From: Spirochaetales bacterium
GTDB taxonomy: Bacteria > Spirochaetota > Spirochaetia > Sphaerochaetales > Sphaerochaetaceae
Direction of reading: 5' to 3'
Assembly (NCBI GenBank): GCA_018433865.1
Contig: JAHDQJ010000002.1
Location: 248,001 to 312,000 of the forward strand
Length of the DNA stretch: 64,000 bases
In this document: positions 1 through 64,000 of the stretch, in pieces
Numbering within the stretch: the first letter of the stretch is position 1
Layout of the letters: every line of letters starts with the position of its first letter
Made by a program: the position numbers and the translations under genes
The notes under the pieces: generated by a model
The model's input: only the letters and a program-made list of their open reading frames with translations
Told to the model about the DNA's origin: nothing
Database searches by the model: none

Positions 1-16
1 CAGCAAGGAGGTTTCC

Positions 17-478
17 ATGCTTGAGATCGGTTCTCCCGCCCCTTCGATCAGTCTGCTTGATGACCAAGGCAACCGGGTATCGCTCTCCGACTACAAGGGA
101 AAATATATCGTGCTCTACGCCTATCCTAGGGATGATACCCCCGGTTGTACCGCCGAAGCATGTTCCTTCCGTGACCAATCGGAGGCAATCGGGAATTTGC
201 ATGCGGTGGTTCTCGGCATCAGTGCTGACTCGGTGGCTTCGCACAAGAAATTCAAGGAAAAGTATCAGCTGGGCTTCCCGCTCCTCTCGGATCCCGACCA
301 TGAGCTTCTTGAAGCTCTCGGCGCCTGGGGTGAGAAGGTGAGCTACGGGAAGAAGAGCATCGGCATCATCCGCAGCACATACGTCTTCGACCAGGAAGGA
401 AAGCTATTGAAGGTGTGGCCGAAGGTCTCGCCGCAAACCCATGGAGAGGAGATTGCAGCCTATCTCAAGGGACTCTGA
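17..478 (+). CDS. bcp: Thioredoxin-dependent peroxiredoxin (BCP/PrxQ type)
   Basis: Cytoplasmic thiol peroxidase that reduces hydrogen peroxide and organic hydroperoxides using thioredoxin. At 153 residues it has the usual single-domain length. The peroxidatic Cys44 lies in PGCT and a second cysteine, Cys49, follows five residues later (PGCTAEACSFRD), the atypical 2-Cys arrangement of PrxQ. The start ATG has AAGGAGG at 5-11, six bases upstream. The next gene begins four bases after the stop, so the two are probably cotranscribed. Whatever lies upstream is outside the window. The family call is secure; substrate preference cannot be read from sequence. Confidence 0.95.
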   Translation: MLEIGSPAPSISLLDDQGNRVSLSDYKGKYIVLYAYPRDDTPGCTAEACSFRDQSEAIGNLHAVVLGISADSVASHKKFKEKYQLGFPLLSDPDHELLEALGAWGEKVSYGKKSIGIIRSTYVFDQEGKLLKVWPKVSPQTHGEEIAAYLKGL

Positions 479-481
479 TCC

Positions 482-1462
482 ATGAATCGCAAGATACCGT
501 TGATGCTCATCCCGTTCATCCTCCTCTTGCCTGTGCTTGTCTCGTGCATGACCTACACGTACGCAGAGGCAAGCAAAGCAATCCCGGTCGGTCCGAGCGG
601 CGAAGGAAGTTCCCTGCCCGAGACACGCTACGCCGTATTGCAGCAGGTGGAACCGACCAGCTTTGCGGAAAAAGCAATCCCCGTCGGGGAAGAAGCTTCT
701 GCAGTCTCGCTCCTCCGGGCGGCGTTGATTCCGCTCCCCTGCGATGCGGAACCCGTAATGCTTGATGCGATCCTCAACGTGGCCATGGCATCAGAGCTGG
801 ATGTGTGGGCATTCACGGGGGATGTGCGATCGATAGCCTACGTGGCCGACAACTCTCCGGTGCAAGGCATCATGTTCGGTACCGACCGGCTTGTCGTGAC
901 CACAAGGGAGATCCTTGCGGTCTCGGACAATTCGGTGCGCATCGCTGCCGATGGCAACAGGACGGTTGGGATCGCTGTGGTGAACCTCCAGGAATCGACT
1001 GCCTTCGATATCCTTCGTCGCACCGAAGACGTTTCGTTGTGGAAGCCGCTGATCGATGCGGTGCATGAGACACGCATCAAGGCGGTACAACCGCTTCTCG
1101 GAGCGCATGACATGCCCCTTCTGGTCCTTGCCTCACTCGGCGAGCCATCGGCTGAAGATTGGTTCGATACCGCCTCGGATCATCCCTACCGCACACCGAT
1201 CGCATGGCCCCTTCTCGACGCATTGCAGGAATCGGACTTCCTGGACAGTTGGCGGATGACCCACTTCAACGCAGTTTCCGATCCGGGAATCACTTGGGAA
1301 TTGCACGATGAATCGGCACTATTTTCCGAACGGGTGGACTTCCTGCTCGCCAAGGGATTGCTTCCCATGGAAACCTCGACGGTCCTTGTCGGTCCGGTGA
1401 AACAGGAAAGGCTCCCGCATGAACAGCGCTGGGCCGTGACGGGAACCTTCCTGATACCGTGA
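482..1462 (+). CDS. Hypothetical lipoprotein, 326 aa
   Basis: Not recognised as a named family. Residues 1-21 form a signal peptide with a hydrophobic core ending in LVSC, so Cys22 is the likely lipidated residue and the mature protein is anchored in the envelope. The remainder is soluble in appearance. The C-terminal stretch (ERVDFLLAKGLL, then LPHEQRWAVTGTF) loosely resembles the last strands of endonuclease/exonuclease/phosphatase domains, where RIDYIF and SDHxPV normally occur. The catalytic SDH is not conserved here, so any relationship would be to a degenerate member. It starts four bases after the peroxiredoxin stop with only a weak ribosome site (AAGGGA, 467-472). Confidence 0.75.
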   Translation: MNRKIPLMLIPFILLLPVLVSCMTYTYAEASKAIPVGPSGEGSSLPETRYAVLQQVEPTSFAEKAIPVGEEASAVSLLRAALIPLPCDAEPVMLDAILNVAMASELDVWAFTGDVRSIAYVADNSPVQGIMFGTDRLVVTTREILAVSDNSVRIAADGNRTVGIAVVNLQESTAFDILRRTEDVSLWKPLIDAVHETRIKAVQPLLGAHDMPLLVLASLGEPSAEDWFDTASDHPYRTPIAWPLLDALQESDFLDSWRMTHFNAVSDPGITWELHDESALFSERVDFLLAKGLLPMETSTVLVGPVKQERLPHEQRWAVTGTFLIP

Positions 1463-1473
1463 AGAGAGGGAAA

Positions 1474-3168
1474 CTACTGCAACAGATCCAGATCAATCTC
1501 GCATGCTACGGTCGGCATCGTGATGCCCCAGCTCTCCAGGACCGACGGATGGACCTCACCGAAGAGACCGACACACTTTCCGCCTGAGACCAACTTTCCG
1601 CAGCGACCTTCGATGAATCGCGGATCGACCATCTCCTCCATCACATACTCACGGTTGAGGAAATAGAAGAGTGTCGATACCTGGCTGCTCAGCTGGTTGA
1701 ACCCCATGTCGCTGCTCGCACCGAGAAATCCGAGGTAATTGCGCGTCGTGGTCCCCGAGTTGTCCGAATCGTCGAGGAACGCAACCTTTCCGACCTCGAA
1801 GATCTGGTGGGGATACACTGCGTGAGCACTGACGCTCTCAGACTCCAGCAACGAGGGAATGACCGAGGGGCGCACATACTCATAGTTCTCACTCATCGGA
1901 TTCGCGATCTGGATGTATTGAGAGCCATCCACATGCATGTTGTCGATGTACTCGCGCTTCGAACCGAGGTAGTTGTACATCATCTCCTGGAATCCGAGGC
2001 CGACCATGATCTCCTTGGCCTTCCGTGCGAACGATTCCGCATCCGTCAGCCTCCCTACCGTGGAGTCGCTGGGCAGTTCAGGGGAGAAGTTTCCCAATCC
2101 GTACCCGATCATCACATCCTCCACGATATCCACGGGATGCAAGAAGTCATTGCGGTACTCGGGAACGGTGATGTAGACCATCTTCTCATCGCACAAGGAG
2201 AATACGCCCATGCGTCGCAAGGAACCGACCACCTCTTCCCCCGTCAACGGGGTACCCAGCATCTTGCGCAAGAATCCAAGTTCGCACGCCGCAGGTTCCT
2301 GGAAATAGTAGGGAATCGTTATCTCACGGCCATAGGGCGTATCATAGGGGAATTCACAGGTGACCGGCAGGATGGTGAATCCCATGTCGGCACAGTCGCA
2401 GGCGACGATCGATGCCGCAAGGAGCAGATCATCCAACCCGGTCCCGCTGAACTCGAAGAACAGGTGCTCATCGCCCACCTCAACCGCACCGATACGTGCA
2501 CTGTTGATTACCGGCGGAAAGCTCAGCACCTCGTGCTCATCATCATAGAGGAACGGAAAGACCGGCTTGTCAGCAACGATATATCCGTACTCGAGCCCTT
2601 TGGGATGCTTCGTGCAGATCTCCCTGAGCGTCAGGTCCTCCTCCATGTGCAACGGAACGAAGTGGGCGGTATCAGGATCGGCACCCTCGAAATGGACGGG
2701 ATAGGTGATCAGGTCACTCCGGTAGACACCCATCGCGATCGTCTTTCGCTTGCGCCCGAAGTTATTGCACAGTTTTTCCTGTGATTGGATCAGATTCAAC
2801 AGGATTTCCTCATCCACGACTTTTCCGGTGGCTGCAAATCCGATGGAATAGGGACGGACCAATCTCGCAGATTCGTGCACCACGAGCCGACGGCCCTCGG
2901 AATCGATGCGTTCCTCGGCAGTGCTGAAGAAATCGTACTGCACCACATTGCCATCCCGGTAGGCGGCCAATTGCCTGGCAACGCCTGCTGCGGACCAAAG
3001 GTCGGGACGATTGGTGTCGTTCAGCTCTATCTTGTAGAGTCCCTCCTTGGTGTCATGACCATCGAGCTCCGCCTTGGCGACTGGGAACATTGCCTCGAGC
3101 TGTGCATCATCATAGGAATTTCCCAGCAGGGAGTTGAACAGTTTTTCATGTACTTCAATCTTGGGCAT
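1474..3168 (-). CDS. pheT: Phenylalanyl-tRNA synthetase beta subunit, archaeal/spirochaetal type
   Basis: Forms the alpha2-beta2 PheRS that charges tRNA-Phe. At 564 residues it is far shorter than the roughly 800-residue bacterial beta subunit and lacks the N-terminal tRNA-binding and C-terminal anticodon-binding extensions. That matches the archaeal/eukaryotic architecture which spirochaetes are known to carry. The N-terminus (MPKIEVHEKLFNSLLG) and the B3/B4-like editing and B5-like regions fit this form. The gene is downstream of pheS with a TGATG overlap of stop and start at 3166-3170, and a GAGGGGA ribosome site inside pheS, so translation is probably coupled and subunits are made in equal amounts. 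Confidence 0.93.
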   Translation of the reverse strand: MPKIEVHEKLFNSLLGNSYDDAQLEAMFPVAKAELDGHDTKEGLYKIELNDTNRPDLWSAAGVARQLAAYRDGNVVQYDFFSTAEERIDSEGRRLVVHESARLVRPYSIGFAATGKVVDEEILLNLIQSQEKLCNNFGRKRKTIAMGVYRSDLITYPVHFEGADPDTAHFVPLHMEEDLTLREICTKHPKGLEYGYIVADKPVFPFLYDDEHEVLSFPPVINSARIGAVEVGDEHLFFEFSGTGLDDLLLAASIVACDCADMGFTILPVTCEFPYDTPYGREITIPYYFQEPAACELGFLRKMLGTPLTGEEVVGSLRRMGVFSLCDEKMVYITVPEYRNDFLHPVDIVEDVMIGYGLGNFSPELPSDSTVGRLTDAESFARKAKEIMVGLGFQEMMYNYLGSKREYIDNMHVDGSQYIQIANPMSENYEYVRPSVIPSLLESESVSAHAVYPHQIFEVGKVAFLDDSDNSGTTTRNYLGFLGASSDMGFNQLSSQVSTLFYFLNREYVMEEMVDPRFIEGRCGKLVSGGKCVGLFGEVHPSVLESWGITMPTVACEIDLDLLQ

Positions 3169-4706
3169 CAGTTTCCCCTCCTCATCCGGACACTCTCGAT
3201 ATCGGGTGTGAACAGTTCCCTCAGGTCATTCAGGCCAAGATGCATCAGAGCCATCCTGTCTATGCCCAAGCCCCATGCGAGCACGGGAACATCCACGCCC
3301 AAGGCCTTGGTGACCTCCGGCCGGAAGATGCCGCTTCCTCCGAGCTCGAACCAGCCGAGCACGGGATGCTTGATGTGGACCTCGATCGAGGGCTCGGTGA
3401 ACGGGAAATATCCCGGGACGTACTTGACCTCCTCGGCTCCCGCAACCTCCTCGGCGAACATCTTCAGCAAGCCGAGCAGGGTCCTCAGGTTCACATCGTT
3501 TCCGAGCACGATTCCCTCGGTCTGGTAGAAGTCCGCTCCATGGGTCGCATCGACCTGATCATAGCGGAAGCATCTGACCACACCGAAATACTTGCCAGGA
3601 ACCTTGGCTTGGGGAAGTGTCTTCGCCGAGAGTACGGTCCCTTGGCTGCGCATGACCTGCCGTCTGGTGAATTCGTGATCGAACCCGTATTGCCAACCGC
3701 GACTTCCAGTCTCCCACCCGTTCTCATGTGTCATGGCAACCTGGCTGAGGTAGGGTTCCTCGATCCTCTTCGCATGGGAAGGATTCTTCACGTAATAGAC
3801 ATCGTGGATGTCCCGGGCACTGTGGAACTGGGGCATGAACAGTGCATCGCCGTTCCAGAACTCATTTTCCACCAGAGGACCGTCGAACTCCTCAAACCCG
3901 AGCGAGCAAAGCTTGTCCTTCACCCATTGGAGATAGGAGGCGTAGGGATTCCTCCTCCCCGGAATCAGACGGGCCGGAGGAGTGTTGAGGCTGTATGGCC
4001 TGAATGAACCCTGCTTCCAGGAACCGGTGGAGAGCATCGATGTCGTGACCGCGCCGAACTCCTCGCCCGTGATGTTCGCTGCAAGCAAGGCGGACTTGGC
4101 ATCCTCCCCATCTTTCGTGAGACGATAAAACACTTCCTCACGTTCGATCAATTTCAAGGGGGAACCTGCGGCTCCTCTCTTTTTGCTGTTCTTCGAGACG
4201 AATGCAAGCTCATCCTCGGAGAGGGTGGCCTCGTCCACGGCCTCGGCTGCGGCCTTTGCCAGGACTTCAGCCGCGATCAGGACCTCGCGAGGAGCTTCAT
4301 CAGCTACTGCATGTGCCTTGTTGCCATCGCCCATCCGGCAGGTACCCGATTTGCTGAGCAAACCGAATGCCGAACCGACATCCGACTTGTCGAGAGCCAG
4401 ACGCTCAGCTATCTCCGGCAGCGAGGCAGGTCCCGTCTCTTTCAACAGACGGAAGATCCGTTGTGCAGGGGTGCCCGTTTCAAGCTGCTGGCGTCCCAAC
4501 TCGGTGAGTTCGAACAATGTGCGATTCTTGCGCTCCGTCTCCTCGAGAAATCCTTTGGCGGTCAACCAACTGAATGCCTGGTTGCACTGTCCGATCTTAT
4601 AATCCAGCTCATCAATCAGACGTTGGGCCGTCACCGGCTCTCCGGGTGACACGTGTCTGAGCAACCTGATCTCCAACGGATGCAGGTTCCGTACATCGAT
4701 CTCCAT
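3168..4706 (-). CDS. pheS: Phenylalanyl-tRNA synthetase alpha subunit, archaeal/spirochaetal type
   Basis: Catalytic subunit of PheRS. I place the start at ATG 4706 (MEIDVRNLHPLEIRLL), preceded by a GAGGAGAGG ribosome site, giving 512 residues; the upstream in-frame extension lacks one. Residues 1 to about 160 carry winged-helix-like modules typical of archaeal PheS. The C-terminal half is the class II aminoacyl-tRNA synthetase core, with motif 2-like sequence around FGVVRCFRYDQVDATHG and motif 3 GLGIDRMALM near the end. It is the first gene of pheS-pheT. A TACAAT -10 candidate lies on the minus strand at 4767-4772, back to back with the purH promoter; its -35 is poor. Confidence 0.94.
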   Translation of the reverse strand: MEIDVRNLHPLEIRLLRHVSPGEPVTAQRLIDELDYKIGQCNQAFSWLTAKGFLEETERKNRTLFELTELGRQQLETGTPAQRIFRLLKETGPASLPEIAERLALDKSDVGSAFGLLSKSGTCRMGDGNKAHAVADEAPREVLIAAEVLAKAAAEAVDEATLSEDELAFVSKNSKKRGAAGSPLKLIEREEVFYRLTKDGEDAKSALLAANITGEEFGAVTTSMLSTGSWKQGSFRPYSLNTPPARLIPGRRNPYASYLQWVKDKLCSLGFEEFDGPLVENEFWNGDALFMPQFHSARDIHDVYYVKNPSHAKRIEEPYLSQVAMTHENGWETGSRGWQYGFDHEFTRRQVMRSQGTVLSAKTLPQAKVPGKYFGVVRCFRYDQVDATHGADFYQTEGIVLGNDVNLRTLLGLLKMFAEEVAGAEEVKYVPGYFPFTEPSIEVHIKHPVLGWFELGGSGIFRPEVTKALGVDVPVLAWGLGIDRMALMHLGLNDLRELFTPDIESVRMRRGN

Positions 4707-4799
4707 CTTAGCAGCCTCTCCTCGGTTCGTTTCCCCTTGCGAAGCGAATCCGCATGGGTTCCGCCCATTGTAGCGAGTCATCGAAAAAAATAAAAGGGT

Positions 4800-4828
4800 T
4801 TGCACACCCTAGCCCACACCCATAAAAT
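4800..4828 (+). promoter_or_regulatory. Sigma70-type promoter of purH
   Basis: TTGCAC (4800-4805), a 17-base spacer, then TAAAAT (4823-4828). Predicted transcription start is near 4835, leaving a leader of only about 10 nt before ATG 4845 and no Shine-Dalgarno sequence. An in-frame ATG at 4827 lies inside the -10 box and so cannot be the start if this promoter is used. Confidence 0.7.
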
Positions 4829-4844
4829 GTGCTACACCACGCAT

Positions 4845-6428
4845 ATGAACACGCAATGCACACCAGTATCCAGAGCGCTGATCTCGGTATCGGACAAGAG
4901 CGGAATCGTCGCGTTGGCGAAGGCCCTCGAGGAGATGGGGATCGAGATCATCTCCACCGGCGGTACCGGAAAGGTGCTTGGCGAGGCACATATCCGTTAC
5001 ATCCCGATCGAACAGTACACCCATGTTCCCGAGATGATGGACGGGAGGGTCAAGACGATGCACCCGCTGATCACCGGAGGCATCCTCGGACTGCGTGATC
5101 GGCATGAAGCCGATGCAGCGAAGCACGGCATCAAGTGGATCGACCTGGTCGTGTGCAATCTCTATCCTTTCTCGCGTACCGTCCGACAGGAGGGATCGAC
5201 GCTCGATGAAGCTGTCGAGCAGATCGATATCGGAGGTCCCACGATGGTCCGCTCGGCTGCGAAGAATTTCGGATGGACCACCATCGTCACCGAGAGCGGG
5301 GATTATGATGCGGTGATCACACAGTTGCGTGAGCACGGAACCATCCCCTATCAGATGCGAAGGAGCTTGGCTGCGAAAGCGTTCGCTCATACGGCGACCT
5401 ATGATGCGATGATCGGGCGGTACCTCGATGAACGGCAGTTCCCCGATGAGCTCGCACTCGGCTTCACATTGCATGCCGATACACGCGTACATGGTGCAGA
5501 CGAGGACCGCTATCTCCGCTATGGGGAGAATCCACATCAAAAGGCAGCAGTCTACCGGGGAACCACCATACCGGGAAAATCGGACACGTTCAGCCTGCTT
5601 GATTGCAAAGTATTGCACGGGAAACAACTATCGTTCAACAACCTCGGAGATACCTATGGAGCCATCGACACCTTGCGCGAGTTCGACGGGACTGCATGCG
5701 TGGTCGTCAAACATGCATCTCCTTGCGGAGTTGCAGTCGCTTCTTCGGCACAGGAAGCCTTGCGCAAGGCATTCGAAGCCGATGCGTTGAGTGCTTTCGG
5801 AGGAATCGTGACGCTCAACAGACCGTGCGATGCCTCCATGGCAACGTACCTCGCAGACAAATTCATCGAGGTTCTTGCCGCGGTCTCATTCACCGAGGAA
5901 GCGCTGGCCATCCTTTCGAAAAAGAAGAATCTTCGCATCCTGGAGACAGGAGTCCTTCCGCCACTTACCGATTCCATGGTCGGACGTTTCATCGGCAACG
6001 ACCTGTTGCTGCAACAGAAGGACCATGCCATGCCGACACGCCAAACCTTGCGCACCGTCACGAAGCGGGAGCCGGATCCTAGGGAGATCGATGACCTGCT
6101 CTTCGCGTGGAAGGTGGCAAAGCACGTGAAATCGAATGCGATCGTGACTGCATCGGACGGTGCAAGCAGGGGCATTGGCGGAGGCCAGGTCTCGCGTGTC
6201 GACGCCACGAGGATCGCAATCGCAAAAAGCGGCACAGGATCCCCGATAGTCCTCGCATCCGATGCATTCTTCCCGTTCCGTGACAGCATCGATTCGCTGC
6301 GGGACAGCGGCGTGAGGGCCATCATCCAGCCGGGCGGATCGATACGGGACCAAGAGGTCATCGATGCGTGCGACGAACAGGGAATAGCGATGGTATTCAC
6401 CGGTTTGAGGAGTTTCCTGCACGGTTGA
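4845..6428 (+). CDS. purH: Bifunctional AICAR transformylase / IMP cyclohydrolase
   Basis: Catalyses the last two steps of de novo IMP synthesis: formylation of AICAR with 10-formyl-THF, then ring closure. The N-terminal third is the MGS-like cyclohydrolase domain (RALISVSDKSGIVALAKAL, then STGGTGKVL). The C-terminal part is the transformylase with the conserved KHASPCGVA motif and the signature RYGENPHQKAAVY at its beginning. I chose ATG 4845 (527 residues) because it begins the conserved region and lies just downstream of the predicted transcription start; no ribosome site is visible, suggesting an ultra-short or leaderless mRNA. It is a stand-alone gene, divergent from pheST. Confidence 0.95.
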   Translation: MNTQCTPVSRALISVSDKSGIVALAKALEEMGIEIISTGGTGKVLGEAHIRYIPIEQYTHVPEMMDGRVKTMHPLITGGILGLRDRHEADAAKHGIKWIDLVVCNLYPFSRTVRQEGSTLDEAVEQIDIGGPTMVRSAAKNFGWTTIVTESGDYDAVITQLREHGTIPYQMRRSLAAKAFAHTATYDAMIGRYLDERQFPDELALGFTLHADTRVHGADEDRYLRYGENPHQKAAVYRGTTIPGKSDTFSLLDCKVLHGKQLSFNNLGDTYGAIDTLREFDGTACVVVKHASPCGVAVASSAQEALRKAFEADALSAFGGIVTLNRPCDASMATYLADKFIEVLAAVSFTEEALAILSKKKNLRILETGVLPPLTDSMVGRFIGNDLLLQQKDHAMPTRQTLRTVTKREPDPREIDDLLFAWKVAKHVKSNAIVTASDGASRGIGGGQVSRVDATRIAIAKSGTGSPIVLASDAFFPFRDSIDSLRDSGVRAIIQPGGSIRDQEVIDACDEQGIAMVFTGLRSFLHG

Positions 6429-6440
6429 GCGCAACGCGAC

Positions 6441-6959
6441 TCACTCCTCCCTGACGAGCACCTGGTCGATGTAGCCGATGTAGAGCGTGTGGTAGTCCTT
6501 CTTCGGATAATGCTTCTCAATGCCCGCATCGATGAATTGCGAGGGATCGAGCACGGTCCTCGAGGCCTTGCTGCAACAGAAGACCATGTTCGCTTGCTCG
6601 AAGGTCACCAAGTCGAGGCCTTCGGGCCCCTCGACCACGATCGGGGTCAACCCGGTGGCGGCGGCCTTGTCGGTATCACGTCCGGAATGAGCGCCGCAGA
6701 ATTGCAGGGCCTTCCTGTACTCAGGGGGAAAGAAGGAAGCGGTGAAACCCGCGGAACGCTCAAGGAACCCGTACGTATGGCGGGAATCCCTCACCACGAT
6801 CGCGAACGAGGGTTTGGACCACATGACCCCGAAGAAGCCCCACCCTGCGGTCATGGTGTTCCAAGACTCGCCATCACCCGCGGTGACCAGAAAATCATCG
6901 GTCCCTATGGTCGAGAACGGGTTGAGCTCCAGCGAATCGATATCGATACGTTCGAACAT
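6441..6959 (-). CDS. Flavin reductase-like FMN-binding protein
   Basis: A 172-residue member of the flavin-reductase-like (flavoredoxin) split-barrel fold, which binds FMN noncovalently and shuttles electrons in the cytoplasm. Recognisable parts are TAGDGESWNTMTAGWG near the N-terminus, the MWSKPSFAIVVRDSRHTYGFLE block and the FTASFFPPEYRKALQFCGAHSGRDTDK block. The ATG is preceded by GAGGAGG and the gene has its own promoter (7010-7038). It converges with purH. The electron acceptor is unknown; related proteins serve as NAD(P)H:FMN reductases or as electron carriers in anaerobes. Confidence 0.85.
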   Translation of the reverse strand: MFERIDIDSLELNPFSTIGTDDFLVTAGDGESWNTMTAGWGFFGVMWSKPSFAIVVRDSRHTYGFLERSAGFTASFFPPEYRKALQFCGAHSGRDTDKAAATGLTPIVVEGPEGLDLVTFEQANMVFCCSKASRTVLDPSQFIDAGIEKHYPKKDYHTLYIGYIDQVLVREE

Positions 6960-7009
6960 CTTTTCCTCCTCAGTACGTGCTCCCGGATGCGGGATGCCTC
7001 ATGGTTTCC

Positions 7010-7038
7010 AGTATAGGAGCGGTGTGCACGAGCGTCAA
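7010..7038 (-). promoter_or_regulatory. Promoter of the flavin reductase gene
   Basis: On the minus strand TTGACG (7038-7033), a 17-base spacer and TATACT (7015-7010): five of six consensus matches in each box. Expected start is near 7003, giving a leader of about 44 nt that contains the GAGGAGG ribosome site. Confidence 0.7.
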
Positions 7039-7053
7039 CAAGAGGGAGGGCCC

Positions 7054-7082
7054 TTGCCTTTCGCATGAGCGGGTGCTATAAC
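7054..7082 (+). promoter_or_regulatory. Promoter of the SulP transporter gene
   Basis: TTGCCT (7054-7059), a 17-base spacer and TATAAC (7077-7082), with an extended -10 TG at 7074-7075. It is back to back with the flavin reductase promoter in a 173-base divergent intergenic region that holds nothing else I can identify. Confidence 0.65.
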
Positions 7083-7132
7083 TGCATCGTATCTTCGCCG
7101 CTCCTCTGATCCCCCGGAAAGGAAGCCACATC

Positions 7133-8758
7133 ATGACAACCCAATTCGTTCGAGACTTGAAGCAGGAATTCTCCGGTTACCGCACGGGAACCTTGGTTCA
7201 GGACCTTCTGGCAGGTTTGACCGTCGCCGCGGTAGCCCTCCCCCTGGCGCTTGCATTCGGCGTCGGTTCCGGAGCGGATGCTGCTGCAGGACTTGTCACC
7301 GCGATCATCGCGGGACTGCTCATCGGTGCCCTAGGCGGCGCTTCCTTCCAGATCAGCGGACCGACCGGAGCGATGGCTGCGATCCTCCTTCCCCTTTCCG
7401 CACGCTTCGGGGTACAAGGAGTCTTGGCCGCGGGATTTCTCAGTGGCATCATCCTGCTGGTCGCCGCACTGCTGAAGGCGGGGCGGATCGTATCGATCAT
7501 TCCTTCGGCGGTCATCACCGGATTCACCAGCGGAATCGCAATCCTGATCGCATTCGGACAGATAGACAACTTCTTCGGCACCCGTTCGCACGGGGAGTCG
7601 ATCATCACGAAGATCGCCTCGTATGCCGAGCTGGGCTTTGCAGTCCAATGGCAACCGATGTTCTTCGGACTGTTGGTCATGGCGGTGATGATCGCCTGGC
7701 CGAAGGCTTGGGCCGCGAAAGTTCCCTCCTCACTGGTGGGAATCATCATCGCGATGGTGGTGAACATGCTCGGGCCTTTCGACGTTGCTGAGGTGGGAGC
7801 CATTCCCCGTTCGCTCTTGCTTGAGAACCGTTTCACCTTTTCCCTGTTGCACGGAGAGATGCTCGGAGCCCTCGCCGCTCCTGCGTTCAGCATCGCGGCG
7901 CTCGGGATGATCGAAAGCCTCCTCTGCGGAGCTGCAGGAGGAAAGATGAAGAGAGAGCGGCTGCAAGCGGACCGGGAGCTGATCGCCCAAGGACTCGGCA
8001 ACATTCTCATCCCACTGCTCGGAGGCGTGCCGGCAACCGCCGCGATCGCACGTACCAGCGTGGCGATCAAGGCCGGGGGAAGAACCCGGCTCACCAGCAT
8101 CTTCCACTCCGTCACGCTGATCGCATCGATGTTCCTCCTCGGACCGTTCATGTCCCGGATTCCACTGGCGGCACTCGCCGGAGTCCTGATGATGACCGCG
8201 TGGCGGATGAATGAGTGGGAGAGCATCACCCACTTCTTCAAGAAAGCATACAAGACCTCCATCGCACAGTTTTTGGTCACCATGCTCGCGACCGTGGTAT
8301 TCGACCTCACGATAGCCATCATCATCGGCATCGGGCTTTCGATGTTCCTCTTCGTGATCCGCTCCTCCCAGCTCGAGATCACCGTCTCCAACATCGACGA
8401 ACGGCATGAGCGGGGTCGGAACCTCACCGCGAAGATGAGTGCGGTGCGGTTGGTCTATGTCACGGGACCGCTCTTCTTCGGTTCCCAGGAACGGATGGTG
8501 AACACGATCGAGGAGATCGAGGGAGCAAAGACGATCATCCTTTCCATCCGTGGAGTCCCCAGCATCGATCACAGTGCGATGGTCGCGCTCGAAGAGTTGC
8601 ATGAATCGTTGGCAGCCAAACAGATCACGTTGCTGTTCTGCGGCCTCCAGCCGCAGGTGAAACAGCAATTCGAGCGTGGCGGATTCGATACGGTGGTGGG
8701 ACCATCTGCAATCTTCAACAACGCAGTCGAGGCGATCGATTCGATAGGACAGGAGTGA
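7133..8758 (+). CDS. SulP family anion transporter with C-terminal STAS domain
   Basis: Inner-membrane anion transporter of the SulP/SLC26 family, 541 residues. Many hydrophobic segments run from about residue 25 to 410, starting with the conserved LAGLTVAAVALPLALAFGV and the QISGPTGAMA signature. The cytoplasmic STAS domain occupies about residues 435-541 (LFFGSQERM, then ILSIRGVPSIDHSAMVALEEL). In the STAS domain an aspartate (SIDHSA) stands where anti-sigma antagonists carry the phosphorylated serine region. Bacterial relatives transport sulfate, bicarbonate or dicarboxylates, and the substrate cannot be assigned. A ribosome site (AAAGGAAG) precedes ATG 7133. Confidence 0.92.
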   Translation: MTTQFVRDLKQEFSGYRTGTLVQDLLAGLTVAAVALPLALAFGVGSGADAAAGLVTAIIAGLLIGALGGASFQISGPTGAMAAILLPLSARFGVQGVLAAGFLSGIILLVAALLKAGRIVSIIPSAVITGFTSGIAILIAFGQIDNFFGTRSHGESIITKIASYAELGFAVQWQPMFFGLLVMAVMIAWPKAWAAKVPSSLVGIIIAMVVNMLGPFDVAEVGAIPRSLLLENRFTFSLLHGEMLGALAAPAFSIAALGMIESLLCGAAGGKMKRERLQADRELIAQGLGNILIPLLGGVPATAAIARTSVAIKAGGRTRLTSIFHSVTLIASMFLLGPFMSRIPLAALAGVLMMTAWRMNEWESITHFFKKAYKTSIAQFLVTMLATVVFDLTIAIIIGIGLSMFLFVIRSSQLEITVSNIDERHERGRNLTAKMSAVRLVYVTGPLFFGSQERMVNTIEEIEGAKTIILSIRGVPSIDHSAMVALEELHESLAAKQITLLFCGLQPQVKQQFERGGFDTVVGPSAIFNNAVEAIDSIGQE

Positions 8759-8778
8759 CCGCTGTACATTCCGCGCTC

Positions 8779-8807
8779 TTGACACCCCTCCTGTTTTATT
8801 GTTATGC
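8779..8807 (+). promoter_or_regulatory. Possible promoter of the hpt-purB run
   Basis: A perfect -35 TTGACA (8779-8784) lies in the gap between the SulP gene and hpt. At 17 or 18 bases the best -10 candidates (TTATGC or TATGCC) are poor, so the element is uncertain. Confidence 0.35.
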
Positions 8808-8845
8808 CATAGACGGATCGAATTTCGTTGCAACAAGGAGCTCCC

Positions 8846-9409
8846 ATGACATCCATTGCGATACCGCCTCTCACAAAGGATTTGGTCCGTGTCCTCATCG
8901 ATGCCGATACGATCCAGCGTCGGGTCGATGAGCTCGCACAATCGATCAACAAGGAATACGAAGGTATTGCCGAGAGCCTGATACTCGTAGGAGTATTGAA
9001 AGGCTCTTTTATTTTTCTGGCCGATCTTTGCCGCAAACTCAAGGTCCCCCACGTGATCGACTTCATCAGCCTCTCCAGTTACGGATCTTCCTCCCAGAGC
9101 ACCGGAAACGTCCGGATGATCATGGATACCAGGGAAAACCTTGAGGGACGGCACGTGATGATCGTCGAGGACATCCTCGACAGCGGTTACACGCTGGATT
9201 ACCTGTGCCGCAACTTTGCAGCCCGCAACCCCGCATCCCTGAAGACAGTCGTCCTTCTTGACAAGCCGGAACGACGGAAGGTGGATGTGGAGCTCGACTA
9301 CATAGGGTTCGAGATTCCCGACGTCTGGGTCGTCGGCTACGGACTGGACTATGCAGAACGCTACCGGACACTCCCCTATATCGCACAGATGGTTCCCGTC
9401 ACCGACTAA
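8846..9409 (+). CDS. hpt: Hypoxanthine (guanine) phosphoribosyltransferase
   Basis: Salvages hypoxanthine and guanine to IMP and GMP using PRPP. The PRPP-binding motif VMIVEDILDSGYTL and the flexible-loop SLSSYGSS region are both present. ATG 8846 has AAGGAG at 8835-8840 with good spacing and yields 187 residues, the family's usual length; an in-frame TTG at 8828 has no ribosome site. It heads a run of four purine genes (hpt, a second phosphoribosyltransferase, purA, purB) separated by 2 to 15 bases, so free bases and IMP are probably routed to AMP by one transcript. Confidence 0.94.
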   Translation: MTSIAIPPLTKDLVRVLIDADTIQRRVDELAQSINKEYEGIAESLILVGVLKGSFIFLADLCRKLKVPHVIDFISLSSYGSSSQSTGNVRMIMDTRENLEGRHVMIVEDILDSGYTLDYLCRNFAARNPASLKTVVLLDKPERRKVDVELDYIGFEIPDVWVVGYGLDYAERYRTLPYIAQMVPVTD

Positions 9410-9423
9410 GGAAAGGATACTAC

Positions 9424-9975
9424 ATGGACAACAAATACTACGTAGGATACTCATCGATTCACAAGCTGGTGAAATCGCTTGCTGATCGTCTCATGGCATC
9501 AGGATACGATCCGGATGTGATCGTTGCGATCGGATCGGGTGGTTTCATCCCCGCCAGGATCATGAAGACCTACATCAATCGCCCCATCTATGCTGTCGGC
9601 ATCTCCTACTACGGACTCGACCAGAAACACTCCACTCACCCCCAGAAGATCCAGTGGATCGATGAGGCCCAGCAGCAGCTTCGGGACAAGAAGGTATTGC
9701 TGATCGATGAAGTTGATGACACGCGCGCCACATTGAGTTACTGCGTCAAGGAGTTGCTGAAAAACGAACCGAAGGAGATAGCAGTCCTGGTGTTGCACAA
9801 CAAGAAGAAGGAAAAGGATGCTGAATTCCCTCCTGAGATCACCCGCTATTTCGCCGGCAAGGAGATAGATGACTTGTGGATCAAGTATCCGTGGGACGCG
9901 ATCGATATCGAGGACCACGCACATAACGAGCACCTGATGCTCACCGAATACCATCGACTTGGCAAGGAACAGTAA
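9424..9975 (+). CDS. Second purine-type phosphoribosyltransferase (xanthine/guanine-like)
   Basis: A 183-residue type I phosphoribosyltransferase distinct from hpt. The PRPP loop reads [14 protein letters not shown], and the N-terminal [13 protein letters not shown] is the loop that contacts PRPP pyrophosphate. The C-terminus ([11 protein letters not shown]) resembles the W-x-x-YPW segment of yeast Hpt1-like and archaeal xanthine/guanine enzymes. Two salvage enzymes of different subfamilies side by side suggest division of labour between hypoxanthine and xanthine or guanine. The start has an AAGGAAAGGA ribosome site. Base specificity is inferred. Confidence 0.82.
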
Positions 9976-9977
9976 GC

Positions 9978-11246
9978 ATGAGTGTGACAGCAATTGTCGG
10001 AGCACAGTGGGGAGATGAGGGAAAAGGACGCGTGGTGGACTATCTCGCCCAGAAAGCACAAGTGGTCATCCGCTTCCAAGGCGGTGACAATGCGGGGCAT
10101 ACGGTCATCAACGACAAGGGCAAGTTCGCCCTCCACATCATTCCTTCCGGTATCTTCAACCCTGATACGACTTGCATCATCGGTGCCGGCACCGTGGTGA
10201 ACTTCGATACCCTGGAGATCGAGCTTGCATCGATTGCCAAGGTGGGGGTCGAGGGAAAGAACCTGTTCATCGACCGAAGGGCGCACCTCATCCTGCCTTT
10301 CCACTGCCAACTGGACGGAGCGGAGGAGGCAAGCAAGAAGAGCGGTTGGGCTGTCGGCACCACCAAGCGTGGCATCGGGCCCTGTTACAGTGACAAGGCT
10401 GCGCGGGTAGGCATCCGTGCCTCCGATATCCTGGATCCCGATCGCCTCAGGACCCGGCTTGAGATGCTCTTGCCCCAGAAGAACCGTCAACTTGCACACT
10501 ATGGACTTCCCGAAGCGAATATCGAGGAGTTGATGGAGAAGTGCGGGAAGTGGGCCTCTCGGTTCGGCAACCGGATCATCGACACCCTGCCGGTCCTCCG
10601 GGAAGCGGTCACCGCGAAAAAGGATGTGTTGCTGGAAGGTCAGCTCGGCATCATGCGCGATCTCGACTGGGGAATCTACCCCTACACGACCAGCAGCAAT
10701 CCGAGTGCCGGAGGAGCATGCAGCGGTGCGGGGCTCTCTCCGCGTCATATCGATGAGGTGATCGGCGTGGTCAAAGCCTATTCCACCTCCGTCGGCGGAG
10801 GTCCTTTCCCCACCGAACTGTTCGATGCGGATGGAGAAAAGCTGCGCTCCGTCGGACTGGAATTCGGTGCGACGACCGGACGCCCCCGCCGTTGCGGGTG
10901 GTTCGATGCGGTTGCCACCTCATTCTCCTGCTGGATCAATGGTTTCACCGGAATCGCCATTACCAAGCTCGATATCCTCGACACCTTCGAGACGATAAAG
11001 ATCTGTACCGGGTACACCATCGATGGTGTGTTGGTGACCGACCTCCCCGATACTTCGGGCCAAGAGAAGGCGGTTCCCGTATATGAGGAGATGGAGGGTT
11101 GGATGACCAGTACCGCGGAAGCCCGTGCTTGGAACGATCTTCCTCCGAAAGCCCAGGCGTACGTATTGCGCCTTGCCGAGCTCACCGGAGCTCCCATCAA
11201 GTTCATCAGCGTAGGACCGGAGCGAGACCAGATCATCATCCTATAG
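9978..11246 (+). CDS. purA: Adenylosuccinate synthetase
   Basis: Converts IMP, aspartate and GTP to adenylosuccinate, the first committed step to AMP. The N-terminal GTP loop [17 protein letters not shown], the GDNAGHTV motif and the C-terminal [12 protein letters not shown] block are intact. At 422 residues it is the standard bacterial length. It begins three bases after the preceding stop codon with AAGGAA just upstream, and is followed 15 bases later by purB, the enzyme for the next step, so IMP-to-AMP conversion is a single translational unit. Confidence 0.96.
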
Positions 11247-11261
11247 GGAGGACCCATAGGC

Positions 11262-12683
11262 ATGCAAAACGGATTCGACCACCACACGTTCATTTCGCCT
11301 TTCACTTGGCGTTACGCAAGCACGGCAATGCGAAGCATCTGGTCCGAGCATTACAAGAGAAGCCTCTTGCGACGCATCTGGGTAGCGCTCGCGAAAGCAC
11401 AACAACGAGCAGGATTGACCACCGAGGAGCAGGTAGCCGATCTCGCATCCCATCAGGATACCATCGATATCGAACGCGCGACGGCGATCGAGGCGGAGAT
11501 CCGTCACGACCTGATGGCTGAGATCCGGACCTACAGTGAACAATGTGCGGTCGGCGGCGCGGTGATTCACCTCGGTGCGACGAGCATGGATGTATTGGAC
11601 AACATGGATGTCCTGCGACAGCGTGAGGCCCTCGCACTGATCATCTCGCTTACCGAAGGTGTCCTCGTCCTGCTATCCAAGCGGATGGAGGAGACGGCCG
11701 AACTGCCATGCATGGCGTTCACCCACATACAGCCTGCCGAGCTCACCACGGTCGGGTACCGCCTCGCGCAGACCGCGCAGGACCTCCTCGATGACTTGGC
11801 CGACCTGAGACGGATCCTTCTTGCACTCAAGGGAAAGGGAATGAAAGGAGCGGTCGGTACCGCTGCATCCTATGATGCCTTGTTGCAAGGTACCGATCTC
11901 AGTGCGATGGAGCTGGAACGTTTGGTCATGGATGACCTCGGCCTGGATTCCTTCGATGCGACTACACAAGTGTATCCAAGGAAGCAAGACTGGAGACTCG
12001 GCTGTGCTCTCGCGGGCTTGTGTGCCACCATCGCGAAGTTCGCGTTCGATCTCAGGATTCTCCAGAGTCCTCCGATCGGAGAATGGAGCGAACCATTCGC
12101 CGCGAAGCAGGTCGGATCCTCGGCCATGCCGTTCAAGCGCAACCCCATCAATGCGGAGAAGATCGACTCGTTGTGCAGGTACGTCAGTGCGCAGGTGGAT
12201 GTCCTGTGGCATAACGCGGCGGATACGCTCCTTGAGCGAACCCTCGATGATTCGGCGAATCGCCGGATCGTGATTCCCGAGATGTTCATGGCGACCGAGG
12301 AGGTCCTCACGACCATGTCGAAACTGGTGGAGGGATTGAACTTCCATGAGGTCGGAATCGGGTTGAACCTGGCACGTTACGGGCTGTTTGCCGCGAGCGA
12401 GCGCCTGCTCATGGAACTGGGCCGCAAGGGTGCCGACCGCCAACAGATGCATGAAGTGATCCGTGAGCACTCACTCGTGGCTTGGCCGGAGGTCTTGCAG
12501 GGAAAGGAGAATCCTCTCGCCCGATTCCTTGCCACCGATGACAGGATACTTGCGTATCTCAGTCAAGAGGAGATCCTGGCCCTGATGGATGCCAGCGGCT
12601 ATGTGGGAGACGCACCCGTACGGACACGCATGATCATCGAGAAGATCCGCGAGGCATCGGAACGTACATCAGAAGATGAATGA
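11262..12683 (+). CDS. purB: Adenylosuccinate lyase
   Basis: Cleaves adenylosuccinate to AMP and fumarate, and SAICAR to AICAR in de novo purine synthesis. The fumarase/lyase superfamily signature GSSAMPFKRNPINAEKID is complete, with the MDVLDNMDVLRQRE and THIQPAELTTVGYR regions before it. 473 residues is typical. The ribosome site GGGAGG is about 10 bases upstream of the ATG. The last 15 bases overlap, tail to tail, the gene for the VTT membrane protein on the other strand, so there is no room for a conventional terminator between them. Confidence 0.95.
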   Translation: MQNGFDHHTFISPFTWRYASTAMRSIWSEHYKRSLLRRIWVALAKAQQRAGLTTEEQVADLASHQDTIDIERATAIEAEIRHDLMAEIRTYSEQCAVGGAVIHLGATSMDVLDNMDVLRQREALALIISLTEGVLVLLSKRMEETAELPCMAFTHIQPAELTTVGYRLAQTAQDLLDDLADLRRILLALKGKGMKGAVGTAASYDALLQGTDLSAMELERLVMDDLGLDSFDATTQVYPRKQDWRLGCALAGLCATIAKFAFDLRILQSPPIGEWSEPFAAKQVGSSAMPFKRNPINAEKIDSLCRYVSAQVDVLWHNAADTLLERTLDDSANRRIVIPEMFMATEEVLTTMSKLVEGLNFHEVGIGLNLARYGLFAASERLLMELGRKGADRQQMHEVIREHSLVAWPEVLQGKENPLARFLATDDRILAYLSQEEILALMDASGYVGDAPVRTRMIIEKIREASERTSEDE

Positions 12684-13298
12684 GAGACCGCCGCGGATCA
12701 GCAGATAATAGATGACCATGCGAGGCAAGCGGGAGAGGGAAGCAATCGCGACCAGATAGGGATTCACTTTCAACATTCCGGCAATCCAGCAGACCGAGGA
12801 ATAGGGGATCGGGGTCAATCCCGCGAGGACCACTGCCCACACCCCATAGATATTGATCAGCCGTTCCCCATCCTCGGAGAACCGTGACGTGAACATCTTG
12901 ATCAACGGAAGGTGACCGAGCAAACGTCCGATCCAATACCCGCCGATTCCGCCGAGAGCGGAAGCGAACGACATCGTGAGCAGAAGCGGAACCGGATTCC
13001 AAGCCATGACCAGCGGAAAGATGATGTCGACGGTCATCGGAACGATGAACATGTCGGTCAGAAAGACGAACAGGGCAACGCCTGCGAAACCGAGGTGCTC
13101 AGTGACCCATGTACCGATCATCTGGTAATGGTCCTTGATGAAGAACAAGGTGATCGCGTAGACGACAAGGAAGAACCCCATCACCGCGACGGCTTTGCCG
13201 ATCAGCTGACGCCAGTCGAGGTTTCCCGCCTGGTCAAACACCGATGAGTCGAAAAAGTGGATCCTGATGCTCTTCTTTTCCCTGTTCTTGTCAGTCAT
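12669..13298 (-). CDS. VTT/DedA-like membrane protein
   Basis: A 209-residue inner-membrane protein of the VTT (SNARE-associated, DedA/YqaA-like) group. Hydrophobic segments lie at about residues 35-57 and 75-105 and in the C-terminal third. The family core GGIGGYWIGRLLGH and the AGLTPIPYSSVCWIAGMLKV segment, with the amphipathic reentrant loop, are clear. Relatives act in lipid flipping or membrane homeostasis. ATG 13298 overlaps the end of the upstream editing-enzyme gene by eight bases, and a GGTGG ribosome site precedes it, so translation is probably coupled. Its precise role is unknown. Confidence 0.8.
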   Translation of the reverse strand: MTDKNREKKSIRIHFFDSSVFDQAGNLDWRQLIGKAVAVMGFFLVVYAITLFFIKDHYQMIGTWVTEHLGFAGVALFVFLTDMFIVPMTVDIIFPLVMAWNPVPLLLTMSFASALGGIGGYWIGRLLGHLPLIKMFTSRFSEDGERLINIYGVWAVVLAGLTPIPYSSVCWIAGMLKVNPYLVAIASLSRLPRMVIYYLLIRGGLSFIF

Positions 13299-14508
13299 GC
13301 ACCACCCGGTCGAATATTGCACCGACGCTGGAGAGGAAAGTCTCCTTTCCGGACGAATCCGATCCGACGCCTTGCCAGAGCGGAGGTTTCCCCCCTCCCT
13401 TGCCTTCTATCGCCGGCAAGGCCTCCTGCCTGATCGCCTTGAACAGCTCTGCCTCTCCGCCGATTCCTTTCAGTGCGACCATCCAAGAGAGTTTTCCATC
13501 CTCACGAGGCCTCACCACACACAGCACGATCGCATCGATCGAAAGCAAGGATTCGGGGAGACTCCTGAAGCTCTCCTCGTCCCATCCCGAGGCATCGAAC
13601 AGTGCGAGCGGTATCGTGGTGCCTGACAGTTCCCGTTCCAGCAAGAGCGAGGCGATGCGCACCGAGGCCTTCTGCTGAAGATACCGTGCATCCCCCAGTT
13701 GCTGTTGCATATGCCTGATGCTTTCCACGATGTGTTCCGCGGGAGCGGAGAGGAGGGTACCACTGGCATCCACGATCGATTTGTTTCTCCGGATCGATGA
13801 CACCGAGCGGTCACCAGCGATCCAGAACGTCCTCAGATGGCCACGGATACGCTCGGAGCGGACATACTGTACATAACGAAGCTCACCTGTGTGGGAAACG
13901 TGGACACCGCCGCACGCGATCGTATCGTAATCTCCGATGGAGATGAGCCTGACATCACCATCGACCTTTACGGGCCTGCGCAGGCCGATCTCTTTCGAGG
14001 CCTCCTGCGATACCGTGCGGGAAGTCACCGCCACGGAGAGCGTGACGATCCTGTTCACCTCATCCTCGACACGCATCAGATCATGCTCATCGATCGACTC
14101 CACATCCACTTCGATGCTCATGTCTTCGGCGCCGAGGTGGACCGATACGGTTCCTACTCCGAGCATCCGGTGCAAGGTTCCGGAAAGGAGGTGTTGCGCA
14201 CTGTGTTGTTGCATGTAGTCGTACCGGTGCTCCCAGTCCAAGACCAGGGCGACCTCGGCCCCTGGTACCAGCGTATTCGACTGGTCGAGGATGTGGAGTA
14301 TCTTTCCCTCCTCATCCGTCTGGGTATCGAGTACCCGCAGCTCGCCAAGGGTCCCGCGGTCTCCCGGCTGCCCTCCCCCTTCAGGATAGAAGATCGTCCT
14401 GTCGAGCGTGAGCGCGTCCTTTCCCTTCCAGCTTTCGATGGAGACGACCGTTGCATGGATCGATCGCACATAGGGTTCCGTATGGTAGATGGGTGCACAA
14501 GTCAGCAT
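13291..14508 (-). CDS. Alanyl-tRNA editing protein, long AlaX type with DHHA1 domain
   Basis: Hydrolyses mischarged alanyl-class tRNAs in trans. The 405 residues contain an N-terminal AlaRS-like C-Ala/second-additional-domain part (FYPEGGGQPGDRG), the zinc site HSAQH plus CGGVH, and a C-terminal DHHA1-like region, which matches the long AlaX-L class. No Shine-Dalgarno sequence precedes ATG 14508; instead a -10 box (TAGTCT, 14520-14515) lies exactly six bases upstream, with TGGACG 17 bases further up. Translation is therefore probably leaderless. The -10 box includes the stop codon of the upstream TRIC gene. Confidence 0.9.
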   Translation of the reverse strand: MLTCAPIYHTEPYVRSIHATVVSIESWKGKDALTLDRTIFYPEGGGQPGDRGTLGELRVLDTQTDEEGKILHILDQSNTLVPGAEVALVLDWEHRYDYMQQHSAQHLLSGTLHRMLGVGTVSVHLGAEDMSIEVDVESIDEHDLMRVEDEVNRIVTLSVAVTSRTVSQEASKEIGLRRPVKVDGDVRLISIGDYDTIACGGVHVSHTGELRYVQYVRSERIRGHLRTFWIAGDRSVSSIRRNKSIVDASGTLLSAPAEHIVESIRHMQQQLGDARYLQQKASVRIASLLLERELSGTTIPLALFDASGWDEESFRSLPESLLSIDAIVLCVVRPREDGKLSWMVALKGIGGEAELFKAIRQEALPAIEGKGGGKPPLWQGVGSDSSGKETFLSSVGAIFDRVVHD

Positions 14509-14514
14509 AGGGAA

Positions 14515-14543
14515 AGACTAGCGCTTTTTCTTCCCGTCGTCCA
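14515..14543 (-). promoter_or_regulatory. Internal leaderless promoter of the AlaX gene
   Basis: Minus strand: TGGACG (14543-14538), 17 bases, TAGTCT (14520-14515), then six bases to ATG 14508. It overlaps the 3' end of the TRIC gene, so the editing enzyme could be made independently of it. Confidence 0.5.
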
Positions 14544-15174
14544 TATCCTCGGTGAGGGCGGACCATGATTTGGCCACGGGCAGATGGATCCTGAACTTCA
14601 TCGCCAGCAATCGGATGGTGGTCACCGCGGAGGCACACACGAGCACTTGGAACAGGAACGGCAGGGAGGTTTCCGAGAGGCCTAGGTAAAGCACGCCACC
14701 GATCAGGCTCGCCGTTGCATAGAAGTCGGTCGTCAGGACAGCCGGGACCTCCCGCACCATCACATCGCGCACGACTCCGCCTATTACCGCGGAAAACACC
14801 CCTGAGAGGACGATTCCGACCGGCCCCGCACCATACAGCAGTCCTTTCGAGGCTCCGAGGGCGGTGAATACTCCCAATCCTATCGCATCACCGATGGCAA
14901 CGATGCGCCAGCGGCCTACCACTTGCGGGGCGAGGAAAAACACTGCGATCCCGGTGACGATGCAGACGATCAGGTAACTCTCATGCTCATACGCCGCAAC
15001 GGGAGTAGCCCCGAGGAGAAGGTCGCGGAACACGCCGCCACCCACTCCTACGGTACAGGCGAACACGACCACTCCCAAGAAGTCGAGTTTGTGCCTGACT
15101 CCCCGTACCGCTCCGGTGATGGCGAAGATGCACGTGCCGAAGATATCGAACGCATACATGATTGCTGAATCCAT
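14518..15174 (-). CDS. TRIC-type cation channel family protein (UPF0126)
   Basis: A 218-residue inner-membrane protein of the UPF0126/TRIC family. The two internally related halves each carry three helices and a glycine/FRD-type motif: GVGGGVFRDLLLG at about residue 45 and IGGVVRDVMVREVP at about residue 130. Structural homologues are trimeric cation channels; the bacterial role is uncertain and some members have been linked to glycine uptake. There is no ribosome site before ATG 15174. A -10 box TATCCT lies exactly six bases upstream, so the message is probably leaderless. Confidence 0.88.
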   Translation of the reverse strand: MDSAIMYAFDIFGTCIFAITGAVRGVRHKLDFLGVVVFACTVGVGGGVFRDLLLGATPVAAYEHESYLIVCIVTGIAVFFLAPQVVGRWRIVAIGDAIGLGVFTALGASKGLLYGAGPVGIVLSGVFSAVIGGVVRDVMVREVPAVLTTDFYATASLIGGVLYLGLSETSLPFLFQVLVCASAVTTIRLLAMKFRIHLPVAKSWSALTEDMDDGKKKR

Positions 15175-15180
15175 GGACGC

Positions 15181-15208
15181 AGGATATCACTAAGGTCCCA
15201 CTTGTCCA
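15181..15208 (-). promoter_or_regulatory. Leaderless promoter of the TRIC gene
   Basis: Minus strand: TGGACA (15208-15203, five of six matches), 16 bases, TATCCT (15186-15181) with an extended TG two bases before it. The ATG at 15174 follows after exactly six bases. It shares bases with the divergent promoter at 15202-15230. Confidence 0.6.
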
Positions 15209-15230
15209 AGCGTCCGGGCATTGCTATCTT
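15202..15230 (+). promoter_or_regulatory. Promoter of the 200-aa hypothetical protein gene
   Basis: TTGTCC (15202-15207), 17 bases, TATCTT (15225-15230) with extended -10 TGC immediately before it. The start should be near 15237. Confidence 0.55.
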
Positions 15231-15267
15231 AAAGGAGGCGACCAATGAAATGAGAAGGAGTCCTGGG

Positions 15268-15870
15268 ATGGCATTATTGAAATCGGCATGGGAAATCGCG
15301 TTGGAAAAGACGGAAAACATCGAGGCGGATCCCGAGAAGATCAGAAGGGACATGACCCTGAACGAGGGACGGCGTCTGGCCGGTTCCTTCCTTTCCGATC
15401 CTGAGAATGACGGATCCCAGCTTGAGCAAGCCTACCGCTCGGCGAAACGTGACGACAAGCCTCTTTTGAAACGGGGGCTCGCCTCCACGGTCGTCCTGAA
15501 CGTCGCACTTCCCCAATCTCCCGACTACGAGCAACGCATCGCGAAGATGCGCCACATAGCCGAGATCATCGACGGGAACGAGAGCGACACCGTGCAGCTG
15601 CTCGGCCAGATCGGACAGTTCATGGGCAAGTATCTGCAAGCACGCGACTCCTTGCTCGACCGTGCGAAGCAACAGTACGCACCGATGTATGAGGACAAGA
15701 AAGAGCGGATGATGCAAAAATATGGCAAAACGACAAACCTGCCCCTCGACCAAGACCCGGAATTCATCCAACTGCTGCAGAAGAACTACAACCAGCTCTC
15801 CAACCAATACCAACAGGTGCTCGAACAGGCCAAGGAGCAATTGAAGCAGGCGTGGGAGCTCGAGGACTGA
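15268..15870 (+). CDS. Hypothetical coiled-coil-rich cytoplasmic protein
   Basis: Not recognised by function; the sequence looks like a conserved spirochaete family of unknown role. ATG 15268 has GGAG at 15257-15260, seven bases upstream, and gives 200 residues (MALLKSAWEIALEKTENIEAD). There is no signal peptide or membrane segment. It is strongly charged and helical, with a Gln-rich C-terminal coiled coil (residues ~140-200, including QLLQKNYNQLSNQYQQVLEQ). The central part has hydrophobic helices around GLASTVVLNVALP. It is a single-gene transcript, convergent with the EAL protein gene five bases away. The architecture suggests a structural or scaffolding role. Confidence 0.8.
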   Translation: MALLKSAWEIALEKTENIEADPEKIRRDMTLNEGRRLAGSFLSDPENDGSQLEQAYRSAKRDDKPLLKRGLASTVVLNVALPQSPDYEQRIAKMRHIAEIIDGNESDTVQLLGQIGQFMGKYLQARDSLLDRAKQQYAPMYEDKKERMMQKYGKTTNLPLDQDPEFIQLLQKNYNQLSNQYQQVLEQAKEQLKQAWELED

Positions 15871-15874
15871 TCCG

Positions 15875-18106
15875 TCAGACCGGGTAGCGGGATTCGAACT
15901 CGCCGATTGGCAGCGGCCTGGACAGGAAGTATCCTTGGGCTTGGTGGCAGCCGGCAGCCTTGAGGAACTCGAGTTGCGCCTGTGCTTCCACTCCCTCTGC
16001 AACCACGGTCATTCCCAGATCCCGAGCCAACTCCAAGATATGCTTGAGAACGGTCTTTGAACGTTTCAGGGAAGAGAGATCCTTCAGGAACTCCCTGTCG
16101 ATCTTGATCGTATCCACGCTCAGGTCTTTCAGCAGGTGCAACGAAGAATAACCTGATCCGAAATCATCGATCGCGACGGTGAAACCGAACCCCTGCAATC
16201 GCTTGACGGTGGCGAGCATCCGTTCAGGTTGGTCGGAGAACGCCGTTTCCGTCAACTCGAACTCCATCAAGCTTCTTTGGATACCGTACTCATCGGCGAT
16301 TGCATCCAATTGCTCGGCGAATTGTTCTGACATCGCATCGACTCGCGAGATGTTCACGGCGATAGGCAACGGGTCCAATCCCATGTGTTTCCACTTCACG
16401 AGCAACGAACACACCTCACGCATCACGAAAGCATCCAGCTCGACGATTCTTCCATCCTCCTCGAGCAAGCCGATGAAATCGGAGGGAGGAAGCAGGCCCA
16501 AGTCAGGGTGGTTCCAACGAACCAAGGATTCCGCGCCGACGATGCGACCGTCCGCAAGCCTGAATTTCGGTTGGAGATGGATGATGAACTCCCTTCGCGA
16601 GATGGCGTGGGAAAACCGCCTGGCCAGCTCTTGTTGGCGTTGCATGTTCCGATGCAAGGCTGCGTCGTAGTATGCATAGGTGGTGATCCTGTGTTTCTTC
16701 ACCGTCTCCAAGGCGATCTGCGCATTGTCATGTACGGTCTGTATCGATACATCGTCTTCGCTCAGCGGATAGATACCGCAAGAGAAGGAGAGTGAGATGG
16801 TCGTCCTTGATGCCAGCGGTTCCTCAAGCAAGATCCCGTTCAGCTTGTCGAGGATCATGCCGACCCGGCTGCCTATCGGGCCCTCAGACCTTAGCAGCAT
16901 CGCAAACCGATCGTTCACCACACGAACCACCAACTCGTCGGATTCCACGCAGCGCAAGAGAATGCGTCCCATGCTCTTCAGGATAAGGTCCCCCACGGGA
17001 AAGCCGGCCGAAGTATTGATCAGTTTGAGCTTGTCTATGTCAATGAGCACATACGAGTATCCTCGGCGGGCATAATCTTTCAGTCGGTGACGTGTTTCGA
17101 ACAGCAACCGTTCCCACGTGCCCAATTGGGTGAGGGAATCCACGAATGCAATACGCTCAAGCAACGCTTGTCTCCGTTCACGGAAGATCACGAAGAGGGC
17201 CAGGGTCAGCAACAGGATGGCGGTGACGATGATGAATGCACGACTTGTGGATTTCAGGATGGTCGTGACTTTGCCCATCATCCTGGTTTCCATCACGACA
17301 GTGACCACATACCAGTCATTGATGCCCAGAGGACGGTAATCGACGAACCTGCGTGCATCTCCCTGTCCATGGCGAATCATTCCCCGTTCTCCCCGTGCCA
17401 TGGATGCAGACATGACCCGCAGCGAAGGATCCTCTGAGTATTCGGGAAGTGCGACGTAGGGAACCGAAGTGGCAAGGACATCTCCTTTGTCGGAGGAATT
17501 CGCGAGGACCACCTCCCCTGTTCTCTTGACGACCGAGGCGTATCCGACACTTCCGTAGGTGGTGATCTGCAGGAGCCTGGCGTATTCATCCACGAACCGT
17601 GCTCCCCTGAGCACTCCGACCACCTCATCTCCACGTCTGATGGGCACCGCGATGGCCATGATCAGCTCATCGGGATCCTGGGTATGCCGCAGGACATCGG
17701 AGATGTTCGGAATCCCGGCCATCGCTTTCTTGAAGTACTCACGGTGGGCCAGGTTCACCACATACCCATCCGTATTCACCGAATTACCGTCGGGAAGTAT
17801 CACCCCGAGCCTGATGAACGAGGCAGCATCAACCTCCTCGCGAAGGATGTGCATCACCCGGGGATCCTGGATATTCTCATAGCGGCTGATGAAGTGGGCT
17901 TGGAACTCAAGTGAGGCGATTTCTGATGCGATTGCCGACTGCAATCGCATCTCGAGCTGTGTCGCTATCTCGTTGAGCATATCCCGTGCATCCTCCGAGA
18001 CGAGCTGGTCAGCCTTGCGAAGCATCAAAAGACTTGTGAGGGACAAGAGAATGACCAACAACAGCAATGCTCCGGCCAAGAGCAATCCCTTGTGCAGCTT
18101 CTTCAT
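15875..18106 (-). CDS. CACHE sensor / degenerate GGDEF / EAL cyclic-di-GMP phosphodiesterase
   Basis: Membrane-bound cyclic-di-GMP signalling protein of 743 residues. TM1 is at residues ~8-29, a periplasmic double-CACHE ligand sensor at ~30-275, and TM2 at ~280-305. The GGDEF domain (~330-470) has VVNDRF in place of GGDEF, so it is almost certainly not a cyclase and may instead bind GTP as an allosteric module. The EAL domain (~490-740) keeps the catalytic set: AESLVRW, VNISR, ELTE, IDDFGSGYSSL, IKID and EGVEAQ. A net phosphodiesterase activity tuned by an extracytoplasmic signal is expected. An AGGGAG ribosome site precedes the ATG. Confidence 0.92.
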   Translation of the reverse strand: MKKLHKGLLLAGALLLLVILLSLTSLLMLRKADQLVSEDARDMLNEIATQLEMRLQSAIASEIASLEFQAHFISRYENIQDPRVMHILREEVDAASFIRLGVILPDGNSVNTDGYVVNLAHREYFKKAMAGIPNISDVLRHTQDPDELIMAIAVPIRRGDEVVGVLRGARFVDEYARLLQITTYGSVGYASVVKRTGEVVLANSSDKGDVLATSVPYVALPEYSEDPSLRVMSASMARGERGMIRHGQGDARRFVDYRPLGINDWYVVTVVMETRMMGKVTTILKSTSRAFIIVTAILLLTLALFVIFRERRQALLERIAFVDSLTQLGTWERLLFETRHRLKDYARRGYSYVLIDIDKLKLINTSAGFPVGDLILKSMGRILLRCVESDELVVRVVNDRFAMLLRSEGPIGSRVGMILDKLNGILLEEPLASRTTISLSFSCGIYPLSEDDVSIQTVHDNAQIALETVKKHRITTYAYYDAALHRNMQRQQELARRFSHAISRREFIIHLQPKFRLADGRIVGAESLVRWNHPDLGLLPPSDFIGLLEEDGRIVELDAFVMREVCSLLVKWKHMGLDPLPIAVNISRVDAMSEQFAEQLDAIADEYGIQRSLMEFELTETAFSDQPERMLATVKRLQGFGFTVAIDDFGSGYSSLHLLKDLSVDTIKIDREFLKDLSSLKRSKTVLKHILELARDLGMTVVAEGVEAQAQLEFLKAAGCHQAQGYFLSRPLPIGEFESRYPV

Positions 18107-18151
18107 GAATCGCTCCCTGTCATCATCTTATGAGAGATGATCGCGGGATAC

Positions 18152-18191
18152 AAGAAAAAGATGCGCCCCCGGTCGGAAGACCGGAGGCACA
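18152..18191 (-). terminator. Rho-independent terminator of the malate operon
   Basis: Downstream of the malic enzyme stop on the minus strand there is a 13-bp stem (18191-18162) with two G-U pairs and a TTCC loop, followed by TCTTTTTCTTG (18161-18151). Confidence 0.85.
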
Positions 18192-18211
18192 CCCACAAAA
18201 TACGCGACATT

Positions 18212-19498
18212 TCATGCCCAATAGTGAGCCATGCGCTTCACCAAGGAGGCACGATATCCTTCCCAATCGGAGATCGGACGTGCTGCCAGGCCCTCCTCAC
18301 ATGCGGCTTTCGCCACGGCGACAGCTTCCCATTCGATGACCCGCGGATCGAATGGTTTCGGAACGATGTAGTTTCGGCCAAAGGTGAATTCCCTACCGCC
18401 GTAGGCCCGTTTCACGACTTCAGGTACCGGTTCTTTCGCGAGGGAGGCCAAAGCCTTTGCAGCAGCCATCTTCATCCCCTCGGAGACCTTCACCGCACGT
18501 ACATCCAATGCTCCCCTGAAGATGAACGGGAATCCGAGTACGTTGTTGATCTGATTCGGGAAATCGCTCCGGCCGGTAGCCATGATCAGGTCGCTACGCG
18601 TCGCCACTGCAAGATCATAGGTAATCTCGGGATTGGGATTGCTCATGGCGAACACGATCGGATCCTTCGCCATGCTGAGCAACATCTCGGGAGTCACGCA
18701 ATCGGCGACCGAAAGACCCATCAATACATCGGCTCCCACCATCGCATCGGCAAGTGTCCGCTTGTCGGTCTCGATCGCGAACTCGCGTTTTTCCTTGGTC
18801 ATGCCCTCGGCTCGACCTTTGTAGATGACTCCCTTGCTGTCGAGCAGGGTAAGGTTCTTCGGATCCACTCCTGCCGCGACGAACATCTTCGAACAGGAGA
18901 TGCCCGCTGCTCCCGCCCCATTCACGACGACCTTGATATCGGAGAGTTTTTTCCCTACGATCTCGGTTGCATTCATCAAGCCGGCGGTGGAGATGATCGC
19001 AGTTCCGTGCTGGTCATCGTGGAAGATCGGAATGTTGCACATCTCGATCAACCGCTGTTCGATCTCGAAACATTCGGGACCCTTGATATCCTCAAGGTTC
19101 ACTCCCCCGAATGTCGGCTCCATCGCCTTCACGATCGCGATGATCTTCTCGGGATCCTTCTCGTCAAGCTCGATATCGAAGACATCGATGTCCGCGAATC
19201 TCTTGAACAGGACTCCCTTGCCCTCCATGACCGGCTTCGATGCCAATGCACCCCGATTCCCGAGCCCGAGGATCGCCGTCCCGTTGGAGATGACCGCCAC
19301 AAGGTTTCCCTTGGAGGTATATTTGTAGGCATCCTCGGGATTTTCGGCAATCTCGAGTACCGGCTTGGCAACTCCCGGCGTGTAGGCCAGGGAGAGATCC
19401 TCGGCGGTCTGGCAAGGCTTGGTCGGTACTACCGAGACTTTCCCCGGCACGCCATCCAGACTGTGATACTGCAACGCTTTCTCTTTCAATGCATCCAT
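18212..19498 (-). CDS. Malic enzyme, short bacterial form
   Basis: Oxidatively decarboxylates malate to pyruvate and CO2 with NAD(P)+ reduction, in the cytoplasm. At 428 residues it is the short form without the phosphotransacetylase-like tail. The N-terminal malic domain begins with LSLAYTPGVAKPVLEI and SNGTAILGLGNRG. The metal site block NLEDIKGPECFEIEQRL and the cofactor loop VVNGAGAAGISCSKMF follow, and FDPRVIEW is near the C-terminus. It is the last gene of a DeoR-regulator/dehydrogenase/malic enzyme operon and is followed by a strong terminator. Cofactor preference cannot be fixed by eye. Confidence 0.94.
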   Translation of the reverse strand: MDALKEKALQYHSLDGVPGKVSVVPTKPCQTAEDLSLAYTPGVAKPVLEIAENPEDAYKYTSKGNLVAVISNGTAILGLGNRGALASKPVMEGKGVLFKRFADIDVFDIELDEKDPEKIIAIVKAMEPTFGGVNLEDIKGPECFEIEQRLIEMCNIPIFHDDQHGTAIISTAGLMNATEIVGKKLSDIKVVVNGAGAAGISCSKMFVAAGVDPKNLTLLDSKGVIYKGRAEGMTKEKREFAIETDKRTLADAMVGADVLMGLSVADCVTPEMLLSMAKDPIVFAMSNPNPEITYDLAVATRSDLIMATGRSDFPNQINNVLGFPFIFRGALDVRAVKVSEGMKMAAAKALASLAKEPVPEVVKRAYGGREFTFGRNYIVPKPFDPRVIEWEAVAVAKAACEEGLAARPISDWEGYRASLVKRMAHYWA

Positions 19499-19509
19499 GA
19501 TCGGTTACC

Positions 19510-20643
19510 TCAATGCTTCCTTTCGAAGTCGAAATCATATGCAAGACCGAACGTATCGCGCAATTCGATCATCATCTTCTGCAAGCTCGGCGGTACGGGA
19601 CATCCGTGAACCTTCCGGTACTCCCATGCCTCATGCTCCTTCTCCCCTGCGGTGTAGATCTGTTCGGCTCCCGGAGCTTTCTTCGAGTTCCTGATTTGCC
19701 GGCAGATGGTTCCCGCGATACGTTTGAAAACCTCGAGTCCCATGAACCGGCCTGGGTCGATGGCGATGAAGAAGTGTCCGAGCGGATAGGGAATCGGCTT
19801 GTGATCGGCATCGAAGCCATTCAACTCCTTCATGAAAGAACCATCCTGAAGCGCAGCCGAGAGAATCTCGACCACCATCGCGTAACCGAATCCCTTGTAC
19901 CCTCCCGTATCCTCGCCGATGCCACCGAGCGGGGTCAACGCAGCCTCGCCGGTAGTGAGGTCCTTCAACACCTGCTGCGTGTCGGTCCTCGTCTTCCCGT
20001 CCAGGCCTATGACCCACCCGGGAGGCAATTTCTTCCCTGCCCGTCCGTATACCTCGATCTTTCCCCGTTGCGTGACACTGGTCGCACAGTCGAGGACAAA
20101 AGGAAATTCCTCATCGGTGGGGATGCCGAAGGTAAGCGGATTGGTTCCCATCATGTTCTCCACCCCGAAGGTCGGTGCGATCGATGGACGTGCGTTCGTG
20201 CCGGTGATGCCGATCATGCCAGCGTCCACCGCCATCGTCGCATAGTATCCTGCGATCCCGTAGTGGTTGCTGTTCCGTACCGCGACCATGCCCATCCCAT
20301 AGGTCTTCGCTTTGTCGATCGCCATTTCCATGGCCCGCTTGCCCACCACATGTCCCATGCCGTTATGACCGTCGAGCACCGCGGTGGTCATGTCATCCTT
20401 CAGCACCTCGATCTCGGTCACCGGATTCATGATGCCGATTGCGATCCGATCGATATAGATGGGCTTGAGCCGCCCGATCCCGTGGGAGTCTATCCCCCGC
20501 TTGTCAGATTCTATCAGGACATCCCCGATGACCTTCGCATCGTCGGCGGGAACTCCGCTCGCGACCAGTGCATCGACCATGAACCGTTCCAACATCCCGA
20601 AATCCAGCCATACGCAATCCTTGTACCCATCCTCATAAGCCAT
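19510..20643 (-). CDS. Malate/L-lactate dehydrogenase of the Ldh_2 family
   Basis: NAD(P)-dependent 2-hydroxyacid dehydrogenase of the Ldh_2 (YlbC/ComC/Mdh2) family, which is unrelated to Rossmann-type malate dehydrogenases. ATG 20643 has GGAGG nearby and gives 377 residues. The catalytic His sits in SNHYG, and the DSHG motif (RGIDSHGIGR) and MMGTNPLTFGIP block are typical. Members oxidise malate, lactate, ureidoglycolate or sulfolactate. Next to malic enzyme, malate is the most economical guess; ureidoglycolate, a purine breakdown intermediate, is an alternative given the rest of the window. Confidence 0.9.
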   Translation of the reverse strand: MAYEDGYKDCVWLDFGMLERFMVDALVASGVPADDAKVIGDVLIESDKRGIDSHGIGRLKPIYIDRIAIGIMNPVTEIEVLKDDMTTAVLDGHNGMGHVVGKRAMEMAIDKAKTYGMGMVAVRNSNHYGIAGYYATMAVDAGMIGITGTNARPSIAPTFGVENMMGTNPLTFGIPTDEEFPFVLDCATSVTQRGKIEVYGRAGKKLPPGWVIGLDGKTRTDTQQVLKDLTTGEAALTPLGGIGEDTGGYKGFGYAMVVEILSAALQDGSFMKELNGFDADHKPIPYPLGHFFIAIDPGRFMGLEVFKRIAGTICRQIRNSKKAPGAEQIYTAGEKEHEAWEYRKVHGCPVPPSLQKMMIELRDTFGLAYDFDFERKH

Positions 20644-20672
20644 AGCAAACCTCCACATCGTTCGAGACGGTT

Positions 20673-21440
20673 CTACTGAACCAGCACCAATTCGATATCC
20701 TTATCCTCAAGTTCCTGTCTTGAAAGCAACTTCCCCCCACTCGCATCGGTAATCAGGACATCGATATCCTCGGCTCCCACGGTACTGAAGTTCGAAAGGA
20801 CTCCGATCTTGTTGCCGGTCGCGACCACAATGACCTTCCCCACTGTCCGCGCGATCATGCTCCTGGTCGTCTCCGCCTCCTCGATCACCGGCGTGGTCAA
20901 TCCTGCAAAGAGGCTGAATCCATCCACGCCGATGATCGCCTTGTTCGCATACACCTGATCGATCACCGATTGCGACAATCCTCCGGAAACTGAATGAGAC
21001 CTGGTCCTGTAGACGCCACCGACGAAGATCAACCTGAACAGTGCATCGTCGTTTGCTATCCATGCGGCGTCCATATTGTTGGTGACTATGGTGATCCGAT
21101 GATTCTTCAACGCCTTGATGACCTCGAACGTGGTCGATCCGCTATTGATGAAGACGGTATCACCTTCCTCGATCAATGCTGCGGCGGCTTCTGCGATGGC
21201 GTGTTTCTCCTGCGGGTACTCAGCGGCCTTCTGTGCATAGAGCGGTTCGATCGGCAAGCTCCTCCTGAGGGTGGCTCCTCCGTGTGTCCGCTCTATAAGT
21301 CCTTGTTCTGCAAGATGATCCAGATCCCTCCTGATGGTGAGGACACTCACAGCGAACCGCTCGCTCAGGTCCTGGACCTGTACCACTTTGTCCTGTGTGA
21401 CCAGCGCGAGTATCTGCCGTTGCCGATCGGCTGGTATCAT
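20673..21440 (-). CDS. DeoR-family transcriptional regulator
   Basis: A 255-residue DeoR repressor. The N-terminal helix-turn-helix has the family signature (VQVQDLSERFAVSVLTIRRDLDHL), followed by RTHGGA. The C-terminal DeoRC sensor domain begins near residue 75 with KHAIAEAAAALIEEGDTVFINSGSTT, the sugar-phosphate-binding type. It is the first gene of the malate operon, with AAGGAGG before the ATG and a perfect-consensus promoter overlapping repeated TGAAC elements (21481-21540), so autoregulation is likely. Effectors of DeoRC proteins are usually phosphorylated sugars. Confidence 0.93.
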   Translation of the reverse strand: MIPADRQRQILALVTQDKVVQVQDLSERFAVSVLTIRRDLDHLAEQGLIERTHGGATLRRSLPIEPLYAQKAAEYPQEKHAIAEAAAALIEEGDTVFINSGSTTFEVIKALKNHRITIVTNNMDAAWIANDDALFRLIFVGGVYRTRSHSVSGGLSQSVIDQVYANKAIIGVDGFSLFAGLTTPVIEEAETTRSMIARTVGKVIVVATGNKIGVLSNFSTVGAEDIDVLITDASGGKLLSRQELEDKDIELVLVQ

Positions 21441-21474
21441 AGGGCACGCCTCCTTCAGGTCTGATTGTTTTTGA

Positions 21475-21503
21475 ATTATAATGAACGATTAGACGGCTGT
21501 CAA
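21475..21503 (-). promoter_or_regulatory. Perfect-consensus promoter of the DeoR/malate operon
   Basis: Minus strand: TTGACA (21503-21498), exactly 17 bases, TATAAT (21480-21475). This 12-of-12 match predicts strong unrepressed transcription. Confidence 0.9.
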
Positions 21504-21540
21504 TTGAACGTTATGAGAATAATAATTCAAAATAGTTCAT
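21481..21540. promoter_or_regulatory. Repeated TGAAC elements, likely DeoR operator
   Basis: TGAACG occurs at 21482-21487 and again at 21505-21510, 23 bases (about two helical turns) apart. The same core lies inverted as GTTCAT at 21535-21540. The first two flank the -35 box and lie within the spacer of the operon promoter. Arrays of short repeats at this spacing are typical for DeoR-family repressors. Assignment to the adjacent regulator is inferred. Confidence 0.5.
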
Positions 21541-21572
21541 TCTTGACAAGAAGAAGAACCCACTGACCGGGG

Positions 21573-21601
21573 TTGCACTTCATCATTTTTTCTGATATCT
21601 T
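21573..21601 (+). promoter_or_regulatory. Promoter of tRNA-Cys
   Basis: TTGCAC (21573-21578), 17 bases, TATCTT (21596-21601) with extended TG at 21593-21594. The predicted start is a few bases before the mature tRNA 5' end. Confidence 0.6.
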
Positions 21602-21613
21602 CCGATATGCAAT

Positions 21614-21685
21614 GGTGCCGTACCCAAGTGGTAAGGGACAGGTTTGCAAAACCTCCATGCACCGGTTCGAATCCGGTCGGCACCT
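21614..21685 (+). tRNA. tRNA-Cys (anticodon GCA)
   Basis: A 72-nt cloverleaf. The acceptor arm GGTGCCG pairs with CGGCACC, the D arm is CCC...GGG, the anticodon loop TTGCAAA carries GCA, and the T arm is ACCGG-TTCGAAT-CCGGT. The discriminator base is U73, as expected for cysteine. CCA is not encoded, so it must be added by the nucleotidyltransferase. Confidence 0.95.
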
Positions 21686-21688
21686 GAG

Positions 21689-21719
21689 AAAAGGGACATC
21701 GGCGTACGATGTCCCTTTT
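21689..21719. terminator. Bidirectional terminator between tRNA-Cys and the mutarotase-like gene
   Basis: Perfect inverted repeat: 13 bases (AAAAGGGACATCG), a 5-base loop, then the complement. It has T runs on both strands, so it can end the rightward tRNA transcript and the leftward transcript of the gene ending at 21738. Confidence 0.9.
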
Positions 21720-21737
21720 CATGCCCACGCATCACAT

Positions 21738-22985
21738 TCAGAGGGAGAGCAGCTTCCCCTCCATTTGCTTGAGGAAGTGGAATGTCGAGTCGGCTTCGAT
21801 GAAAGCCCAAGCCTTGCCTCTCTTGAGGACCAATCCTTCGACCACCTGCTCCACCGATTGGATTCCCGCCGAAATCTTTGCATTGTCATAGCTTGCGAAT
21901 GCGGTTCCGTACCGCTGTACCTTCGTCTCCCCCGGTGCAAGGGATACCGTGGTCGGAGCTCCGAGGCAGAGCGGATTCTCGATCGCACTTCCCAGGCCGT
22001 TCGCGAAATGGCCGATGGCGTTCTCCACGCCGAGACAGAACGTCTGGTCGGCTCCTCCGTCGTAAAGTGCCCACGGGGTGAACGGTCTTCCGCCATACTG
22101 CATCCAGAGGTTGTTGAAGCGAAGCACGATCTCATTCTGCTCAGCCGCCGCAGGTCCGGTGAAAAAAGAGAAATAGAGCATCTTGAGCCGCGGATTGATC
22201 ACACTGCTGTATCCGAGCCGGGCATCCGAGGGGACGCGTCCGGTGATGAAATCGGTATACCCGATCATGGGCGGAACCTCGGTAAGATCGCACGTCCCCT
22301 CCTTTCTCAACGGAACCTTGGTGAGATCGGAGAAATCCTTGCCCATCGCGAGTCTTCCCGTACGGTCGAATTCGGAGTTGCCGGGAGCCGTACTGAACGC
22401 ATCTGCACAGAGGTTGATCACACAACCCGATTCGAGGAACGGTGATCCGACGGTATTGTGCCACGCGGCGTTCGCGGGCAACGCCACTGTTCCCGTATTC
22501 TTGATCGAGACACTCGTATAGAGCACCGGGTGCCCCGGAAGCATCATGTCGATCTTCCAAGCTTCGAACGGATAGGCTGAATCGGGACCGGTCATGGTGG
22601 AGAGGAGCCAGTTTGCTCCGGTCTCTGCATCGGTTCCGTACTTCACGACATTCCAGAGACCGTTCGCAGTCCACCCGTGCGCCTCATGATACACCTCACC
22701 GACCTTGTGATCGGGTCCGAAGTTCGGGAAACAGAGGAAATTGCCACCAAGATTGTACAGCAATGAACTCTCTTTCCAGAACTCGTGGTTGTCATCGGAG
22801 GCAACCGAATACCCTCTCCCCCTGAACCAATAGAGCGGGTGGGCATTCACCCTCCCTCCTTGGGAGTTGGTGTTGCTCAGCTCAAGGACCATACCCCCCC
22901 GGTCCTCTATCACCGAACGCAACGAATCATTGGACACCATGGTGGCATGCCGTCCTTCCCACAATTGCAACCGCTTCACGTCCAT
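21738..22985 (-). CDS. Galactose-mutarotase-superfamily-like protein
   Basis: A 415-residue protein (start ATG 22985 with GGGGAGG upstream) without signal peptide. The all-beta pattern, early residues RSVIEDRGGMVLELSN, mid-protein NTGTVALPANAAWHNT and a YGTAF near the end resemble large aldose-epimerase-like carbohydrate-binding proteins. Catalytic residues cannot be matched confidently. It is divergent from an alpha-galactosidase across a shared 151-base promoter region, which supports a role in galactoside use. A non-enzymatic sugar-binding role is also possible. Confidence 0.65.
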   Translation of the reverse strand: MDVKRLQLWEGRHATMVSNDSLRSVIEDRGGMVLELSNTNSQGGRVNAHPLYWFRGRGYSVASDDNHEFWKESSLLYNLGGNFLCFPNFGPDHKVGEVYHEAHGWTANGLWNVVKYGTDAETGANWLLSTMTGPDSAYPFEAWKIDMMLPGHPVLYTSVSIKNTGTVALPANAAWHNTVGSPFLESGCVINLCADAFSTAPGNSEFDRTGRLAMGKDFSDLTKVPLRKEGTCDLTEVPPMIGYTDFITGRVPSDARLGYSSVINPRLKMLYFSFFTGPAAAEQNEIVLRFNNLWMQYGGRPFTPWALYDGGADQTFCLGVENAIGHFANGLGSAIENPLCLGAPTTVSLAPGETKVQRYGTAFASYDNAKISAGIQSVEQVVEGLVLKRGKAWAFIEADSTFHFLKQMEGKLLSL

Positions 22986-23018
22986 AGGACCTCCCCGAAG
23001 ATGACAATCTGCTCCAAT

Positions 23019-23101
23019 GTTATCCGATTTTTCCATCAGACGGGTGTCAAATCGGACGGAGCAGGCTATACTGAAAGCACCATGATGTTACCACGGATAA
23101 C
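23019..23101. promoter_or_regulatory. Divergent galactoside control region with inverted half-sites
   Basis: A rightward promoter GTGTCA (23044-23049), 17 bases, TATACT (23067-23072) serves the alpha-galactosidase. The complement of 23045-23050 is a perfect TTGACA for the leftward gene, though its -10 is poor. GTTATCCG (23019-23026) and its exact complement CGGATAAC (23094-23101) flank these elements as widely spaced inverted half-sites, 75 bases apart, suggesting a shared regulator. Confidence 0.45.
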
Positions 23102-23136
23102 CGCCATTCACAACTCTCACTGTTCAGGAGACCCAC

Positions 23137-25488
23137 ATGATACATGAAAAGGACTTGGTCTTCACCTTGCACACCACATGGACGAGTTACATTCTGCGTG
23201 TCAATGAGACCAACCACCTGGAACATCTCTACTACGGCAGGAGAATCCGTACCACCGATCATATCGAGGCTCTTTTCGACAAACATACCATCCCCACCGG
23301 GAACGCCGTCGCCTATGATGAGGAACATCCGACATTGACGCTGGACAACATCTGCCTGGAGTATTCCGGATACGGAAAGGGGGATCACAGGGAACCGGCG
23401 ATCCTGTTCAGCCGGGCACAGGGCGACCGGGTCGCCGACTTCCTGTACAAGGAACACCGGATCATCAAGGGCAAGCCTCGTTCATTCTCAGGCCTCCCCG
23501 AATCCTATGGCGACAAAACCCACTGCACCACGCTGATCATCGTACTGATCGAGAAATCTGGCGGGCTCCGGTTGGAACTTACCTATACCACGTTCGACGG
23601 CTCGGACGTGATCGTACGCAGAAGCGCGATCACGAACGATACGGGAGAGACGGTAGTCCTGCAACGCCTTGCGAGCCTCCAGCTCGATTTGCCGCGCAGC
23701 ACCTATGACCTGGTGACGTTCGACGGTGCGTGGGCGAGAGAACGCTACCGCAGTGTGTTCCCGTTGCGCCCGGGAGTCCACGTGAACGATTCGAAAAGCG
23801 GCACGAGTTCCTCACGCCATAACCCGTGTGTATTCCTCACCGCCCGGAAAACGAATGAGAACCAAGGGGACTGCTATGGGTGCAACCTGGTCTACAGCGG
23901 AGATCACGCGCAGTTCATCGAAGTCTCTCCCTACGGGAAGACCCGTTTGCTTACCGGACTCAATCCCGCGACATTTTCCTGGCATCTCCATTCGGGAGAA
24001 AAATTCCACGCCCCGGAAGCAATCCTCACCTACTCGCATGAGGGGCTCAACGGAGCAAGCAGGAATTTTCATCGCTTCATCAACAATCATATCATTCGCG
24101 GATCGTGGAAATATCATCAGAGACCGATATTGGTGAACAACTGGGAAGCGACCTACTTCAACTTCTCGGAACATACGTTGCTGACGCTCGCCAAGAGCGC
24201 TGCGGATCTCGGCATCGAGCTGTTCGTCCTTGACGACGGATGGTTCGGGAGCAGGGATGACGACACGACCAGCCTCGGGGATTGGACGGTAAATACCAAG
24301 AAGCTTCCCGATGGGCTGGCAAGCCTCTCGAAGAAGATCCACGGCATGGGAATGCTCTTCGGTCTGTGGTGCGAGCCGGAGATGGTCAGCAGGAAAAGCC
24401 AGCTGTATCGTGCACACCCCGATTGGATGGTGAGTCTTCCTGACCGCAATCCCTCTCCCGGACGCAACCAATACCTGCTGGACCTGACACGCAAGGAGGT
24501 GCGGGACCATCTCTTCGAATCCTTGTCCACGGTGTGGCGCCTTGCTGAGGTCGATTATGTGAAGTGGGACATGAACAGGACGTTCAGCGACATGCATGGC
24601 AATGCGGCCTCCTACCGCCAGGAAGAATTCCTTCATCGCTACATGCTCGGGCTCTACGATCTGATGCAACGGTTCGTCGATGCATTCCCCCATATCCTTT
24701 TCGAGTCATGCGCATCGGGGGGGAACAGGTTCGACCTGGGGATGCTATGTTACATGCCGCAAACATGGACGAGTGACAATACCGATGCGCTCAGCAGGAT
24801 GTACATCCAGGAGGGAACCTCTTGTGGATATCCCCTCAGCGCCATGGGAGCACACGTTTCCGACTCACCCAACCATCAGACGCTCAGGCAATCGAACATC
24901 GAATCGCGGTTCAATGTAGCCTCCTTCGGTGTCCTCGGATACGAGATGGACCTCTCCAGGCTACAGGGGCAGGAGAAGGAATCGATCCGACAGCAGATAG
25001 CGTTCTACAAGCTTCACCGATCGCTTTTCCAATACGGCGAGTTTTTCCGCATCGAACCGATCGCATCGGATGGGAACCGGGGGATTTGGGTTGCGTCGAC
25101 ACCCGACAGGAGCGAGATGCTGGTGCTCTTCTTCCAAGCCTTGAACGAGGCGAACCCTCCCGCCGACATCCTCTGCATTCCGATTGCCGATCCTGACCTG
25201 ACCTATGCGGTGACACCCCGCAAGGAGCGGATCGACCTGAAGGCGTTCGGATCCCTGGTGAACACGATCAGTCCGATCAGGTTGAAGAACGATGGCACAT
25301 TGCAACGGTTGGTGAGTGAAACGGTCAGGCTTGACAACGAATTGGAGTATTATATCGTACCCGGAGACATCCTTGCCTATCATGGGATCCACCTGAACCA
25401 ACAGTTCGGAGGAACAGGATATGACAAAGAGACCCGGGTCATCGGGGACTTCGGTTCCCGTATCTATCATCTGAAGGCACTGCGATGA
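23137..25488 (+). CDS. GH36 alpha-galactosidase
   Basis: Hydrolyses alpha-1,6-linked galactose from melibiose/raffinose-type sugars. 783 residues with no signal peptide, so cytoplasmic. The N-terminal beta-sandwich runs to about residue 340 and the TIM barrel from WEATYFNF onward. The nucleophile is Asp478 in YVKWDMNR; the acid/base is Asp547 in SDNTDA, preceded by the cysteine-glycine block ESCASGGNRFD. These motifs and the length match the bacterial GH36 group I enzymes. The ATG follows CAGGAG. The acetyltransferase gene overlaps its stop by four bases. Confidence 0.94.
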   Translation: MIHEKDLVFTLHTTWTSYILRVNETNHLEHLYYGRRIRTTDHIEALFDKHTIPTGNAVAYDEEHPTLTLDNICLEYSGYGKGDHREPAILFSRAQGDRVADFLYKEHRIIKGKPRSFSGLPESYGDKTHCTTLIIVLIEKSGGLRLELTYTTFDGSDVIVRRSAITNDTGETVVLQRLASLQLDLPRSTYDLVTFDGAWARERYRSVFPLRPGVHVNDSKSGTSSSRHNPCVFLTARKTNENQGDCYGCNLVYSGDHAQFIEVSPYGKTRLLTGLNPATFSWHLHSGEKFHAPEAILTYSHEGLNGASRNFHRFINNHIIRGSWKYHQRPILVNNWEATYFNFSEHTLLTLAKSAADLGIELFVLDDGWFGSRDDDTTSLGDWTVNTKKLPDGLASLSKKIHGMGMLFGLWCEPEMVSRKSQLYRAHPDWMVSLPDRNPSPGRNQYLLDLTRKEVRDHLFESLSTVWRLAEVDYVKWDMNRTFSDMHGNAASYRQEEFLHRYMLGLYDLMQRFVDAFPHILFESCASGGNRFDLGMLCYMPQTWTSDNTDALSRMYIQEGTSCGYPLSAMGAHVSDSPNHQTLRQSNIESRFNVASFGVLGYEMDLSRLQGQEKESIRQQIAFYKLHRSLFQYGEFFRIEPIASDGNRGIWVASTPDRSEMLVLFFQALNEANPPADILCIPIADPDLTYAVTPRKERIDLKAFGSLVNTISPIRLKNDGTLQRLVSETVRLDNELEYYIVPGDILAYHGIHLNQQFGGTGYDKETRVIGDFGSRIYHLKALR

Positions 25489-26021
25489 GAGGACAGATGG
25501 AGACAGAGGGCCTGCATTCCGATGCATGCCACATCACGGTGATTCCCTTGGCCGATCAACGGCAGCAGCATGAGTTGCAGTCCCTGCTCGATTGCATGGC
25601 GATCCGTGAACAGGTGTTCATCGTTGAACAGCACGTACCCATGGCTATCGAACAGGACGGTCGGGACAACGAGAGCGGACACGTCCTGCTTTGGGCACAA
25701 GGAAATCCGGTGGGGACTCTCCGCTTCCGTCCGACGGAGGAAGGGGTGAAGATGGAGCGGATCGCAATCCTGAAGGAATTCCGCGGCCGACACCTCGGCA
25801 GACTGCTGATCAGGGAGGGCCTGCGTGCAATCCGGATGAGCGGCCTGACCGAACGGGTGTACATCCACGCACAGGAACATGCCGCTTCGTTCTATGCCTC
25901 CATGGGATTCGTCCCGACCGGAGAACACACGGTGGAGGCGAACATCCCGCACGAGACCATGCAGATCGACACGGATACGGAAGAGAGGCTGTTGGACATG
26001 GATCCTTGCCAGCCTCTCTGA
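25485..26021 (+). CDS. GNAT-family N-acetyltransferase
   Basis: A 178-residue GCN5-related acetyltransferase that transfers acetyl from acetyl-CoA to an unknown amine. The N-terminal IREQVFIVEQHVP segment resembles ElaA-type members. The acetyl-CoA pyrophosphate loop is in MERIAILKEFRGRHLGRLLI, and the C-terminal FYASMGFVPTGEHTVE is characteristic. It overlaps the alpha-galactosidase stop (ATGA, 25485-25488), so the two are translationally coupled. A role in galactoside metabolism is not evident. Confidence 0.88.
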   Translation: MRGQMETEGLHSDACHITVIPLADQRQQHELQSLLDCMAIREQVFIVEQHVPMAIEQDGRDNESGHVLLWAQGNPVGTLRFRPTEEGVKMERIAILKEFRGRHLGRLLIREGLRAIRMSGLTERVYIHAQEHAASFYASMGFVPTGEHTVEANIPHETMQIDTDTEERLLDMDPCQPL

Positions 26022-26029
26022 TGAGAGAT

Positions 26030-26761
26030 TCAGTTCAGCTCGAATACCACCGAGACATTGCTGATGATCTCAAGTTCTCCCGTCGGGATGTCGGCCGTCA
26101 CGGCACTCTCCATCATGTAGGCGGGAGCCGCTTTCATCATCGTATTCCTGTTGGCGCCCTGGTAATCGGCGTTGGAATAATCGGAGACCGAGATGGGCTT
26201 GCCCAGGTTCATCCCGGCTGCCGCGGCATACTCGGATGCTTTCTGGATCGCCTTCTCCATCGCAAGCTTCCTGCTCTCTGCATATTCGGCAACCGTATCC
26301 TCTTTGCTGAACCCGATGGAACCGATGGAGATGCCGGAGACTGTTCCGATAGCGTCGATCAGGGAGGTGAGTACCGTACTCTCGTTGCCGATGCCGCGGA
26401 TGGTGACATGGACTGTCTGACGGACCCGCTGTCCGACAAGTATCTGCTCATCCTCACGCCATCGGTATTCGGGATAGAACTCCAAGCTGGTGGTCTGCAG
26501 GTCCTTGTCCGCGATTCCTGCGGAACGGGCCATTCCCAGGATCAAACCCACCTTCTCATCGGTCTTCACCTGTGCCTCACGGGTAGTCTCACCCAGTTCC
26601 GACACGGTCACCGAAAAAGATGCGATGTCGGGGGCAACGGTCACCTTTCCCGTTCCCTGTACCGAGATGGTTCGGCTTCGCTCCATCAGCGAAACGCTGT
26701 GACATCCTGTCAGGACCGACAGGATGAGCAGGGCTGCTGTCATCAAGAGAAATTTCTTCAT
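26030..26761 (-). CDS. SIMPL-domain (DUF541) lipoprotein
   Basis: A 243-residue envelope protein with a lipoprotein signal peptide (residues 1-19, LTGC, lipidated Cys20). The rest is one SIMPL domain, beginning ISVQGTGKVTVAPDIASFSVTVS and including KAIQKASEYAAAAGMNLGKPISV, both family hallmarks. SIMPL proteins form oligomeric periplasmic assemblies associated with oxidative-stress protection; the mechanism is unknown. It is the last gene of an Mrp/Nudix/SIMPL set, with a GGAGG ribosome site. Confidence 0.9.
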   Translation of the reverse strand: MKKFLLMTAALLILSVLTGCHSVSLMERSRTISVQGTGKVTVAPDIASFSVTVSELGETTREAQVKTDEKVGLILGMARSAGIADKDLQTTSLEFYPEYRWREDEQILVGQRVRQTVHVTIRGIGNESTVLTSLIDAIGTVSGISIGSIGFSKEDTVAEYAESRKLAMEKAIQKASEYAAAAGMNLGKPISVSDYSNADYQGANRNTMMKAAPAYMMESAVTADIPTGELEIISNVSVVFELN

Positions 26762-26774
26762 GCTTCGTATCCTC

Positions 26775-27359
26775 CTATGCCATCAATTCGGGATGTTTCT
26801 GCGCATGACGCAGGAAAAACGCCTGTGCGATCATCATGATGCCGTTGTCATACACTCCCGTTCCCATCGCGTCGATGACCTCGCACACCGGGATGTGCAG
26901 GATATCGAGTTGCTCATGGGGATCAAGTTCCTGGTTGCCTACGGGTATCACCCCTTCGACAAGATAGAACCAGACCCTATTGTTCATGAACGCCGGATTC
27001 GGGGAGACCGAACCGAGTTCGACCACTTCTGCGGCAGGGATGCATCCTGTCTCCTCCCGCAATTCACGAAGCGCTGCCGCAAGCGGTTCCTCGCCACGGT
27101 CGACCGTCCCGGCCGGGAATTCGATGGTGACAGAATCGCTTCCGTGACGATACTGCCTCACCATGAGAAAATGGGGGACTCCCGCATCATTCCTATACCA
27201 GGGAATCACCGTGGCCCACTTCGGTGCATCGATTTCGATGAAATCTCCGATTCTTCCGTCGGAGGATTCTCGGGTGACCTTCCTGATATCGAAGATGGGA
27301 CCGGCATACACTTGCTTTCGATCCAAGGTCCTCCAGGTGAGTCTCGTCTTGTCGTCCAT
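26775..27359 (-). CDS. Nudix hydrolase, ADP-ribose pyrophosphatase type
   Basis: A 194-residue Nudix enzyme that cleaves nucleoside diphosphates linked to another moiety. The Nudix box is complete: GTVDRGEEPL, then AAALRELREETGC. The upstream FLMVRQYRHGSDSVTIEFPAG block and the proline/asparagine-rich SPNPAFMNNRVWFYL are typical of ADP-ribose/ADP-sugar pyrophosphatases. The start lies one base after the Mrp stop, with AAGGAG just upstream. The substrate is inferred from family resemblance only. Confidence 0.9.
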   Translation of the reverse strand: MDDKTRLTWRTLDRKQVYAGPIFDIRKVTRESSDGRIGDFIEIDAPKWATVIPWYRNDAGVPHFLMVRQYRHGSDSVTIEFPAGTVDRGEEPLAAALRELREETGCIPAAEVVELGSVSPNPAFMNNRVWFYLVEGVIPVGNQELDPHEQLDILHIPVCEVIDAMGTGVYDNGIMMIAQAFFLRHAQKHPELMA

Positions 27360-27360
27360 C

Positions 27361-28194
27361 TCACTCTCCTTTCTGTGTACCAGTTCCTGTAGAACAATCC
27401 ATTCCGTTCATCAGGATCGCGGCGATTGATGACAAGACATCCCCGATGCCATCGCAACCTCCCTCCCCATCCTCACCATGGATTGTCAGGGGAATGGATC
27501 CGAGGTAGGGAGCTCCTGTCTTCTGTGCGATCTTCCTTCCCCCATCACTGCCGAACACATGGATCGAGTTTCCGCAATGGGGACAGTCGAGCCGGCTCAT
27601 GTTCTCCACGATGCCGATGATAGCGATGCCCATCTTGCGACAGAATGTGACACTCCGGGTCGCATCCAAGAGTGAAACCTCCTGTGCCGTGGTGACGATG
27701 ATGGAACCGGTAAGCTCCGGGATGCTCTTGCAGACGGTGATCTGCTCATCCCCCGATCCGGGAGGAGAATCGATGAAAAGATAATCGAGCGGACCCCAAG
27801 CGACCCTGGCAAGCAGGTCGTTGATCACCATGCTTTTCATCGGACCGCGCCAGATGACTGCATCCTCTCGATCCTCCATCGCCGAATCGACTCCCGCGAT
27901 CCAGAGGTTCTTTCCGGCCTCGACAGGCTTCAGCATGCCGTCGGGACCTTCTCCGAATCGACTTGCGAGGTCCACCTTGAGCATCTTCGCTACATTCGGT
28001 CCGTGAAGATCGGTGTCAAGGATGCCGACACGGTAACCCGAAGCGGCCAATCGGCTTGCCAATCCCACGGTCACGGTGGTCTTTCCCACGCCACCTTTGC
28101 CGCTCATGACCAGTATCTTCCTGCCGATCAGATCCATGTGTGACCTGATCGAGCTCCGCTGTGCAACCCGTTTCTCAAAATCCAGTGGTGCCAT
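27361..28194 (-). CDS. mrp: Mrp/ApbC-type iron-sulfur carrier ATPase
   Basis: Cytoplasmic P-loop NTPase that binds and transfers Fe-S clusters. Residues 31-40 (SGKGGVGKTT) are the deviant Walker A motif, and the CPHC pair at about residue 195 is the cluster-binding CxxC of the family. At 277 residues it lacks the N-terminal MIP18-like domain found in longer Mrp proteins. The neighbouring molybdenum hydroxylases need many Fe-S clusters, which may explain the position, but it is transcribed with the Nudix and SIMPL genes. An AGGAG ribosome site precedes ATG 28194. Confidence 0.93.
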   Translation of the reverse strand: MAPLDFEKRVAQRSSIRSHMDLIGRKILVMSGKGGVGKTTVTVGLASRLAASGYRVGILDTDLHGPNVAKMLKVDLASRFGEGPDGMLKPVEAGKNLWIAGVDSAMEDREDAVIWRGPMKSMVINDLLARVAWGPLDYLFIDSPPGSGDEQITVCKSIPELTGSIIVTTAQEVSLLDATRSVTFCRKMGIAIIGIVENMSRLDCPHCGNSIHVFGSDGGRKIAQKTGAPYLGSIPLTIHGEDGEGGCDGIGDVLSSIAAILMNGMDCSTGTGTQKGE

Positions 28195-28269
28195 CCATGC
28201 TCTCCTGTCCTATGGAAAACTCTAGTGACAGAGAAGCCAAATTGCAAGGGGTTCGTCTTGCTCCGGATC

Positions 28270-30588
28270 TCAGGTGATCTTGCCGATCATCCGCAACACC
28301 GTCTTTGGTGTAAGGGGGATGCGATCAATCATCAGGTTCCCCAGCGCATGGCTTACCGCATTGACCACTGCAGGAGCAACTCCGTCCGTGGCAATCTCCC
28401 CCAATCCCTTCGCTCCGTACGGACCCGACTCCTCGGGAGTCTTGATGAAATACACCTCGATGCGTGGCATTCGATTGCTGCGGAACATGCGATAGGAACG
28501 GAAGGAAGGATTCTTCAATGCTCCGGAGTTCGGATCAGTCTCCATCTGCTCGCTCAAGGCATATCCCAATCCCATGTGGATGCCTCCGTGTACCTGGGCT
28601 TCGCAAAGTGCAGGGTTGATGGGAGTCCCGGAATGATGGACGGAGAGCACCTGCCGGACTTCAACCTCTCCGTTGTCCGTATCGACACATACCTGGACAA
28701 ACACCGCAGAGGAGCTGTAGACAGCCATCTCGGAGGCGAAAGACTGTACCGTGGCGATTTGACGCTGGCTACCTCCGACTCCCTTCTGTGCAGCATCCAC
28801 CAATCTACCGAAAGGAATACTCCTGCCTGAATCCTGATGTACGACACAGCCGGACAGGAGGGAGAGTTCCTCTTGTGGGACTTCGAGGAGCACGGCCGCC
28901 ACCTCATGCAATTGTCTTCGGATATCCTTCGCGGCCTTCAGGACACAGGAACCGCCGATATAGGTGCTCCGGGAAGCTTGTGCACCGAGATCCACCGGGG
29001 AACATCGGGTATCCGCATCGTGCAACGCGACCATCTGCAAGGGCAAACCCAAAGCCTGTGCAGTAATCTGCATAAGGATGGTACGGGCACCGGTACCCAG
29101 ATCGTGGATGCCTGCAAGCACTTGGACAGACCCGTCGTTGTTCATGAGCATGGTCACTACGGTCATGTCCTGGTAGACGCCGTACCATCCGCTACCGTGG
29201 ACAGCACAGGCCATGCCTACCCCGATTCTCCGGGATCCCGAACGGTCTGCTTCTGCAGCTCGCCTTTTTTGTTCCCACCCGAACATCTCGGTTCCCTTCA
29301 CAAGGCATTCCTTGGCAAGAAACACATGCATATCTTTCCCGAGGACATTCTTCTCATGTGGTTCGAGGAGATTAGCCATGCGAAGCTCGACAGGATCGAG
29401 TCCCAATCGATGGGCAACCTGATCCATGTGGACTTCACGGGCAACCATGATCTGCGGACACCCATAGCCGCGCATGGCACCGGCGATTGGAGAGTTTGTA
29501 TAGATGGGACAGCCATGGTAGAACAGGCTCTCAGCACGATACTGTACGAAGGTCTTGCCCGATTGGGCTCCGACGGTATTCGGACCTGAACCTGCGTATG
29601 CGCCGGTATTGAGCAGGCTCTTCACATGCTGGGAAACCAATATGCCGTTCACTCGGAAACCGCTTGAGATCGTAAGCAGCGCCTCATGACGTGACCGGGA
29701 GGCTGCAAAGGTTTCTTTCCGATTCAACCTGAGTTTCACAGGTCGATGCAGTTGCATGGCCAGCGCCGCGACCACCGGTTCGTGCATCACTTCCAGTTTC
29801 CCTCCGAAAGCTCCCCCCGGGATCGTCTTGACCACATGGACTTGTGACTGGGGAAGATCGAACACATACGAGAGTACATCCCGGAAACTGAACACGCTCT
29901 GTGATGGTGTCCAGACGGTAAGCACGCCTTCATCATCATATGCAGCGACATGCGTCACCGGCTCGATATATCCGTGGTGAACCCGTGCAGCATGAAAATG
30001 CGATTCATGGACAATTTCCTGAGTCCTCACCTGCCGCAACACACTCTCTTCCGTATCGTTCCCATACGCGACGGCACCTCCGCAGATATTGGTGCCATCC
30101 ACACCGAAATCGGTAGCAAGGGGAGCATTCTTGGCCACAGCTTCTTCCAGCGTTATCACAGGGGCAAGCACTTCATACTCCACACTGATCAACTGAGCGG
30201 CTTTCCGGGCGATCTCCTCCGTCAGTGCGGCGACCGCTGCTACCCTGTCCCCGACGAAACGGACCTCCGTATCGAAGATCCGCTCCGTCTTGGGCATGTC
30301 ACACGGGCTGTCATCGCTGTAGAACCTGATTGCGCTGTTGTATCGTCTTGCAGGAGTATTGAAGCAGTGCACCACCGCGAGTACACCCTCCATCTGCAGT
30401 GCCTCCCGCGCATCGATGTTCACGACGCGAGCCCTGGCATGGGGAGAGAGCAACAGAGCGGCGTATGCCAAGTCGTGGAACGGAAGGTCATCCACATACT
30501 GGGCGGACCCGAGCGCCTTGGACAAGGACTCCTTGTTGGACGGAGAGTCTCCTATCGAGGTGAGAATCACAGGAACGTCACTGTCCAT
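28270..30588 (-). CDS. Molybdenum hydroxylase, Mo-cofactor subunit (set A)
   Basis: Large subunit of a xanthine dehydrogenase-family enzyme, 772 residues from ATG 30588 (GGAGGAG upstream). The N-terminal aldehyde oxidase a/b-hammerhead domain begins near GSAQYVDDLPF. Cofactor loops include GGAFGGKLEV and GAMRGYGCPQ. The C-terminal GPYGAKGLGEIATDGVAP contains the catalytic glutamate. The Mo-site loop reads DLGTGARTILMQ where classic enzymes have EMGQG, as in other XdhA-type proteins. It follows its Fe-S subunit with an 11-base overlap, but no FAD subunit accompanies it. Purine hydroxylation is inferred from the shared operator with ygeY and the ssnA operon. Confidence 0.9.
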   Translation of the reverse strand: MDSDVPVILTSIGDSPSNKESLSKALGSAQYVDDLPFHDLAYAALLLSPHARARVVNIDAREALQMEGVLAVVHCFNTPARRYNSAIRFYSDDSPCDMPKTERIFDTEVRFVGDRVAAVAALTEEIARKAAQLISVEYEVLAPVITLEEAVAKNAPLATDFGVDGTNICGGAVAYGNDTEESVLRQVRTQEIVHESHFHAARVHHGYIEPVTHVAAYDDEGVLTVWTPSQSVFSFRDVLSYVFDLPQSQVHVVKTIPGGAFGGKLEVMHEPVVAALAMQLHRPVKLRLNRKETFAASRSRHEALLTISSGFRVNGILVSQHVKSLLNTGAYAGSGPNTVGAQSGKTFVQYRAESLFYHGCPIYTNSPIAGAMRGYGCPQIMVAREVHMDQVAHRLGLDPVELRMANLLEPHEKNVLGKDMHVFLAKECLVKGTEMFGWEQKRRAAEADRSGSRRIGVGMACAVHGSGWYGVYQDMTVVTMLMNNDGSVQVLAGIHDLGTGARTILMQITAQALGLPLQMVALHDADTRCSPVDLGAQASRSTYIGGSCVLKAAKDIRRQLHEVAAVLLEVPQEELSLLSGCVVHQDSGRSIPFGRLVDAAQKGVGGSQRQIATVQSFASEMAVYSSSAVFVQVCVDTDNGEVEVRQVLSVHHSGTPINPALCEAQVHGGIHMGLGYALSEQMETDPNSGALKNPSFRSYRMFRSNRMPRIEVYFIKTPEESGPYGAKGLGEIATDGVAPAVVNAVSHALGNLMIDRIPLTPKTVLRMIGKIT

Positions 30589-31069
30589 GGGTGTACTCCT
30601 CCATGCGGCCGGCCGCATCCAAGACTGCCTTGAGGATGTTCACATAACCAGTGCAACGGCAAAGATTGCCACTGAGAGCTTCAGCGACGTCATGTTCTGT
30701 CGGGTGGGGATTCTCCAACAACAGTCCCAAGGCAGCAATAACCATCCCTGGAGTACAGAAGCCGCACTGTACGGCGTGACACCTGACAAAAGCTTCGGGA
30801 ACCAGTCGGTACTTCGGGTTGTCCCGGACACCCTCTATCGTCAGGACATGCTTGCCCTCGAGCTTGTGCATGGGAAACGAACAGGAGTTCGTCGCCTTGC
30901 CATCGATCAGCACCTTGCAGGAACCACAGTCGTTCGTTCCACATCCGTATTTCGTCCCGGTCAGGTGATAGACTTCACGAAGCACATGAAGCAGCGTCCA
31001 TGACCGGACGACTGTCAGCTCACGTTTCGTACCGTTGAGCACGAACCTCACCAGTTGCGTCTGCTCCAT
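30578..31069 (-). CDS. Molybdenum hydroxylase, [2Fe-2S] subunit (set A)
   Basis: Small electron-transfer subunit of 163 residues. The plant-ferredoxin-type cluster is held by Cys43, Cys48, Cys51 and Cys63 (CGTNDCGSCKV, then NSC). The second cluster is in the helical domain, with CGFCTPGM and CRCTGY. It is the first gene of the leftward pair and starts about 12 nt after the predicted transcription start with AAGGGG as ribosome site. The promoter shares a palindromic operator with the divergent ygeY. Confidence 0.93.
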   Translation of the reverse strand: MEQTQLVRFVLNGTKRELTVVRSWTLLHVLREVYHLTGTKYGCGTNDCGSCKVLIDGKATNSCSFPMHKLEGKHVLTIEGVRDNPKYRLVPEAFVRCHAVQCGFCTPGMVIAALGLLLENPHPTEHDVAEALSGNLCRCTGYVNILKAVLDAAGRMEEYTHGQ

Positions 31070-31087
31070 AACGACCCCTTACAAACA

Positions 31088-31133
31088 ATTATACGGCATC
31101 ATGCTTGTATATACAAGATTGGGGGTTTATACT
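31088..31133. promoter_or_regulatory. Symmetric divergent promoter pair built on one palindromic operator
   Basis: The palindrome CTTGTATATACAAG (31104-31117) supplies TTGTAT as the -35 box in both directions. Rightward: TTGTAT (31105-31110), 17 bases, TATACT (31128-31133) for ygeY. Leftward: TTGTAT (31116-31111), 17 bases, TATAAT (31093-31088) for the set A hydroxylase. The centre GTATATAC matches the GTNTANAC core known for HutC/UTRA-type GntR regulators. One bound protein would cover both -35 boxes. Confidence 0.8.
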
Positions 31134-31185
31134 TTTCCATAGGTTGTCATCTGGCTGCACATGATCGGAACGGGAGGAATTCATC

Positions 31186-32388
31186 ATGAAGGAGATCGCA
31201 CGGAACATCACAGCATATGTTGCTGCACATGAAGATGAGCTTATCGATTTCCTGTCCCGGTTGGTCTCCATCGAAAGTACCACCTATCATGAGCGTGAGG
31301 CGATAGAATTCATCAGCAGCACCATGCGGAACCTTGGATACGATGAGGTGCGAATCGACGGGGCAGGCAATTGTCTCGGAAGAATCGGTAACGGTCCCAT
31401 GGTGATTTTGGCGGATGCGCATGTCGACACGGTCGAACCGGGAGATCCCGCAGCATGGGGATTCGACCCTCTCGTGCCACGTATCGAGCACAGGACCATA
31501 AGTGGCCGAGGTGTGGTGGACGACAAAGGGCCGCTGAGTGCCTTGATATTCGCAGGGAAGGCAATCAAGGAGCTCGGTCTCGGAGAGCGGCTGACCTACT
31601 GGGTAAGTGCATCGATCAGTGAAGAAGATGTCGAAGGCAGTTGCGTCCAGGCGATGATGGAACTCAACCCCTCGATCAAGCCGGATGCCATCATCGTTGC
31701 CGAATCGAGTGACGGACATGTGATCCGCGGCCATAAAGGCAGGGCATTGATCAGGATGGAGGTACTCGGGAGGGCTGCGCATGCGAGCGAGGCACACCGG
31801 GGAGAGAATGCCCTGATCAAGGCGATTCCGATGATCGAGGCGATCGATAAATGGAAGGACCTGCCAGAGGACCCGTTTCTTGGAGCGGGGAGCATCGAGA
31901 TCACCAAGGCGATATGCGATACGCCGAGCCTGAATACCATTCCCGGCAAAGTGACCGTCATCGCTGACCGGCGCATCAGTTGCGGTGAAAGCACTGAGCT
32001 CCTGCTCTCCCAACTGGAACCGATGCTCGCGTTGAGTGATGCCCAGGCTTCCGTCGATACCGAAGAGGTCACCACCTATACAGGGTATCGAATCACGCAG
32101 GTCGATTATTTCCCTTCATGGGTCCTTGAAGAGGAACATCCGCTGATCGCCAGCGCAAAGGAATCCTATCGGCTGGTGACGGATCGACAGCCGGTGGTGA
32201 CGAAATGGAATTTCTGTACCAACGCAACGTATTTGTGTGGAATCACCGGAATTCCCAGTGTCGGCTACGGACCCGGCGATCATGGGCTGTGCCACTCCAC
32301 CAAGGAAATCCTCAGCTTCGACGAACTGACAGAGGCAACGGCCATCTATGCGATGATGGCCGTGCACATGGCAGCGGTTCTGGATTGA
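31186..32388 (+). CDS. ygeY: YgeY-type M20 metallohydrolase (selenium metabolism-linked family)
   Basis: A 400-residue cytoplasmic M20 peptidase-family enzyme. The dinuclear zinc ligands are visible in ADAHVDTVEPGD, VDDKGP, SEEDVEG and AESSDG, and the dimerisation domain with GHKGRALIRMEV follows. The sequence is the YgeY type, known from clusters with YgeW, SsnA and Mo hydroxylases. Its reaction is not established; amide or carbamoyl bond cleavage in purine-derived intermediates is the usual proposal. A GGGAGGAATT ribosome site precedes the ATG. The gene is divergent from the set A hydroxylase and shares its operator. Confidence 0.9.
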   Translation: MKEIARNITAYVAAHEDELIDFLSRLVSIESTTYHEREAIEFISSTMRNLGYDEVRIDGAGNCLGRIGNGPMVILADAHVDTVEPGDPAAWGFDPLVPRIEHRTISGRGVVDDKGPLSALIFAGKAIKELGLGERLTYWVSASISEEDVEGSCVQAMMELNPSIKPDAIIVAESSDGHVIRGHKGRALIRMEVLGRAAHASEAHRGENALIKAIPMIEAIDKWKDLPEDPFLGAGSIEITKAICDTPSLNTIPGKVTVIADRRISCGESTELLLSQLEPMLALSDAQASVDTEEVTTYTGYRITQVDYFPSWVLEEEHPLIASAKESYRLVTDRQPVVTKWNFCTNATYLCGITGIPSVGYGPGDHGLCHSTKEILSFDELTEATAIYAMMAVHMAAVLD

Positions 32389-32394
32389 CGTCAG

Positions 32395-33468
32395 TCAGGT
32401 TTCGCAGAGGTTGATCGATACCCGATACGTTTGGGGATCCTGAGCTTTCCTGAACGCCTCTTGTGCCATGGCCAACGGATATTCGGCCGAGAGGAAGGGC
32501 CGTACATCGATGATTCCGTATGAGATCAATCGTATCGCCGTGTAGAAGGCCTTGGTCGTCGGACTATATGAGCCGGTGATCACACGTTCGGAGTAGTGGA
32601 TCATGTTGGGGCTCACCGCGATGTCTCCGTCCGGATGGAACGAACCGTAGTAGATGATCCGTCCTCGCTTTGCGAGTGCCTTGATGTAGAGTTCGGCCAA
32701 TGTGGTCTGGGTGATGGTGGTGAAAACCACGTGTGCCCCACGTCCGTTGGTAAGTTTCAGAATCCGTTGCGTCGCATCCTCTGCGAATGGATCTATGATT
32801 TCCATCGCTCCCATTTTCGTAGCGAGTACCGCTCTCTCTTTGTTCGGCTCGACCACGATCACGCGGGCTCCCCTTGCTCGGGAAAGAGCCACATGGAACT
32901 GACCCATGATTCCCGCTCCGACCACGACAACATCCTCGCCCAATGCGATATCGGCTTGTTCAATGCTGTGGACACAGCAGGCAAGCGGCTCCGCAAAGGC
33001 CGCGAACCTGGTATCAAGGTCTTGATCGGGAAGTGAAAATATCCTGGAGACGGGAAGCGCGATGTACTGGGCCAAACCTCCGCTGCTCGGAATCCCATCG
33101 TAAGTCCGCTTGCGAGGTGTCCCGGTACAGAGATTGTCAAACCCTTGGTAACAGGCCTCACAATGTCCACAGCTATCCAACGTCTTGACCGTCACCTTCT
33201 CTCCTACTGAGAAACCGGTAATGGTCTCTTCCGGGATCTGTACGATACTTCCTGCCACCTCATGACCGGGGACGAAAGGAAAATTGACCTTCGCGGTTCC
33301 GGCGAACATCCGTTGCTCCCACGTGCAAAGCAGGCAGTGATCCAACCGCACAAGCACCTCTTGGGCGATGGGGACAGGTCGCAGGACCTCCCGGACCGAG
33401 ACTTTTCCCGCCTGTTCGACCACCACGACCTTCATGGTCCGTTCATCCTGTTCCTGTCTGCTTCCCAT
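32395..33468 (-). CDS. Zinc-dependent medium-chain alcohol/polyol dehydrogenase
   Basis: A 357-residue NAD(P)-dependent dehydrogenase of the sorbitol/threonine dehydrogenase type. GHEVAGS and the four-cysteine structural-zinc lobe (CGHCEACYQGFDNLC) are present, as is the Rossmann loop VVGAGIMGQFHV. ATG 33468 has AAGGAG at optimal distance; the internal ATG 33435 does not. It is the last gene of the seven-gene operon that starts with the FGGY kinase. Oxidation of a polyol to a ketose that is then phosphorylated and cleaved is a plausible role. It converges with ygeY six bases away. Confidence 0.9.
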   Translation of the reverse strand: MGSRQEQDERTMKVVVVEQAGKVSVREVLRPVPIAQEVLVRLDHCLLCTWEQRMFAGTAKVNFPFVPGHEVAGSIVQIPEETITGFSVGEKVTVKTLDSCGHCEACYQGFDNLCTGTPRKRTYDGIPSSGGLAQYIALPVSRIFSLPDQDLDTRFAAFAEPLACCVHSIEQADIALGEDVVVVGAGIMGQFHVALSRARGARVIVVEPNKERAVLATKMGAMEIIDPFAEDATQRILKLTNGRGAHVVFTTITQTTLAELYIKALAKRGRIIYYGSFHPDGDIAVSPNMIHYSERVITGSYSPTTKAFYTAIRLISYGIIDVRPFLSAEYPLAMAQEAFRKAQDPQTYRVSINLCET

Positions 33469-33515
33469 TTCCGACTCCTTCGGCAAGCTGTGCCCCCTGA
33501 TCACCTGCCATGCGC

Positions 33516-34253
33516 TCACACGCGACGCATCGTCCGGTAAATCCTCATCTTGTATTGGTACCAATCCCCCCGGTAGATCCCCTCATCATACTCGATGGGA
33601 CGTCCGTCTCCATCGAACACCTCATAATTGAGTTGCAATGCAGCATCATTCACATTGATCTGCAACAGCTCGGCGGTACGCTTGCATACGTTGATTGCAC
33701 GGATCGTCCGGTCGCTGTACGTGGGCACGATACCGTGCCGCTCATACACTTCGAAGAGAGACCCGCTGAAATCTTCCTTGTCCGTGATTCCAAGGTTCGG
33801 AGGAATATAGGTATTGAAGAGAGCGAGCGGAGCCCCATCGACATTCCTCACCCGGCTGATGAGCAATACCTTGGTACCTGCAGGCAGACCCAAGCATACG
33901 CTGATCGGTTCCGACGGGACCACATAGTGGGCCTCCAACAACGTGGAGCTGACCCGGTGGCCTTGGCGCTCCATCTTCTCCGTGAATCCCTCCAAACTGT
34001 TGATATCGTCATCTATGTAGCTCTTGGTCACGGTCGTCCCGATCCCCTGCTGCTTGCGCAACAGTCCGAGCTGGACCAAATTCTCCACCGCCCTGCGGAC
34101 GGTGATGCGCGAAACCTGGAACTCCTTCTCCAACTGCGATTCGGGAGGGATCATGCTCCCTTCCTTGAAGGTCCCATCCATGATCCTTTCTCGCAACACT
34201 TGTTCAATCTGGTAATACAGCGGGAGATTCGTCCGTTTCGGCAATGTGCCCAT
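33516..34253 (-). CDS. GntR-family regulator with UTRA domain (operon-internal)
   Basis: A 245-residue HutC-type regulator. The N-terminal winged helix has LYYQIEQVLRERIMDGTFKEG and the recognition helix around SRITVRRAVENLVQLGLL. The UTRA effector domain spans about residues 85-240. ATG 34253 follows AGGAGG by five bases. Its place inside the kinase/aldolase/transporter operon suggests that it senses a substrate or intermediate of that pathway. UTRA proteins typically bind GTNTANAC cores, so it is one of two candidates for the operators at 31104 and 48731. Confidence 0.93.
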   Translation of the reverse strand: MGTLPKRTNLPLYYQIEQVLRERIMDGTFKEGSMIPPESQLEKEFQVSRITVRRAVENLVQLGLLRKQQGIGTTVTKSYIDDDINSLEGFTEKMERQGHRVSSTLLEAHYVVPSEPISVCLGLPAGTKVLLISRVRNVDGAPLALFNTYIPPNLGITDKEDFSGSLFEVYERHGIVPTYSDRTIRAINVCKRTAELLQINVNDAALQLNYEVFDGDGRPIEYDEGIYRGDWYQYKMRIYRTMRRV

Positions 34254-34290
34254 TCCCACCTCCTCATGCGTTTACCCGCAGGATGACAGT

Positions 34291-35361
34291 TCAGCGGGCA
34301 AGAATCTGACCGACCGAGCGGTCCCAGTAAACCTCTATGGTATCACCTTCATGAAATTGTTGCCAATCCCCATACCCTGTGAACCTGATCGGTTCCCCGG
34401 TATCGCTCATCGCCACGTAGAGGGTGAGCTCACCAAGGAATGTCACTTGTGCTATGGTGGCCGCAAGGCGATTGGCTGCCGACTGGGGGACCTCTTTCGC
34501 CTTGCACGCCTTGAGGAACTCCGGCCGTATGGCAAAGATCGGCTTGCCCTCTCCAAGGGGGGCAACATGTGATCCATCCACTTCGATCACCTTGCCTGAA
34601 TTGAGCGTGTAAGTGGAACGGTCTGCATCGTAGGAGCCTTCGAAAAAGTTTGATTTGCCGATGAAATCGGCGACGAAGTGGTTCGTGGGGGCATAATAGA
34701 TGTCTCTCGGGGAGGCGAACTGGATGATCTTCCCACGATTCATGACCGCGATCCGGTCAGCCATCGTAAGGGCCTCCTCCTGATCATGGGTCACGAAGAT
34801 ACAGGTGATGCCGACGCTCTGCTGTATCTGCCTGATCTGTTGTCGGGTCTCCACCCGAAGCTTCGCATCGAGATTGCTCAGCGGTTCGTCCAAGAGTAGC
34901 ACTTTCGGTTTCATCACCAGTGCCCGGGCAAGGGCTACCCGCTGTTGCTGGCCTCCGGAGAGTTGGTGGATCGATCGACCTCCCTTGCCTTCAAGCTCGA
35001 CGATGTGCAACATCTGGTCCACCCTATCCTTGATCTGGCTCCTGGGTACGCGATGCGTACGCAACCCGAACTCAATATTTTCGAATACCGTAAGGTGCGG
35101 AAACAACGCATAGTTCTGGAATACCAGCGATGTCGGACGCTTCTCGGGTGCGACTTTCGTGACATCGGATCCATCCATCTCGATGGTCCCGTCGTCGGGT
35201 GAAAGGAAACCGGAGAGCGTCATGAGCAATGTGGTCTTCCCACATCCGCTCGGCCCGAGGAGACAGAGCATCTCTCCGTCCTGGACATCGAATGAGACAT
35301 TGTCGACTGCCTTGGTCTCTCCGAATGATTTGCATAAGTTGCGGACGGTCAGCATGGACAT
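34291..35361 (-). CDS. ABC importer ATPase, PotA-like
   Basis: A 356-residue ATPase of the spermidine/putrescine/iron group, bound to the inner face of the membrane. Walker A GPSGCGKTT, Q-loop FQNYALFPHLTV, signature LSGGQQQRVALARAL, Walker B VLLLDEP and the H-loop FVTHDQEEA are intact. The C-terminal TOBE domain starts near residue 275 (GEGKPIFAIRPE). GGGGAGG precedes ATG 35361. It is cotranscribed with a fused permease and a binding protein; the metabolic genes of the operon suggest a sugar or polyol substrate rather than a polyamine. Confidence 0.93.
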   Translation of the reverse strand: MSMLTVRNLCKSFGETKAVDNVSFDVQDGEMLCLLGPSGCGKTTLLMTLSGFLSPDDGTIEMDGSDVTKVAPEKRPTSLVFQNYALFPHLTVFENIEFGLRTHRVPRSQIKDRVDQMLHIVELEGKGGRSIHQLSGGQQQRVALARALVMKPKVLLLDEPLSNLDAKLRVETRQQIRQIQQSVGITCIFVTHDQEEALTMADRIAVMNRGKIIQFASPRDIYYAPTNHFVADFIGKSNFFEGSYDADRSTYTLNSGKVIEVDGSHVAPLGEGKPIFAIRPEFLKACKAKEVPQSAANRLAATIAQVTFLGELTLYVAMSDTGEPIRFTGYGDWQQFHEGDTIEVYWDRSVGQILAR

Positions 35362-35376
35362 GAGCAGAAGCCTCCC

Positions 35377-37188
35377 CTAGAGTTTGAATTTATCCAACCC
35401 CATCACCTTGTTGATCAACAGGAGGATGGAGAGGGCCAATACGATCAGAAGACTGGATACGACAGTCACCGTCGGATCCAAGCCATGCTCAAGCATGGAA
35501 TAGATCCGCACGGGGAGCGTCGTCGTCCTGCCTCCCGCGATGAAAATACTGATGGTGGTCTCATCCAGCGAGGTGATGAACGCGAACATGCCAGCGACGA
35601 TCAGCCCCGGCTTGATGAGCGGCAATGTGATGCGCCTGAATGTCAATAGCGGAGACGCACCCAAGTCCCGTGCAGCATACTCGATGGTAATATCGTATCC
35701 GACCAAGCTCGACAGGACTGTCCTGATCACATAGACGGTGGTGAGAAGCACGTGGGCCGTAAAAATTGCCTTGAACGAGTTGATCCAACCCAGGATGTTC
35801 ATGAAACGCATGAGCGCGATACCGATGATCACCGCGGGAACCATCAACGGAGAGAGGAACAGCGTCTTCAGTAACTCAGGGGAACGATACTTGAATCGTT
35901 TGATCGCCAGTGCTGCGAGCGTTCCTACGGGTAACGAGACCGCGACGGAGAGCAAGGCGATCCGCAAGCTCAGCAGGAAGCTGGTGATATACTCACGTTT
36001 TGCCAGCAAGCCTGTATACCATTTGGTGGAATAGGCCTTGGGCGGGAAGAGGATCATGCTCGATTGGCTGAAACTGCTGATGATCACGATCGGCAGCGGC
36101 AGAACGATGAAGATCAACACCAGGACGGTGAACACATGATAGAGTACGCCTCCCACATGGTGTGCCGCATCATGCCATCGACGATCGTATCTCCCCTTGA
36201 GTGGAGACGAATCGGTTTCCTTGCATCCCATGGCTTTGCACCACAGGTCATAGAGCAGGTTTTTCATACCGCGGATGATACGATAGATCCCGCTGGAGAA
36301 ATCGGAATCCCCATAGATGCCGGTACGGTCGTTCATCCGTTCGATCCTGGCGGTGAGCCGGTTGTAGGTCGTCACCAGCAGGACACAAAAGATCATCAGG
36401 ATGATTGCCGCAGCCGCTGCGAACGGCCAGTTCAGCAACTGCATCGCTTGTTGCTGGACCAGCATCGTCATCACCATGACCTTTCCTCCTCCGAGAAGCC
36501 TCGGGGTAACGAAGGAGCTGAAACTGAGCAGGAAGACGAACAAGCTTCCTGCGACAATCCCAGGTGTGGAGAGGGGAAAGATGACTTTCCAAAAAGCCGA
36601 CATCGGAGAACACCCGAGATCTCGTGCGGCATTCTGCAAGTTGATCTGGAGGTTCTCGAGCACGCTGTTGATCGAGAGGATCATGTAGGGAATGAACACC
36701 TGGGTCAGCCCCAGGATGATTCCCAATTCTCCGGGGATGAACTGCACGGGACCGATACCGAACAATCCGAGCAGCTTGTTCACCGGACCATGGGTAGCGA
36801 ATACGATCATGAGCCCCAGAGTCCGCGCAACCACGTTCGTAAGCAACGGGGTCAGGATCAGTCCAAGCAGAAGGCCCTTCTTCTTGCCCCGTGTCCTGCT
36901 GAGCAGCAGAGCTACCGGGTAGCCGAAGACCAGGGAAAGCAGCGCTGCAAGGAAGGCGATCTTGAATGTCCTCATGAGAATGGTCAGATGATACGAGTCG
37001 AAAAGCCTGACAAAGTTTTCCAATGTGAAGGTGTGTTCGAAGAATCCGCTGCCAGGAACGTAGGTCTGGAATCCTACCACGAAAAGAAGAAGCATCGGAA
37101 TGAAGAATGCCGCGATGATGAGAATGAGCGCAGGCAACAGCAGCGCGTACTTCGCCTTGCCTCTCGATGCTGCAGATGCTTTCGCCAC
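35377..37188 (-). CDS. Fused PotB-PotC-type ABC permease
   Basis: One 603-residue polypeptide containing both membrane subunits of a Pot-type importer. The N-terminal half (residues ~15-275) has six hydrophobic segments and the EAA loop region AARDLGCSPMSAFWKVIFPL. A hydrophilic linker of roughly 60 residues follows, and the C-terminal half (~345-600) has its own set with AARDLGASPLLTFRRITLPL. Each EAA loop contacts one ATPase, so the fusion acts as a pseudo-heterodimer. The start is GTG 37188 with a perfect AAGGAGG at 37200-37194; an upstream TTG lacks a ribosome site. Separate PotB and PotC are the norm. Confidence 0.92.
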   Translation of the reverse strand: MAKASAASRGKAKYALLLPALILIIAAFFIPMLLLFVVGFQTYVPGSGFFEHTFTLENFVRLFDSYHLTILMRTFKIAFLAALLSLVFGYPVALLLSRTRGKKKGLLLGLILTPLLTNVVARTLGLMIVFATHGPVNKLLGLFGIGPVQFIPGELGIILGLTQVFIPYMILSINSVLENLQINLQNAARDLGCSPMSAFWKVIFPLSTPGIVAGSLFVFLLSFSSFVTPRLLGGGKVMVMTMLVQQQAMQLLNWPFAAAAAIILMIFCVLLVTTYNRLTARIERMNDRTGIYGDSDFSSGIYRIIRGMKNLLYDLWCKAMGCKETDSSPLKGRYDRRWHDAAHHVGGVLYHVFTVLVLIFIVLPLPIVIISSFSQSSMILFPPKAYSTKWYTGLLAKREYITSFLLSLRIALLSVAVSLPVGTLAALAIKRFKYRSPELLKTLFLSPLMVPAVIIGIALMRFMNILGWINSFKAIFTAHVLLTTVYVIRTVLSSLVGYDITIEYAARDLGASPLLTFRRITLPLIKPGLIVAGMFAFITSLDETTISIFIAGGRTTTLPVRIYSMLEHGLDPTVTVVSSLLIVLALSILLLINKVMGLDKFKL

Positions 37189-37279
37189 CCTGACCTCCTT
37201 CTCCGTCCGATACGGAATCAAGTGGTATCAATCCCGGTCCCGAGAAGGGGACCGGGTGTTGTGTGCTTCGATACGATCG

Positions 37280-38338
37280 TTACTTTTCCAGGATCTCCCG
37301 ATTCCAGCGATCAGCCCAAGCCGACTGGTTTGCACTCACCACGGGGTTGTTCAATCCGTAGAGCCGTGCGACTGCCGCGTCGCCGTAGACGACCTTTGAT
37401 GCAAGGTCGGCATCCAGCTTGATGTTGCGGTTGGTCGGACCATACTTGAGGACTTCGGCATAAGCCTGCTGGCACTCCTGGGAGAGGTGGATGTTGATCC
37501 AGATCTCCGCGAGATCCGCGTTCTTGGTATTCTTGGGAACAGCAGCGCAGTTCATGCTGAGCACCGCACCCTCCTTGGGAAGGACGAAGTCAACCGGACC
37601 ACCTGCATCCTTGAAGTTGTAGGCGTATCCATCCATCTGCGGAGCGAGCCAGAGATCTCCCTGCTGGAACGCAAGGTTCATCTCATCGATTCCGCTGAGA
37701 ATCATCGGGAACGGCTTGAGCTTCTTGATAGCTTCGAATCCCGGTCCGATGTTCTCTTCGCTACCCCCATGAACTTTTGCAGCCATCACGAGGAATGCGG
37801 TTCCCTGGGTTCCGGGGAATACGAACGGAGCGACTTTCCCCTTGTTCTCGGGTTTCCACATCTCAAGCCATGAATCGGGAGGGGTCGGGAATCGGTCCGT
37901 ATTGTACATCAGGCCGATCGCCATGAGAGCCACTCCGTATCCTCCGCTCGCGGTAGCGATGGGATAGAGGTTTTTGTATTCCGGGACACGATCGGGGTTA
38001 GGAGCACGTATCACTCCGTCCTTCGTCGCCTGTTCGGTCTGGGCCATGCTGAGATACACCACATCCATCGATGGGTTGTTCAGTTCGGAGTATATGCGTG
38101 CATAGCGGTCGGATGAGCCGCCGAGCACGAACTCCACAGTGGCGCCGGTCTCTTCCTCGAACCGCTTGGCAACGTGCTCACGCACGATCTCTTCCTGGGG
38201 TCCGCCCCAAATACCGACGACCAGCGTTCGCCCTTGCCCGATCTTGGGGGCTGCGCCGGCACTCTCCTGCACGCCTGCAGCACCCAAGGTGCCCAGTACG
38301 AGCATGCCGACCAAGAGAATCAGAATCAGTTGTTTCAT
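37280..38338 (-). CDS. Periplasmic solute-binding protein, PotD-like
   Basis: A 352-residue substrate-binding protein of the PotD/iron-type periplasmic group. Residues 1 to ~20 form a secretion signal (LILILLVGMLVLGTLG) without a lipobox cysteine, so the mature protein is probably soluble in the periplasm. The mature part starts near TLVVGIWGGPQEEIVREHVAK, with the typical MYNTDRFPTPPDSW segment mid-protein. The acidic residues that coordinate polyamines in PotD cannot be placed confidently. It overlaps the upstream aldolase by four bases (ATGA). GGGAGG is its ribosome site. Confidence 0.9.
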   Translation of the reverse strand: MKQLILILLVGMLVLGTLGAAGVQESAGAAPKIGQGRTLVVGIWGGPQEEIVREHVAKRFEEETGATVEFVLGGSSDRYARIYSELNNPSMDVVYLSMAQTEQATKDGVIRAPNPDRVPEYKNLYPIATASGGYGVALMAIGLMYNTDRFPTPPDSWLEMWKPENKGKVAPFVFPGTQGTAFLVMAAKVHGGSEENIGPGFEAIKKLKPFPMILSGIDEMNLAFQQGDLWLAPQMDGYAYNFKDAGGPVDFVLPKEGAVLSMNCAAVPKNTKNADLAEIWINIHLSQECQQAYAEVLKYGPTNRNIKLDADLASKVVYGDAAVARLYGLNNPVVSANQSAWADRWNREILEK

Positions 38339-39141
38339 GGATTCCTCCCTCCATTTTGTTTTTCAGCGATTTCCCGGAGCTCCAGCTCCGAGACCCTTTT
38401 CCCGTTATGTACGATTTCCACAAGCGCCCTGGTGATACTGACGGGATCGCGATGACGCCATACATTCCGTCCGATCGCGACACCGGCAGCTCCTACGGAG
38501 ATCGCTTGCTCGATGCTCAAGAACATGCCATTGAGATCGCTTGTCTTCTCCCCTCCCAACACGATGACCGGTTGGTAGCTTGCCTCGATCACTTTCCTGA
38601 ACTCCTCCGGTGGGCCGACATAGGTGGTCTTGATCACATCCGCTCCGTATTCACACCCGGTCCGGCTCGCCAATCGGATGTTCTCGACTGTTTTCGGCGG
38701 ATCAGATGTGAATCCTCCGGGAAGCATCTCGGCAACGACGGGCATGCCCCACGCATGCCCCTCGCGGACCAGGGCAGCAAGGACTTCCATTGTCTGATGT
38801 TCATACGGAGTACCGGGGAATCCCATGCAGACCACAGCATCGGCACCTATGCGCAGGGCATCCTCGATGGTATACAGCAGTTGGGGCCCATTGCCGGAAG
38901 GCCCTATCTGCGATCCTCCGCCATCTGCACGCATGATCACCGCGACATCGGAGAGGATGGATTGATACTTGCGAGCAGTCCCGTAAGAGACAAGGACTCC
39001 GTCAGCTCCTCCTTCTATCACTTGTTCCAGCAATCTTCCGGTGTCATCCAGTTCAGGATTCACATGCATGCCCAACCCATGGTCCAATGCGATGATCACG
39101 GTCTTACCGTTCTTCCTGAACAGCCGGCGTAGTCTGATCAT
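38335..39141 (-). CDS. Class I aldolase of the DhnA/LsrF type
   Basis: A 268-residue TIM-barrel Schiff-base aldolase related to archaeal fructose-bisphosphate aldolase and LsrF. The start motif IIALDHGLGM, the Schiff-base lysine in DVIKTTY and the phosphate-binding GGEKTS and GVAIGRNVWR loops are clear. It probably cleaves or thiolyses a phosphorylated sugar made by the adjacent kinase. The start overlaps the kinase stop (ATGA, 39138-39141) and its own stop overlaps the binding-protein start, so three genes are translationally chained. The substrate is unknown. Confidence 0.9.
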   Translation of the reverse strand: MIRLRRLFRKNGKTVIIALDHGLGMHVNPELDDTGRLLEQVIEGGADGVLVSYGTARKYQSILSDVAVIMRADGGGSQIGPSGNGPQLLYTIEDALRIGADAVVCMGFPGTPYEHQTMEVLAALVREGHAWGMPVVAEMLPGGFTSDPPKTVENIRLASRTGCEYGADVIKTTYVGPPEEFRKVIEASYQPVIVLGGEKTSDLNGMFLSIEQAISVGAAGVAIGRNVWRHRDPVSITRALVEIVHNGKRVSELELREIAEKQNGGRNP

Positions 39142-40547
39142 ACTGTTTCCCCCTGTATGCTATGGAGTGTGTGGAATGTCGGTGCCAAAGTCTCATGGAG
39201 CCGACAATATGTTTCATAGAGTTCTTCGTACCGTTCGAATGCCTTCGGATCAGGATCATGGATGCGATCGATCGGCAACAACTGAGCCAAGCTCTCCGGA
39301 GGAACGGCCTTGTTTCCGACCGCCGCGACCAAGGCAGCACCTACCGGAGCCGCATCCTGATGACGCATCACGTGATAACTCTTTCCCGTGATGTTCGCCT
39401 TGAGTTGTTGCCATCGCGCATCGTGGGAGCTGCCTCCGACTGCCCTGATCGTCGTAACAGGATCCTCAAGCTGCAACAACTCGATGTTCTGGCGGATGGC
39501 AAAAGCTGTGCCTTGCATCACCGCCATGAGCAATTCGGCCTTTCCGGTCGAAGATCGCAATCCGATGAACGCACCTTTGGCCCGCTCATCCCAAACGGGG
39601 CTTCTCTCTCCAATCAGGTATGGCAGGTACAAAAGTGCTTCCGGTTTCCGAGGATCCAGAGAAGACCCGAGGGCCTGCAGGTCCTCGATACCGAGCAACT
39701 CCTTCAACCAAGAGAACGACCGGCCGGTGCTGGATATGGGTTTCACCGTTACCGTCTCTCCTTTCATCACATGGAGATCGCTCCCCCTGCCGTCGGGGTA
39801 AGATCTGCTGACACAACTGCTGGTTCCGGTCTCCTCGACGATCACGGAATGTGCGGGATCGGTACCGGCAACAGCACAATAGGCATCGATTCCTCCCGGA
39901 TAGATCAGAATGCCATCATCGAACCCGCACTCCCTGCTGAAGGGGGTTCCGGTTTCTCCGACCGCTTCCCAACAATCGACAACCTCGGGCAGTACCGAAA
40001 TGGGAAACCCTGCCTTGCGTTCGAGCCACGTGCAGGAATCACGATCAAAGAATGCGAACGTGCTGGCGGTAGAAATGTCCACGACCCGCCGTGAGCACAA
40101 CAGCTGGATCAGATAATCTTTCGGGTAGAGTGCAGTGAAACCTTCTGAGAACAGGCTGGGTTGTTGCTCGTAAAACCACAACAACTTTGCTTCATAGCTC
40201 GACCCATCCTTGGAAAACCCAGGTATTTGCCGGCGCAGCCTATCTGCTTGCAGGCGAGCACGATTGTCCTGCCACGTGAGAAGCGGAGAGGCCGGTTTTC
40301 CGGCCGGATCGATGAACAGCAAGCTCGGACCGTGGCCGCTCAATCCGAGGCCTTGTATCGAGGAAGCGACCTTCCTGTTCTTGGAGAAAAATTCCTGGCA
40401 GGCCGTGCGGACCGTCGTAGCGACGACAGTCGGGTCTTGGGTCCGCTCATCAATTCCCACAGGATAGCTGGTACGCACCACCGAGAAGGTCCCATCGAAG
40501 AGGGCCACCTTGATACTGCCGCTACCGATATCTATCCCCAGGTACAT
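39138..40547 (-). CDS. FGGY-family carbohydrate kinase
   Basis: A 469-residue kinase with the FGGY two-domain ASKHA fold. The N-terminal phosphate loop GIDIGSGSIKVALFD and the C-terminal GGSSHDARWQQLKANITG signature are intact, with GGIDAYCAVAG and EETGTSS in the ATP-side domain. Where xylulokinases have GQMHG, this protein has LSGHGPS, so the sugar specificity is probably different. It heads a seven-gene leftward operon (kinase, aldolase, binding protein, fused permease, ATPase, GntR, dehydrogenase). An AGGTGG ribosome site precedes the ATG. Confidence 0.9.
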   Translation of the reverse strand: MYLGIDIGSGSIKVALFDGTFSVVRTSYPVGIDERTQDPTVVATTVRTACQEFFSKNRKVASSIQGLGLSGHGPSLLFIDPAGKPASPLLTWQDNRARLQADRLRRQIPGFSKDGSSYEAKLLWFYEQQPSLFSEGFTALYPKDYLIQLLCSRRVVDISTASTFAFFDRDSCTWLERKAGFPISVLPEVVDCWEAVGETGTPFSRECGFDDGILIYPGGIDAYCAVAGTDPAHSVIVEETGTSSCVSRSYPDGRGSDLHVMKGETVTVKPISSTGRSFSWLKELLGIEDLQALGSSLDPRKPEALLYLPYLIGERSPVWDERAKGAFIGLRSSTGKAELLMAVMQGTAFAIRQNIELLQLEDPVTTIRAVGGSSHDARWQQLKANITGKSYHVMRHQDAAPVGAALVAAVGNKAVPPESLAQLLPIDRIHDPDPKAFERYEELYETYCRLHETLAPTFHTLHSIQGETV

Positions 40548-40583
40548 ATGCCACCTCGCATTACGTCGCCGGTCTTAATCCAT

Positions 40584-40612
40584 ATAATATCATATCGTCA
40601 TAATGTTTGAAA
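40584..40612 (-). promoter_or_regulatory. Promoter of the kinase/transporter operon
   Basis: Minus strand: TTTCAA (40612-40607), 17 bases, TATTAT (40589-40584), with extended TG at 40592-40591. The surrounding A/T-rich stretch stands out from the GC-rich background. No GTNTANAC core is visible here. Confidence 0.55.
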
Positions 40613-40658
40613 GAAAAATATCGGGAATTTTCAAGTACCGGCCATGGGGTCCTGTTCA

Positions 40659-40687
40659 TTGCGGTAATCGGCAGTTCACGGTATACT
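40659..40687 (+). promoter_or_regulatory. Leaderless promoter of the second GntR gene
   Basis: TTGCGG (40659-40664), 17 bases, TATACT (40682-40687), then exactly six bases to ATG 40694. The transcription start coincides with the start codon. Confidence 0.65.
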
Positions 40688-40693
40688 CTATCC

Positions 40694-41410
40694 ATGTCGA
40701 AGCCCTCACTACGCTACCAGCAGGTGAAAGAGCACATCAAGCAGGAGATATCCTCGCTTCAGGTCGGTGACAACATGCTCCCCAGCGAACCGACGCTCAC
40801 ACGAGCCTTGGGCATGAGCAGGGAGACTGTCAGGAAAGCGATCGCCGAGCTTTCCCGTGAGGGACTGGTCAGCACGTGGCATGGAAAGGGAAATTTCGGA
40901 CACCCGAGCGTGCTGAATCTTCCGATGCGCTACGACCTCAATTCCAATTTCAGGTTGCTGTTGGAACAAGCCGGATTCGATGTCCTCGCACAACGGGGGG
41001 CGCATGAGATAACGGATCTGCCCGAACGGCTCAGGAGGCGATTCCCCACTCCCGATGCTCCGTTCATACGGTTCACCCAGGAACTCATGGCACATGGAGA
41101 GCTGGCCATCATCAGCGATGTGTATATCAAGCGCGATCACCTGAAGGTCCTGCCAGAAGCGGGACCCTACACCGACAACATCGACAGTTTCTTCTCCACC
41201 CACTGCACCGCACCCATCGAATATGTGATCGCGTGGCCGAAAGCAGACAACCATGCCATCAACGCTGTCCGATTCGGTCTTGACCCCGCTTGTCCATTGC
41301 TCGGTTGGGAGGAGGCTTATTACAATATCCATGATGTGTGCATGGGAATCATCGAGGTACACTTCAACCCGAAGGTCATGGACCTGAGCATGCTGCTTCA
41401 CTTTTCCTGA
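40694..41410 (+). CDS. GntR-family regulator with UTRA domain
   Basis: A 238-residue HutC-type regulator. The winged helix is at residues ~5-75 (YQQVKEHIKQEISS, recognition helix SRETVRKAIAELSREGL). The UTRA domain occupies the rest, with the conserved AIEYVIAW-like strand (APIEYVIAW). No ribosome site precedes ATG 40694; the -10 box lies six bases upstream, so translation is probably leaderless. The gene is divergent from the kinase operon and converges with ssnA at a distance of four bases. It therefore touches both systems and is a candidate for controlling either. Confidence 0.9.
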   Translation: MSKPSLRYQQVKEHIKQEISSLQVGDNMLPSEPTLTRALGMSRETVRKAIAELSREGLVSTWHGKGNFGHPSVLNLPMRYDLNSNFRLLLEQAGFDVLAQRGAHEITDLPERLRRRFPTPDAPFIRFTQELMAHGELAIISDVYIKRDHLKVLPEAGPYTDNIDSFFSTHCTAPIEYVIAWPKADNHAINAVRFGLDPACPLLGWEEAYYNIHDVCMGIIEVHFNPKVMDLSMLLHFS

Positions 41411-41414
41411 GCAC

Positions 41415-42803
41415 TCATTCTGTTGCATCCTGGGGTTTTCCTCTTTCACCACGGATGACTCGCGCTGCCTCAACTCCCCGCACACGCAACCGATTCGCTT
41501 CCATCCTGGTCGCTTCTCGCGCCTTTGCAAGATCCCCTCCGAGGAGCCTGCCGGCGTGTTTCACCTGACGTCCGGCGATGTATACTTCACGTACGTCCGA
41601 TGGATTCCTGTAGAGGACCAGTTGTTCGAAAAGATTGTCCGGATGGACAAAAGTAGGAAGACTGTCCAGGGAAATCACTTGGAAGTCAGCCCAACATTCA
41701 GGAGCGAGAAGACCGACAGGACATCCTGCAACGCCGAACACCACTTGTGCACCCATCTGCGTGGCCATGTTCCAGACGGTATGTGCCGGCATCACCTGGG
41801 TTGAGCGGCGATGCCCCTTGTGCACCAGGAATGCCCAACGCATCAACTCAAAGAAATTGTTGATATACCCATCGGTTCCGAGCCCCACGGGAATTCCCGC
41901 TTCAAGCATGTCGGGAACCGGGGAAATGCCGCCACCGACCTCACAATTGCTGATCGGTACATGGACGGCACGTACCTTGTGTTTTGCAAGCAGTCCGATC
42001 TCCGAAGGATCGAGCCGGACACACTGTGCGGCAACCAATCGGTCGGAAAGCAGACCGAGCCGATCATACCACTGTACCGTTCGTTCACCGTGCTGAGCGA
42101 GCACCCATTGAGGTTCATAATCACTTTCATTCAGGTGCAGCTGGATGTCGATACCATGGGCATCGGCCAGATCGATCGCCTGGCGGATGAAGGGCGCACT
42201 GCACGTGAATGCCGTATGGAGGCAAAGCATCGACGAGACCACACCTTCAGGACGTTGGCGCATCCTTTGTGCGAAACTCAAGTTCGCCTGCAAGCAATCC
42301 AGCCCTTCGGATGTGCCCAGACGCTCTGAACATTCTACACTCAGCACGGATCTCAATCCGATAGAAGCGAGTACATGAGCAGCAACGGACAATCCCTCCT
42401 GTGCTGCCAATGGAGCCTCCAGGACATCGCACAGCGTGGTGACACCACTATCTATCGACTCGAGTGCGGCATGCTCGCTCGCAGCACCTATCATCTTGCC
42501 ATCCAGCTGATTCTCGACCAGAGGCCACCAATAGTCATTGAGAAAGCTCTCGAACGAAGTGATCGGAACAGGGGAAGCCAGACCATGGGCAAGTACCCCG
42601 TACATGTGCATGTGGGCGTTCACAAATCCTGGAGAGAGCACCGCGTGACCGTGATCCGTCACCTTCGCTTCACCAAATCGCTGCAAGGTCTCTTCAAACG
42701 GACCGACATGGAGGATGCGGGACCGGGAAAACACCACGGCCCCGCGCTCGATGATCCTCTGGTTCGGCCCGATCAGGAAATCGGCGACATGGATCTCAAT
42801 CAC
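41415..42803 (-). CDS. ssnA: SsnA-type amidohydrolase
   Basis: A 462-residue metal-dependent hydrolase of the chlorohydrolase/guanine deaminase group, SsnA type. The metal ligands are in VNAHMHMYG, HLNESD and a later GTDGYINNFFE. Deaminases of this fold act on purine or triazine rings. It is the last gene of the six-gene purine operon. The start is GTG 42803 with GGGAGG six bases away, 29 bases after ygeW. The HLNESDYE motif (in place of the usual HLAE) is shared with the atypical SsnA branch, whose substrate is not established. Confidence 0.9.
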   Translation of the reverse strand: MIEIHVADFLIGPNQRIIERGAVVFSRSRILHVGPFEETLQRFGEAKVTDHGHAVLSPGFVNAHMHMYGVLAHGLASPVPITSFESFLNDYWWPLVENQLDGKMIGAASEHAALESIDSGVTTLCDVLEAPLAAQEGLSVAAHVLASIGLRSVLSVECSERLGTSEGLDCLQANLSFAQRMRQRPEGVVSSMLCLHTAFTCSAPFIRQAIDLADAHGIDIQLHLNESDYEPQWVLAQHGERTVQWYDRLGLLSDRLVAAQCVRLDPSEIGLLAKHKVRAVHVPISNCEVGGGISPVPDMLEAGIPVGLGTDGYINNFFELMRWAFLVHKGHRRSTQVMPAHTVWNMATQMGAQVVFGVAGCPVGLLAPECWADFQVISLDSLPTFVHPDNLFEQLVLYRNPSDVREVYIAGRQVKHAGRLLGGDLAKAREATRMEANRLRVRGVEAARVIRGERGKPQDATE

Positions 42804-42832
42804 GCGTTGCCTCCCTTTCCGGAAAGAAATGC

Positions 42833-43834
42833 CTACAGTCCGGCCATCGTGCAAGCCATGATCGCCTTCATGATATGCAGGCGGTTTTCGGCCTCATCGA
42901 TCACCACGGAGTGTGGCCCGTCCACGACCTCGTCGGTCACCTCGACTCCCCTGTCGAACGGCATGCAATGCATGTAGATCGAATCCCGCTTGGCAAGATC
43001 CATCTTATGCTTGTCCACCACCCAGTCCATGCAACCGTTCTCCCGATAGCTGTCGATGATCTTGATTCCCTCGGCCTCATCCTCGGTATGCATGATCGGA
43101 CCCCAGCCTTTGGCATATACGATGTCTGCTCCATCGCATGCTGCTTCCATGCTGTCCACGACTTCGAATTTCGTCCCAGCGAGCTGCGCATTCTTCCGAG
43201 CCGCATCCATGATCTCCGGTTTCAAGGAGAATTCCTTCGGATGTGCGAGTGTCACGTCGAGGCCGAACCTCGGCATTGCCAGGACGAGGGAATGCGCCAT
43301 CGAAAGCGGCCTGATATAGTTCGGTGCGCTTGTCCATGAGACGACGATCCGTCTTCCTCGCAAGTTGTTCTGGAATTTTTCCTTTATTGTCATGATATCC
43401 GCGAGCACTTGCGTCGGATGGTAATCCTCGCACTGCATGTTCACCACAGGGATGGATGACCACTTCGCGATCTCCCGCATGTAGGCGTGCCCAGGTCCGT
43501 AGGTCTTCCGGATTCCCAGTCCTTCGCCGTATCGGGAAAGGACCTGTACGGTCTCCTTCGCAGTTTCACCGTGATCGATCTGCGTCGCCTTCGGGGTCAG
43601 GAAGTGAGCGTGTCCTCCCAACTGATGGATACCGGCTTCGAATGCATTGCGTGTCCGCGTCGACTCTTCGAAAAAGAGCATGAAGAAAGTTTTCGCACGC
43701 AATATCTGGTCATGATAGATTCCGAGTTGGCGTTCCTGCTTCAGCCTGTCGGCCACTGCAAGCAGTCGCTCCAGTTCTTCCAATGTCCAATCCTGCGTGG
43801 TCAACAGATGCTTACCTTTCAATGAACTGTACAT
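42833..43834 (-). CDS. ygeW: YgeW-type knotted carbamoyltransferase
   Basis: A 333-residue transcarbamylase of the knotted YgeW branch. The carbamoyl phosphate loop is Ser58-Thr-Arg-Thr-Arg62 (STRTR). HPTQVLADIMTI follows, and the second-substrate loop reads HCMPFDRGVEV rather than the HCLP of ornithine carbamoyltransferase. YgeW enzymes lack aspartate or ornithine activity, and their substrate is unresolved. Run in reverse, such an enzyme could recover carbamoyl phosphate, hence ATP, from purine breakdown. AAGGAG precedes the ATG, 45 bases after the Fe-S subunit gene. Confidence 0.92.
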   Translation of the reverse strand: MYSSLKGKHLLTTQDWTLEELERLLAVADRLKQERQLGIYHDQILRAKTFFMLFFEESTRTRNAFEAGIHQLGGHAHFLTPKATQIDHGETAKETVQVLSRYGEGLGIRKTYGPGHAYMREIAKWSSIPVVNMQCEDYHPTQVLADIMTIKEKFQNNLRGRRIVVSWTSAPNYIRPLSMAHSLVLAMPRFGLDVTLAHPKEFSLKPEIMDAARKNAQLAGTKFEVVDSMEAACDGADIVYAKGWGPIMHTEDEAEGIKIIDSYRENGCMDWVVDKHKMDLAKRDSIYMHCMPFDRGVEVTDEVVDGPHSVVIDEAENRLHIMKAIMACTMAGL

Positions 43835-43879
43835 GTGCTTCTCCTTTTTTATCTATGTGAGTTGAAGGCCCGCCATTTT

Positions 43880-44359
43880 TCACTGTGAATATTGCCGCAT
43901 CCTCTGGGCTGCAAGCTCGATTGCCTCGATGATCTGCACATACCCCGTACACCTGCATAATGTCCCGCTGATCGCAGTCCGGATTTCACGCTCGCTCGGC
44001 TCGAGCGTGTTCGAAAGCAGTGCGTATGCGCACAGTACCATCGCCGGTGTGCAGAATCCGCATTGGATCGCGCCGGCATCGATGAAGGCCTGTTGCACCG
44101 GATGCAACGTTCCATCCGGAGCAGCCAGCCCCTCGATCGTGAGAATCCTGTGCCCATCGGCCTGCGCGGCCAATACCAAGCAACTTGCAACCGGAGTTCC
44201 ATCCAGCAAGACGGTGCAGGCACCACATTCCCCGATACCGCAGCCTTCCTTCGTCCCTGCAAGTCCGAGCCGATCACGCAACATGTCGACCAATCGTTCC
44301 GACGCTCCGACGGTAAGGTCATGTACTCTTCCATTGATCTCACAACGTATGTCCATCAT
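43880..44359 (-). CDS. Xanthine dehydrogenase-type [2Fe-2S] subunit (set B)
   Basis: A 159-residue iron-sulfur subunit. The first cluster is bound by Cys40, Cys45, Cys48 and Cys60 (CGIGECGAC, then ASC). The second is in CGFCTPAMV and CRCTGYVQI. The start ATG 44359 overlaps the FAD-subunit stop (ATGA), with AAGGGGA as ribosome site. It carries electrons from the Mo centre to the FAD subunit. It is the fourth gene of the purine operon. Confidence 0.93.
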   Translation of the reverse strand: MMDIRCEINGRVHDLTVGASERLVDMLRDRLGLAGTKEGCGIGECGACTVLLDGTPVASCLVLAAQADGHRILTIEGLAAPDGTLHPVQQAFIDAGAIQCGFCTPAMVLCAYALLSNTLEPSEREIRTAISGTLCRCTGYVQIIEAIELAAQRMRQYSQ

Positions 44360-45228
44360 GCTTCCCCTTGCGTGCCGAGCACTCTCGTCACTGCACGTCG
44401 CATCAATTCCTGCACTACAGGGATCTTGTATGCGAAAGAGCGCCGCTGGCCGGTAACCGTGATAGCCAGCTCTGCTGCCAAGGCTCCCACCTTCATCGGA
44501 TCGACTTCGCCAATCGCCTTTCCCATCATATACCGCTCGGCTTCTCCCACCCGTCGCGGCCACGGCATCAATGCCCCCACGACCACGCGGGCGTCGGTGA
44601 TGCGATGGCCTGCGATCGTGGTCAATACAGCGACGCTCATGCGACTCTTCGCAGCCGCCTGTCGACGTGCAATCTTCAGGAACATCCCTTGCCGGTTGCT
44701 GTTCGGAAGAGGGATCATGATGTCCGTGAGTATCTCGTTCGATGCATCGAAGCGTGTTTCCCCTTCATCGAGATAGGAAGCCATAGGTACACACCGTACC
44801 CCCCCGACACGTGCAAAGACCAGCTGTGCATCAAGCGCGAGCAACGGCACGACCGTATCCGCACACGCAGCCAGTGTGATGATGTTTCCTCCGATGGTGC
44901 CACGATTCCGTATCTGCGGAGAACCCACATGTGCACTCGCTTGGGCGAGGATCGGGAGGAATTCCCGTATCACCGGGTCTTCCATGATACGGGAATGGGT
45001 CACAAGCGGACCGATGTGGAGCATGTCTTCCTCATGTCGGATGTTGCCCAGTTTCCCGGCCAAAGGACTCAAGTCAATCACCATCTGTTTCTGCGCATAC
45101 AGCCCGGATCGCAACGCAGGCATCACGTCCGTTCCTCCGGCGATCAGGAGGGCTTGCTCCTTATGGACCGACAACTCTTGCAACGCGTCATCGAGAGAAC
45201 CGACCTGCATGAATCGTTGTATCGCCAT
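44356..45228 (-). CDS. Xanthine dehydrogenase-type FAD subunit, YgfM-like (set B)
   Basis: A 290-residue FAD-binding subunit that passes electrons from the Fe-S subunit to NAD+ or another acceptor. The FAD loops LLIAGGTDVMPALRSG and RNRGTIGGNIITLAACAD are intact, followed by the CO-dehydrogenase flavoprotein C-terminal domain. ATG 45228 has AGGAG about ten bases upstream, inside the end of the Mo-subunit gene. It is the only FAD subunit seen for this enzyme family in the window, so it may also serve set A. Confidence 0.92.
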   Translation of the reverse strand: MAIQRFMQVGSLDDALQELSVHKEQALLIAGGTDVMPALRSGLYAQKQMVIDLSPLAGKLGNIRHEEDMLHIGPLVTHSRIMEDPVIREFLPILAQASAHVGSPQIRNRGTIGGNIITLAACADTVVPLLALDAQLVFARVGGVRCVPMASYLDEGETRFDASNEILTDIMIPLPNSNRQGMFLKIARRQAAAKSRMSVAVLTTIAGHRITDARVVVGALMPWPRRVGEAERYMMGKAIGEVDPMKVGALAAELAITVTGQRRSFAYKIPVVQELMRRAVTRVLGTQGEA

Positions 45229-45241
45229 CTCTTCCGAACTC

Positions 45242-47566
45242 CTATAGCGCGTGACCAAGAACTACCCGCTCCAGATTGAGCGGCAGTTCCCGGATCCGCT
45301 TTCCCGTTGCATTTGCATGTGCATTCGCAATTGCAGGGGCGATCATCTCGATTCCCAACTCACCGATTCCCTTGGCTCCATAGGGCCCGACATGGACATC
45401 AGTCTCACTGATGATGATATCGATCGGCGGAATATCCATCGCTCCTGGCATGAGAAAATCATCGAAGTTGCGCGTATGCAGGTATCCGTCGCTGCAGTCC
45501 ATTTCTTCCATCAACGCATAACCCATCCCTTGGATTGCTCCTCCGATGAATTGCCCGCGCACGATCTGTGGATTGATGGCCTTCCCGAGCTCGATCGCAC
45601 TGGTGATCCGTTTCACTACGATCACCCCCGTACCTTGGTCGACTTCCACCTCGGCAACCGTCGCTCCGAACAGATAAGACGGATACGCAGGTCCCTGACC
45701 GCTTTCATGATCGAAATATTGGGGTCCGGGAGAATGCCACCCGAGGCTACGCAACGAGATGCCCTCGCCCTTGAGACAGATTCGTGCAGCCTCGGCAAAC
45801 CCGATACGGTTCAAAAGTTCCTTGTCCGGAGTCATGGCATATACTGCCGAATCGCTGAAATGCAGGGTCGACCCCTCGGGAGCCATCCACTTCGGAAGCA
45901 GGACCTCTTCGATGCGCTTGCGCAGTTTCCCGCACGCATCCTTCACCGCATTTCCACCCGAGACGATGCCGCGCGAGGCAACCGTAGGACCCGCATCCAT
46001 GTTTTCGGCAGTATCATTCTGACTCCAGGTTACCCAAGTGCTGTCGATTCCGAATTCCTCGGCGGCAATCTGACAGAGTGTGGTCGAGAGTCCCTGGCCC
46101 ATCTCGGTGAATCCGCTTTGGACCCGGACCTTCCCATCGGCATCGATGGTCACTGTCGCCGATCCGGTATCGATTCCCTCGCCCCCCAGTCCTACTCCCC
46201 GGAACGTGATGCTCAGACCGATGCCAGCGACTACCGAGGTACTTCCAACTTCGGTCCGGGCAATCCGATTGCGCTCCCATTTCTTTTCGAAATCGGTCTT
46301 GCTGCATACCAGCTCGATCAGGTCGGCGACATTTGCCGGCATGAAAGCAGGATCGAGGACCTGTCCGGTGGGAAGCCGATCATACGGTTTCACGCAGTTG
46401 AGGAGCCTGAACCGTACCGGATCCATTCCCACAGCCTCTGCACACTCATCGATGAAAGACTCAATGCCGAACACCACCTGGGGGGCGGAGAATCCTCGGT
46501 ACGCACCACCGAAAATCGTGTTGGTATGCACACCGTGGATATCCGTGCATACGTGCGGGATCGCATACGGTCCCGCCGCGTGGATGCTTCCGCGCCAATT
46601 GGCGAACATCGCCTGTTTGTTGTAAGCCCCTCCCTGCATATGGTGAAGCGACTTGATGGCGAGCAGACGCCCGTTCTCATCCAACCCCGCTTCGTAGTTG
46701 CTGGTGATCGGGTGACGCTTCGCACTTGCCATGAAACTCTCTTCGCGGGTAAGGACCGCTTTCACCGGCCTGCCGGTCCTGAGCGATAAGACGGCGGCAC
46801 GTGATGCGATGAACATCATCGACTCGTCCTTCCCCCCGAAACTCCCTCCTATGCCGCTTTGGATCACCCGTACCTGATTCAACGGCCTGTCCAATACCTT
46901 CGCCAAGGCTTCCCTGATGTTGTAGGGATTCTGGATGGTTCCCCGGATCACTACGGTATCGGTATTCGGATCGAACTCGGTGATCACCGCCTCGGGTTCG
47001 ATGTACCCATTGTCCACGAACTGTGTCGCGTAGGAGTGCCGGATCACCTTCGGAGCCTCACGAATCACCGCCTCGGCATTCCCATCATGCAAGTGGTGCG
47101 ATGCGTAATCGATGCGGTTTCCCTGGGTATCATGGTGAATCATCGGAGCATCCGGAGCGAGAGCCTGATCGACGGTCGTCAACACGTCGAACTGCTTTCC
47201 ATAGCGGATGCACACGGCCGCCGCTGCCATCTCAGCGCTTTCGGCGCTCTCAGACGCTATCGCGGCCACCGCATCCCCGATGTAACGCGCGCGATCGGAA
47301 ACCAACACAGGGAACCGACCGAAGAGAATCGGGTTGCCGGGAATATCCCGTGCGACGATGATGTCCACCACACCGGGAACTTTCCACGCTTCGCTGAGAT
47401 CGATCGATTCGATCTCCACATGAGGATAGTGTGTGTACACACTCTTCATGTGCAGTTGCCGGTATGCGTTCTGGTCGTTGCCGAATACGGTGGCACCAGT
47501 AACCTTGGCAATACCATCCTTCCGATTGATCGCCTTGCCGACTGTCACATGATCTTCATCTGGCAT
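45242..47566 (-). CDS. Xanthine dehydrogenase-type Mo-cofactor subunit (set B)
   Basis: A 774-residue molybdopterin-binding subunit. The hammerhead domain begins around GIAKVTGATVFGNDQ. Cofactor motifs are GGSFGGKDESMM, GGAYRGFSAPQ, the classic EMGQGLSTTLCQ and the catalytic-glutamate block GPYGAKGIGELGIEMIAPA. ATG 47566 is preferred because GAGGAGAG lies just upstream; an ATG at 47581 overlaps the previous stop. With the FAD and Fe-S subunits it makes a complete three-part dehydrogenase. A purine substrate is inferred from the ygeW and ssnA context. Confidence 0.92.
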   Translation of the reverse strand: MPDEDHVTVGKAINRKDGIAKVTGATVFGNDQNAYRQLHMKSVYTHYPHVEIESIDLSEAWKVPGVVDIIVARDIPGNPILFGRFPVLVSDRARYIGDAVAAIASESAESAEMAAAAVCIRYGKQFDVLTTVDQALAPDAPMIHHDTQGNRIDYASHHLHDGNAEAVIREAPKVIRHSYATQFVDNGYIEPEAVITEFDPNTDTVVIRGTIQNPYNIREALAKVLDRPLNQVRVIQSGIGGSFGGKDESMMFIASRAAVLSLRTGRPVKAVLTREESFMASAKRHPITSNYEAGLDENGRLLAIKSLHHMQGGAYNKQAMFANWRGSIHAAGPYAIPHVCTDIHGVHTNTIFGGAYRGFSAPQVVFGIESFIDECAEAVGMDPVRFRLLNCVKPYDRLPTGQVLDPAFMPANVADLIELVCSKTDFEKKWERNRIARTEVGSTSVVAGIGLSITFRGVGLGGEGIDTGSATVTIDADGKVRVQSGFTEMGQGLSTTLCQIAAEEFGIDSTWVTWSQNDTAENMDAGPTVASRGIVSGGNAVKDACGKLRKRIEEVLLPKWMAPEGSTLHFSDSAVYAMTPDKELLNRIGFAEAARICLKGEGISLRSLGWHSPGPQYFDHESGQGPAYPSYLFGATVAEVEVDQGTGVIVVKRITSAIELGKAINPQIVRGQFIGGAIQGMGYALMEEMDCSDGYLHTRNFDDFLMPGAMDIPPIDIIISETDVHVGPYGAKGIGELGIEMIAPAIANAHANATGKRIRELPLNLERVVLGHAL

Positions 47567-47577
47567 CCGTTCTCTCC

Positions 47578-48705
47578 TCATGTCGACGCTCCGACTTGAC
47601 CCGAACCTGGGACGAAACCAAGCGCTTCGGTCGGACAGACCGAGATACACAAGCCACAGAGCCGACACAGCTTTCGGTCAACCTGGAATCCCTTCTTGCC
47701 GGTATGCTGAGCCCGATAAGGACATACTTGATTGCACTTACGGCAATCGGTACACAGGGTATGGTCAAAACTGAACTGCTGTGTTCCCTCGTCGGGGAGA
47801 GCCGCGGTATCCATTGCTCCCGTCGCCTCGGAAAACGAAGCAAAGCCGACTTCGACCAGAAGATGAGCGGTATCAGCAATAAGCTTCTTGAGATAGTCGG
47901 GGCCTCGCAACATCAATACGGTGCAAAGACCGACAGCATGCGAACCGGCCAAGGCGAACTCGATCACATCCTGTGCCGTGGTGACACCTCCCAACCCGAT
48001 GATCGGCAGTGAGGTCATCGAGGAGAGTGCGTTGATATAGTGGAGGATGATCGGTTTGATCGCGCTTCCGGTAAGCCATCCCCTGCCATCGGTACCAGCG
48101 ACCACGCTCTTGCGCGTCTTGATGTCGATGGAGAGTACCGGGCCGACTGAATCCATTGCAGTGAAGCCCGCCACCCCACATCCTTCAAGCTCGCGTATCA
48201 TCGCGAGCGGGTCGACCCAATTCGGACTGAGTTTCACGAATACCGGTTTTCCCGTCAACCTGACGGCCTCACGTGCCATCGGGATGATCTGCATGGCCTC
48301 ATAGGAGACCAACTCGACAGCTGATACTCCGGTAGCAGTGATCGGCACCGTCCATTTCTTTATCTCATCCAATGTGTGGCCGATACTCGCAATGACCGTT
48401 ACGCCTGCCTCTACTGCGGCAGGCAACTCTTGCTCCACCCATTGTCGTGGGTTGTAGTCGCTCCACAATTCGGAATTGATCATGGCTCCCTGTCTGGAAT
48501 ATCCGTGGATATGGGGAATCGGATTCTGTGCCGCCTGATCCCGGATCGTCTTGGTCACCACCGCTCCTGCACCGAGTCGGGACAACAGCTTCATCCCCTG
48601 TGCCCCGTACGTGAGCGGACCCGAACCGATGATGAACGGGCTTTGCAACTTCATCCCGGCGAGCATCACCTGCATGTTTGCGCCTTTCATCCCAAGATTC
48701 TCCAT
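47578..48705 (-). CDS. PreA-like flavin oxidoreductase with C-terminal 2x[4Fe-4S] ferredoxin domain
   Basis: A 375-residue protein. The TIM-barrel dihydroorotate/dihydropyrimidine dehydrogenase domain (residues ~10-300: SPFIIGSGPLTYG, FVKLSPNW, GLGGVTTAQD) binds FMN. The C-terminal ferredoxin has two cysteine sets (CTDCRKCNQVCP and CRLCGLCISVCP). It resembles PreA but no PreT partner is adjacent, so electrons may come from a ferredoxin. It leads the six-gene purine operon, where other bacteria carry YgfK. No ribosome site precedes ATG 48705 and the -10 box is six bases away, so translation is probably leaderless. ATG 48690, with GGAG upstream, is an alternative start. Confidence 0.88.
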   Translation of the reverse strand: MENLGMKGANMQVMLAGMKLQSPFIIGSGPLTYGAQGMKLLSRLGAGAVVTKTIRDQAAQNPIPHIHGYSRQGAMINSELWSDYNPRQWVEQELPAAVEAGVTVIASIGHTLDEIKKWTVPITATGVSAVELVSYEAMQIIPMAREAVRLTGKPVFVKLSPNWVDPLAMIRELEGCGVAGFTAMDSVGPVLSIDIKTRKSVVAGTDGRGWLTGSAIKPIILHYINALSSMTSLPIIGLGGVTTAQDVIEFALAGSHAVGLCTVLMLRGPDYLKKLIADTAHLLVEVGFASFSEATGAMDTAALPDEGTQQFSFDHTLCTDCRKCNQVCPYRAQHTGKKGFQVDRKLCRLCGLCISVCPTEALGFVPGSGQVGAST

Positions 48706-48711
48706 GACTGG

Positions 48712-48748
48712 ATTTTACCACCGATCATCCATCTTGTACATACAAGAT
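48712..48748 (-). promoter_or_regulatory. Leaderless promoter and palindromic operator of the purine operon
   Basis: The perfect palindrome ATCTTGTA-N2-TACAAGAT (48731-48748) covers the -35 box. On the minus strand: TGTACA (48740-48735), 17 bases, TAAAAT (48717-48712), six bases, ATG 48705. The inner twelve bases match the operator at 31104, and the similarity extends through ATACAAGATTGG at both places. Confidence 0.75.
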
Positions 48749-48987
48749 TGGATGCTATGAAACCATAGGGATCCCCTCCCGCATCCCTAGCAACATGAGG
48801 CTCCGATTTGCCTTCCCCCTCGCGATCGAACATGCCTGAAGGCAATTGTTTCATAGGCATAAGCACATGATCGATGCACAGTGTCTGCCCGTTCCGAGAT
48901 CCGGTGCCGGTACTGCAAAGATCGGGACAGCAGAATCGCTAGGTATGATATATCGGATGAAGGAAGGGATTTCCTAAACCATATAGC
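48749..48987. other. Intergenic stretch without recognised features
   Basis: Part of the 374-base gap between the purine operon promoter and oadG. I see no gene with a ribosome site, no convincing hairpin terminator and no riboswitch match. Confidence 0.5.
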
Positions 48988-49016
48988 TTGAAAGACATAC
49001 GCATTCCAGCTATAGT
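48988..49016 (+). promoter_or_regulatory. Promoter of oadGAB
   Basis: TTGAAA (48988-48993), 17 bases, TATAGT (49011-49016). The start should be near 49023, giving a leader of about 57 nt. Confidence 0.7.
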
Positions 49017-49030
49017 AGATTGAATTCATT

Positions 49031-49073
49031 TGCTCCTTTCGCATAAAGGGAGCTGATAACAATTCAAGGAGCA
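49031..49073 (+). promoter_or_regulatory. oadG leader with alternative hairpins involving the ribosome site
   Basis: GCTCCTTT (49032-49039) can pair with AAAGGGAGC-type bases at 49046-49053, an 8-bp stem with one G-U pair. The overlapping TGCTCCTT (49031-49038) is perfectly complementary to AAGGAGCA (49066-49073), which contains the oadG ribosome site. The two helices exclude each other, so the leader could switch translation on and off. Confidence 0.4.
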
Positions 49074-49079
49074 CAGCAC

Positions 49080-49352
49080 ATGCTACATCAATTGCCGAAA
49101 GAGCTACTTCTCGAGCAAGTGAACAATGGTCTGATCCTGATGGTGTTGGGAATGGGAGTCGTATTCATCTTCCTCACGCTGTTGGTTTTCTCGACCAAAT
49201 TTCTCTCGTTCTTCGTGAAGAAGTACCTCCCCGAGACCATGCCAACCGTTGCGAAACGCCCCGTTTCCGCCTCTGATTCTCCTATTGCCGATACGGCGGG
49301 AGCAGAGATCGCCGCGGCCATCGCCGCAGCCGTCGCGCACTCGAAGCGCTAA
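49080..49352 (+). CDS. oadG: Oxaloacetate decarboxylase gamma subunit
   Basis: Small membrane anchor of the Na+-pumping decarboxylase, 90 residues. One transmembrane helix (residues ~17-45: LILMVLGMGVVFIFLTLLVF) precedes an Ala/Pro-rich tail, as in OadG, which holds the alpha subunit to the membrane and binds zinc. The tail ends AAAIAAAVAHSKR. It begins the oadG-oadA-oadB operon, with AAGGAG nine bases before the ATG. Confidence 0.88.
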   Translation: MLHQLPKELLLEQVNNGLILMVLGMGVVFIFLTLLVFSTKFLSFFVKKYLPETMPTVAKRPVSASDSPIADTAGAEIAAAIAAAVAHSKR

Positions 49353-49373
49353 CCACCCACCCAAGGAGTACCT

Positions 49374-51500
49374 ATGAAAAAGGTAAAGTTCATGTGTACG
49401 GCATTCCGGGATGGATTCCAGTCCGTCTACGGAGCCAGAGTTTTCACCAAGGATTTCATGCCGGCGGTCCAGGCGGCCTGTGATGCAGGAATCTCGCACT
49501 TCGAGGCAGGCGGTGGAGCCCGTTTCCAGTCGCTCTACTTCTACACCAATGAAGATGCGTTCGACATGATGGATGAGTTCCGTCGCGTCGCAGGTCCCAA
49601 CGCCGACTTGCAGACCCTCTCCAGGGGCATCAATGTCGTCGGTCTCGATTCCCAGCCTCGCGACATCATCACGATGCATGCACAGCTGTTCAAGAAGCAT
49701 GGCATCTCCACCATCCGGAACTTCGATGCACTCAACGATGTCGACAACCTGATCGACAGCGGTCGTGCGATCCACGAGGCAGGCCTTCGTCACGAAGTCT
49801 GCGTCACCATGATGGCACTCCCTCCCGGGGCAACCGGTGCCCATGACCCCGAGTTCTATGAAAAGACGCTCAAGGATATACTCGAAGCAGGCATTCCCTA
49901 CGATTCTGTCTGTTTCAAGGATGCCTCAGGAACCAGTACCCCAAGGATCGTGCATGAGACGGTCAAGCGGGCACGCAAGCTCCTCGGCAAGGACATGAAC
50001 ATCGTATTCCACTCCCATGACACCGCCGGTGTCTGTATCCAGCAGTACATCAGCGCCCTCGATGCCGGTGCCGATCAGGTCGACCTCTCCCTGGTCCCCG
50101 TTTCGGGCGGAACTTGTCAGCCCGACGTGATCACCATGTGGCACGCGTTGCGCGGAACCGACTATACTCTCGATATCGATATCGACAAGGTGATGGAGGC
50201 TGAGCAGGTCTTCGAGGAGTGCATGGCCGACTACTTCCTGCCTCCCGAAGCCACCACGGTCAACCCGCTCATCCCCTTCTTCCCCCTCCCCGGCGGAGCT
50301 CTTACCGCGAACACGCAGATGTTGCGTGACAACGGCCTCATGCACCGCTTCAGCGATGTCACCAAGGCGATGGGCGATGTCGTGGCAAAGGGTGGATACG
50401 CGACGAGCGTCACCCCCGTCTCGCAGTTCTACTTCCAGCAGGCATTCAACAACGTCATGTTCGGGCCGTGGAAGAAGATCGCCGAAGGTTATGGCAAGAT
50501 GGTGCTCGGATACTTCGGAAAGACTCCCGTCGAACCCGATGCCGATGTGGTGAAGATCTCCGCAGAGCAACTTGGGCTCAAGCCGACTGGCGAGAAAGCT
50601 GTCGACATCAATGACAAGGATCCGAAAAAGGGTCGCGGGGCTGCGATTGCGATGCTCAAGGCAGAAAACCTGCCCGAGACCGAAGAGAACATCTTCATCG
50701 CCGCATCCTGCAAGGAGAAGGGAATCCTTTACCTCACCGGCAAGGCGAAGGTCAACGGAGTCAGGCTGAAGAGCCAGGAAAAGGCTGCCGAGCCGGCACC
50801 TGCCGCAGCTCCTGTCGCCAAGAGTCCCGTGAACGACTATACCGTCCAGGTGAACAACAATACCTACGCAGTACAGCTCAAGGGTACCCAGGCCGTGGTC
50901 AACGGAGTAGCGTACAACATTGCAGTCCAGGAAGGCATCGCAGCTCCCGTGGCAGCTCCTGCTCCGGTAGCCGCTGGCGCTCCGGCGAAAACCATTCCGG
51001 TCAAGGCTCCGATGCCGGGTCTCATCCTTCGCTCGAATGTGAAGGTCGGCGACAAGGTCAAGGAAAATGATGTCCTGATGGTCATGGAAGCCATGAAGAT
51101 GGAGAACGAGATCTTCGCTCCCGCAAGTGGCACGATCACCGAGATCAAGGTAAAGCAGGGTGATCAGCTCAACGCTGACGATGTGTTGCTCGTCATCGGT
51201 TCGGATGCTCCTGCGGCTCCCGCTCCGGTTGCTCCCGCTCCTGTTGCCGCCCCCGCTGCGAGACCGGCTGCTCCTGCATCCGCTGGTGCGACTGAGGTCA
51301 AGGCTCCGATGCCGGGTCTTGTGTTGCGCATCGAGGCCAAGGAGGGCGATCAGGTCAAGCAGAACGGTCTGCTTTTGGTCATGGAAGCCATGAAGATGGA
51401 AAACGAGATCTTCGCACCGGTTTCCGGCACCGTCAAGAAAATCCTGGTGAAGCAGGGTGACCAACTGATGGCAGACGATGTACTCGCCATCATCGGGTAA
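49374..51500 (+). CDS. oadA: Oxaloacetate decarboxylase alpha subunit with two tandem biotinyl domains
   Basis: Carboxyltransferase subunit that moves CO2 from oxaloacetate to biotin. 708 residues. The carboxyltransferase barrel is at ~5-270 (TAFRDGFQS, metal site FHSHDTAG). The PYC_OADA conserved region runs to ~470, followed by an Ala/Pro linker. Two complete biotin-attachment domains follow: residues ~541-610 with EAMKM Lys575, and ~640-708 with Lys674. One biotinyl domain is the norm. The TAFRDGFQS opening differs from the DxxLRDAHQS of classical OadA, so malonyl- or other acyl-decarboxylase substrates cannot be excluded. An AAGGAG ribosome site precedes the ATG. Confidence 0.9.
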   Translation: MKKVKFMCTAFRDGFQSVYGARVFTKDFMPAVQAACDAGISHFEAGGGARFQSLYFYTNEDAFDMMDEFRRVAGPNADLQTLSRGINVVGLDSQPRDIITMHAQLFKKHGISTIRNFDALNDVDNLIDSGRAIHEAGLRHEVCVTMMALPPGATGAHDPEFYEKTLKDILEAGIPYDSVCFKDASGTSTPRIVHETVKRARKLLGKDMNIVFHSHDTAGVCIQQYISALDAGADQVDLSLVPVSGGTCQPDVITMWHALRGTDYTLDIDIDKVMEAEQVFEECMADYFLPPEATTVNPLIPFFPLPGGALTANTQMLRDNGLMHRFSDVTKAMGDVVAKGGYATSVTPVSQFYFQQAFNNVMFGPWKKIAEGYGKMVLGYFGKTPVEPDADVVKISAEQLGLKPTGEKAVDINDKDPKKGRGAAIAMLKAENLPETEENIFIAASCKEKGILYLTGKAKVNGVRLKSQEKAAEPAPAAAPVAKSPVNDYTVQVNNNTYAVQLKGTQAVVNGVAYNIAVQEGIAAPVAAPAPVAAGAPAKTIPVKAPMPGLILRSNVKVGDKVKENDVLMVMEAMKMENEIFAPASGTITEIKVKQGDQLNADDVLLVIGSDAPAAPAPVAPAPVAAPAARPAAPASAGATEVKAPMPGLVLRIEAKEGDQVKQNGLLLVMEAMKMENEIFAPVSGTVKKILVKQGDQLMADDVLAIIG
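51000..51497 (+). repeat. Tandem DNA repeat encoding the two biotinyl domains of OadA
   Basis: The coding segments from 51000 and 51297 are offset by 297 bases (99 codons). Each begins with the same 23-base run and they are nearly identical again around the EAMKM codons (51084-51125 and 51381-51422). The high nucleotide identity indicates a fairly recent duplication or continuing gene conversion. Confidence 0.85.
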
Positions 51501-51512
51501 GGGAGTTTCGAC

Positions 51513-52739
51513 ATGATTGGACAAGCATTCTCGCAATTATGGCAGACTACCGGCCTTCTCGGATTCCTCTCGGCAGGTGGTTGGGGCAACGCAATCATGA
51601 TCCTCGTAGGATTCGTGCTGTTGTACCTGGCCATCTCCAAGGGATTCGAGCCGCTGTTGCTCATCCCGATTGGGTTCGGTTGCATACTCGCCAACATCCC
51701 CTATGCGTACATCGCCGGAATCGATCCGACCAGTACCTCCGGTGGTGTAGGATTCATAAAGCTTCTCTATGATATGGGCATCGAGACAGGTCTGTTCCCG
51801 ATCCTCATCTTCATGGGAGTCGGCGCGATGACCGATTTCGGACCGCTCATCGCAAATCCCAAGACACTGTTGCTCGGCGCGGCAGCCCAGTTCGGCATTT
51901 TCGTCGCTCTGATCGGAGCACTGCTGATCAGCTTCCTCCCCGGTATCAATTTCGACCTGCACGCCGCAGCGTCGATCGGGATCATCGGAGGAGCCGACGG
52001 ACCTACCGCCATTTATGTGACAAGCCGCCTCGCGCCGGACCTCCTCGGGTCCATCGCGGTGGCAGCCTACTCCTACATGGCGTTGGTTCCGATCATCCAG
52101 CCTCCCATCATGCGCTTGCTGACCACCAAGGAAGAGCGTCTCATCAAGATGCAGCAGCTCAGGCCGGTATCGAAGCTCGAGAAGATCCTCTTCCCGATCT
52201 CGGTACTCTCGATCTGCGCGATCCTCCTTCCCTCCGCCACTCCGCTCGTCGGATCCTTGATGTTCGGAAACCTGGCGAAGGAATGTGGTGTCACCAACCG
52301 GCTCAGCGACACGATGCAAAACGCGTTGATGAACACCGTCACCATCTTCCTCGGCCTCTCGGTCGGATCGAAGATGGAAGCTGACAAGTTCCTCAACCTG
52401 AATACCTTGGGCATTCTCCTGCTCGGCATGGTTGCCTTTGCATTGGGCACCGGCATGGGGGTATTGATTGCCAAGGTGATGAACAAGCTCGACCCGAAGC
52501 ATCCGGTGAACCCCCTCATCGGTTCCGCCGGAGTCTCTGCAGTACCGATGGCCGCCCGAGTTTCGAGCAAGGTCGGTCAGGAGTACAATCCGCAGAACTT
52601 CCTGCTCATGCATGCCATGGGTCCGAACGTCGCCGGAGTCATCGGCTCGGCGGTTGCCGCGGGAGTACTCCTTGCGGTCGTACCGTTCATGGAACCGCTC
52701 ATCGATGGTCTGCGCCCTGCTTTGGCAGTCTTCATGTAA
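51513..52739 (+). CDS. oadB: Oxaloacetate decarboxylase beta subunit (Na+ pump)
   Basis: Integral membrane subunit that decarboxylates carboxybiotin and exports two Na+ per turnover. 408 residues with about nine hydrophobic segments. The conserved [20 protein letters not shown] block in the middle holds the aspartate essential for Na+ translocation. The second half has the [18 protein letters not shown] and [19 protein letters not shown] motifs. GGGAG precedes the ATG. It is the last gene of oadGAB and is followed by a strong terminator. Confidence 0.95.
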
Positions 52740-52760
52740 TCTCCGTTCCAACTGGATCGT

Positions 52761-52789
52761 ACGGCCCTTCTTCGGAGGGGCCGTTTTTC
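52761..52789 (+). terminator. Rho-independent terminator of oadGAB with UUCG tetraloop
   Basis: A 10-bp stem (52761-52770 with 52775-52784, one G-U pair) closed by a TTCG tetraloop and followed by a T run to 52788. Confidence 0.92.
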
Positions 52790-52799
52790 ATCTCCGTCC

Positions 52800-52828
52800 T
52801 TGCCCGGTTGGGGTTTTTCGTCTATGCT
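52800..52828 (+). promoter_or_regulatory. Leaderless promoter of the esterase gene
   Basis: TTGCCC (52800-52805), 17 bases, TATGCT (52823-52828), exactly six bases, ATG 52835. It begins about ten bases after the oadGAB terminator. Confidence 0.5.
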
Positions 52829-52834
52829 GGCCTC

Positions 52835-53797
52835 ATGGTGTACGCACTCATTGCAATCCTGGTTGCATTGGCCTTCAGTTGGAGCGCCCTGTTATGGGGG
52901 TATCGCGACCGATACACAGAACCTCTGTACCCTGCGGTTGACGAAGTCTTCGACAGACGCTGTCTTCCCATCATCCTCGAGCATGAGGTTCCTGCCAAGA
53001 AAGCGATCATCATGGTCCATGGGTTTCCCAGCACCCCCTACTCCTTCAATCATGCTGCCATGAAAGCGTATGAGCATGGGTATGACGTCTATGTACCGTT
53101 GCTCCCAGGATTCGGGACCAAGCCGGAGGACCTGTACCACACGAGCTTCACGCAGTGGTATGGATACCTTGAGGAGTACTACCGTGACAAGCGCTTCCAA
53201 TACGATACCCTGTTCGTCGTGGGGACTTCGATGGGCGGGTCGATGACACTGAAACTCGCCGAGCGGTTCAGCGGCACCGAAATGGCTCCGGATGGTATCG
53301 CCACGGTGGCGGCACCGGTATTCCTCAATGATGTCAGTATCGGAGCCATCCAGAGGTGGGGCTACTACTTCATGCGTCTTGTCGCCATCTTCACCCCTGC
53401 GTTGGGACCGAGGAACCACACAGGGAGCGAGCGGAAGAACGATGGGGAGGAGTTGTGGGTCGGATACGGCGGTTCCTTCGTCCGTGGAGGAGTCAGCCTG
53501 ATGCATGCGTTGAAAACCATCCGAAAGGAACTTGGGAAGATCACCGTACCGCTCTTTGCGATGCATGATGTCGCCGATCGCACGATCAGTTTCCAGAACT
53601 TGGGAACCATACAATCGGAAGTCAAGTCGGATCCCTTCGTCGCCCGTACGACTGCGATGACCTCCGATCATAACCGGCATACCCTGTTGATGTATCCCTC
53701 GGTACGCGAGGATTTGACCAATGAGATGATCCAATTCTTCGACGGGTTGTGTCAGGATGACGGAAAAAAGGAGCATGGACCGAATGAAACGCAATGA
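52835..53797 (+). CDS. Membrane-anchored alpha/beta hydrolase (esterase/lipase-like)
   Basis: A 320-residue alpha/beta hydrolase. An N-terminal hydrophobic helix ([15 protein letters not shown]) anchors it. The oxyanion region [12 protein letters not shown], nucleophile elbow GTSMGGS and late residues HDVADRT and DHNRHTLL supply a Ser-Asp-His set like that of monoacylglycerol lipases and carboxylesterases. ATG 52835 has no ribosome site but has a -10 box six bases upstream. The end overlaps the dCMP deaminase start by 14 bases. The substrate is unknown. Confidence 0.85.
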
Positions 53798-54272
53798 TTA
53801 CATCAGTTGGGATGAGTATTTCATGGGAGTGGCCTTGCTCTCGGCACAGCGAAGCAAGGATCCGAATACACAAGTGGGAGCCTGCATCGTAAACCCGGAG
53901 AAAAAGATTGTCGGAGTCGGCTACAACGGATTTCCTTCCGGGCTTGACGACGATGCGCTTCCTTGGGCTCGCGAGGGAGCCTTCCTCGAGACGAAATATC
54001 CGTATGTGTGTCACGCTGAGCTGAACGCGATCCTCAACAGCACACGTGATCTCAAGGGATGTTCCATCTATGTCGCCCTGTTTCCGTGCAACGAGTGCGC
54101 CAAAGCTATCATCCAATCGGGAATCAAGGAGATCGTCTACCTTTCCGACAAGTATGACGGAACCGACAGTGTGGTCGCCTCGAAGATGATGCTGACACAG
54201 GCAGGTGTCAGGCTGAGAAAACTTGAGCTGAAACACCCGCCGATCACGATCTCATTCGACGTGGAGGCCTGA
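53784..54272 (+). CDS. Deoxycytidylate (dCMP) deaminase
   Basis: Converts dCMP to dUMP for dTTP synthesis. 162 residues from ATG 53784, chosen because AAGGAG lies about ten bases upstream. The catalytic zinc motif is CHAELNAIL plus PCNECAKAI, and the N-terminal [26 protein letters not shown] is the dCMP/ComEB type. The end fits the nucleotide-binding [10 protein letters not shown]. It overlaps the esterase gene and is followed two bases later by a PfkB kinase, so the three are probably one transcript. Confidence 0.92.
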
Positions 54273-54274
54273 AC

Positions 54275-55195
54275 GTGAATGCCATCCTGGTGATCTGCCT
54301 CAACCCTACGTTCCAAAGGACGATGGTGTTCGATACGTTCCTTGAGGGAGAGGTGAACCGTTGCACGCACTATCGGCTGGACGCCTCGGGCAAGGGTGTG
54401 AATGTCGCTCGCGTCATAGCTGAGCTTGGTGGAGAGGCGATCCACCTTACGCATCTCGGTGGTCCGAGGACGCGTGAGATGCTCGACATGCTGGCCGAGG
54501 ATGGCATCGAGCCGCTTTGGACCGATTCGGAAAGTCCGATCCGGACCTGTACCACCATCATCAACAGCTCACGCGGCACTACGACGGAGCTTGTCGAGGA
54601 ACCCGCGCCGGTGGCTTTACAGACCGATGGAAAGATCCGCGAGTTATTCACCCAAGCCTTGGGAAGGGTATCGACCGTGGTCATCTCCGGTACACGGACT
54701 GCAGGGTACTCTCCGAATCTCTATCCCGACTTCGTCAGGGAAGCGAAGGCAGCGGGAAAACGGGTGATACTCGACGTAAAGGGTCATGACTTGGAAAGGA
54801 GCCTCCCGTTCGGTGTCGATGTCGTGAAACCGAACCTGAGCGAGTTCGTCGCCACCTTCATGCCCGGAACACGAGTGCTGGAACAACAGGACTCCCATGA
54901 GATCAAAGACGAAGTGATCAAGCGTCTTGGGCAGCTGTACGATGCGTATGGCACGTCGTTCGTCCTGACCAGGGGAGCATTCTCCGTGTGGGCCTATGGC
55001 GATCCGGGATTCTTCGAGTTGCCTGTGGAACAGGTGCGTGCGGTGAATACCATCGGATGCGGTGACGCGGTGACCGCGGGAATGGCATGTGAGTTGCACA
55101 GAGGATCTGTACTGGCAGAGGCGATCGACAAGGGGTTGGCATGTGGCAAGGCGAACGCGCTGACGCTGAGACCGGGAACCATCCTCGGAGCGTAG
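54275..55195 (+). CDS. PfkB-family sugar kinase, 1-phosphofructokinase/tagatose-6-phosphate kinase type
   Basis: A 306-residue ribokinase-like kinase phosphorylating a sugar phosphate. The first signature is LDASGKGVNVARVIAELGG and the second NTIGCGDAVTAGMA, which contains the catalytic aspartate of the GxGD motif. The N-terminal LNPTFQRTM matches the hexose-phosphate kinases FruK/LacC rather than ribokinase. It starts with GTG two bases after the previous stop, with GGAGG eight bases upstream. With no PTS genes nearby, the substrate could be tagatose-6-phosphate or fructose-1-phosphate. Confidence 0.88.
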   Translation: MNAILVICLNPTFQRTMVFDTFLEGEVNRCTHYRLDASGKGVNVARVIAELGGEAIHLTHLGGPRTREMLDMLAEDGIEPLWTDSESPIRTCTTIINSSRGTTTELVEEPAPVALQTDGKIRELFTQALGRVSTVVISGTRTAGYSPNLYPDFVREAKAAGKRVILDVKGHDLERSLPFGVDVVKPNLSEFVATFMPGTRVLEQQDSHEIKDEVIKRLGQLYDAYGTSFVLTRGAFSVWAYGDPGFFELPVEQVRAVNTIGCGDAVTAGMACELHRGSVLAEAIDKGLACGKANALTLRPGTILGA

Positions 55196-55272
55196 TGGAA
55201 GCAAGTTTGTTGCAAGTTGTTTCATTTGGTTCATCATGAAATAAATCGCCGCTATTTTGTGTATATCAGAAA

Positions 55273-55288
55273 TTTTGTCTGGACAAAA
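55273..55288. promoter_or_regulatory. Palindromic operator candidate upstream of the BMP importer
   Basis: TTTTGTC-TG-GACAAAA is a perfect palindrome in an A/T-rich 225-base gap. Its core GTCTGGAC resembles the HutC-type consensus and the cores at 31104 and 48731. It lies about 130 bases before the binding-protein gene. A TTGCTA (55355-55360), 17 bases, TACGCT (55378-55383) promoter candidate lies between them. Confidence 0.45.
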
Positions 55289-55420
55289 CAGGCTTTCTCC
55301 TCACACCATAAAAAGAAAAAATGATTTCGGACATAATCGATTCTCTGAAAATTCTTGCTAATTCATCGCCCATACGCTACGCTTGTCTCGACCAAATGAT
55401 TTTGGCAAGGAGATGCTTAC

Positions 55421-56533
55421 ATGAAAAAAGCTCTGTTCGTTCTACTGGCGGTTTTGGCAATCGGTTTGTTGATGGTTTCTTGTGGCAAGAAGGAAACTCC
55501 GACAGCAACTGCTCCCGCTCCCGCCCAAGCTGTAGCGCAACCGGCAACGGTTCCCGCTCCCACTCCCGCACCGGTTGCCGAGCAACCTAAACCCGCGAAG
55601 GTCATCAAGATCGCCCTCATTATCGAGAACACGATCGATGACAAGGGTTGGTGCCAAGCCATGCACGATGGCATCACGCTCGCCGTGCAGCAGAACCCGG
55701 GACGTATCGAGTACAGCTACAGCGAGAAGATGAAGCCGGTCGATGCCGGTTCAGCGGTCTTGCAGTATGCGGGACAGGGATACGATGTCATCATCGGTCA
55801 CGGAGCCCAGTACAAGAACCTGATCACCGAGATGGCTGCAGAGTATCCTGACATCAGTTTCGCATTCGGAACGAGTTCCGAGATCGTCGGTCCCAACGTA
55901 TTCTCCTACATGCCCCAGAGCGAGGAGACCGGTTATCTGAACGGCTTGATCGCCGGCATGCTGACGAAGAGCAATGTGATCGGCCTGATCGGTCCTGTCG
56001 ACGGTGGCGATGCTGCCCGCTACAACCGCGGATTCGTCCTCGGCGTCAAGGCAGTGAATGCATCTGCGAACGTGATGGTCGCACACACCGGCAGCTTCTC
56101 CGATTTCGTGAAAGCGACCGAGGTTGCCCATTCCCAGATCCGCAGCGGCGCTGACATCCTCACCGGTTCGTCACAGCAAGCACTCGGCGGACTTCGTGCG
56201 GTTGCCGATTACCGTGACAAGGACATCTGGTGGGTCGGCCAGGACCTCGCCCAGATCGGCATCCCCGAAGGGTACAAGGTACTCTCCGCCTCCTCCTATA
56301 ACTACGCAGCGGTCATCAACACCCTCGTGAAACGCCTCGATGCAGGAATCAAGGGCGGCGAGAACATCCCGATGAACTTCAACAACGATGGATTCGTCTT
56401 CAAGTTCAACGATGCGACGAAGAGCAAGATCACCAGCGCTGTCGAAGCGAAGGTGAACGAAGCACTTGCAGCGTTCAAGGGCCAGGCAGGACACGCGTCG
56501 GTCGTCGACTGGAGCAGTGTCAAGTACAACTGA
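55421..56533 (+). CDS. BMP-family substrate-binding lipoprotein (nucleoside/purine-type ABC importer)
   Basis: A 370-residue lipoprotein of the BMP/PnrA/NupN group. Signal peptide residues 1-20 end LMVSC, so Cys21 is lipidated. A Pro/Ala-rich tether (~25-60) precedes the two-lobed binding domain (KIALIIENTIDDKGWCQAM, then QGYDVIIGHGAQY). Such proteins in spirochaetes (TmpC/PnrA) bind purine nucleosides. The mature domain lacks features I can use to fix the ligand. AAGGAG precedes the ATG. It is the first gene of a complete importer (binding protein, ATPase, two permeases). Confidence 0.92.
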   Translation: MKKALFVLLAVLAIGLLMVSCGKKETPTATAPAPAQAVAQPATVPAPTPAPVAEQPKPAKVIKIALIIENTIDDKGWCQAMHDGITLAVQQNPGRIEYSYSEKMKPVDAGSAVLQYAGQGYDVIIGHGAQYKNLITEMAAEYPDISFAFGTSSEIVGPNVFSYMPQSEETGYLNGLIAGMLTKSNVIGLIGPVDGGDAARYNRGFVLGVKAVNASANVMVAHTGSFSDFVKATEVAHSQIRSGADILTGSSQQALGGLRAVADYRDKDIWWVGQDLAQIGIPEGYKVLSASSYNYAAVINTLVKRLDAGIKGGENIPMNFNNDGFVFKFNDATKSKITSAVEAKVNEALAAFKGQAGHASVVDWSSVKYN

Positions 56534-56642
56534 AATGCCTTTGTAACGTAAAGTCATGGACATATTCCTGCATGACGGTGCATTATCATCGGCGTGCAGG
56601 AATTTTTTTCAGACGGATTCGGTAAGGATTTGGAGGCCTTGG

Positions 56643-58175
56643 ATGGAGCAACAGACGAAAGCCATCGACAACCTGAGGATCGAACATGTCACCAAGCGCT
56701 TCCCGGGTGTGTTGGCCTGCGATGACATCACCCTCGAGATAGGCAAGAGCGAAGTACTGGCACTCGTAGGTGAGAACGGGGCGGGCAAGACAACGCTGAT
56801 GAACGTGCTGATGGGTTTGTATCATCCTGATGAAGGCCGCATCCTGATCAATGGCGAGGAGGTACGTTTCCGCTCACCGAACGATGCGTTCGCCTACGGT
56901 ATCGGGATGGTCCACCAACAGTACATGCTGGTTCCCAACATGACGGTGCTGGAGAACATTGCGCTCGGGTGCAAGCAATCCTGGAAGCCGTGGAAACTCG
57001 ACCTCTCCCTGGTCCGAAAGCGCATCGAGGGTGTTGCCGCGCAGTACGGACTCGCAGTCGATCCCGATGCCTACATCTGGCAGTTGTCGGTTGGCGAGCA
57101 ACAGCGGGTCGAGCTGGTGAAGACGCTCTGCCTCGGAGCCAAGTTCCTGATCCTCGATGAACCGACCAGTGCCCTCACTCCCCAGGAAACCGATGAACTG
57201 ATCGCGTTGTTGAAGCGGATGGCAAAGGAACTCTCCATCATCTTCATCAGCCACAAGCTCCAGGAGGTGAAGGACCTGTCGGACAAGGTGGCGATCCTCC
57301 GGCATGGACGCGTCGTGTTCCAAGGAAATACGAAAGACCATTCTTCAAGCGACATCGCAGCCCTCATGACGGGACACGAGGTCGTACTCCCCCATAACGA
57401 CGCTCCTGCGTGCACGATGGGGCCGATGCTCCAGATCCGGAACCTGAAGGTCCGTAGTGACAGGGGATTCTTGGCGCTCGACGACCTCTCGCTCTATATA
57501 TGCAAGGGAGAGATCGTCGGACTCGCGGGAGTCTCCGGTAATGGGCAGCGCGAGCTGGCCGAGGCCATCAACGGATTGAGGAAAGTGGAGTCGGGACAGA
57601 TCCTTTTCGACGGTGAGGAGATCACCAACCGCACGCCTGCCCAGGTCATTGCCTCGGGCATGGGCTACATCCCCGAGGAACGCAATACCGAGGGCATCGT
57701 CCCCTCCTTCTCCATGAAGGAGAATTTCATCCTCAAGGATACCACCTCTCCCCAGTACAACTCGCATGCATTCTTGAAGAACAAGGAGATCGAGAGGGAT
57801 TCCGAGGCCCTGCGCCAACAGTTCGACATCCGCAGCCCGAACATCGATGTCGCAGCCGGTTCGCTCTCGGGAGGAAATATCCAGAAGGTCATCCTCGCAC
57901 GGGAAATCTCCAGGAATCCCAAGTTCCTCGTGGCAGTCTATCCTACGCGGGGATTGGACATGGGTGCTGCCGAGTTCATACATAAGCAGCTGTTGCAGAA
58001 GAGAAACGAAGGTGTCGGGATCCTGTTGATCTCAGAGGAGCTTGAGGAGATCACGAACCTTTCCGACCAAGTGGCCGTCATCTTCAAGGGAAAGATCCAG
58101 AAGGTACTTCCCAGCAGCGAGGCGAGCCGCCGCCGGCTCGGCATTCTCATGGCAGGAGTGAAAGATGACGAATAA
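56643..58175 (+). CDS. Duplicated-domain ABC ATPase of the BMP importer
   Basis: A 510-residue ATPase with two ABC domains, as in nucleoside importers. Domain 1 (~10-240) has GENGAGKTT, LSVGEQQRVELVKTL and FLILDEPTSAL. Domain 2 (~265-505) has GVSGNGQRE in place of a standard Walker A and LSGGNIQKVILAREI. The degenerate second P-loop is normal for this family. ATG 56643 follows GGAGG by six bases. It overlaps the first permease by 11 bases. Confidence 0.94.
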   Translation: MEQQTKAIDNLRIEHVTKRFPGVLACDDITLEIGKSEVLALVGENGAGKTTLMNVLMGLYHPDEGRILINGEEVRFRSPNDAFAYGIGMVHQQYMLVPNMTVLENIALGCKQSWKPWKLDLSLVRKRIEGVAAQYGLAVDPDAYIWQLSVGEQQRVELVKTLCLGAKFLILDEPTSALTPQETDELIALLKRMAKELSIIFISHKLQEVKDLSDKVAILRHGRVVFQGNTKDHSSSDIAALMTGHEVVLPHNDAPACTMGPMLQIRNLKVRSDRGFLALDDLSLYICKGEIVGLAGVSGNGQRELAEAINGLRKVESGQILFDGEEITNRTPAQVIASGMGYIPEERNTEGIVPSFSMKENFILKDTTSPQYNSHAFLKNKEIERDSEALRQQFDIRSPNIDVAAGSLSGGNIQKVILAREISRNPKFLVAVYPTRGLDMGAAEFIHKQLLQKRNEGVGILLISEELEEITNLSDQVAVIFKGKIQKVLPSSEASRRRLGILMAGVKDDE

Positions 58176-59271
58176 ATTCAAGACAGGCTACACGATCGGA
58201 GTCATCGTATTGGCCATCCTTGCGGCCATGCTCTTGGGTGCGGTGATCCTGCTCGCCATCGGTGCGGACGTCATGAAAACCTATCTCGTGATCCTCACCG
58301 AACCGTTGAAGAACAAGATCGGCGTCACGGAGGTCCTGCTCCGCATGGTCCCCCTGACCATCATTGCGCTGGGGATCACGGTCGCCTATCGCAGCGGCAT
58401 CATCAACATCGGAGCAGAGGGACAGATGGCCATCGGCATCCTCGCGACCACAGCGATCGCCCTGCTCTTCCCGAACCTCCCCCGGGCGGTCCTCATTCCC
58501 TTCGCGATCCTGGCGGGAGCAGTGGGAGGAGCTGCATGGGGCTTCATCCCCGGAGCACTCAAGGCGAAGCTTCAAGTGAGCGAGTTGCTCTCGACGGTGA
58601 TGCTGAACTACATCGCGGCCCAATTGTACACATTCTTCCTGAGAGGGCCGATGCTCGATCCGGCGGAGATGACCATGGGAAGCGGCACCCCGCAATCCAT
58701 GCGCCTGACACGAAACCTCGACCTCACCCGATTCATCAAGGGGACGAGGATCCACAGCGGCATCTTCATCGCGATAGCCCTCGCCCTCATCATTTTCCTC
58801 CTCCTCTGGAAGACCTCCTATGGGTATAAGATGCGTGCTGCCGGAGCCTCCGAACGGGCTGCACGTTACGGAGGAATCAACGTACCGAAGTATCTCATCA
58901 TCGCGATGATGATTTCCGGAGCCTTCGCAGGCATCGCGGGAGCCATCGAAATCGCCGGAGTCCACCGTCGTGCGATCGAAGGGGTGACGGGCGGGTATGG
59001 ATTCAGTGGCATCGTGGTCGCGCTCTTCGGAGGCCTGCACCCCGCCGGCATCCTCCCCGCGGCGTTCTTCTTTGGATTGCTCATCTACGGTGCGGACATG
59101 ACGCAACGGTTGGTCGGTGTGCCCGCGAACATGGTGCAAGTGTTGCAAGGCATCATCATCCTGGTCATCGTCTCGACCAAGATGATCTTGGCCAATCCCT
59201 ATCTGATGCAGCGGGTAGAGGCACGTTGGCACGCGGTGACAAAACGGCCTGGGCAGGAGGTGCAATCATGA
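58165..59271 (+). CDS. BMP importer permease 1
   Basis: A 368-residue inner-membrane permease of the BPD_transp_2 family with about ten hydrophobic segments. NIGAEGQMAIGILATTAIAL and the C-terminal YGFSGIVVALFGGLHPAGIL (coupling and gate region) mark the nucleoside/sugar importer type. It starts within the ATPase gene and its stop overlaps the second permease start (ATGA, 59268-59271), so expression of the channel is coupled. Confidence 0.93.
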   Translation: MTNKFKTGYTIGVIVLAILAAMLLGAVILLAIGADVMKTYLVILTEPLKNKIGVTEVLLRMVPLTIIALGITVAYRSGIINIGAEGQMAIGILATTAIALLFPNLPRAVLIPFAILAGAVGGAAWGFIPGALKAKLQVSELLSTVMLNYIAAQLYTFFLRGPMLDPAEMTMGSGTPQSMRLTRNLDLTRFIKGTRIHSGIFIAIALALIIFLLLWKTSYGYKMRAAGASERAARYGGINVPKYLIIAMMISGAFAGIAGAIEIAGVHRRAIEGVTGGYGFSGIVVALFGGLHPAGILPAAFFFGLLIYGADMTQRLVGVPANMVQVLQGIIILVIVSTKMILANPYLMQRVEARWHAVTKRPGQEVQS

Positions 59272-60212
59272 CATTCATCATCAATATCCTGTCACTGGGG
59301 ATCCCGTTCTCCGTCGCCCTCCTGATCGCCTCGCTCGGGGAGATGTTCAACCAACGTTCCGGAATCTTCAACCTTGGTTGCGAGGGAATGATGGCCATGG
59401 GAGCATTCCTGGGTATGCTGGTCCCCTACTCGATCGGAAAAGGGGCAGATGTCCCGGGAATTTACAACTACCTCGGTCTTATGCTTGCGACCGGAGTCGG
59501 AGCCTTGCTGGGCATCTTCTTCGCCTTGGTGGTCGTGACTTTCAGGGCTCCGCAAGGCATCGCGGGTATCGGGATGCAGATGTTCGGCGTCGGCACCGCG
59601 GGTACGCTCTTCCGCCACTTCATCGGGGGAACCCAAAGCGTACCAGGAATCAATACCGCGCCGATTCCCGGACTTTCGAGAATTCCCGTGCTCGGACCGC
59701 TCTTCTTCAACCACAACCCGCTGGTCTATGTGGCATTCCTGCTCGTCCCCCTCTCATGGTGGGTATTGTTCAAGACTCCCTGGGGCTTGCGCGTGCGGGC
59801 AGTCGGAACCCATCCGCGGGCTGCCGATTCGATCGGCATCCAGGTAAACAGGGTCCGGTATCAAGCGCTTGCAGTCGGAGGCGCGCTCGCGGGACTCGCG
59901 GGAGCCTACCTGAGCCTCTGCCAAGCGAAGATGTTCAGTGACGAGATCATAGCAGGACGCGGATTCATCGCGGTCGCGTTGGTCTATTTCGGGCAGTGGC
60001 ACCCGGTGAAGATCATGGGCGGAGCACTCCTGTTCACATTGGCCCAGGCGCTGCAATTGGCGATCCAAGGGTTGGGAATCGACTTCCCGTATGAGTTCTT
60101 GGTCATGTTACCGTACCTCTTGGTCATCATCGTCCTTGCGTTCTCACGAAAGACGCAGAAGATGGGCCCCACGTCACTCGGGAAACCGTTCAACCGGGAG
60201 ATGCGGACCTAG
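59268..60212 (+). CDS. BMP importer permease 2
   Basis: A 314-residue partner permease. The NLGCEGMMAMGAFLGMLVPY block corresponds to the NIGAEGQM region of permease 1, and FIAVALVYFGQWHPVKIMGG is the matching C-terminal block. ATG 59268 follows CAGGAGG. With permease 1 it forms a heterodimeric channel for the BMP-bound substrate, probably nucleosides or nucleobases. It is the last gene of the importer and converges with a winged-helix gene four bases away. Confidence 0.93.
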   Translation: MTFIINILSLGIPFSVALLIASLGEMFNQRSGIFNLGCEGMMAMGAFLGMLVPYSIGKGADVPGIYNYLGLMLATGVGALLGIFFALVVVTFRAPQGIAGIGMQMFGVGTAGTLFRHFIGGTQSVPGINTAPIPGLSRIPVLGPLFFNHNPLVYVAFLLVPLSWWVLFKTPWGLRVRAVGTHPRAADSIGIQVNRVRYQALAVGGALAGLAGAYLSLCQAKMFSDEIIAGRGFIAVALVYFGQWHPVKIMGGALLFTLAQALQLAIQGLGIDFPYEFLVMLPYLLVIIVLAFSRKTQKMGPTSLGKPFNREMRT

Positions 60213-60215
60213 GAG

Positions 60216-61376
60216 TCAACGGAGGAAGGAGACCCCGTCACACCGGGAACCGAATACCGGTTCCAACCTGCGTGCCTCCTGTTCCAGCTCATCCACGGCG
60301 AGCCGGCCGATCGGTCCCCCGATATCTTCCAGAAGCATGGTCCAGCTCCTCTTCTTCCGGCGGATATGCCAACCGGCCACGCAAGTACCATCGGAGAGCA
60401 CCATTCCCGGCTTCCCCGAGGACCTGAAGAAATAGCGATACTGCTGTTTTCCACGGATCAGAAGGCTTCTGTGCGGTATCCGCAACAACGGATCGAAGGG
60501 GCCGATGAACCTGATTCCCTCAGGATCGGCCGACTCCATGTGTGTATCCTGGACAAGCATCCACGATTGCTTGCCTTCGAATTCGACCTGAGCCAACTCT
60601 TCCTGTGGGATCTGCTCCCAGTGCCGTGTTGCATGTGCCGCGCTGATCCCAGCCCAAAGTGCATAGGCATCCCTATCCGCCGGACCATATGCATGCAAGA
60701 ATCTACGCACCGGATAGTCACTTGCTGCATCAACATCCACGTCTTTTGCCAAGGAGTAATGGAACCCGCCCAACTGTCGATCGAATCGCAATCGCAGGGG
60801 AACTGCGAACGATGCGACCGGAAGGAGAAATCGCATGAGGGTTTCTCCCAGCGTTTGTCCCCGGAACAATACAGAGGGCCAAGTCCAGATCTCCCGGGTC
60901 GCCGCATCCATCAGGTCGGCAGCCTCCGATGCAAGGGCAATCCCCAATTCCCTCTTGGCAAGCGATCTCTCCGACAGAACCTGCGAAAGCAGGTCGACCG
61001 TCATGTGCAACCAGTGGACCGCCCGCATCCCCAATGGGGCGAGCAATTCGGTGGCACCGCTGATCATGTGCGTCAGTTCCTCTTCAGATGCCGGAAAGAA
61101 CGGCTTGTTGAACACTGTCCATTCATCCGTACGGATCGTACGTACGGCACTGCGGACACCGACGGTACACAGGAGTTTCGCATCCGTGAGGTCGAGAGCC
61201 ATCGGATCTTTCATCCGTGCACACAGGGCGATCCCCAGCGAATGCTCATCAGGAGATTGGAATCCCACGGTCCGGAGCACACGATACAGCTCCGACGGAT
61301 CCTCACGCCTTGAAAGATGGTGCGTTTCGCACAATCTCCTGATGATATCCTCTTTCATCATTTTGATTTGCTGCAT
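60216..61376 (-). CDS. Winged-helix DNA-binding protein, AlkZ/YcaQ-like (HTH_42)
   Basis: A 386-residue protein resembling the HTH_42 winged-helix family, which includes DNA glycosylases that unhook alkylated bases and crosslinks. Visible landmarks are LGIALCARM-KDPMALDL near the start, RSAVRTIRTDEWTVF, and the C-terminal barrel GPFDPLLRIPHRSLLI followed by VAGWHIRRKKRSW. I cannot confirm the glutamine-containing catalytic motif. Three in-frame starts (GTG 61382, ATG 61379, ATG 61376) follow AAGGAAG; 61376 has the best spacing. It sits between the importer and the Se-type dehydrogenase without obvious functional link. Confidence 0.65.
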   Translation of the reverse strand: MQQIKMMKEDIIRRLCETHHLSRREDPSELYRVLRTVGFQSPDEHSLGIALCARMKDPMALDLTDAKLLCTVGVRSAVRTIRTDEWTVFNKPFFPASEEELTHMISGATELLAPLGMRAVHWLHMTVDLLSQVLSERSLAKRELGIALASEAADLMDAATREIWTWPSVLFRGQTLGETLMRFLLPVASFAVPLRLRFDRQLGGFHYSLAKDVDVDAASDYPVRRFLHAYGPADRDAYALWAGISAAHATRHWEQIPQEELAQVEFEGKQSWMLVQDTHMESADPEGIRFIGPFDPLLRIPHRSLLIRGKQQYRYFFRSSGKPGMVLSDGTCVAGWHIRRKKRSWTMLLEDIGGPIGRLAVDELEQEARRLEPVFGSRCDGVSFLR

Positions 61377-61691
61377 CATCACTTCCTTGTCCGGCCATTA
61401 TCGTCCCGAACCGGAATAAAAGCAACCTCATGAAAGATTGCACGCTTATGCAACACTTTGATCCGAAAATCATTGACAAACATTCGTGCTCAGATAGAAT
61501 CGAAACTGATGATAGTATCACAGTCATGTGCATCGAAACTGCGGGAGCAGATAACCGAAAGCAAGACTCTCCGACACGCAGGGATGCAGGAACTAAGCGG
61601 CTAATCATTGACGACAGATCATCACAGGACGACTTTGGTTTCCAGATAGCCGTTCTTTGGTGAGGAGCTCCATGCTGATGAGGAGGCCCAA
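61377..61691 (+). other. Intergenic/leader region before the fused xanthine dehydrogenase
   Basis: A 315-base gap. It holds a near-consensus promoter (61473-61500) and a leader of about 185 nt. Two direct repeats of ATCGAAACTG (61499-61508 and 61532-61541) are 33 bases apart, about three helical turns. The ten bases AATCATTGAC also occur twice (61468-61477 and 61603-61612). No riboswitch class or small gene could be recognised. Confidence 0.5.
61473..61500 (+). promoter_or_regulatory. Promoter of the fused xanthine dehydrogenase
   Basis: Perfect TTGACA (61473-61478), 16 bases, TAGAAT (61495-61500). The predicted start near 61507 falls in the first ATCGAAACTG repeat, as expected for an operator. 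Confidence 0.75.
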
Positions 61692-64000
61692 GTGCATACC
61701 TTCCACGTGAACGGCGAACGGATCCGAACAGACAAGGACAAGACACTGCTGCGGTTCTTGCGGGATGACCTGCATCTGATGGGGACCAAGGATGGTTGCA
61801 GCGAGGGTGCGTGTGGAACCTGCACGATCATCATCGACGGAAAGGCTACTCGATCCTGTCTTGTGAAGCTCTCCAAGCTTGAGGGGAAGCACATCGTAAC
61901 CATAGAAGGCCTCTCTGCACGTGAGCAGGAGGTGTATGGCCACTGTTTTTCCGAAGCAGGCGCCGTACAATGCGGATTCTGCACTCCGGGAATGATCATG
62001 AGTGCGAAGGCACTCTTGGATGCGGACGGCTCCCCTACCCCTGCACAGGTGAGAAATGCAATCAAGGGAAACATCTGCAGGTGTACCGGCTACGTGAAGA
62101 TAGAGAAAGCGATCCTGATGGCTGCGCGTTACTTCGCCGATGACTTGCCGGTAGTCCGGAAAACCGAAAGTGCACGGCTCAACGAACGGTTCACGCGTGT
62201 GGATGCGATGGCCAAGGCATTGGGAAAAGGAATCTTTGCCGACGATGTGGTGATCGAAGGGTTGGTCCATGCGAAGGCTCTCAGGAGTGCCTATCCGCGA
62301 GCTGTGATCAACCGCATCGATATTGCCGATGCGCTCAAGCATCCCGATGCCAGTGCCATCCTGCTGGCCTCCGATGTTCCGTGCAACAAGATCGGTCACA
62401 TCGTCCATGATTGGGATGTCATGATCGCCGAAGGTGGGACCACCCGGTATATCGGCGATGCACTTGCCTTGGTCGCATCGGAAAGGAAGGAGAGTCTCGA
62501 TGAGATCATCAGCTTGATCAAGGTCGACTATACTGTCTTGCAGCCGATCACCAGTCCATCCCAAGCGCTCTCTTTCGACGCTCCCGCGATCCATGAGACC
62601 GGCAATGTATTGACGGTCGAGCGGCTCAAGCGCGGAGATGCCGATGCCGCGATCGCAAGATCTGCCCATGTGGTCACTCAGACCTATCGTACACCGTTCA
62701 CCGAACACGCGTTCATGGAACCGGAGTGTGCATTGGCCATGCCCGAAGGTGAGGGTTTGTTGGTCTATACTGCAAGCCAATCCGTATTCGACGAACAACG
62801 GGAGATAGCACGGATGCTCAAGCTTCCGCTTGCATCGGTACATTGCCGTTCCATGCTTGTCGGGGGAGGCTTCGGAGGAAAGGAAGACATGAGCGTACAA
62901 CACCATGCAGCACTCATGGCATGGTACTTGAAACGCCCCGTGAAGGTCCGCTTCTCCCGTCAGGAGAGCATCAACATCCACCCGAAGCGACATGCGATGG
63001 AAATGGAATTCACGACCGCCTGCGATGAGAGGGGCCGACTGACAGGGATGCGGGCGACCCTGATCGCAGATACCGGAGCCTATGCCTCACTAGGAGGTCC
63101 GGTACTGCAACGCGCATGCACGCACGCTGCAGGTCCCTACAATTACCAGGACATCGATATCATCGGAAAAGCTGTGTATACGAACAACGTTCCCGCGGGA
63201 GCGTTCCGCGGATTCGGAGTGACCCAAAGTTGCTTTGCCACCGAGAACAACCTCAACCTCCTCGCCGAGAAAGTCGGCATCTCTGCGTGGGAGATCCGTC
63301 ATCTCAATGCGATCCGCCCGGGACAGGTGTTGCCGAATGGTCAGGTCGCCGATCCGAACACGGCTCTCGATGCATGCCTCGCAGCGGTGAAGGAGGCCTT
63401 CGAACGATCTCCGAGAACAGGGATTGCCTGCGCATTCAAGAACAGCGGCTATGGCGTGGGAGTCCCCGATACCGGACGGTGCACACTTTCCGTTGAAGGG
63501 GGGATCATCCATATCAGGACCTCCGCGGCTTGCATGGGCCAAGGTCTCGCCACGGTTGCGACGCAGATTGTCTGCGAGACAATAGGCATCGGACCGGAGA
63601 AGACATTCTGTGAGCCTGCTGACACTTTCCGTACCCCCGATGCAGGAACCAGTACCGCGTCCCGGCAAACGGTGATCACCGGCGAAGCGATCAGGAAAGT
63701 CGCACTCCAGCTCCGGGAAGCCCTGGATCGTGAGGGGAGCCTCGGGGCATTGGAAGGAAGCGAATTCCATGATGAATTCACCGCACTCACCGATCCCATG
63801 GGCTCAAGGAAGCCGAATCCGGTCAGTCATATCGCGTACAGCTACTCCACGCAAGTCGTTGAGCTTGATGAACAGGGAAAGGTCTGCAAGGTGACCGCTG
63901 CGGTCGATGTCGGCCAAGTGGTGAATCCGACCGCAGTGGAAGGCCAGGTCGAAGGGGGCGTGGTCATGGGACTCGGATACGCCCTCACCGAGGATTACCC
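61692..64000 (+). CDS. Fused [2Fe-2S]/Mo-cofactor xanthine dehydrogenase, selenium-type (partial, runs off the window)
   Basis: One polypeptide joining an Fe-S subunit (residues 1-~155) to a Mo-binding subunit, the XdhD-like architecture of selenium-dependent molybdenum hydroxylases. 769 residues are visible. The clusters are bound by Cys36, Cys41, Cys44 and Cys56, then CGFCTPGM and CRCTGY. Mo-domain motifs are GGGFGGKEDMS, AGAFRGFGVTQ and CMGQGLATVATQ. The start is GTG 61692 with AGGAGG at 61681-61686; nearby ATGs are out of frame. The C-terminus with the catalytic glutamate lies beyond the window. No in-frame UGA is seen, as expected for a labile selenium cofactor. Substrate (xanthine or related purines) is inferred. 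Confidence 0.9.
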   Translation, partial: MHTFHVNGERIRTDKDKTLLRFLRDDLHLMGTKDGCSEGACGTCTIIIDGKATRSCLVKLSKLEGKHIVTIEGLSAREQEVYGHCFSEAGAVQCGFCTPGMIMSAKALLDADGSPTPAQVRNAIKGNICRCTGYVKIEKAILMAARYFADDLPVVRKTESARLNERFTRVDAMAKALGKGIFADDVVIEGLVHAKALRSAYPRAVINRIDIADALKHPDASAILLASDVPCNKIGHIVHDWDVMIAEGGTTRYIGDALALVASERKESLDEIISLIKVDYTVLQPITSPSQALSFDAPAIHETGNVLTVERLKRGDADAAIARSAHVVTQTYRTPFTEHAFMEPECALAMPEGEGLLVYTASQSVFDEQREIARMLKLPLASVHCRSMLVGGGFGGKEDMSVQHHAALMAWYLKRPVKVRFSRQESINIHPKRHAMEMEFTTACDERGRLTGMRATLIADTGAYASLGGPVLQRACTHAAGPYNYQDIDIIGKAVYTNNVPAGAFRGFGVTQSCFATENNLNLLAEKVGISAWEIRHLNAIRPGQVLPNGQVADPNTALDACLAAVKEAFERSPRTGIACAFKNSGYGVGVPDTGRCTLSVEGGIIHIRTSAACMGQGLATVATQIVCETIGIGPEKTFCEPADTFRTPDAGTSTASRQTVITGEAIRKVALQLREALDREGSLGALEGSEFHDEFTALTDPMGSRKPNPVSHIAYSYSTQVVELDEQGKVCKVTAAVDVGQVVNPTAVEGQVEGGVVMGLGYALTEDY

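Follow-up and report, generated by a model that had tools for sequence, protein, structure and literature searches.

In E. coli, uric acid is degraded reductively by the products of a cluster comprising ygfK, ssnA, hyuA, ygeW, ygeY, ygeX, xdhD-ygfM and yqeA (PMC12507026). In C. difficile, a DHO_dh protein described in 2025, UacX, takes the place of YgfK and reduces yanthine (PMC12507026); UacX clusters, also represented on the Cetobacterium somerae plasmid NZ_CP092520, carry canonical SsnA and the D-aminoacylase UacY and have no transcarbamylase. A DHO_dh protein in YgfK's place also appears in Barba et al. (2013), where the DHase X1 family groups DHOD/DPD homologues without known function, found alongside hyuA, ygeW, ygeY, ssnA and xdhABC (PMC4016543). 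The idea of such a stand-in for YgfK is thus known, having been published for both UacX and DHase X1.

We report a locus of related enzymes in a 64,000-nt stretch of DNA, hereafter the window, which denotes the whole stretch analyzed. With the E. coli uricolytic cluster, the locus shares the Mo hydroxylase, DHOD-fold reductase, SsnA-type amidohydrolase, YgeW-type transcarbamylase and YgeY-family hydrolase classes, but it lacks YgfK, its SsnA, YgeW and YgeY counterparts are just 24-34% identical and fall into separate clades, it has its own regulator, and the genome additionally holds a canonical set. Like the UacX clusters, it encodes a single-chain FMN + 2x[4Fe-4S] reductase without a FAD domain, here combined with a transcarbamylase and a divergent SsnA-like protein (SsnA2). 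E. coli PreA/PreT has the same DHO_dh fold and two C-terminal [4Fe-4S] motifs, whereas the window reductase is only 22% identical to it and lacks both the catalytic loop and a PreT partner. As compared by description, the window reductase probably belongs to the DHase X1 family; the section of Barba et al. consulted (PMC4016543) mentions neither a ygfK set alongside it in one genome nor the operator or SsnA2 substitution described below.

Gene content of the operon and its reductase

The six minus-strand ORFs (41415-48705) run PreA-like, Mo, FAD, Fe-S, carbamoyltransferase and SsnA-like (Table 1), with intergenic distances between likely starts and preceding genes of 11, 13, -4, 45 and 29 bases, confirming one real, compact operon. 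A sequence-only reading of this DNA had proposed this order with spacings of at most 45 bases, as the ORF coordinates bear out, and was equally right that ygeX and a hydantoinase are missing from the window and that the PreA-like protein carries 2x[4Fe-4S] with no PreT partner inside the operon. Its 375-residue protein corresponds to the ORF from 48705, shortened to 365 aa by the likely start. The domain families it assigned hold, while its names ygeW and ssnA apply to relatives only, since the two proteins score far under the curated cut-offs (182 bits against 500 for TIGR03316, YgeW; 213 bits against 455.5 for TIGR03314, SsnA).

Table 1. Features of the window. Upper coordinates of the six operon genes are likely starts, chosen from ribosome-binding sites and homolog starts.
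Feature	Position	Strand	ORF from	Remarks
Predicted UacX/DHase-X1-type reductase	47578..48675	-	48705	365 aa; DHO_dh (FMN) + two Fer4 (2x[4Fe-4S])
Mo-hydroxylase 1 molybdenum subunit	45242..47566	-	47668	MoCoBD; XDH-like, separate clade
Mo-hydroxylase 1 FAD subunit	44356..45228	-	45258	FAD_binding_5
Mo-hydroxylase 1 [2Fe-2S] subunit	43880..44359	-	44563	Fer2/Fer2_2; RBS precedes ATG 44359
Carbamoyltransferase	42833..43834	-		OTCace; YgeW-type (knot-loop) segment
SsnA-like amidohydrolase (SsnA2)	41415..42803	-	42854	Amidohydro_1
Operator-like palindrome, copy 1	48730..48750	.		CATCTTGTACATACAAGATTG; precedes six-gene operon, overlaps promoter-like site
Operator-like palindrome, copy 2	31101..31121	.		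ATGCTTGTATATACAAGATTG; between divergent M20 and FeS2-Mo2 genes
GntR-family regulator	40607..41410	+		convergent with operon
M20 hydrolase, YgeY family	31186..32388	+		outside the interval of the sequence-only reading
Mo-hydroxylase 2 [2Fe-2S] subunit	30578..31069	-
Mo-hydroxylase 2 molybdenum subunit	28270..30618	-		XdhA-like, under cut-off
Companion operon	32395..40547	-		own regulator; linked in several genomes; candidate role only
FGGY kinase	39138-40547	-		companion operon
DhnA/DeoC-type aldolase	38335-39141	-		companion operon
ABC transporter	34291-38338	-		companion operon
GntR2	33516-34259	-		companion operon
Zn-ADH	32395-33564	-		companion operon

From its architecture, DHO_dh plus [4Fe-4S] without a FAD/NAD(P)H domain, we classify the PreA-like protein as a predicted UacX-type reductase. 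The catalytic Cys/Asn loop of dihydropyrimidine dehydrogenase and the GWLSG motif are missing from it and likewise from Cetobacterium UacX, loop absence being a UacX-type feature derived in the present analysis and not from the literature. The INT of E. coli PreA is replaced by MDS throughout the family, and the score against the PreA model NCBIfam NF006183 is 115 bits (cut-off 335). Among the named dehydrogenases compared, the nearest in pairwise score is UacX of the complete Cetobacterium uricolytic cluster (31% identity, 187 bits; 84 bits for E. coli PreA), a single protein identified by its gene cluster and distinct from the assayed C. difficile protein; in a tree, this one UacX groups with PreA (support 0.93) and not with the window clade. 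An AlphaFold model of moderate confidence (mean pLDDT 70) finds its best structural matches in DPD and DHODB and adds little. Scanning genome contigs with the reductase as single query returned one weak match, confined to the Fe-S part, so that its distribution beyond its own phylum is documented by plasmid records only.

Operator-like palindrome and GntR regulator

The palindrome ATCTTGTAYATACAAGAT lies upstream of the operon and again between the YgeY-family gene and the genes of Mo-hydroxylase 2. The 2.9 Mb genome contains exactly these two copies, against an expectation of 0.09 matches for the window. Two other genera have it as well: the same palindrome stands between M20 and preA in genome G045 and between M20 and FeS2-Mo2 in G085, and it is absent from the stretches carrying the canonical cluster. 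Orthologs of the GntR-family regulator adjoin the same genes in G045 (53%) and G085 (59%), and this regulator is the probable, predicted binder of the operator. Because the palindrome is found at both sites only and recurs in two other genera, a single GntR regulon probably covers the operon, the YgeY-family gene and the second Mo hydroxylase. Two results weigh against the explanation favored below: no dedicated purine permease is present in the regulon, and a riboswitch search of the window and eleven related stretches matched only a tRNA.

Canonical set and diverged hydrolases

On contig C38, the same genome has a canonical cluster (ygfK-ssnA-ygeY-ygfM-xdhD-ygeW), with identities to E. coli of 53% for ygfK, 52% for ssnA, 50% for ygeY, 55% for xdhD and 66% for ygeW; its SsnA (558 bits) exceeds the TIGR03314 cut-off. 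The assembly is estimated at 99.9% complete and 0.6% contaminated, and G001 and G002, of the same genus, encode a YgeW 92% identical to the one here; statements of absence at genome level refer to targeted searches. Canonical YgeW is likewise encoded by all eight genomes found with this PreA-like gene, the copies of the seven others being 62-82% identical to that of the present genome, and 7/8 encode canonical SsnA above the cut-off. Since the canonical cluster lies elsewhere in the genome and canonical YgeW is kept in all eight, the operon is a parallel set and not a substitution for YgfK. The sequence-only reading, in which the operon is the sole purine or urate route with PreA in YgfK's stead, had the gene families right, but the C38 cluster, the kind of finding it had itself named as refuting, rules it out for this genome unless C38 is contamination, and we find this sole-route reading scarcely credible. 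From its search list, ygeX, a hydantoinase, selD and carbamate kinase were recovered elsewhere in the genome. The unlinked hydantoinase, ygeX and carbamate kinase may belong to the urate pathway alone, a point against the explanation we favor below.

SsnA2 forms a separate clade (support 1.0) and retains its metal ligands, with the beta-strand-6 catalytic His replaced by Gln260; all eight SsnA2 members have Gln, against His in 3/3 SsnA compared. An isoenzyme could tolerate such active-site differences, which likewise weighs against that explanation. The carbamoyltransferase, with orthologs 68-93% identical in five other genomes, contains the YgeW-type knot-loop segment that marks knotted transcarbamylases and groups with YgeW against OTC/ATC in a tree with few outgroups and long branches (support 0.98); in pairwise score, a Pusillibacter enzyme adjoining a preA gene (237 bits) exceeds E. 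coli YgeW (191 bits). The M20 hydrolase scores 357 bits, above the YgeY cut-off of 321, yet is just 33% identical to E. coli YgeY.

Proposed pathway and alternatives

We consider it fairly probable that a second reductive pathway for degrading purine-type rings, parallel to the canonical YgfK/SsnA/YgeW route, is encoded by a GntR-controlled regulon of which this operon makes up one half. One or both Mo hydroxylases would hydroxylate or dehydroxylate a purine-like heterocycle, which the UacX-type flavo-Fe-S protein would then reduce (dearomatise), probably with reduced ferredoxin, given the lack of an NAD(P)H domain. SsnA2, together with a hydantoinase encoded elsewhere, may open the rings to ureido compounds; the YgeW-related transcarbamylase would phosphorolyse one ureido group to carbamoyl phosphate, from which carbamate kinase would form ATP, and hydrolysis of the other would fall to the YgeY-family M20 enzyme. 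Much of the variant pathway first proposed from the letters is kept here, namely the purine-type relatives, reduction by an Fe-S flavoprotein that has no PreT, and a carbamoyltransferase suited to recovering carbamoyl phosphate, carbamate kinase being present in the genome; the replacement of YgfK is what falls away. The genes present, their conserved linkage, the operator they share, their coexistence with the canonical set and the diverged active sites are observed; each reaction, the electron donor and a substrate other than urate or yanthine are inferred. With roughly even confidence, the system would be an anaerobic reductive pathway dedicated to a non-urate purine-like heterocycle, built from diverged copies of uricolytic enzymes under their own GntR operator, with carbamoyl-phosphate energy conservation and an SsnA-type hydrolase without the usual catalytic histidine.

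The two sets might instead be isofunctional, the second performing the C38 reactions on urate or yanthine with a ferredoxin-linked UacX-type reductase in another redox state or with another inducer. The UacX-type architecture with its common loop deletion, the published yanthine reduction by C. difficile UacX (PMC12507026) and the duplication of every functional class speak for this reading, but the Gln of SsnA2 where SsnA keeps His, the separate clade of each duplicated enzyme, an operator missing from the canonical stretches and the retention of canonical YgeW in every genome with the second set make it rather unlikely. Reductive pyrimidine degradation, with the carbamoyl group removed by phosphorolysis, would suit the PreA-like fold, whose best structural matches are dihydropyrimidine dehydrogenase, and recalls a Pusillibacter plasmid where preA is accompanied by a cytosine permease, carbamate kinase, an amidohydrolase and a transcarbamylase of 39% identity. 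We reject it as very improbable because the reductase lacks the catalytic loop that E. coli PreA has, and INT is changed to MDS family-wide; the regulon moreover includes a YgeY-family enzyme and another Mo hydroxylase, which is XDH-like.

A tentative refinement, doubtful but compatible with the parallel purine-type pathway, is a substrate with a sugar or polyol side chain, which the FGGY kinase, Zn-ADH and DhnA-type aldolase would degrade while the regulon degrades the ring. The companion operon is linked in the window, G124, G114 and G131 (one contiguous block) and partly in G099, and the PreA-like gene and the aldolase co-occur in six genomes (p about 1.5e-7) or, counting G085, in seven (p about 4e-9), a co-occurrence that large-genome bias may inflate. 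However, this operon has its own GntR2 and no copy of the shared palindrome, the ring genes of G045 and G138 come with no aldolase match at E 1e-50, no nucleosidase is found among the genes read, and the companion operon may be an ordinary polyol operon. Riboflavin as the polyol-bearing substrate is unsupported: the neighbourhood in PMC12934955 combines ADH and a class I aldolase with RibF, and is described without Mo hydroxylase or FGGY kinase. A reading of XDH substrate residues (Glu/Arg positions) was dropped, as the Glu position is not constant even in E. coli XdhA and XdhD and so is not diagnostic.

The reductive purine pathway for urate was worked out as late as 2025, and finding a second set beside it in one genome, under separate regulation, suggests that heterocycles other than urate are degraded by the same chemistry; not every SsnA/YgeW/UacX-like cluster should be annotated as uricolytic. 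Under the non-urate reading, example substrates would be pterins, purines with an N-substituent, or purine-like rings to which a polyol side chain is attached, and since the operator marks genes that belong together, the substrate can be sought by induction.

A second purine-type gene set

The six-gene operon of the sequence-only reading is present on the minus strand in the order it gave, and Pfam and NCBIfam return matching gene classes: DHO_dh with two Fer4 domains, the Mo, FAD and [2Fe-2S] subunits of a Mo hydroxylase, OTCace and Amidohydro_1. With starts set from ribosome-binding sites and homologs (48675, 47566, 45228, 44359, 43834 and 42803), the intergenic gaps are 11, 13, -4, 45 and 29 bases. 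It is a genuine, conserved operon whose gene classes match those used to degrade uric acid reductively. The names ygeW and ssnA stand for kinship but not for membership: the carbamoyltransferase reaches 182 bits against a curated YgeW cut-off of 500 and the amidohydrolase 213 against 455 for SsnA, making them relatives of these families.

Features of the window
Feature	Position	Description
Six-gene operon	48705-41415	Minus strand; PreA-like, Mo, FAD, FeS, YgeW-related, SsnA-like
Palindrome CATCTTGTACATACAAGATTG	48730-48750	Upstream region of six-gene operon
GntR	40607-41410	Probable regulator
Companion operon	40547-32395	Kinase-aldolase-ABC-GntR2-ADH; between the two halves of the probable regulon
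M20 gene	31186-32388	YgeY family, over cut-off
Palindrome ATGCTTGTATATACAAGATTG	31101-31121	Divergent region between M20 gene and FeS2-Mo2
FeS2-Mo2	31069-28270	Second [2Fe-2S]/Mo pair

The PreA-like protein had been proposed to take the place of YgfK, but a separate ygfK cluster lies on contig C38 of the same genome, with consecutive ygfK, ssnA, ygeY, guaD-like, ygfM, xdhD and ygeW genes (identity to E. coli: ygfK 53%, ssnA 52%, ygeY 50%, xdhD 55%, ygeW 66%). The window spans 248001-312000 of contig C18 (genome G000, 2.9 Mb). Queries with E. coli YgeX, YgeY, HyuA, YqeA and UacT gave clear matches on contigs other than the window's, and four of the genes that the earlier reading suggested seeking were located, unlinked: C9 carries ygeX, C29 a hydantoinase, C24 a carbamate kinase and C33 selD. 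A canonical reductive uric-acid set therefore exists besides the six-gene operon, the very finding that the earlier reading had named as refuting it. Canonical YgeW occurs in 8/8 genomes with the PreA-like gene (62-82% identical to the window genome's in the seven others), and canonical SsnA is over cut-off in seven of the eight. Rather than standing in for YgfK, the six-gene operon forms a second set, in which active sites are altered and which has a switch of its own. The C29 hydantoinase gene comes after putative glycine decarboxylase genes (L038:4205-10420, judged by eye), and its product clusters with the hydantoinase of the six-gene operon's version in a related genome, G114 (support 0.99).

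Divergent enzymes

Substitution for YgfK is not a new idea, because two precedents have been published: C. difficile UacX, assayed with yanthine (2,8-dioxopurine) and suggested to use ferredoxin (PMC12507026), and "DHase X1", which Barba et al. described in 2013 as co-found with hyuA, ygeW, ygeY, ssnA and xdhABC (PMC4016543).

Of the named dehydrogenases compared, the one closest to the window reductase is a 4Fe-4S protein from Cetobacterium somerae, at 31% identity and 187 bits; E. coli PreA scores 84 bits pairwise. The gene for the Cetobacterium protein belongs to a complete cluster (dpaL, ygeY, D-aminoacylase, ssnA, guaD, UacX-like, FAD, Mo, hydA). Both the Cetobacterium UacX-like protein and the window family lack the PreA stretch ECNFSCPQMTSHAMGSDVG, which bears the catalytic Cys and an Asn, and have MDS or MNS where PreA has INT. 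This Cys has a catalytic role in DPD, and titles of pig DPD PDB entries with C671A/S mutations point to the same residue. Because the nearest protein shares the missing stretch and the INT change, we read the window reductase not as a pyrimidine dehydrogenase but as UacX-type; its exact place is left unsettled by a small tree. Elsewhere, an 835-aa fusion of a loop-less UacX-type domain and a PreT/YgfT-like NAD(P)H module adjoins SsnA2, the operon-type amidohydrolase (L024:7856-10363, L025:9397-11904), and may carry out the reductase step with NAD(P)H instead. In the related genome G099, an aldehyde:ferredoxin oxidoreductase gene sits between the Mo subunit and reductase genes (L018:7726-9621).

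The amidohydrolase falls in a clade apart from SsnA (tree support 1.0) and retains its metal ligands. Gln260 stands at SsnA's beta-strand-6 His (Gln in 8/8 clade members versus His in 3/3 SsnA), a correspondence also given by alignment to solved deaminases. The transcarbamylase carries the YgeW-type loop SWTSAPNYIRPLS and clusters with YgeW against OTC and ATC (support 0.98); its pairwise score is higher with a Pusillibacter enzyme than with YgeW. Pusillibacter faecalis plasmid NZ_AP023421 (L074:9983-21167) has consecutive preA, amidohydrolase and carbamoyltransferase genes, then cytosine permease, nitrilase and carbamate kinase, a row that resembles a pyrimidine-degrading pathway in which carbamoyl phosphate is recovered.

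Probable regulator, companion operon and proposed role

The palindrome, whose 14-base core has 0.09 matches expected by chance in the window, occurs at two places only in the whole genome. It recurs between M20 and preA in G045, at a locus carrying a 53% identical GntR, and between M20 and FeS2-Mo2 in G085, from another genus of the family. A separate short G085 contig keeps the window's gene order: FAD, FeS, transcarbamylase (93% identical), SsnA2 and convergent GntR (59%). The palindrome was absent from every stretch read that contains the canonical cluster or the kinase operon. Because it stands beside the same genes in the window's genome, G045 and G085, with GntR orthologs, GntR probably regulates all three units: the six-gene operon, FeS2-Mo2 and the M20 gene.

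Among the window's genome and the relatives searched, 9 genomes have the companion aldolase, 8 have the PreA-like gene and 6 have both (p ~1.5e-7; 7 common genomes and p ~4e-9 counting fragmented G085), counts that genome size may bias. One G131 contig carries Mo2-FeS2, a sugar-type ABC transporter, ADH-aldolase-FGGY-GntR and transcarbamylase-FeS-FAD-Mo. This co-occurrence and linkage suggest that the second pathway's substrate may include a polyol or sugar moiety; in G045 and G138, however, the ring genes are present and the aldolase is not. A single 614-aa ORF in the companion operon (35377-37221) holds two ABC permease domains, which are separate genes in the G085 relative (L054).

Most likely, the enzymes of the operon would break down another purine-like compound by a reductive, ferredoxin-linked route and recover carbamoyl phosphate. 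Two PLP enzymes (cysK-like and threonine-synthase-like) come after the transcarbamylase operon in G124 (L021:16387-19092), and their orthologs in the window's genome (66% and 57%) adjoin ygfK on C38 (L102:8012-10854). Provided that these enzymes act downstream of both pathways, the two may lead to a similar amino acid.

On C18, immediately beyond the window (L041:1692-6472), lies a third Mo-hydroxylase subunit, whose ORF starts inside the window, and an NCS2-type permease (UacT-like, 28%) follows ~1.2 kb beyond that end.
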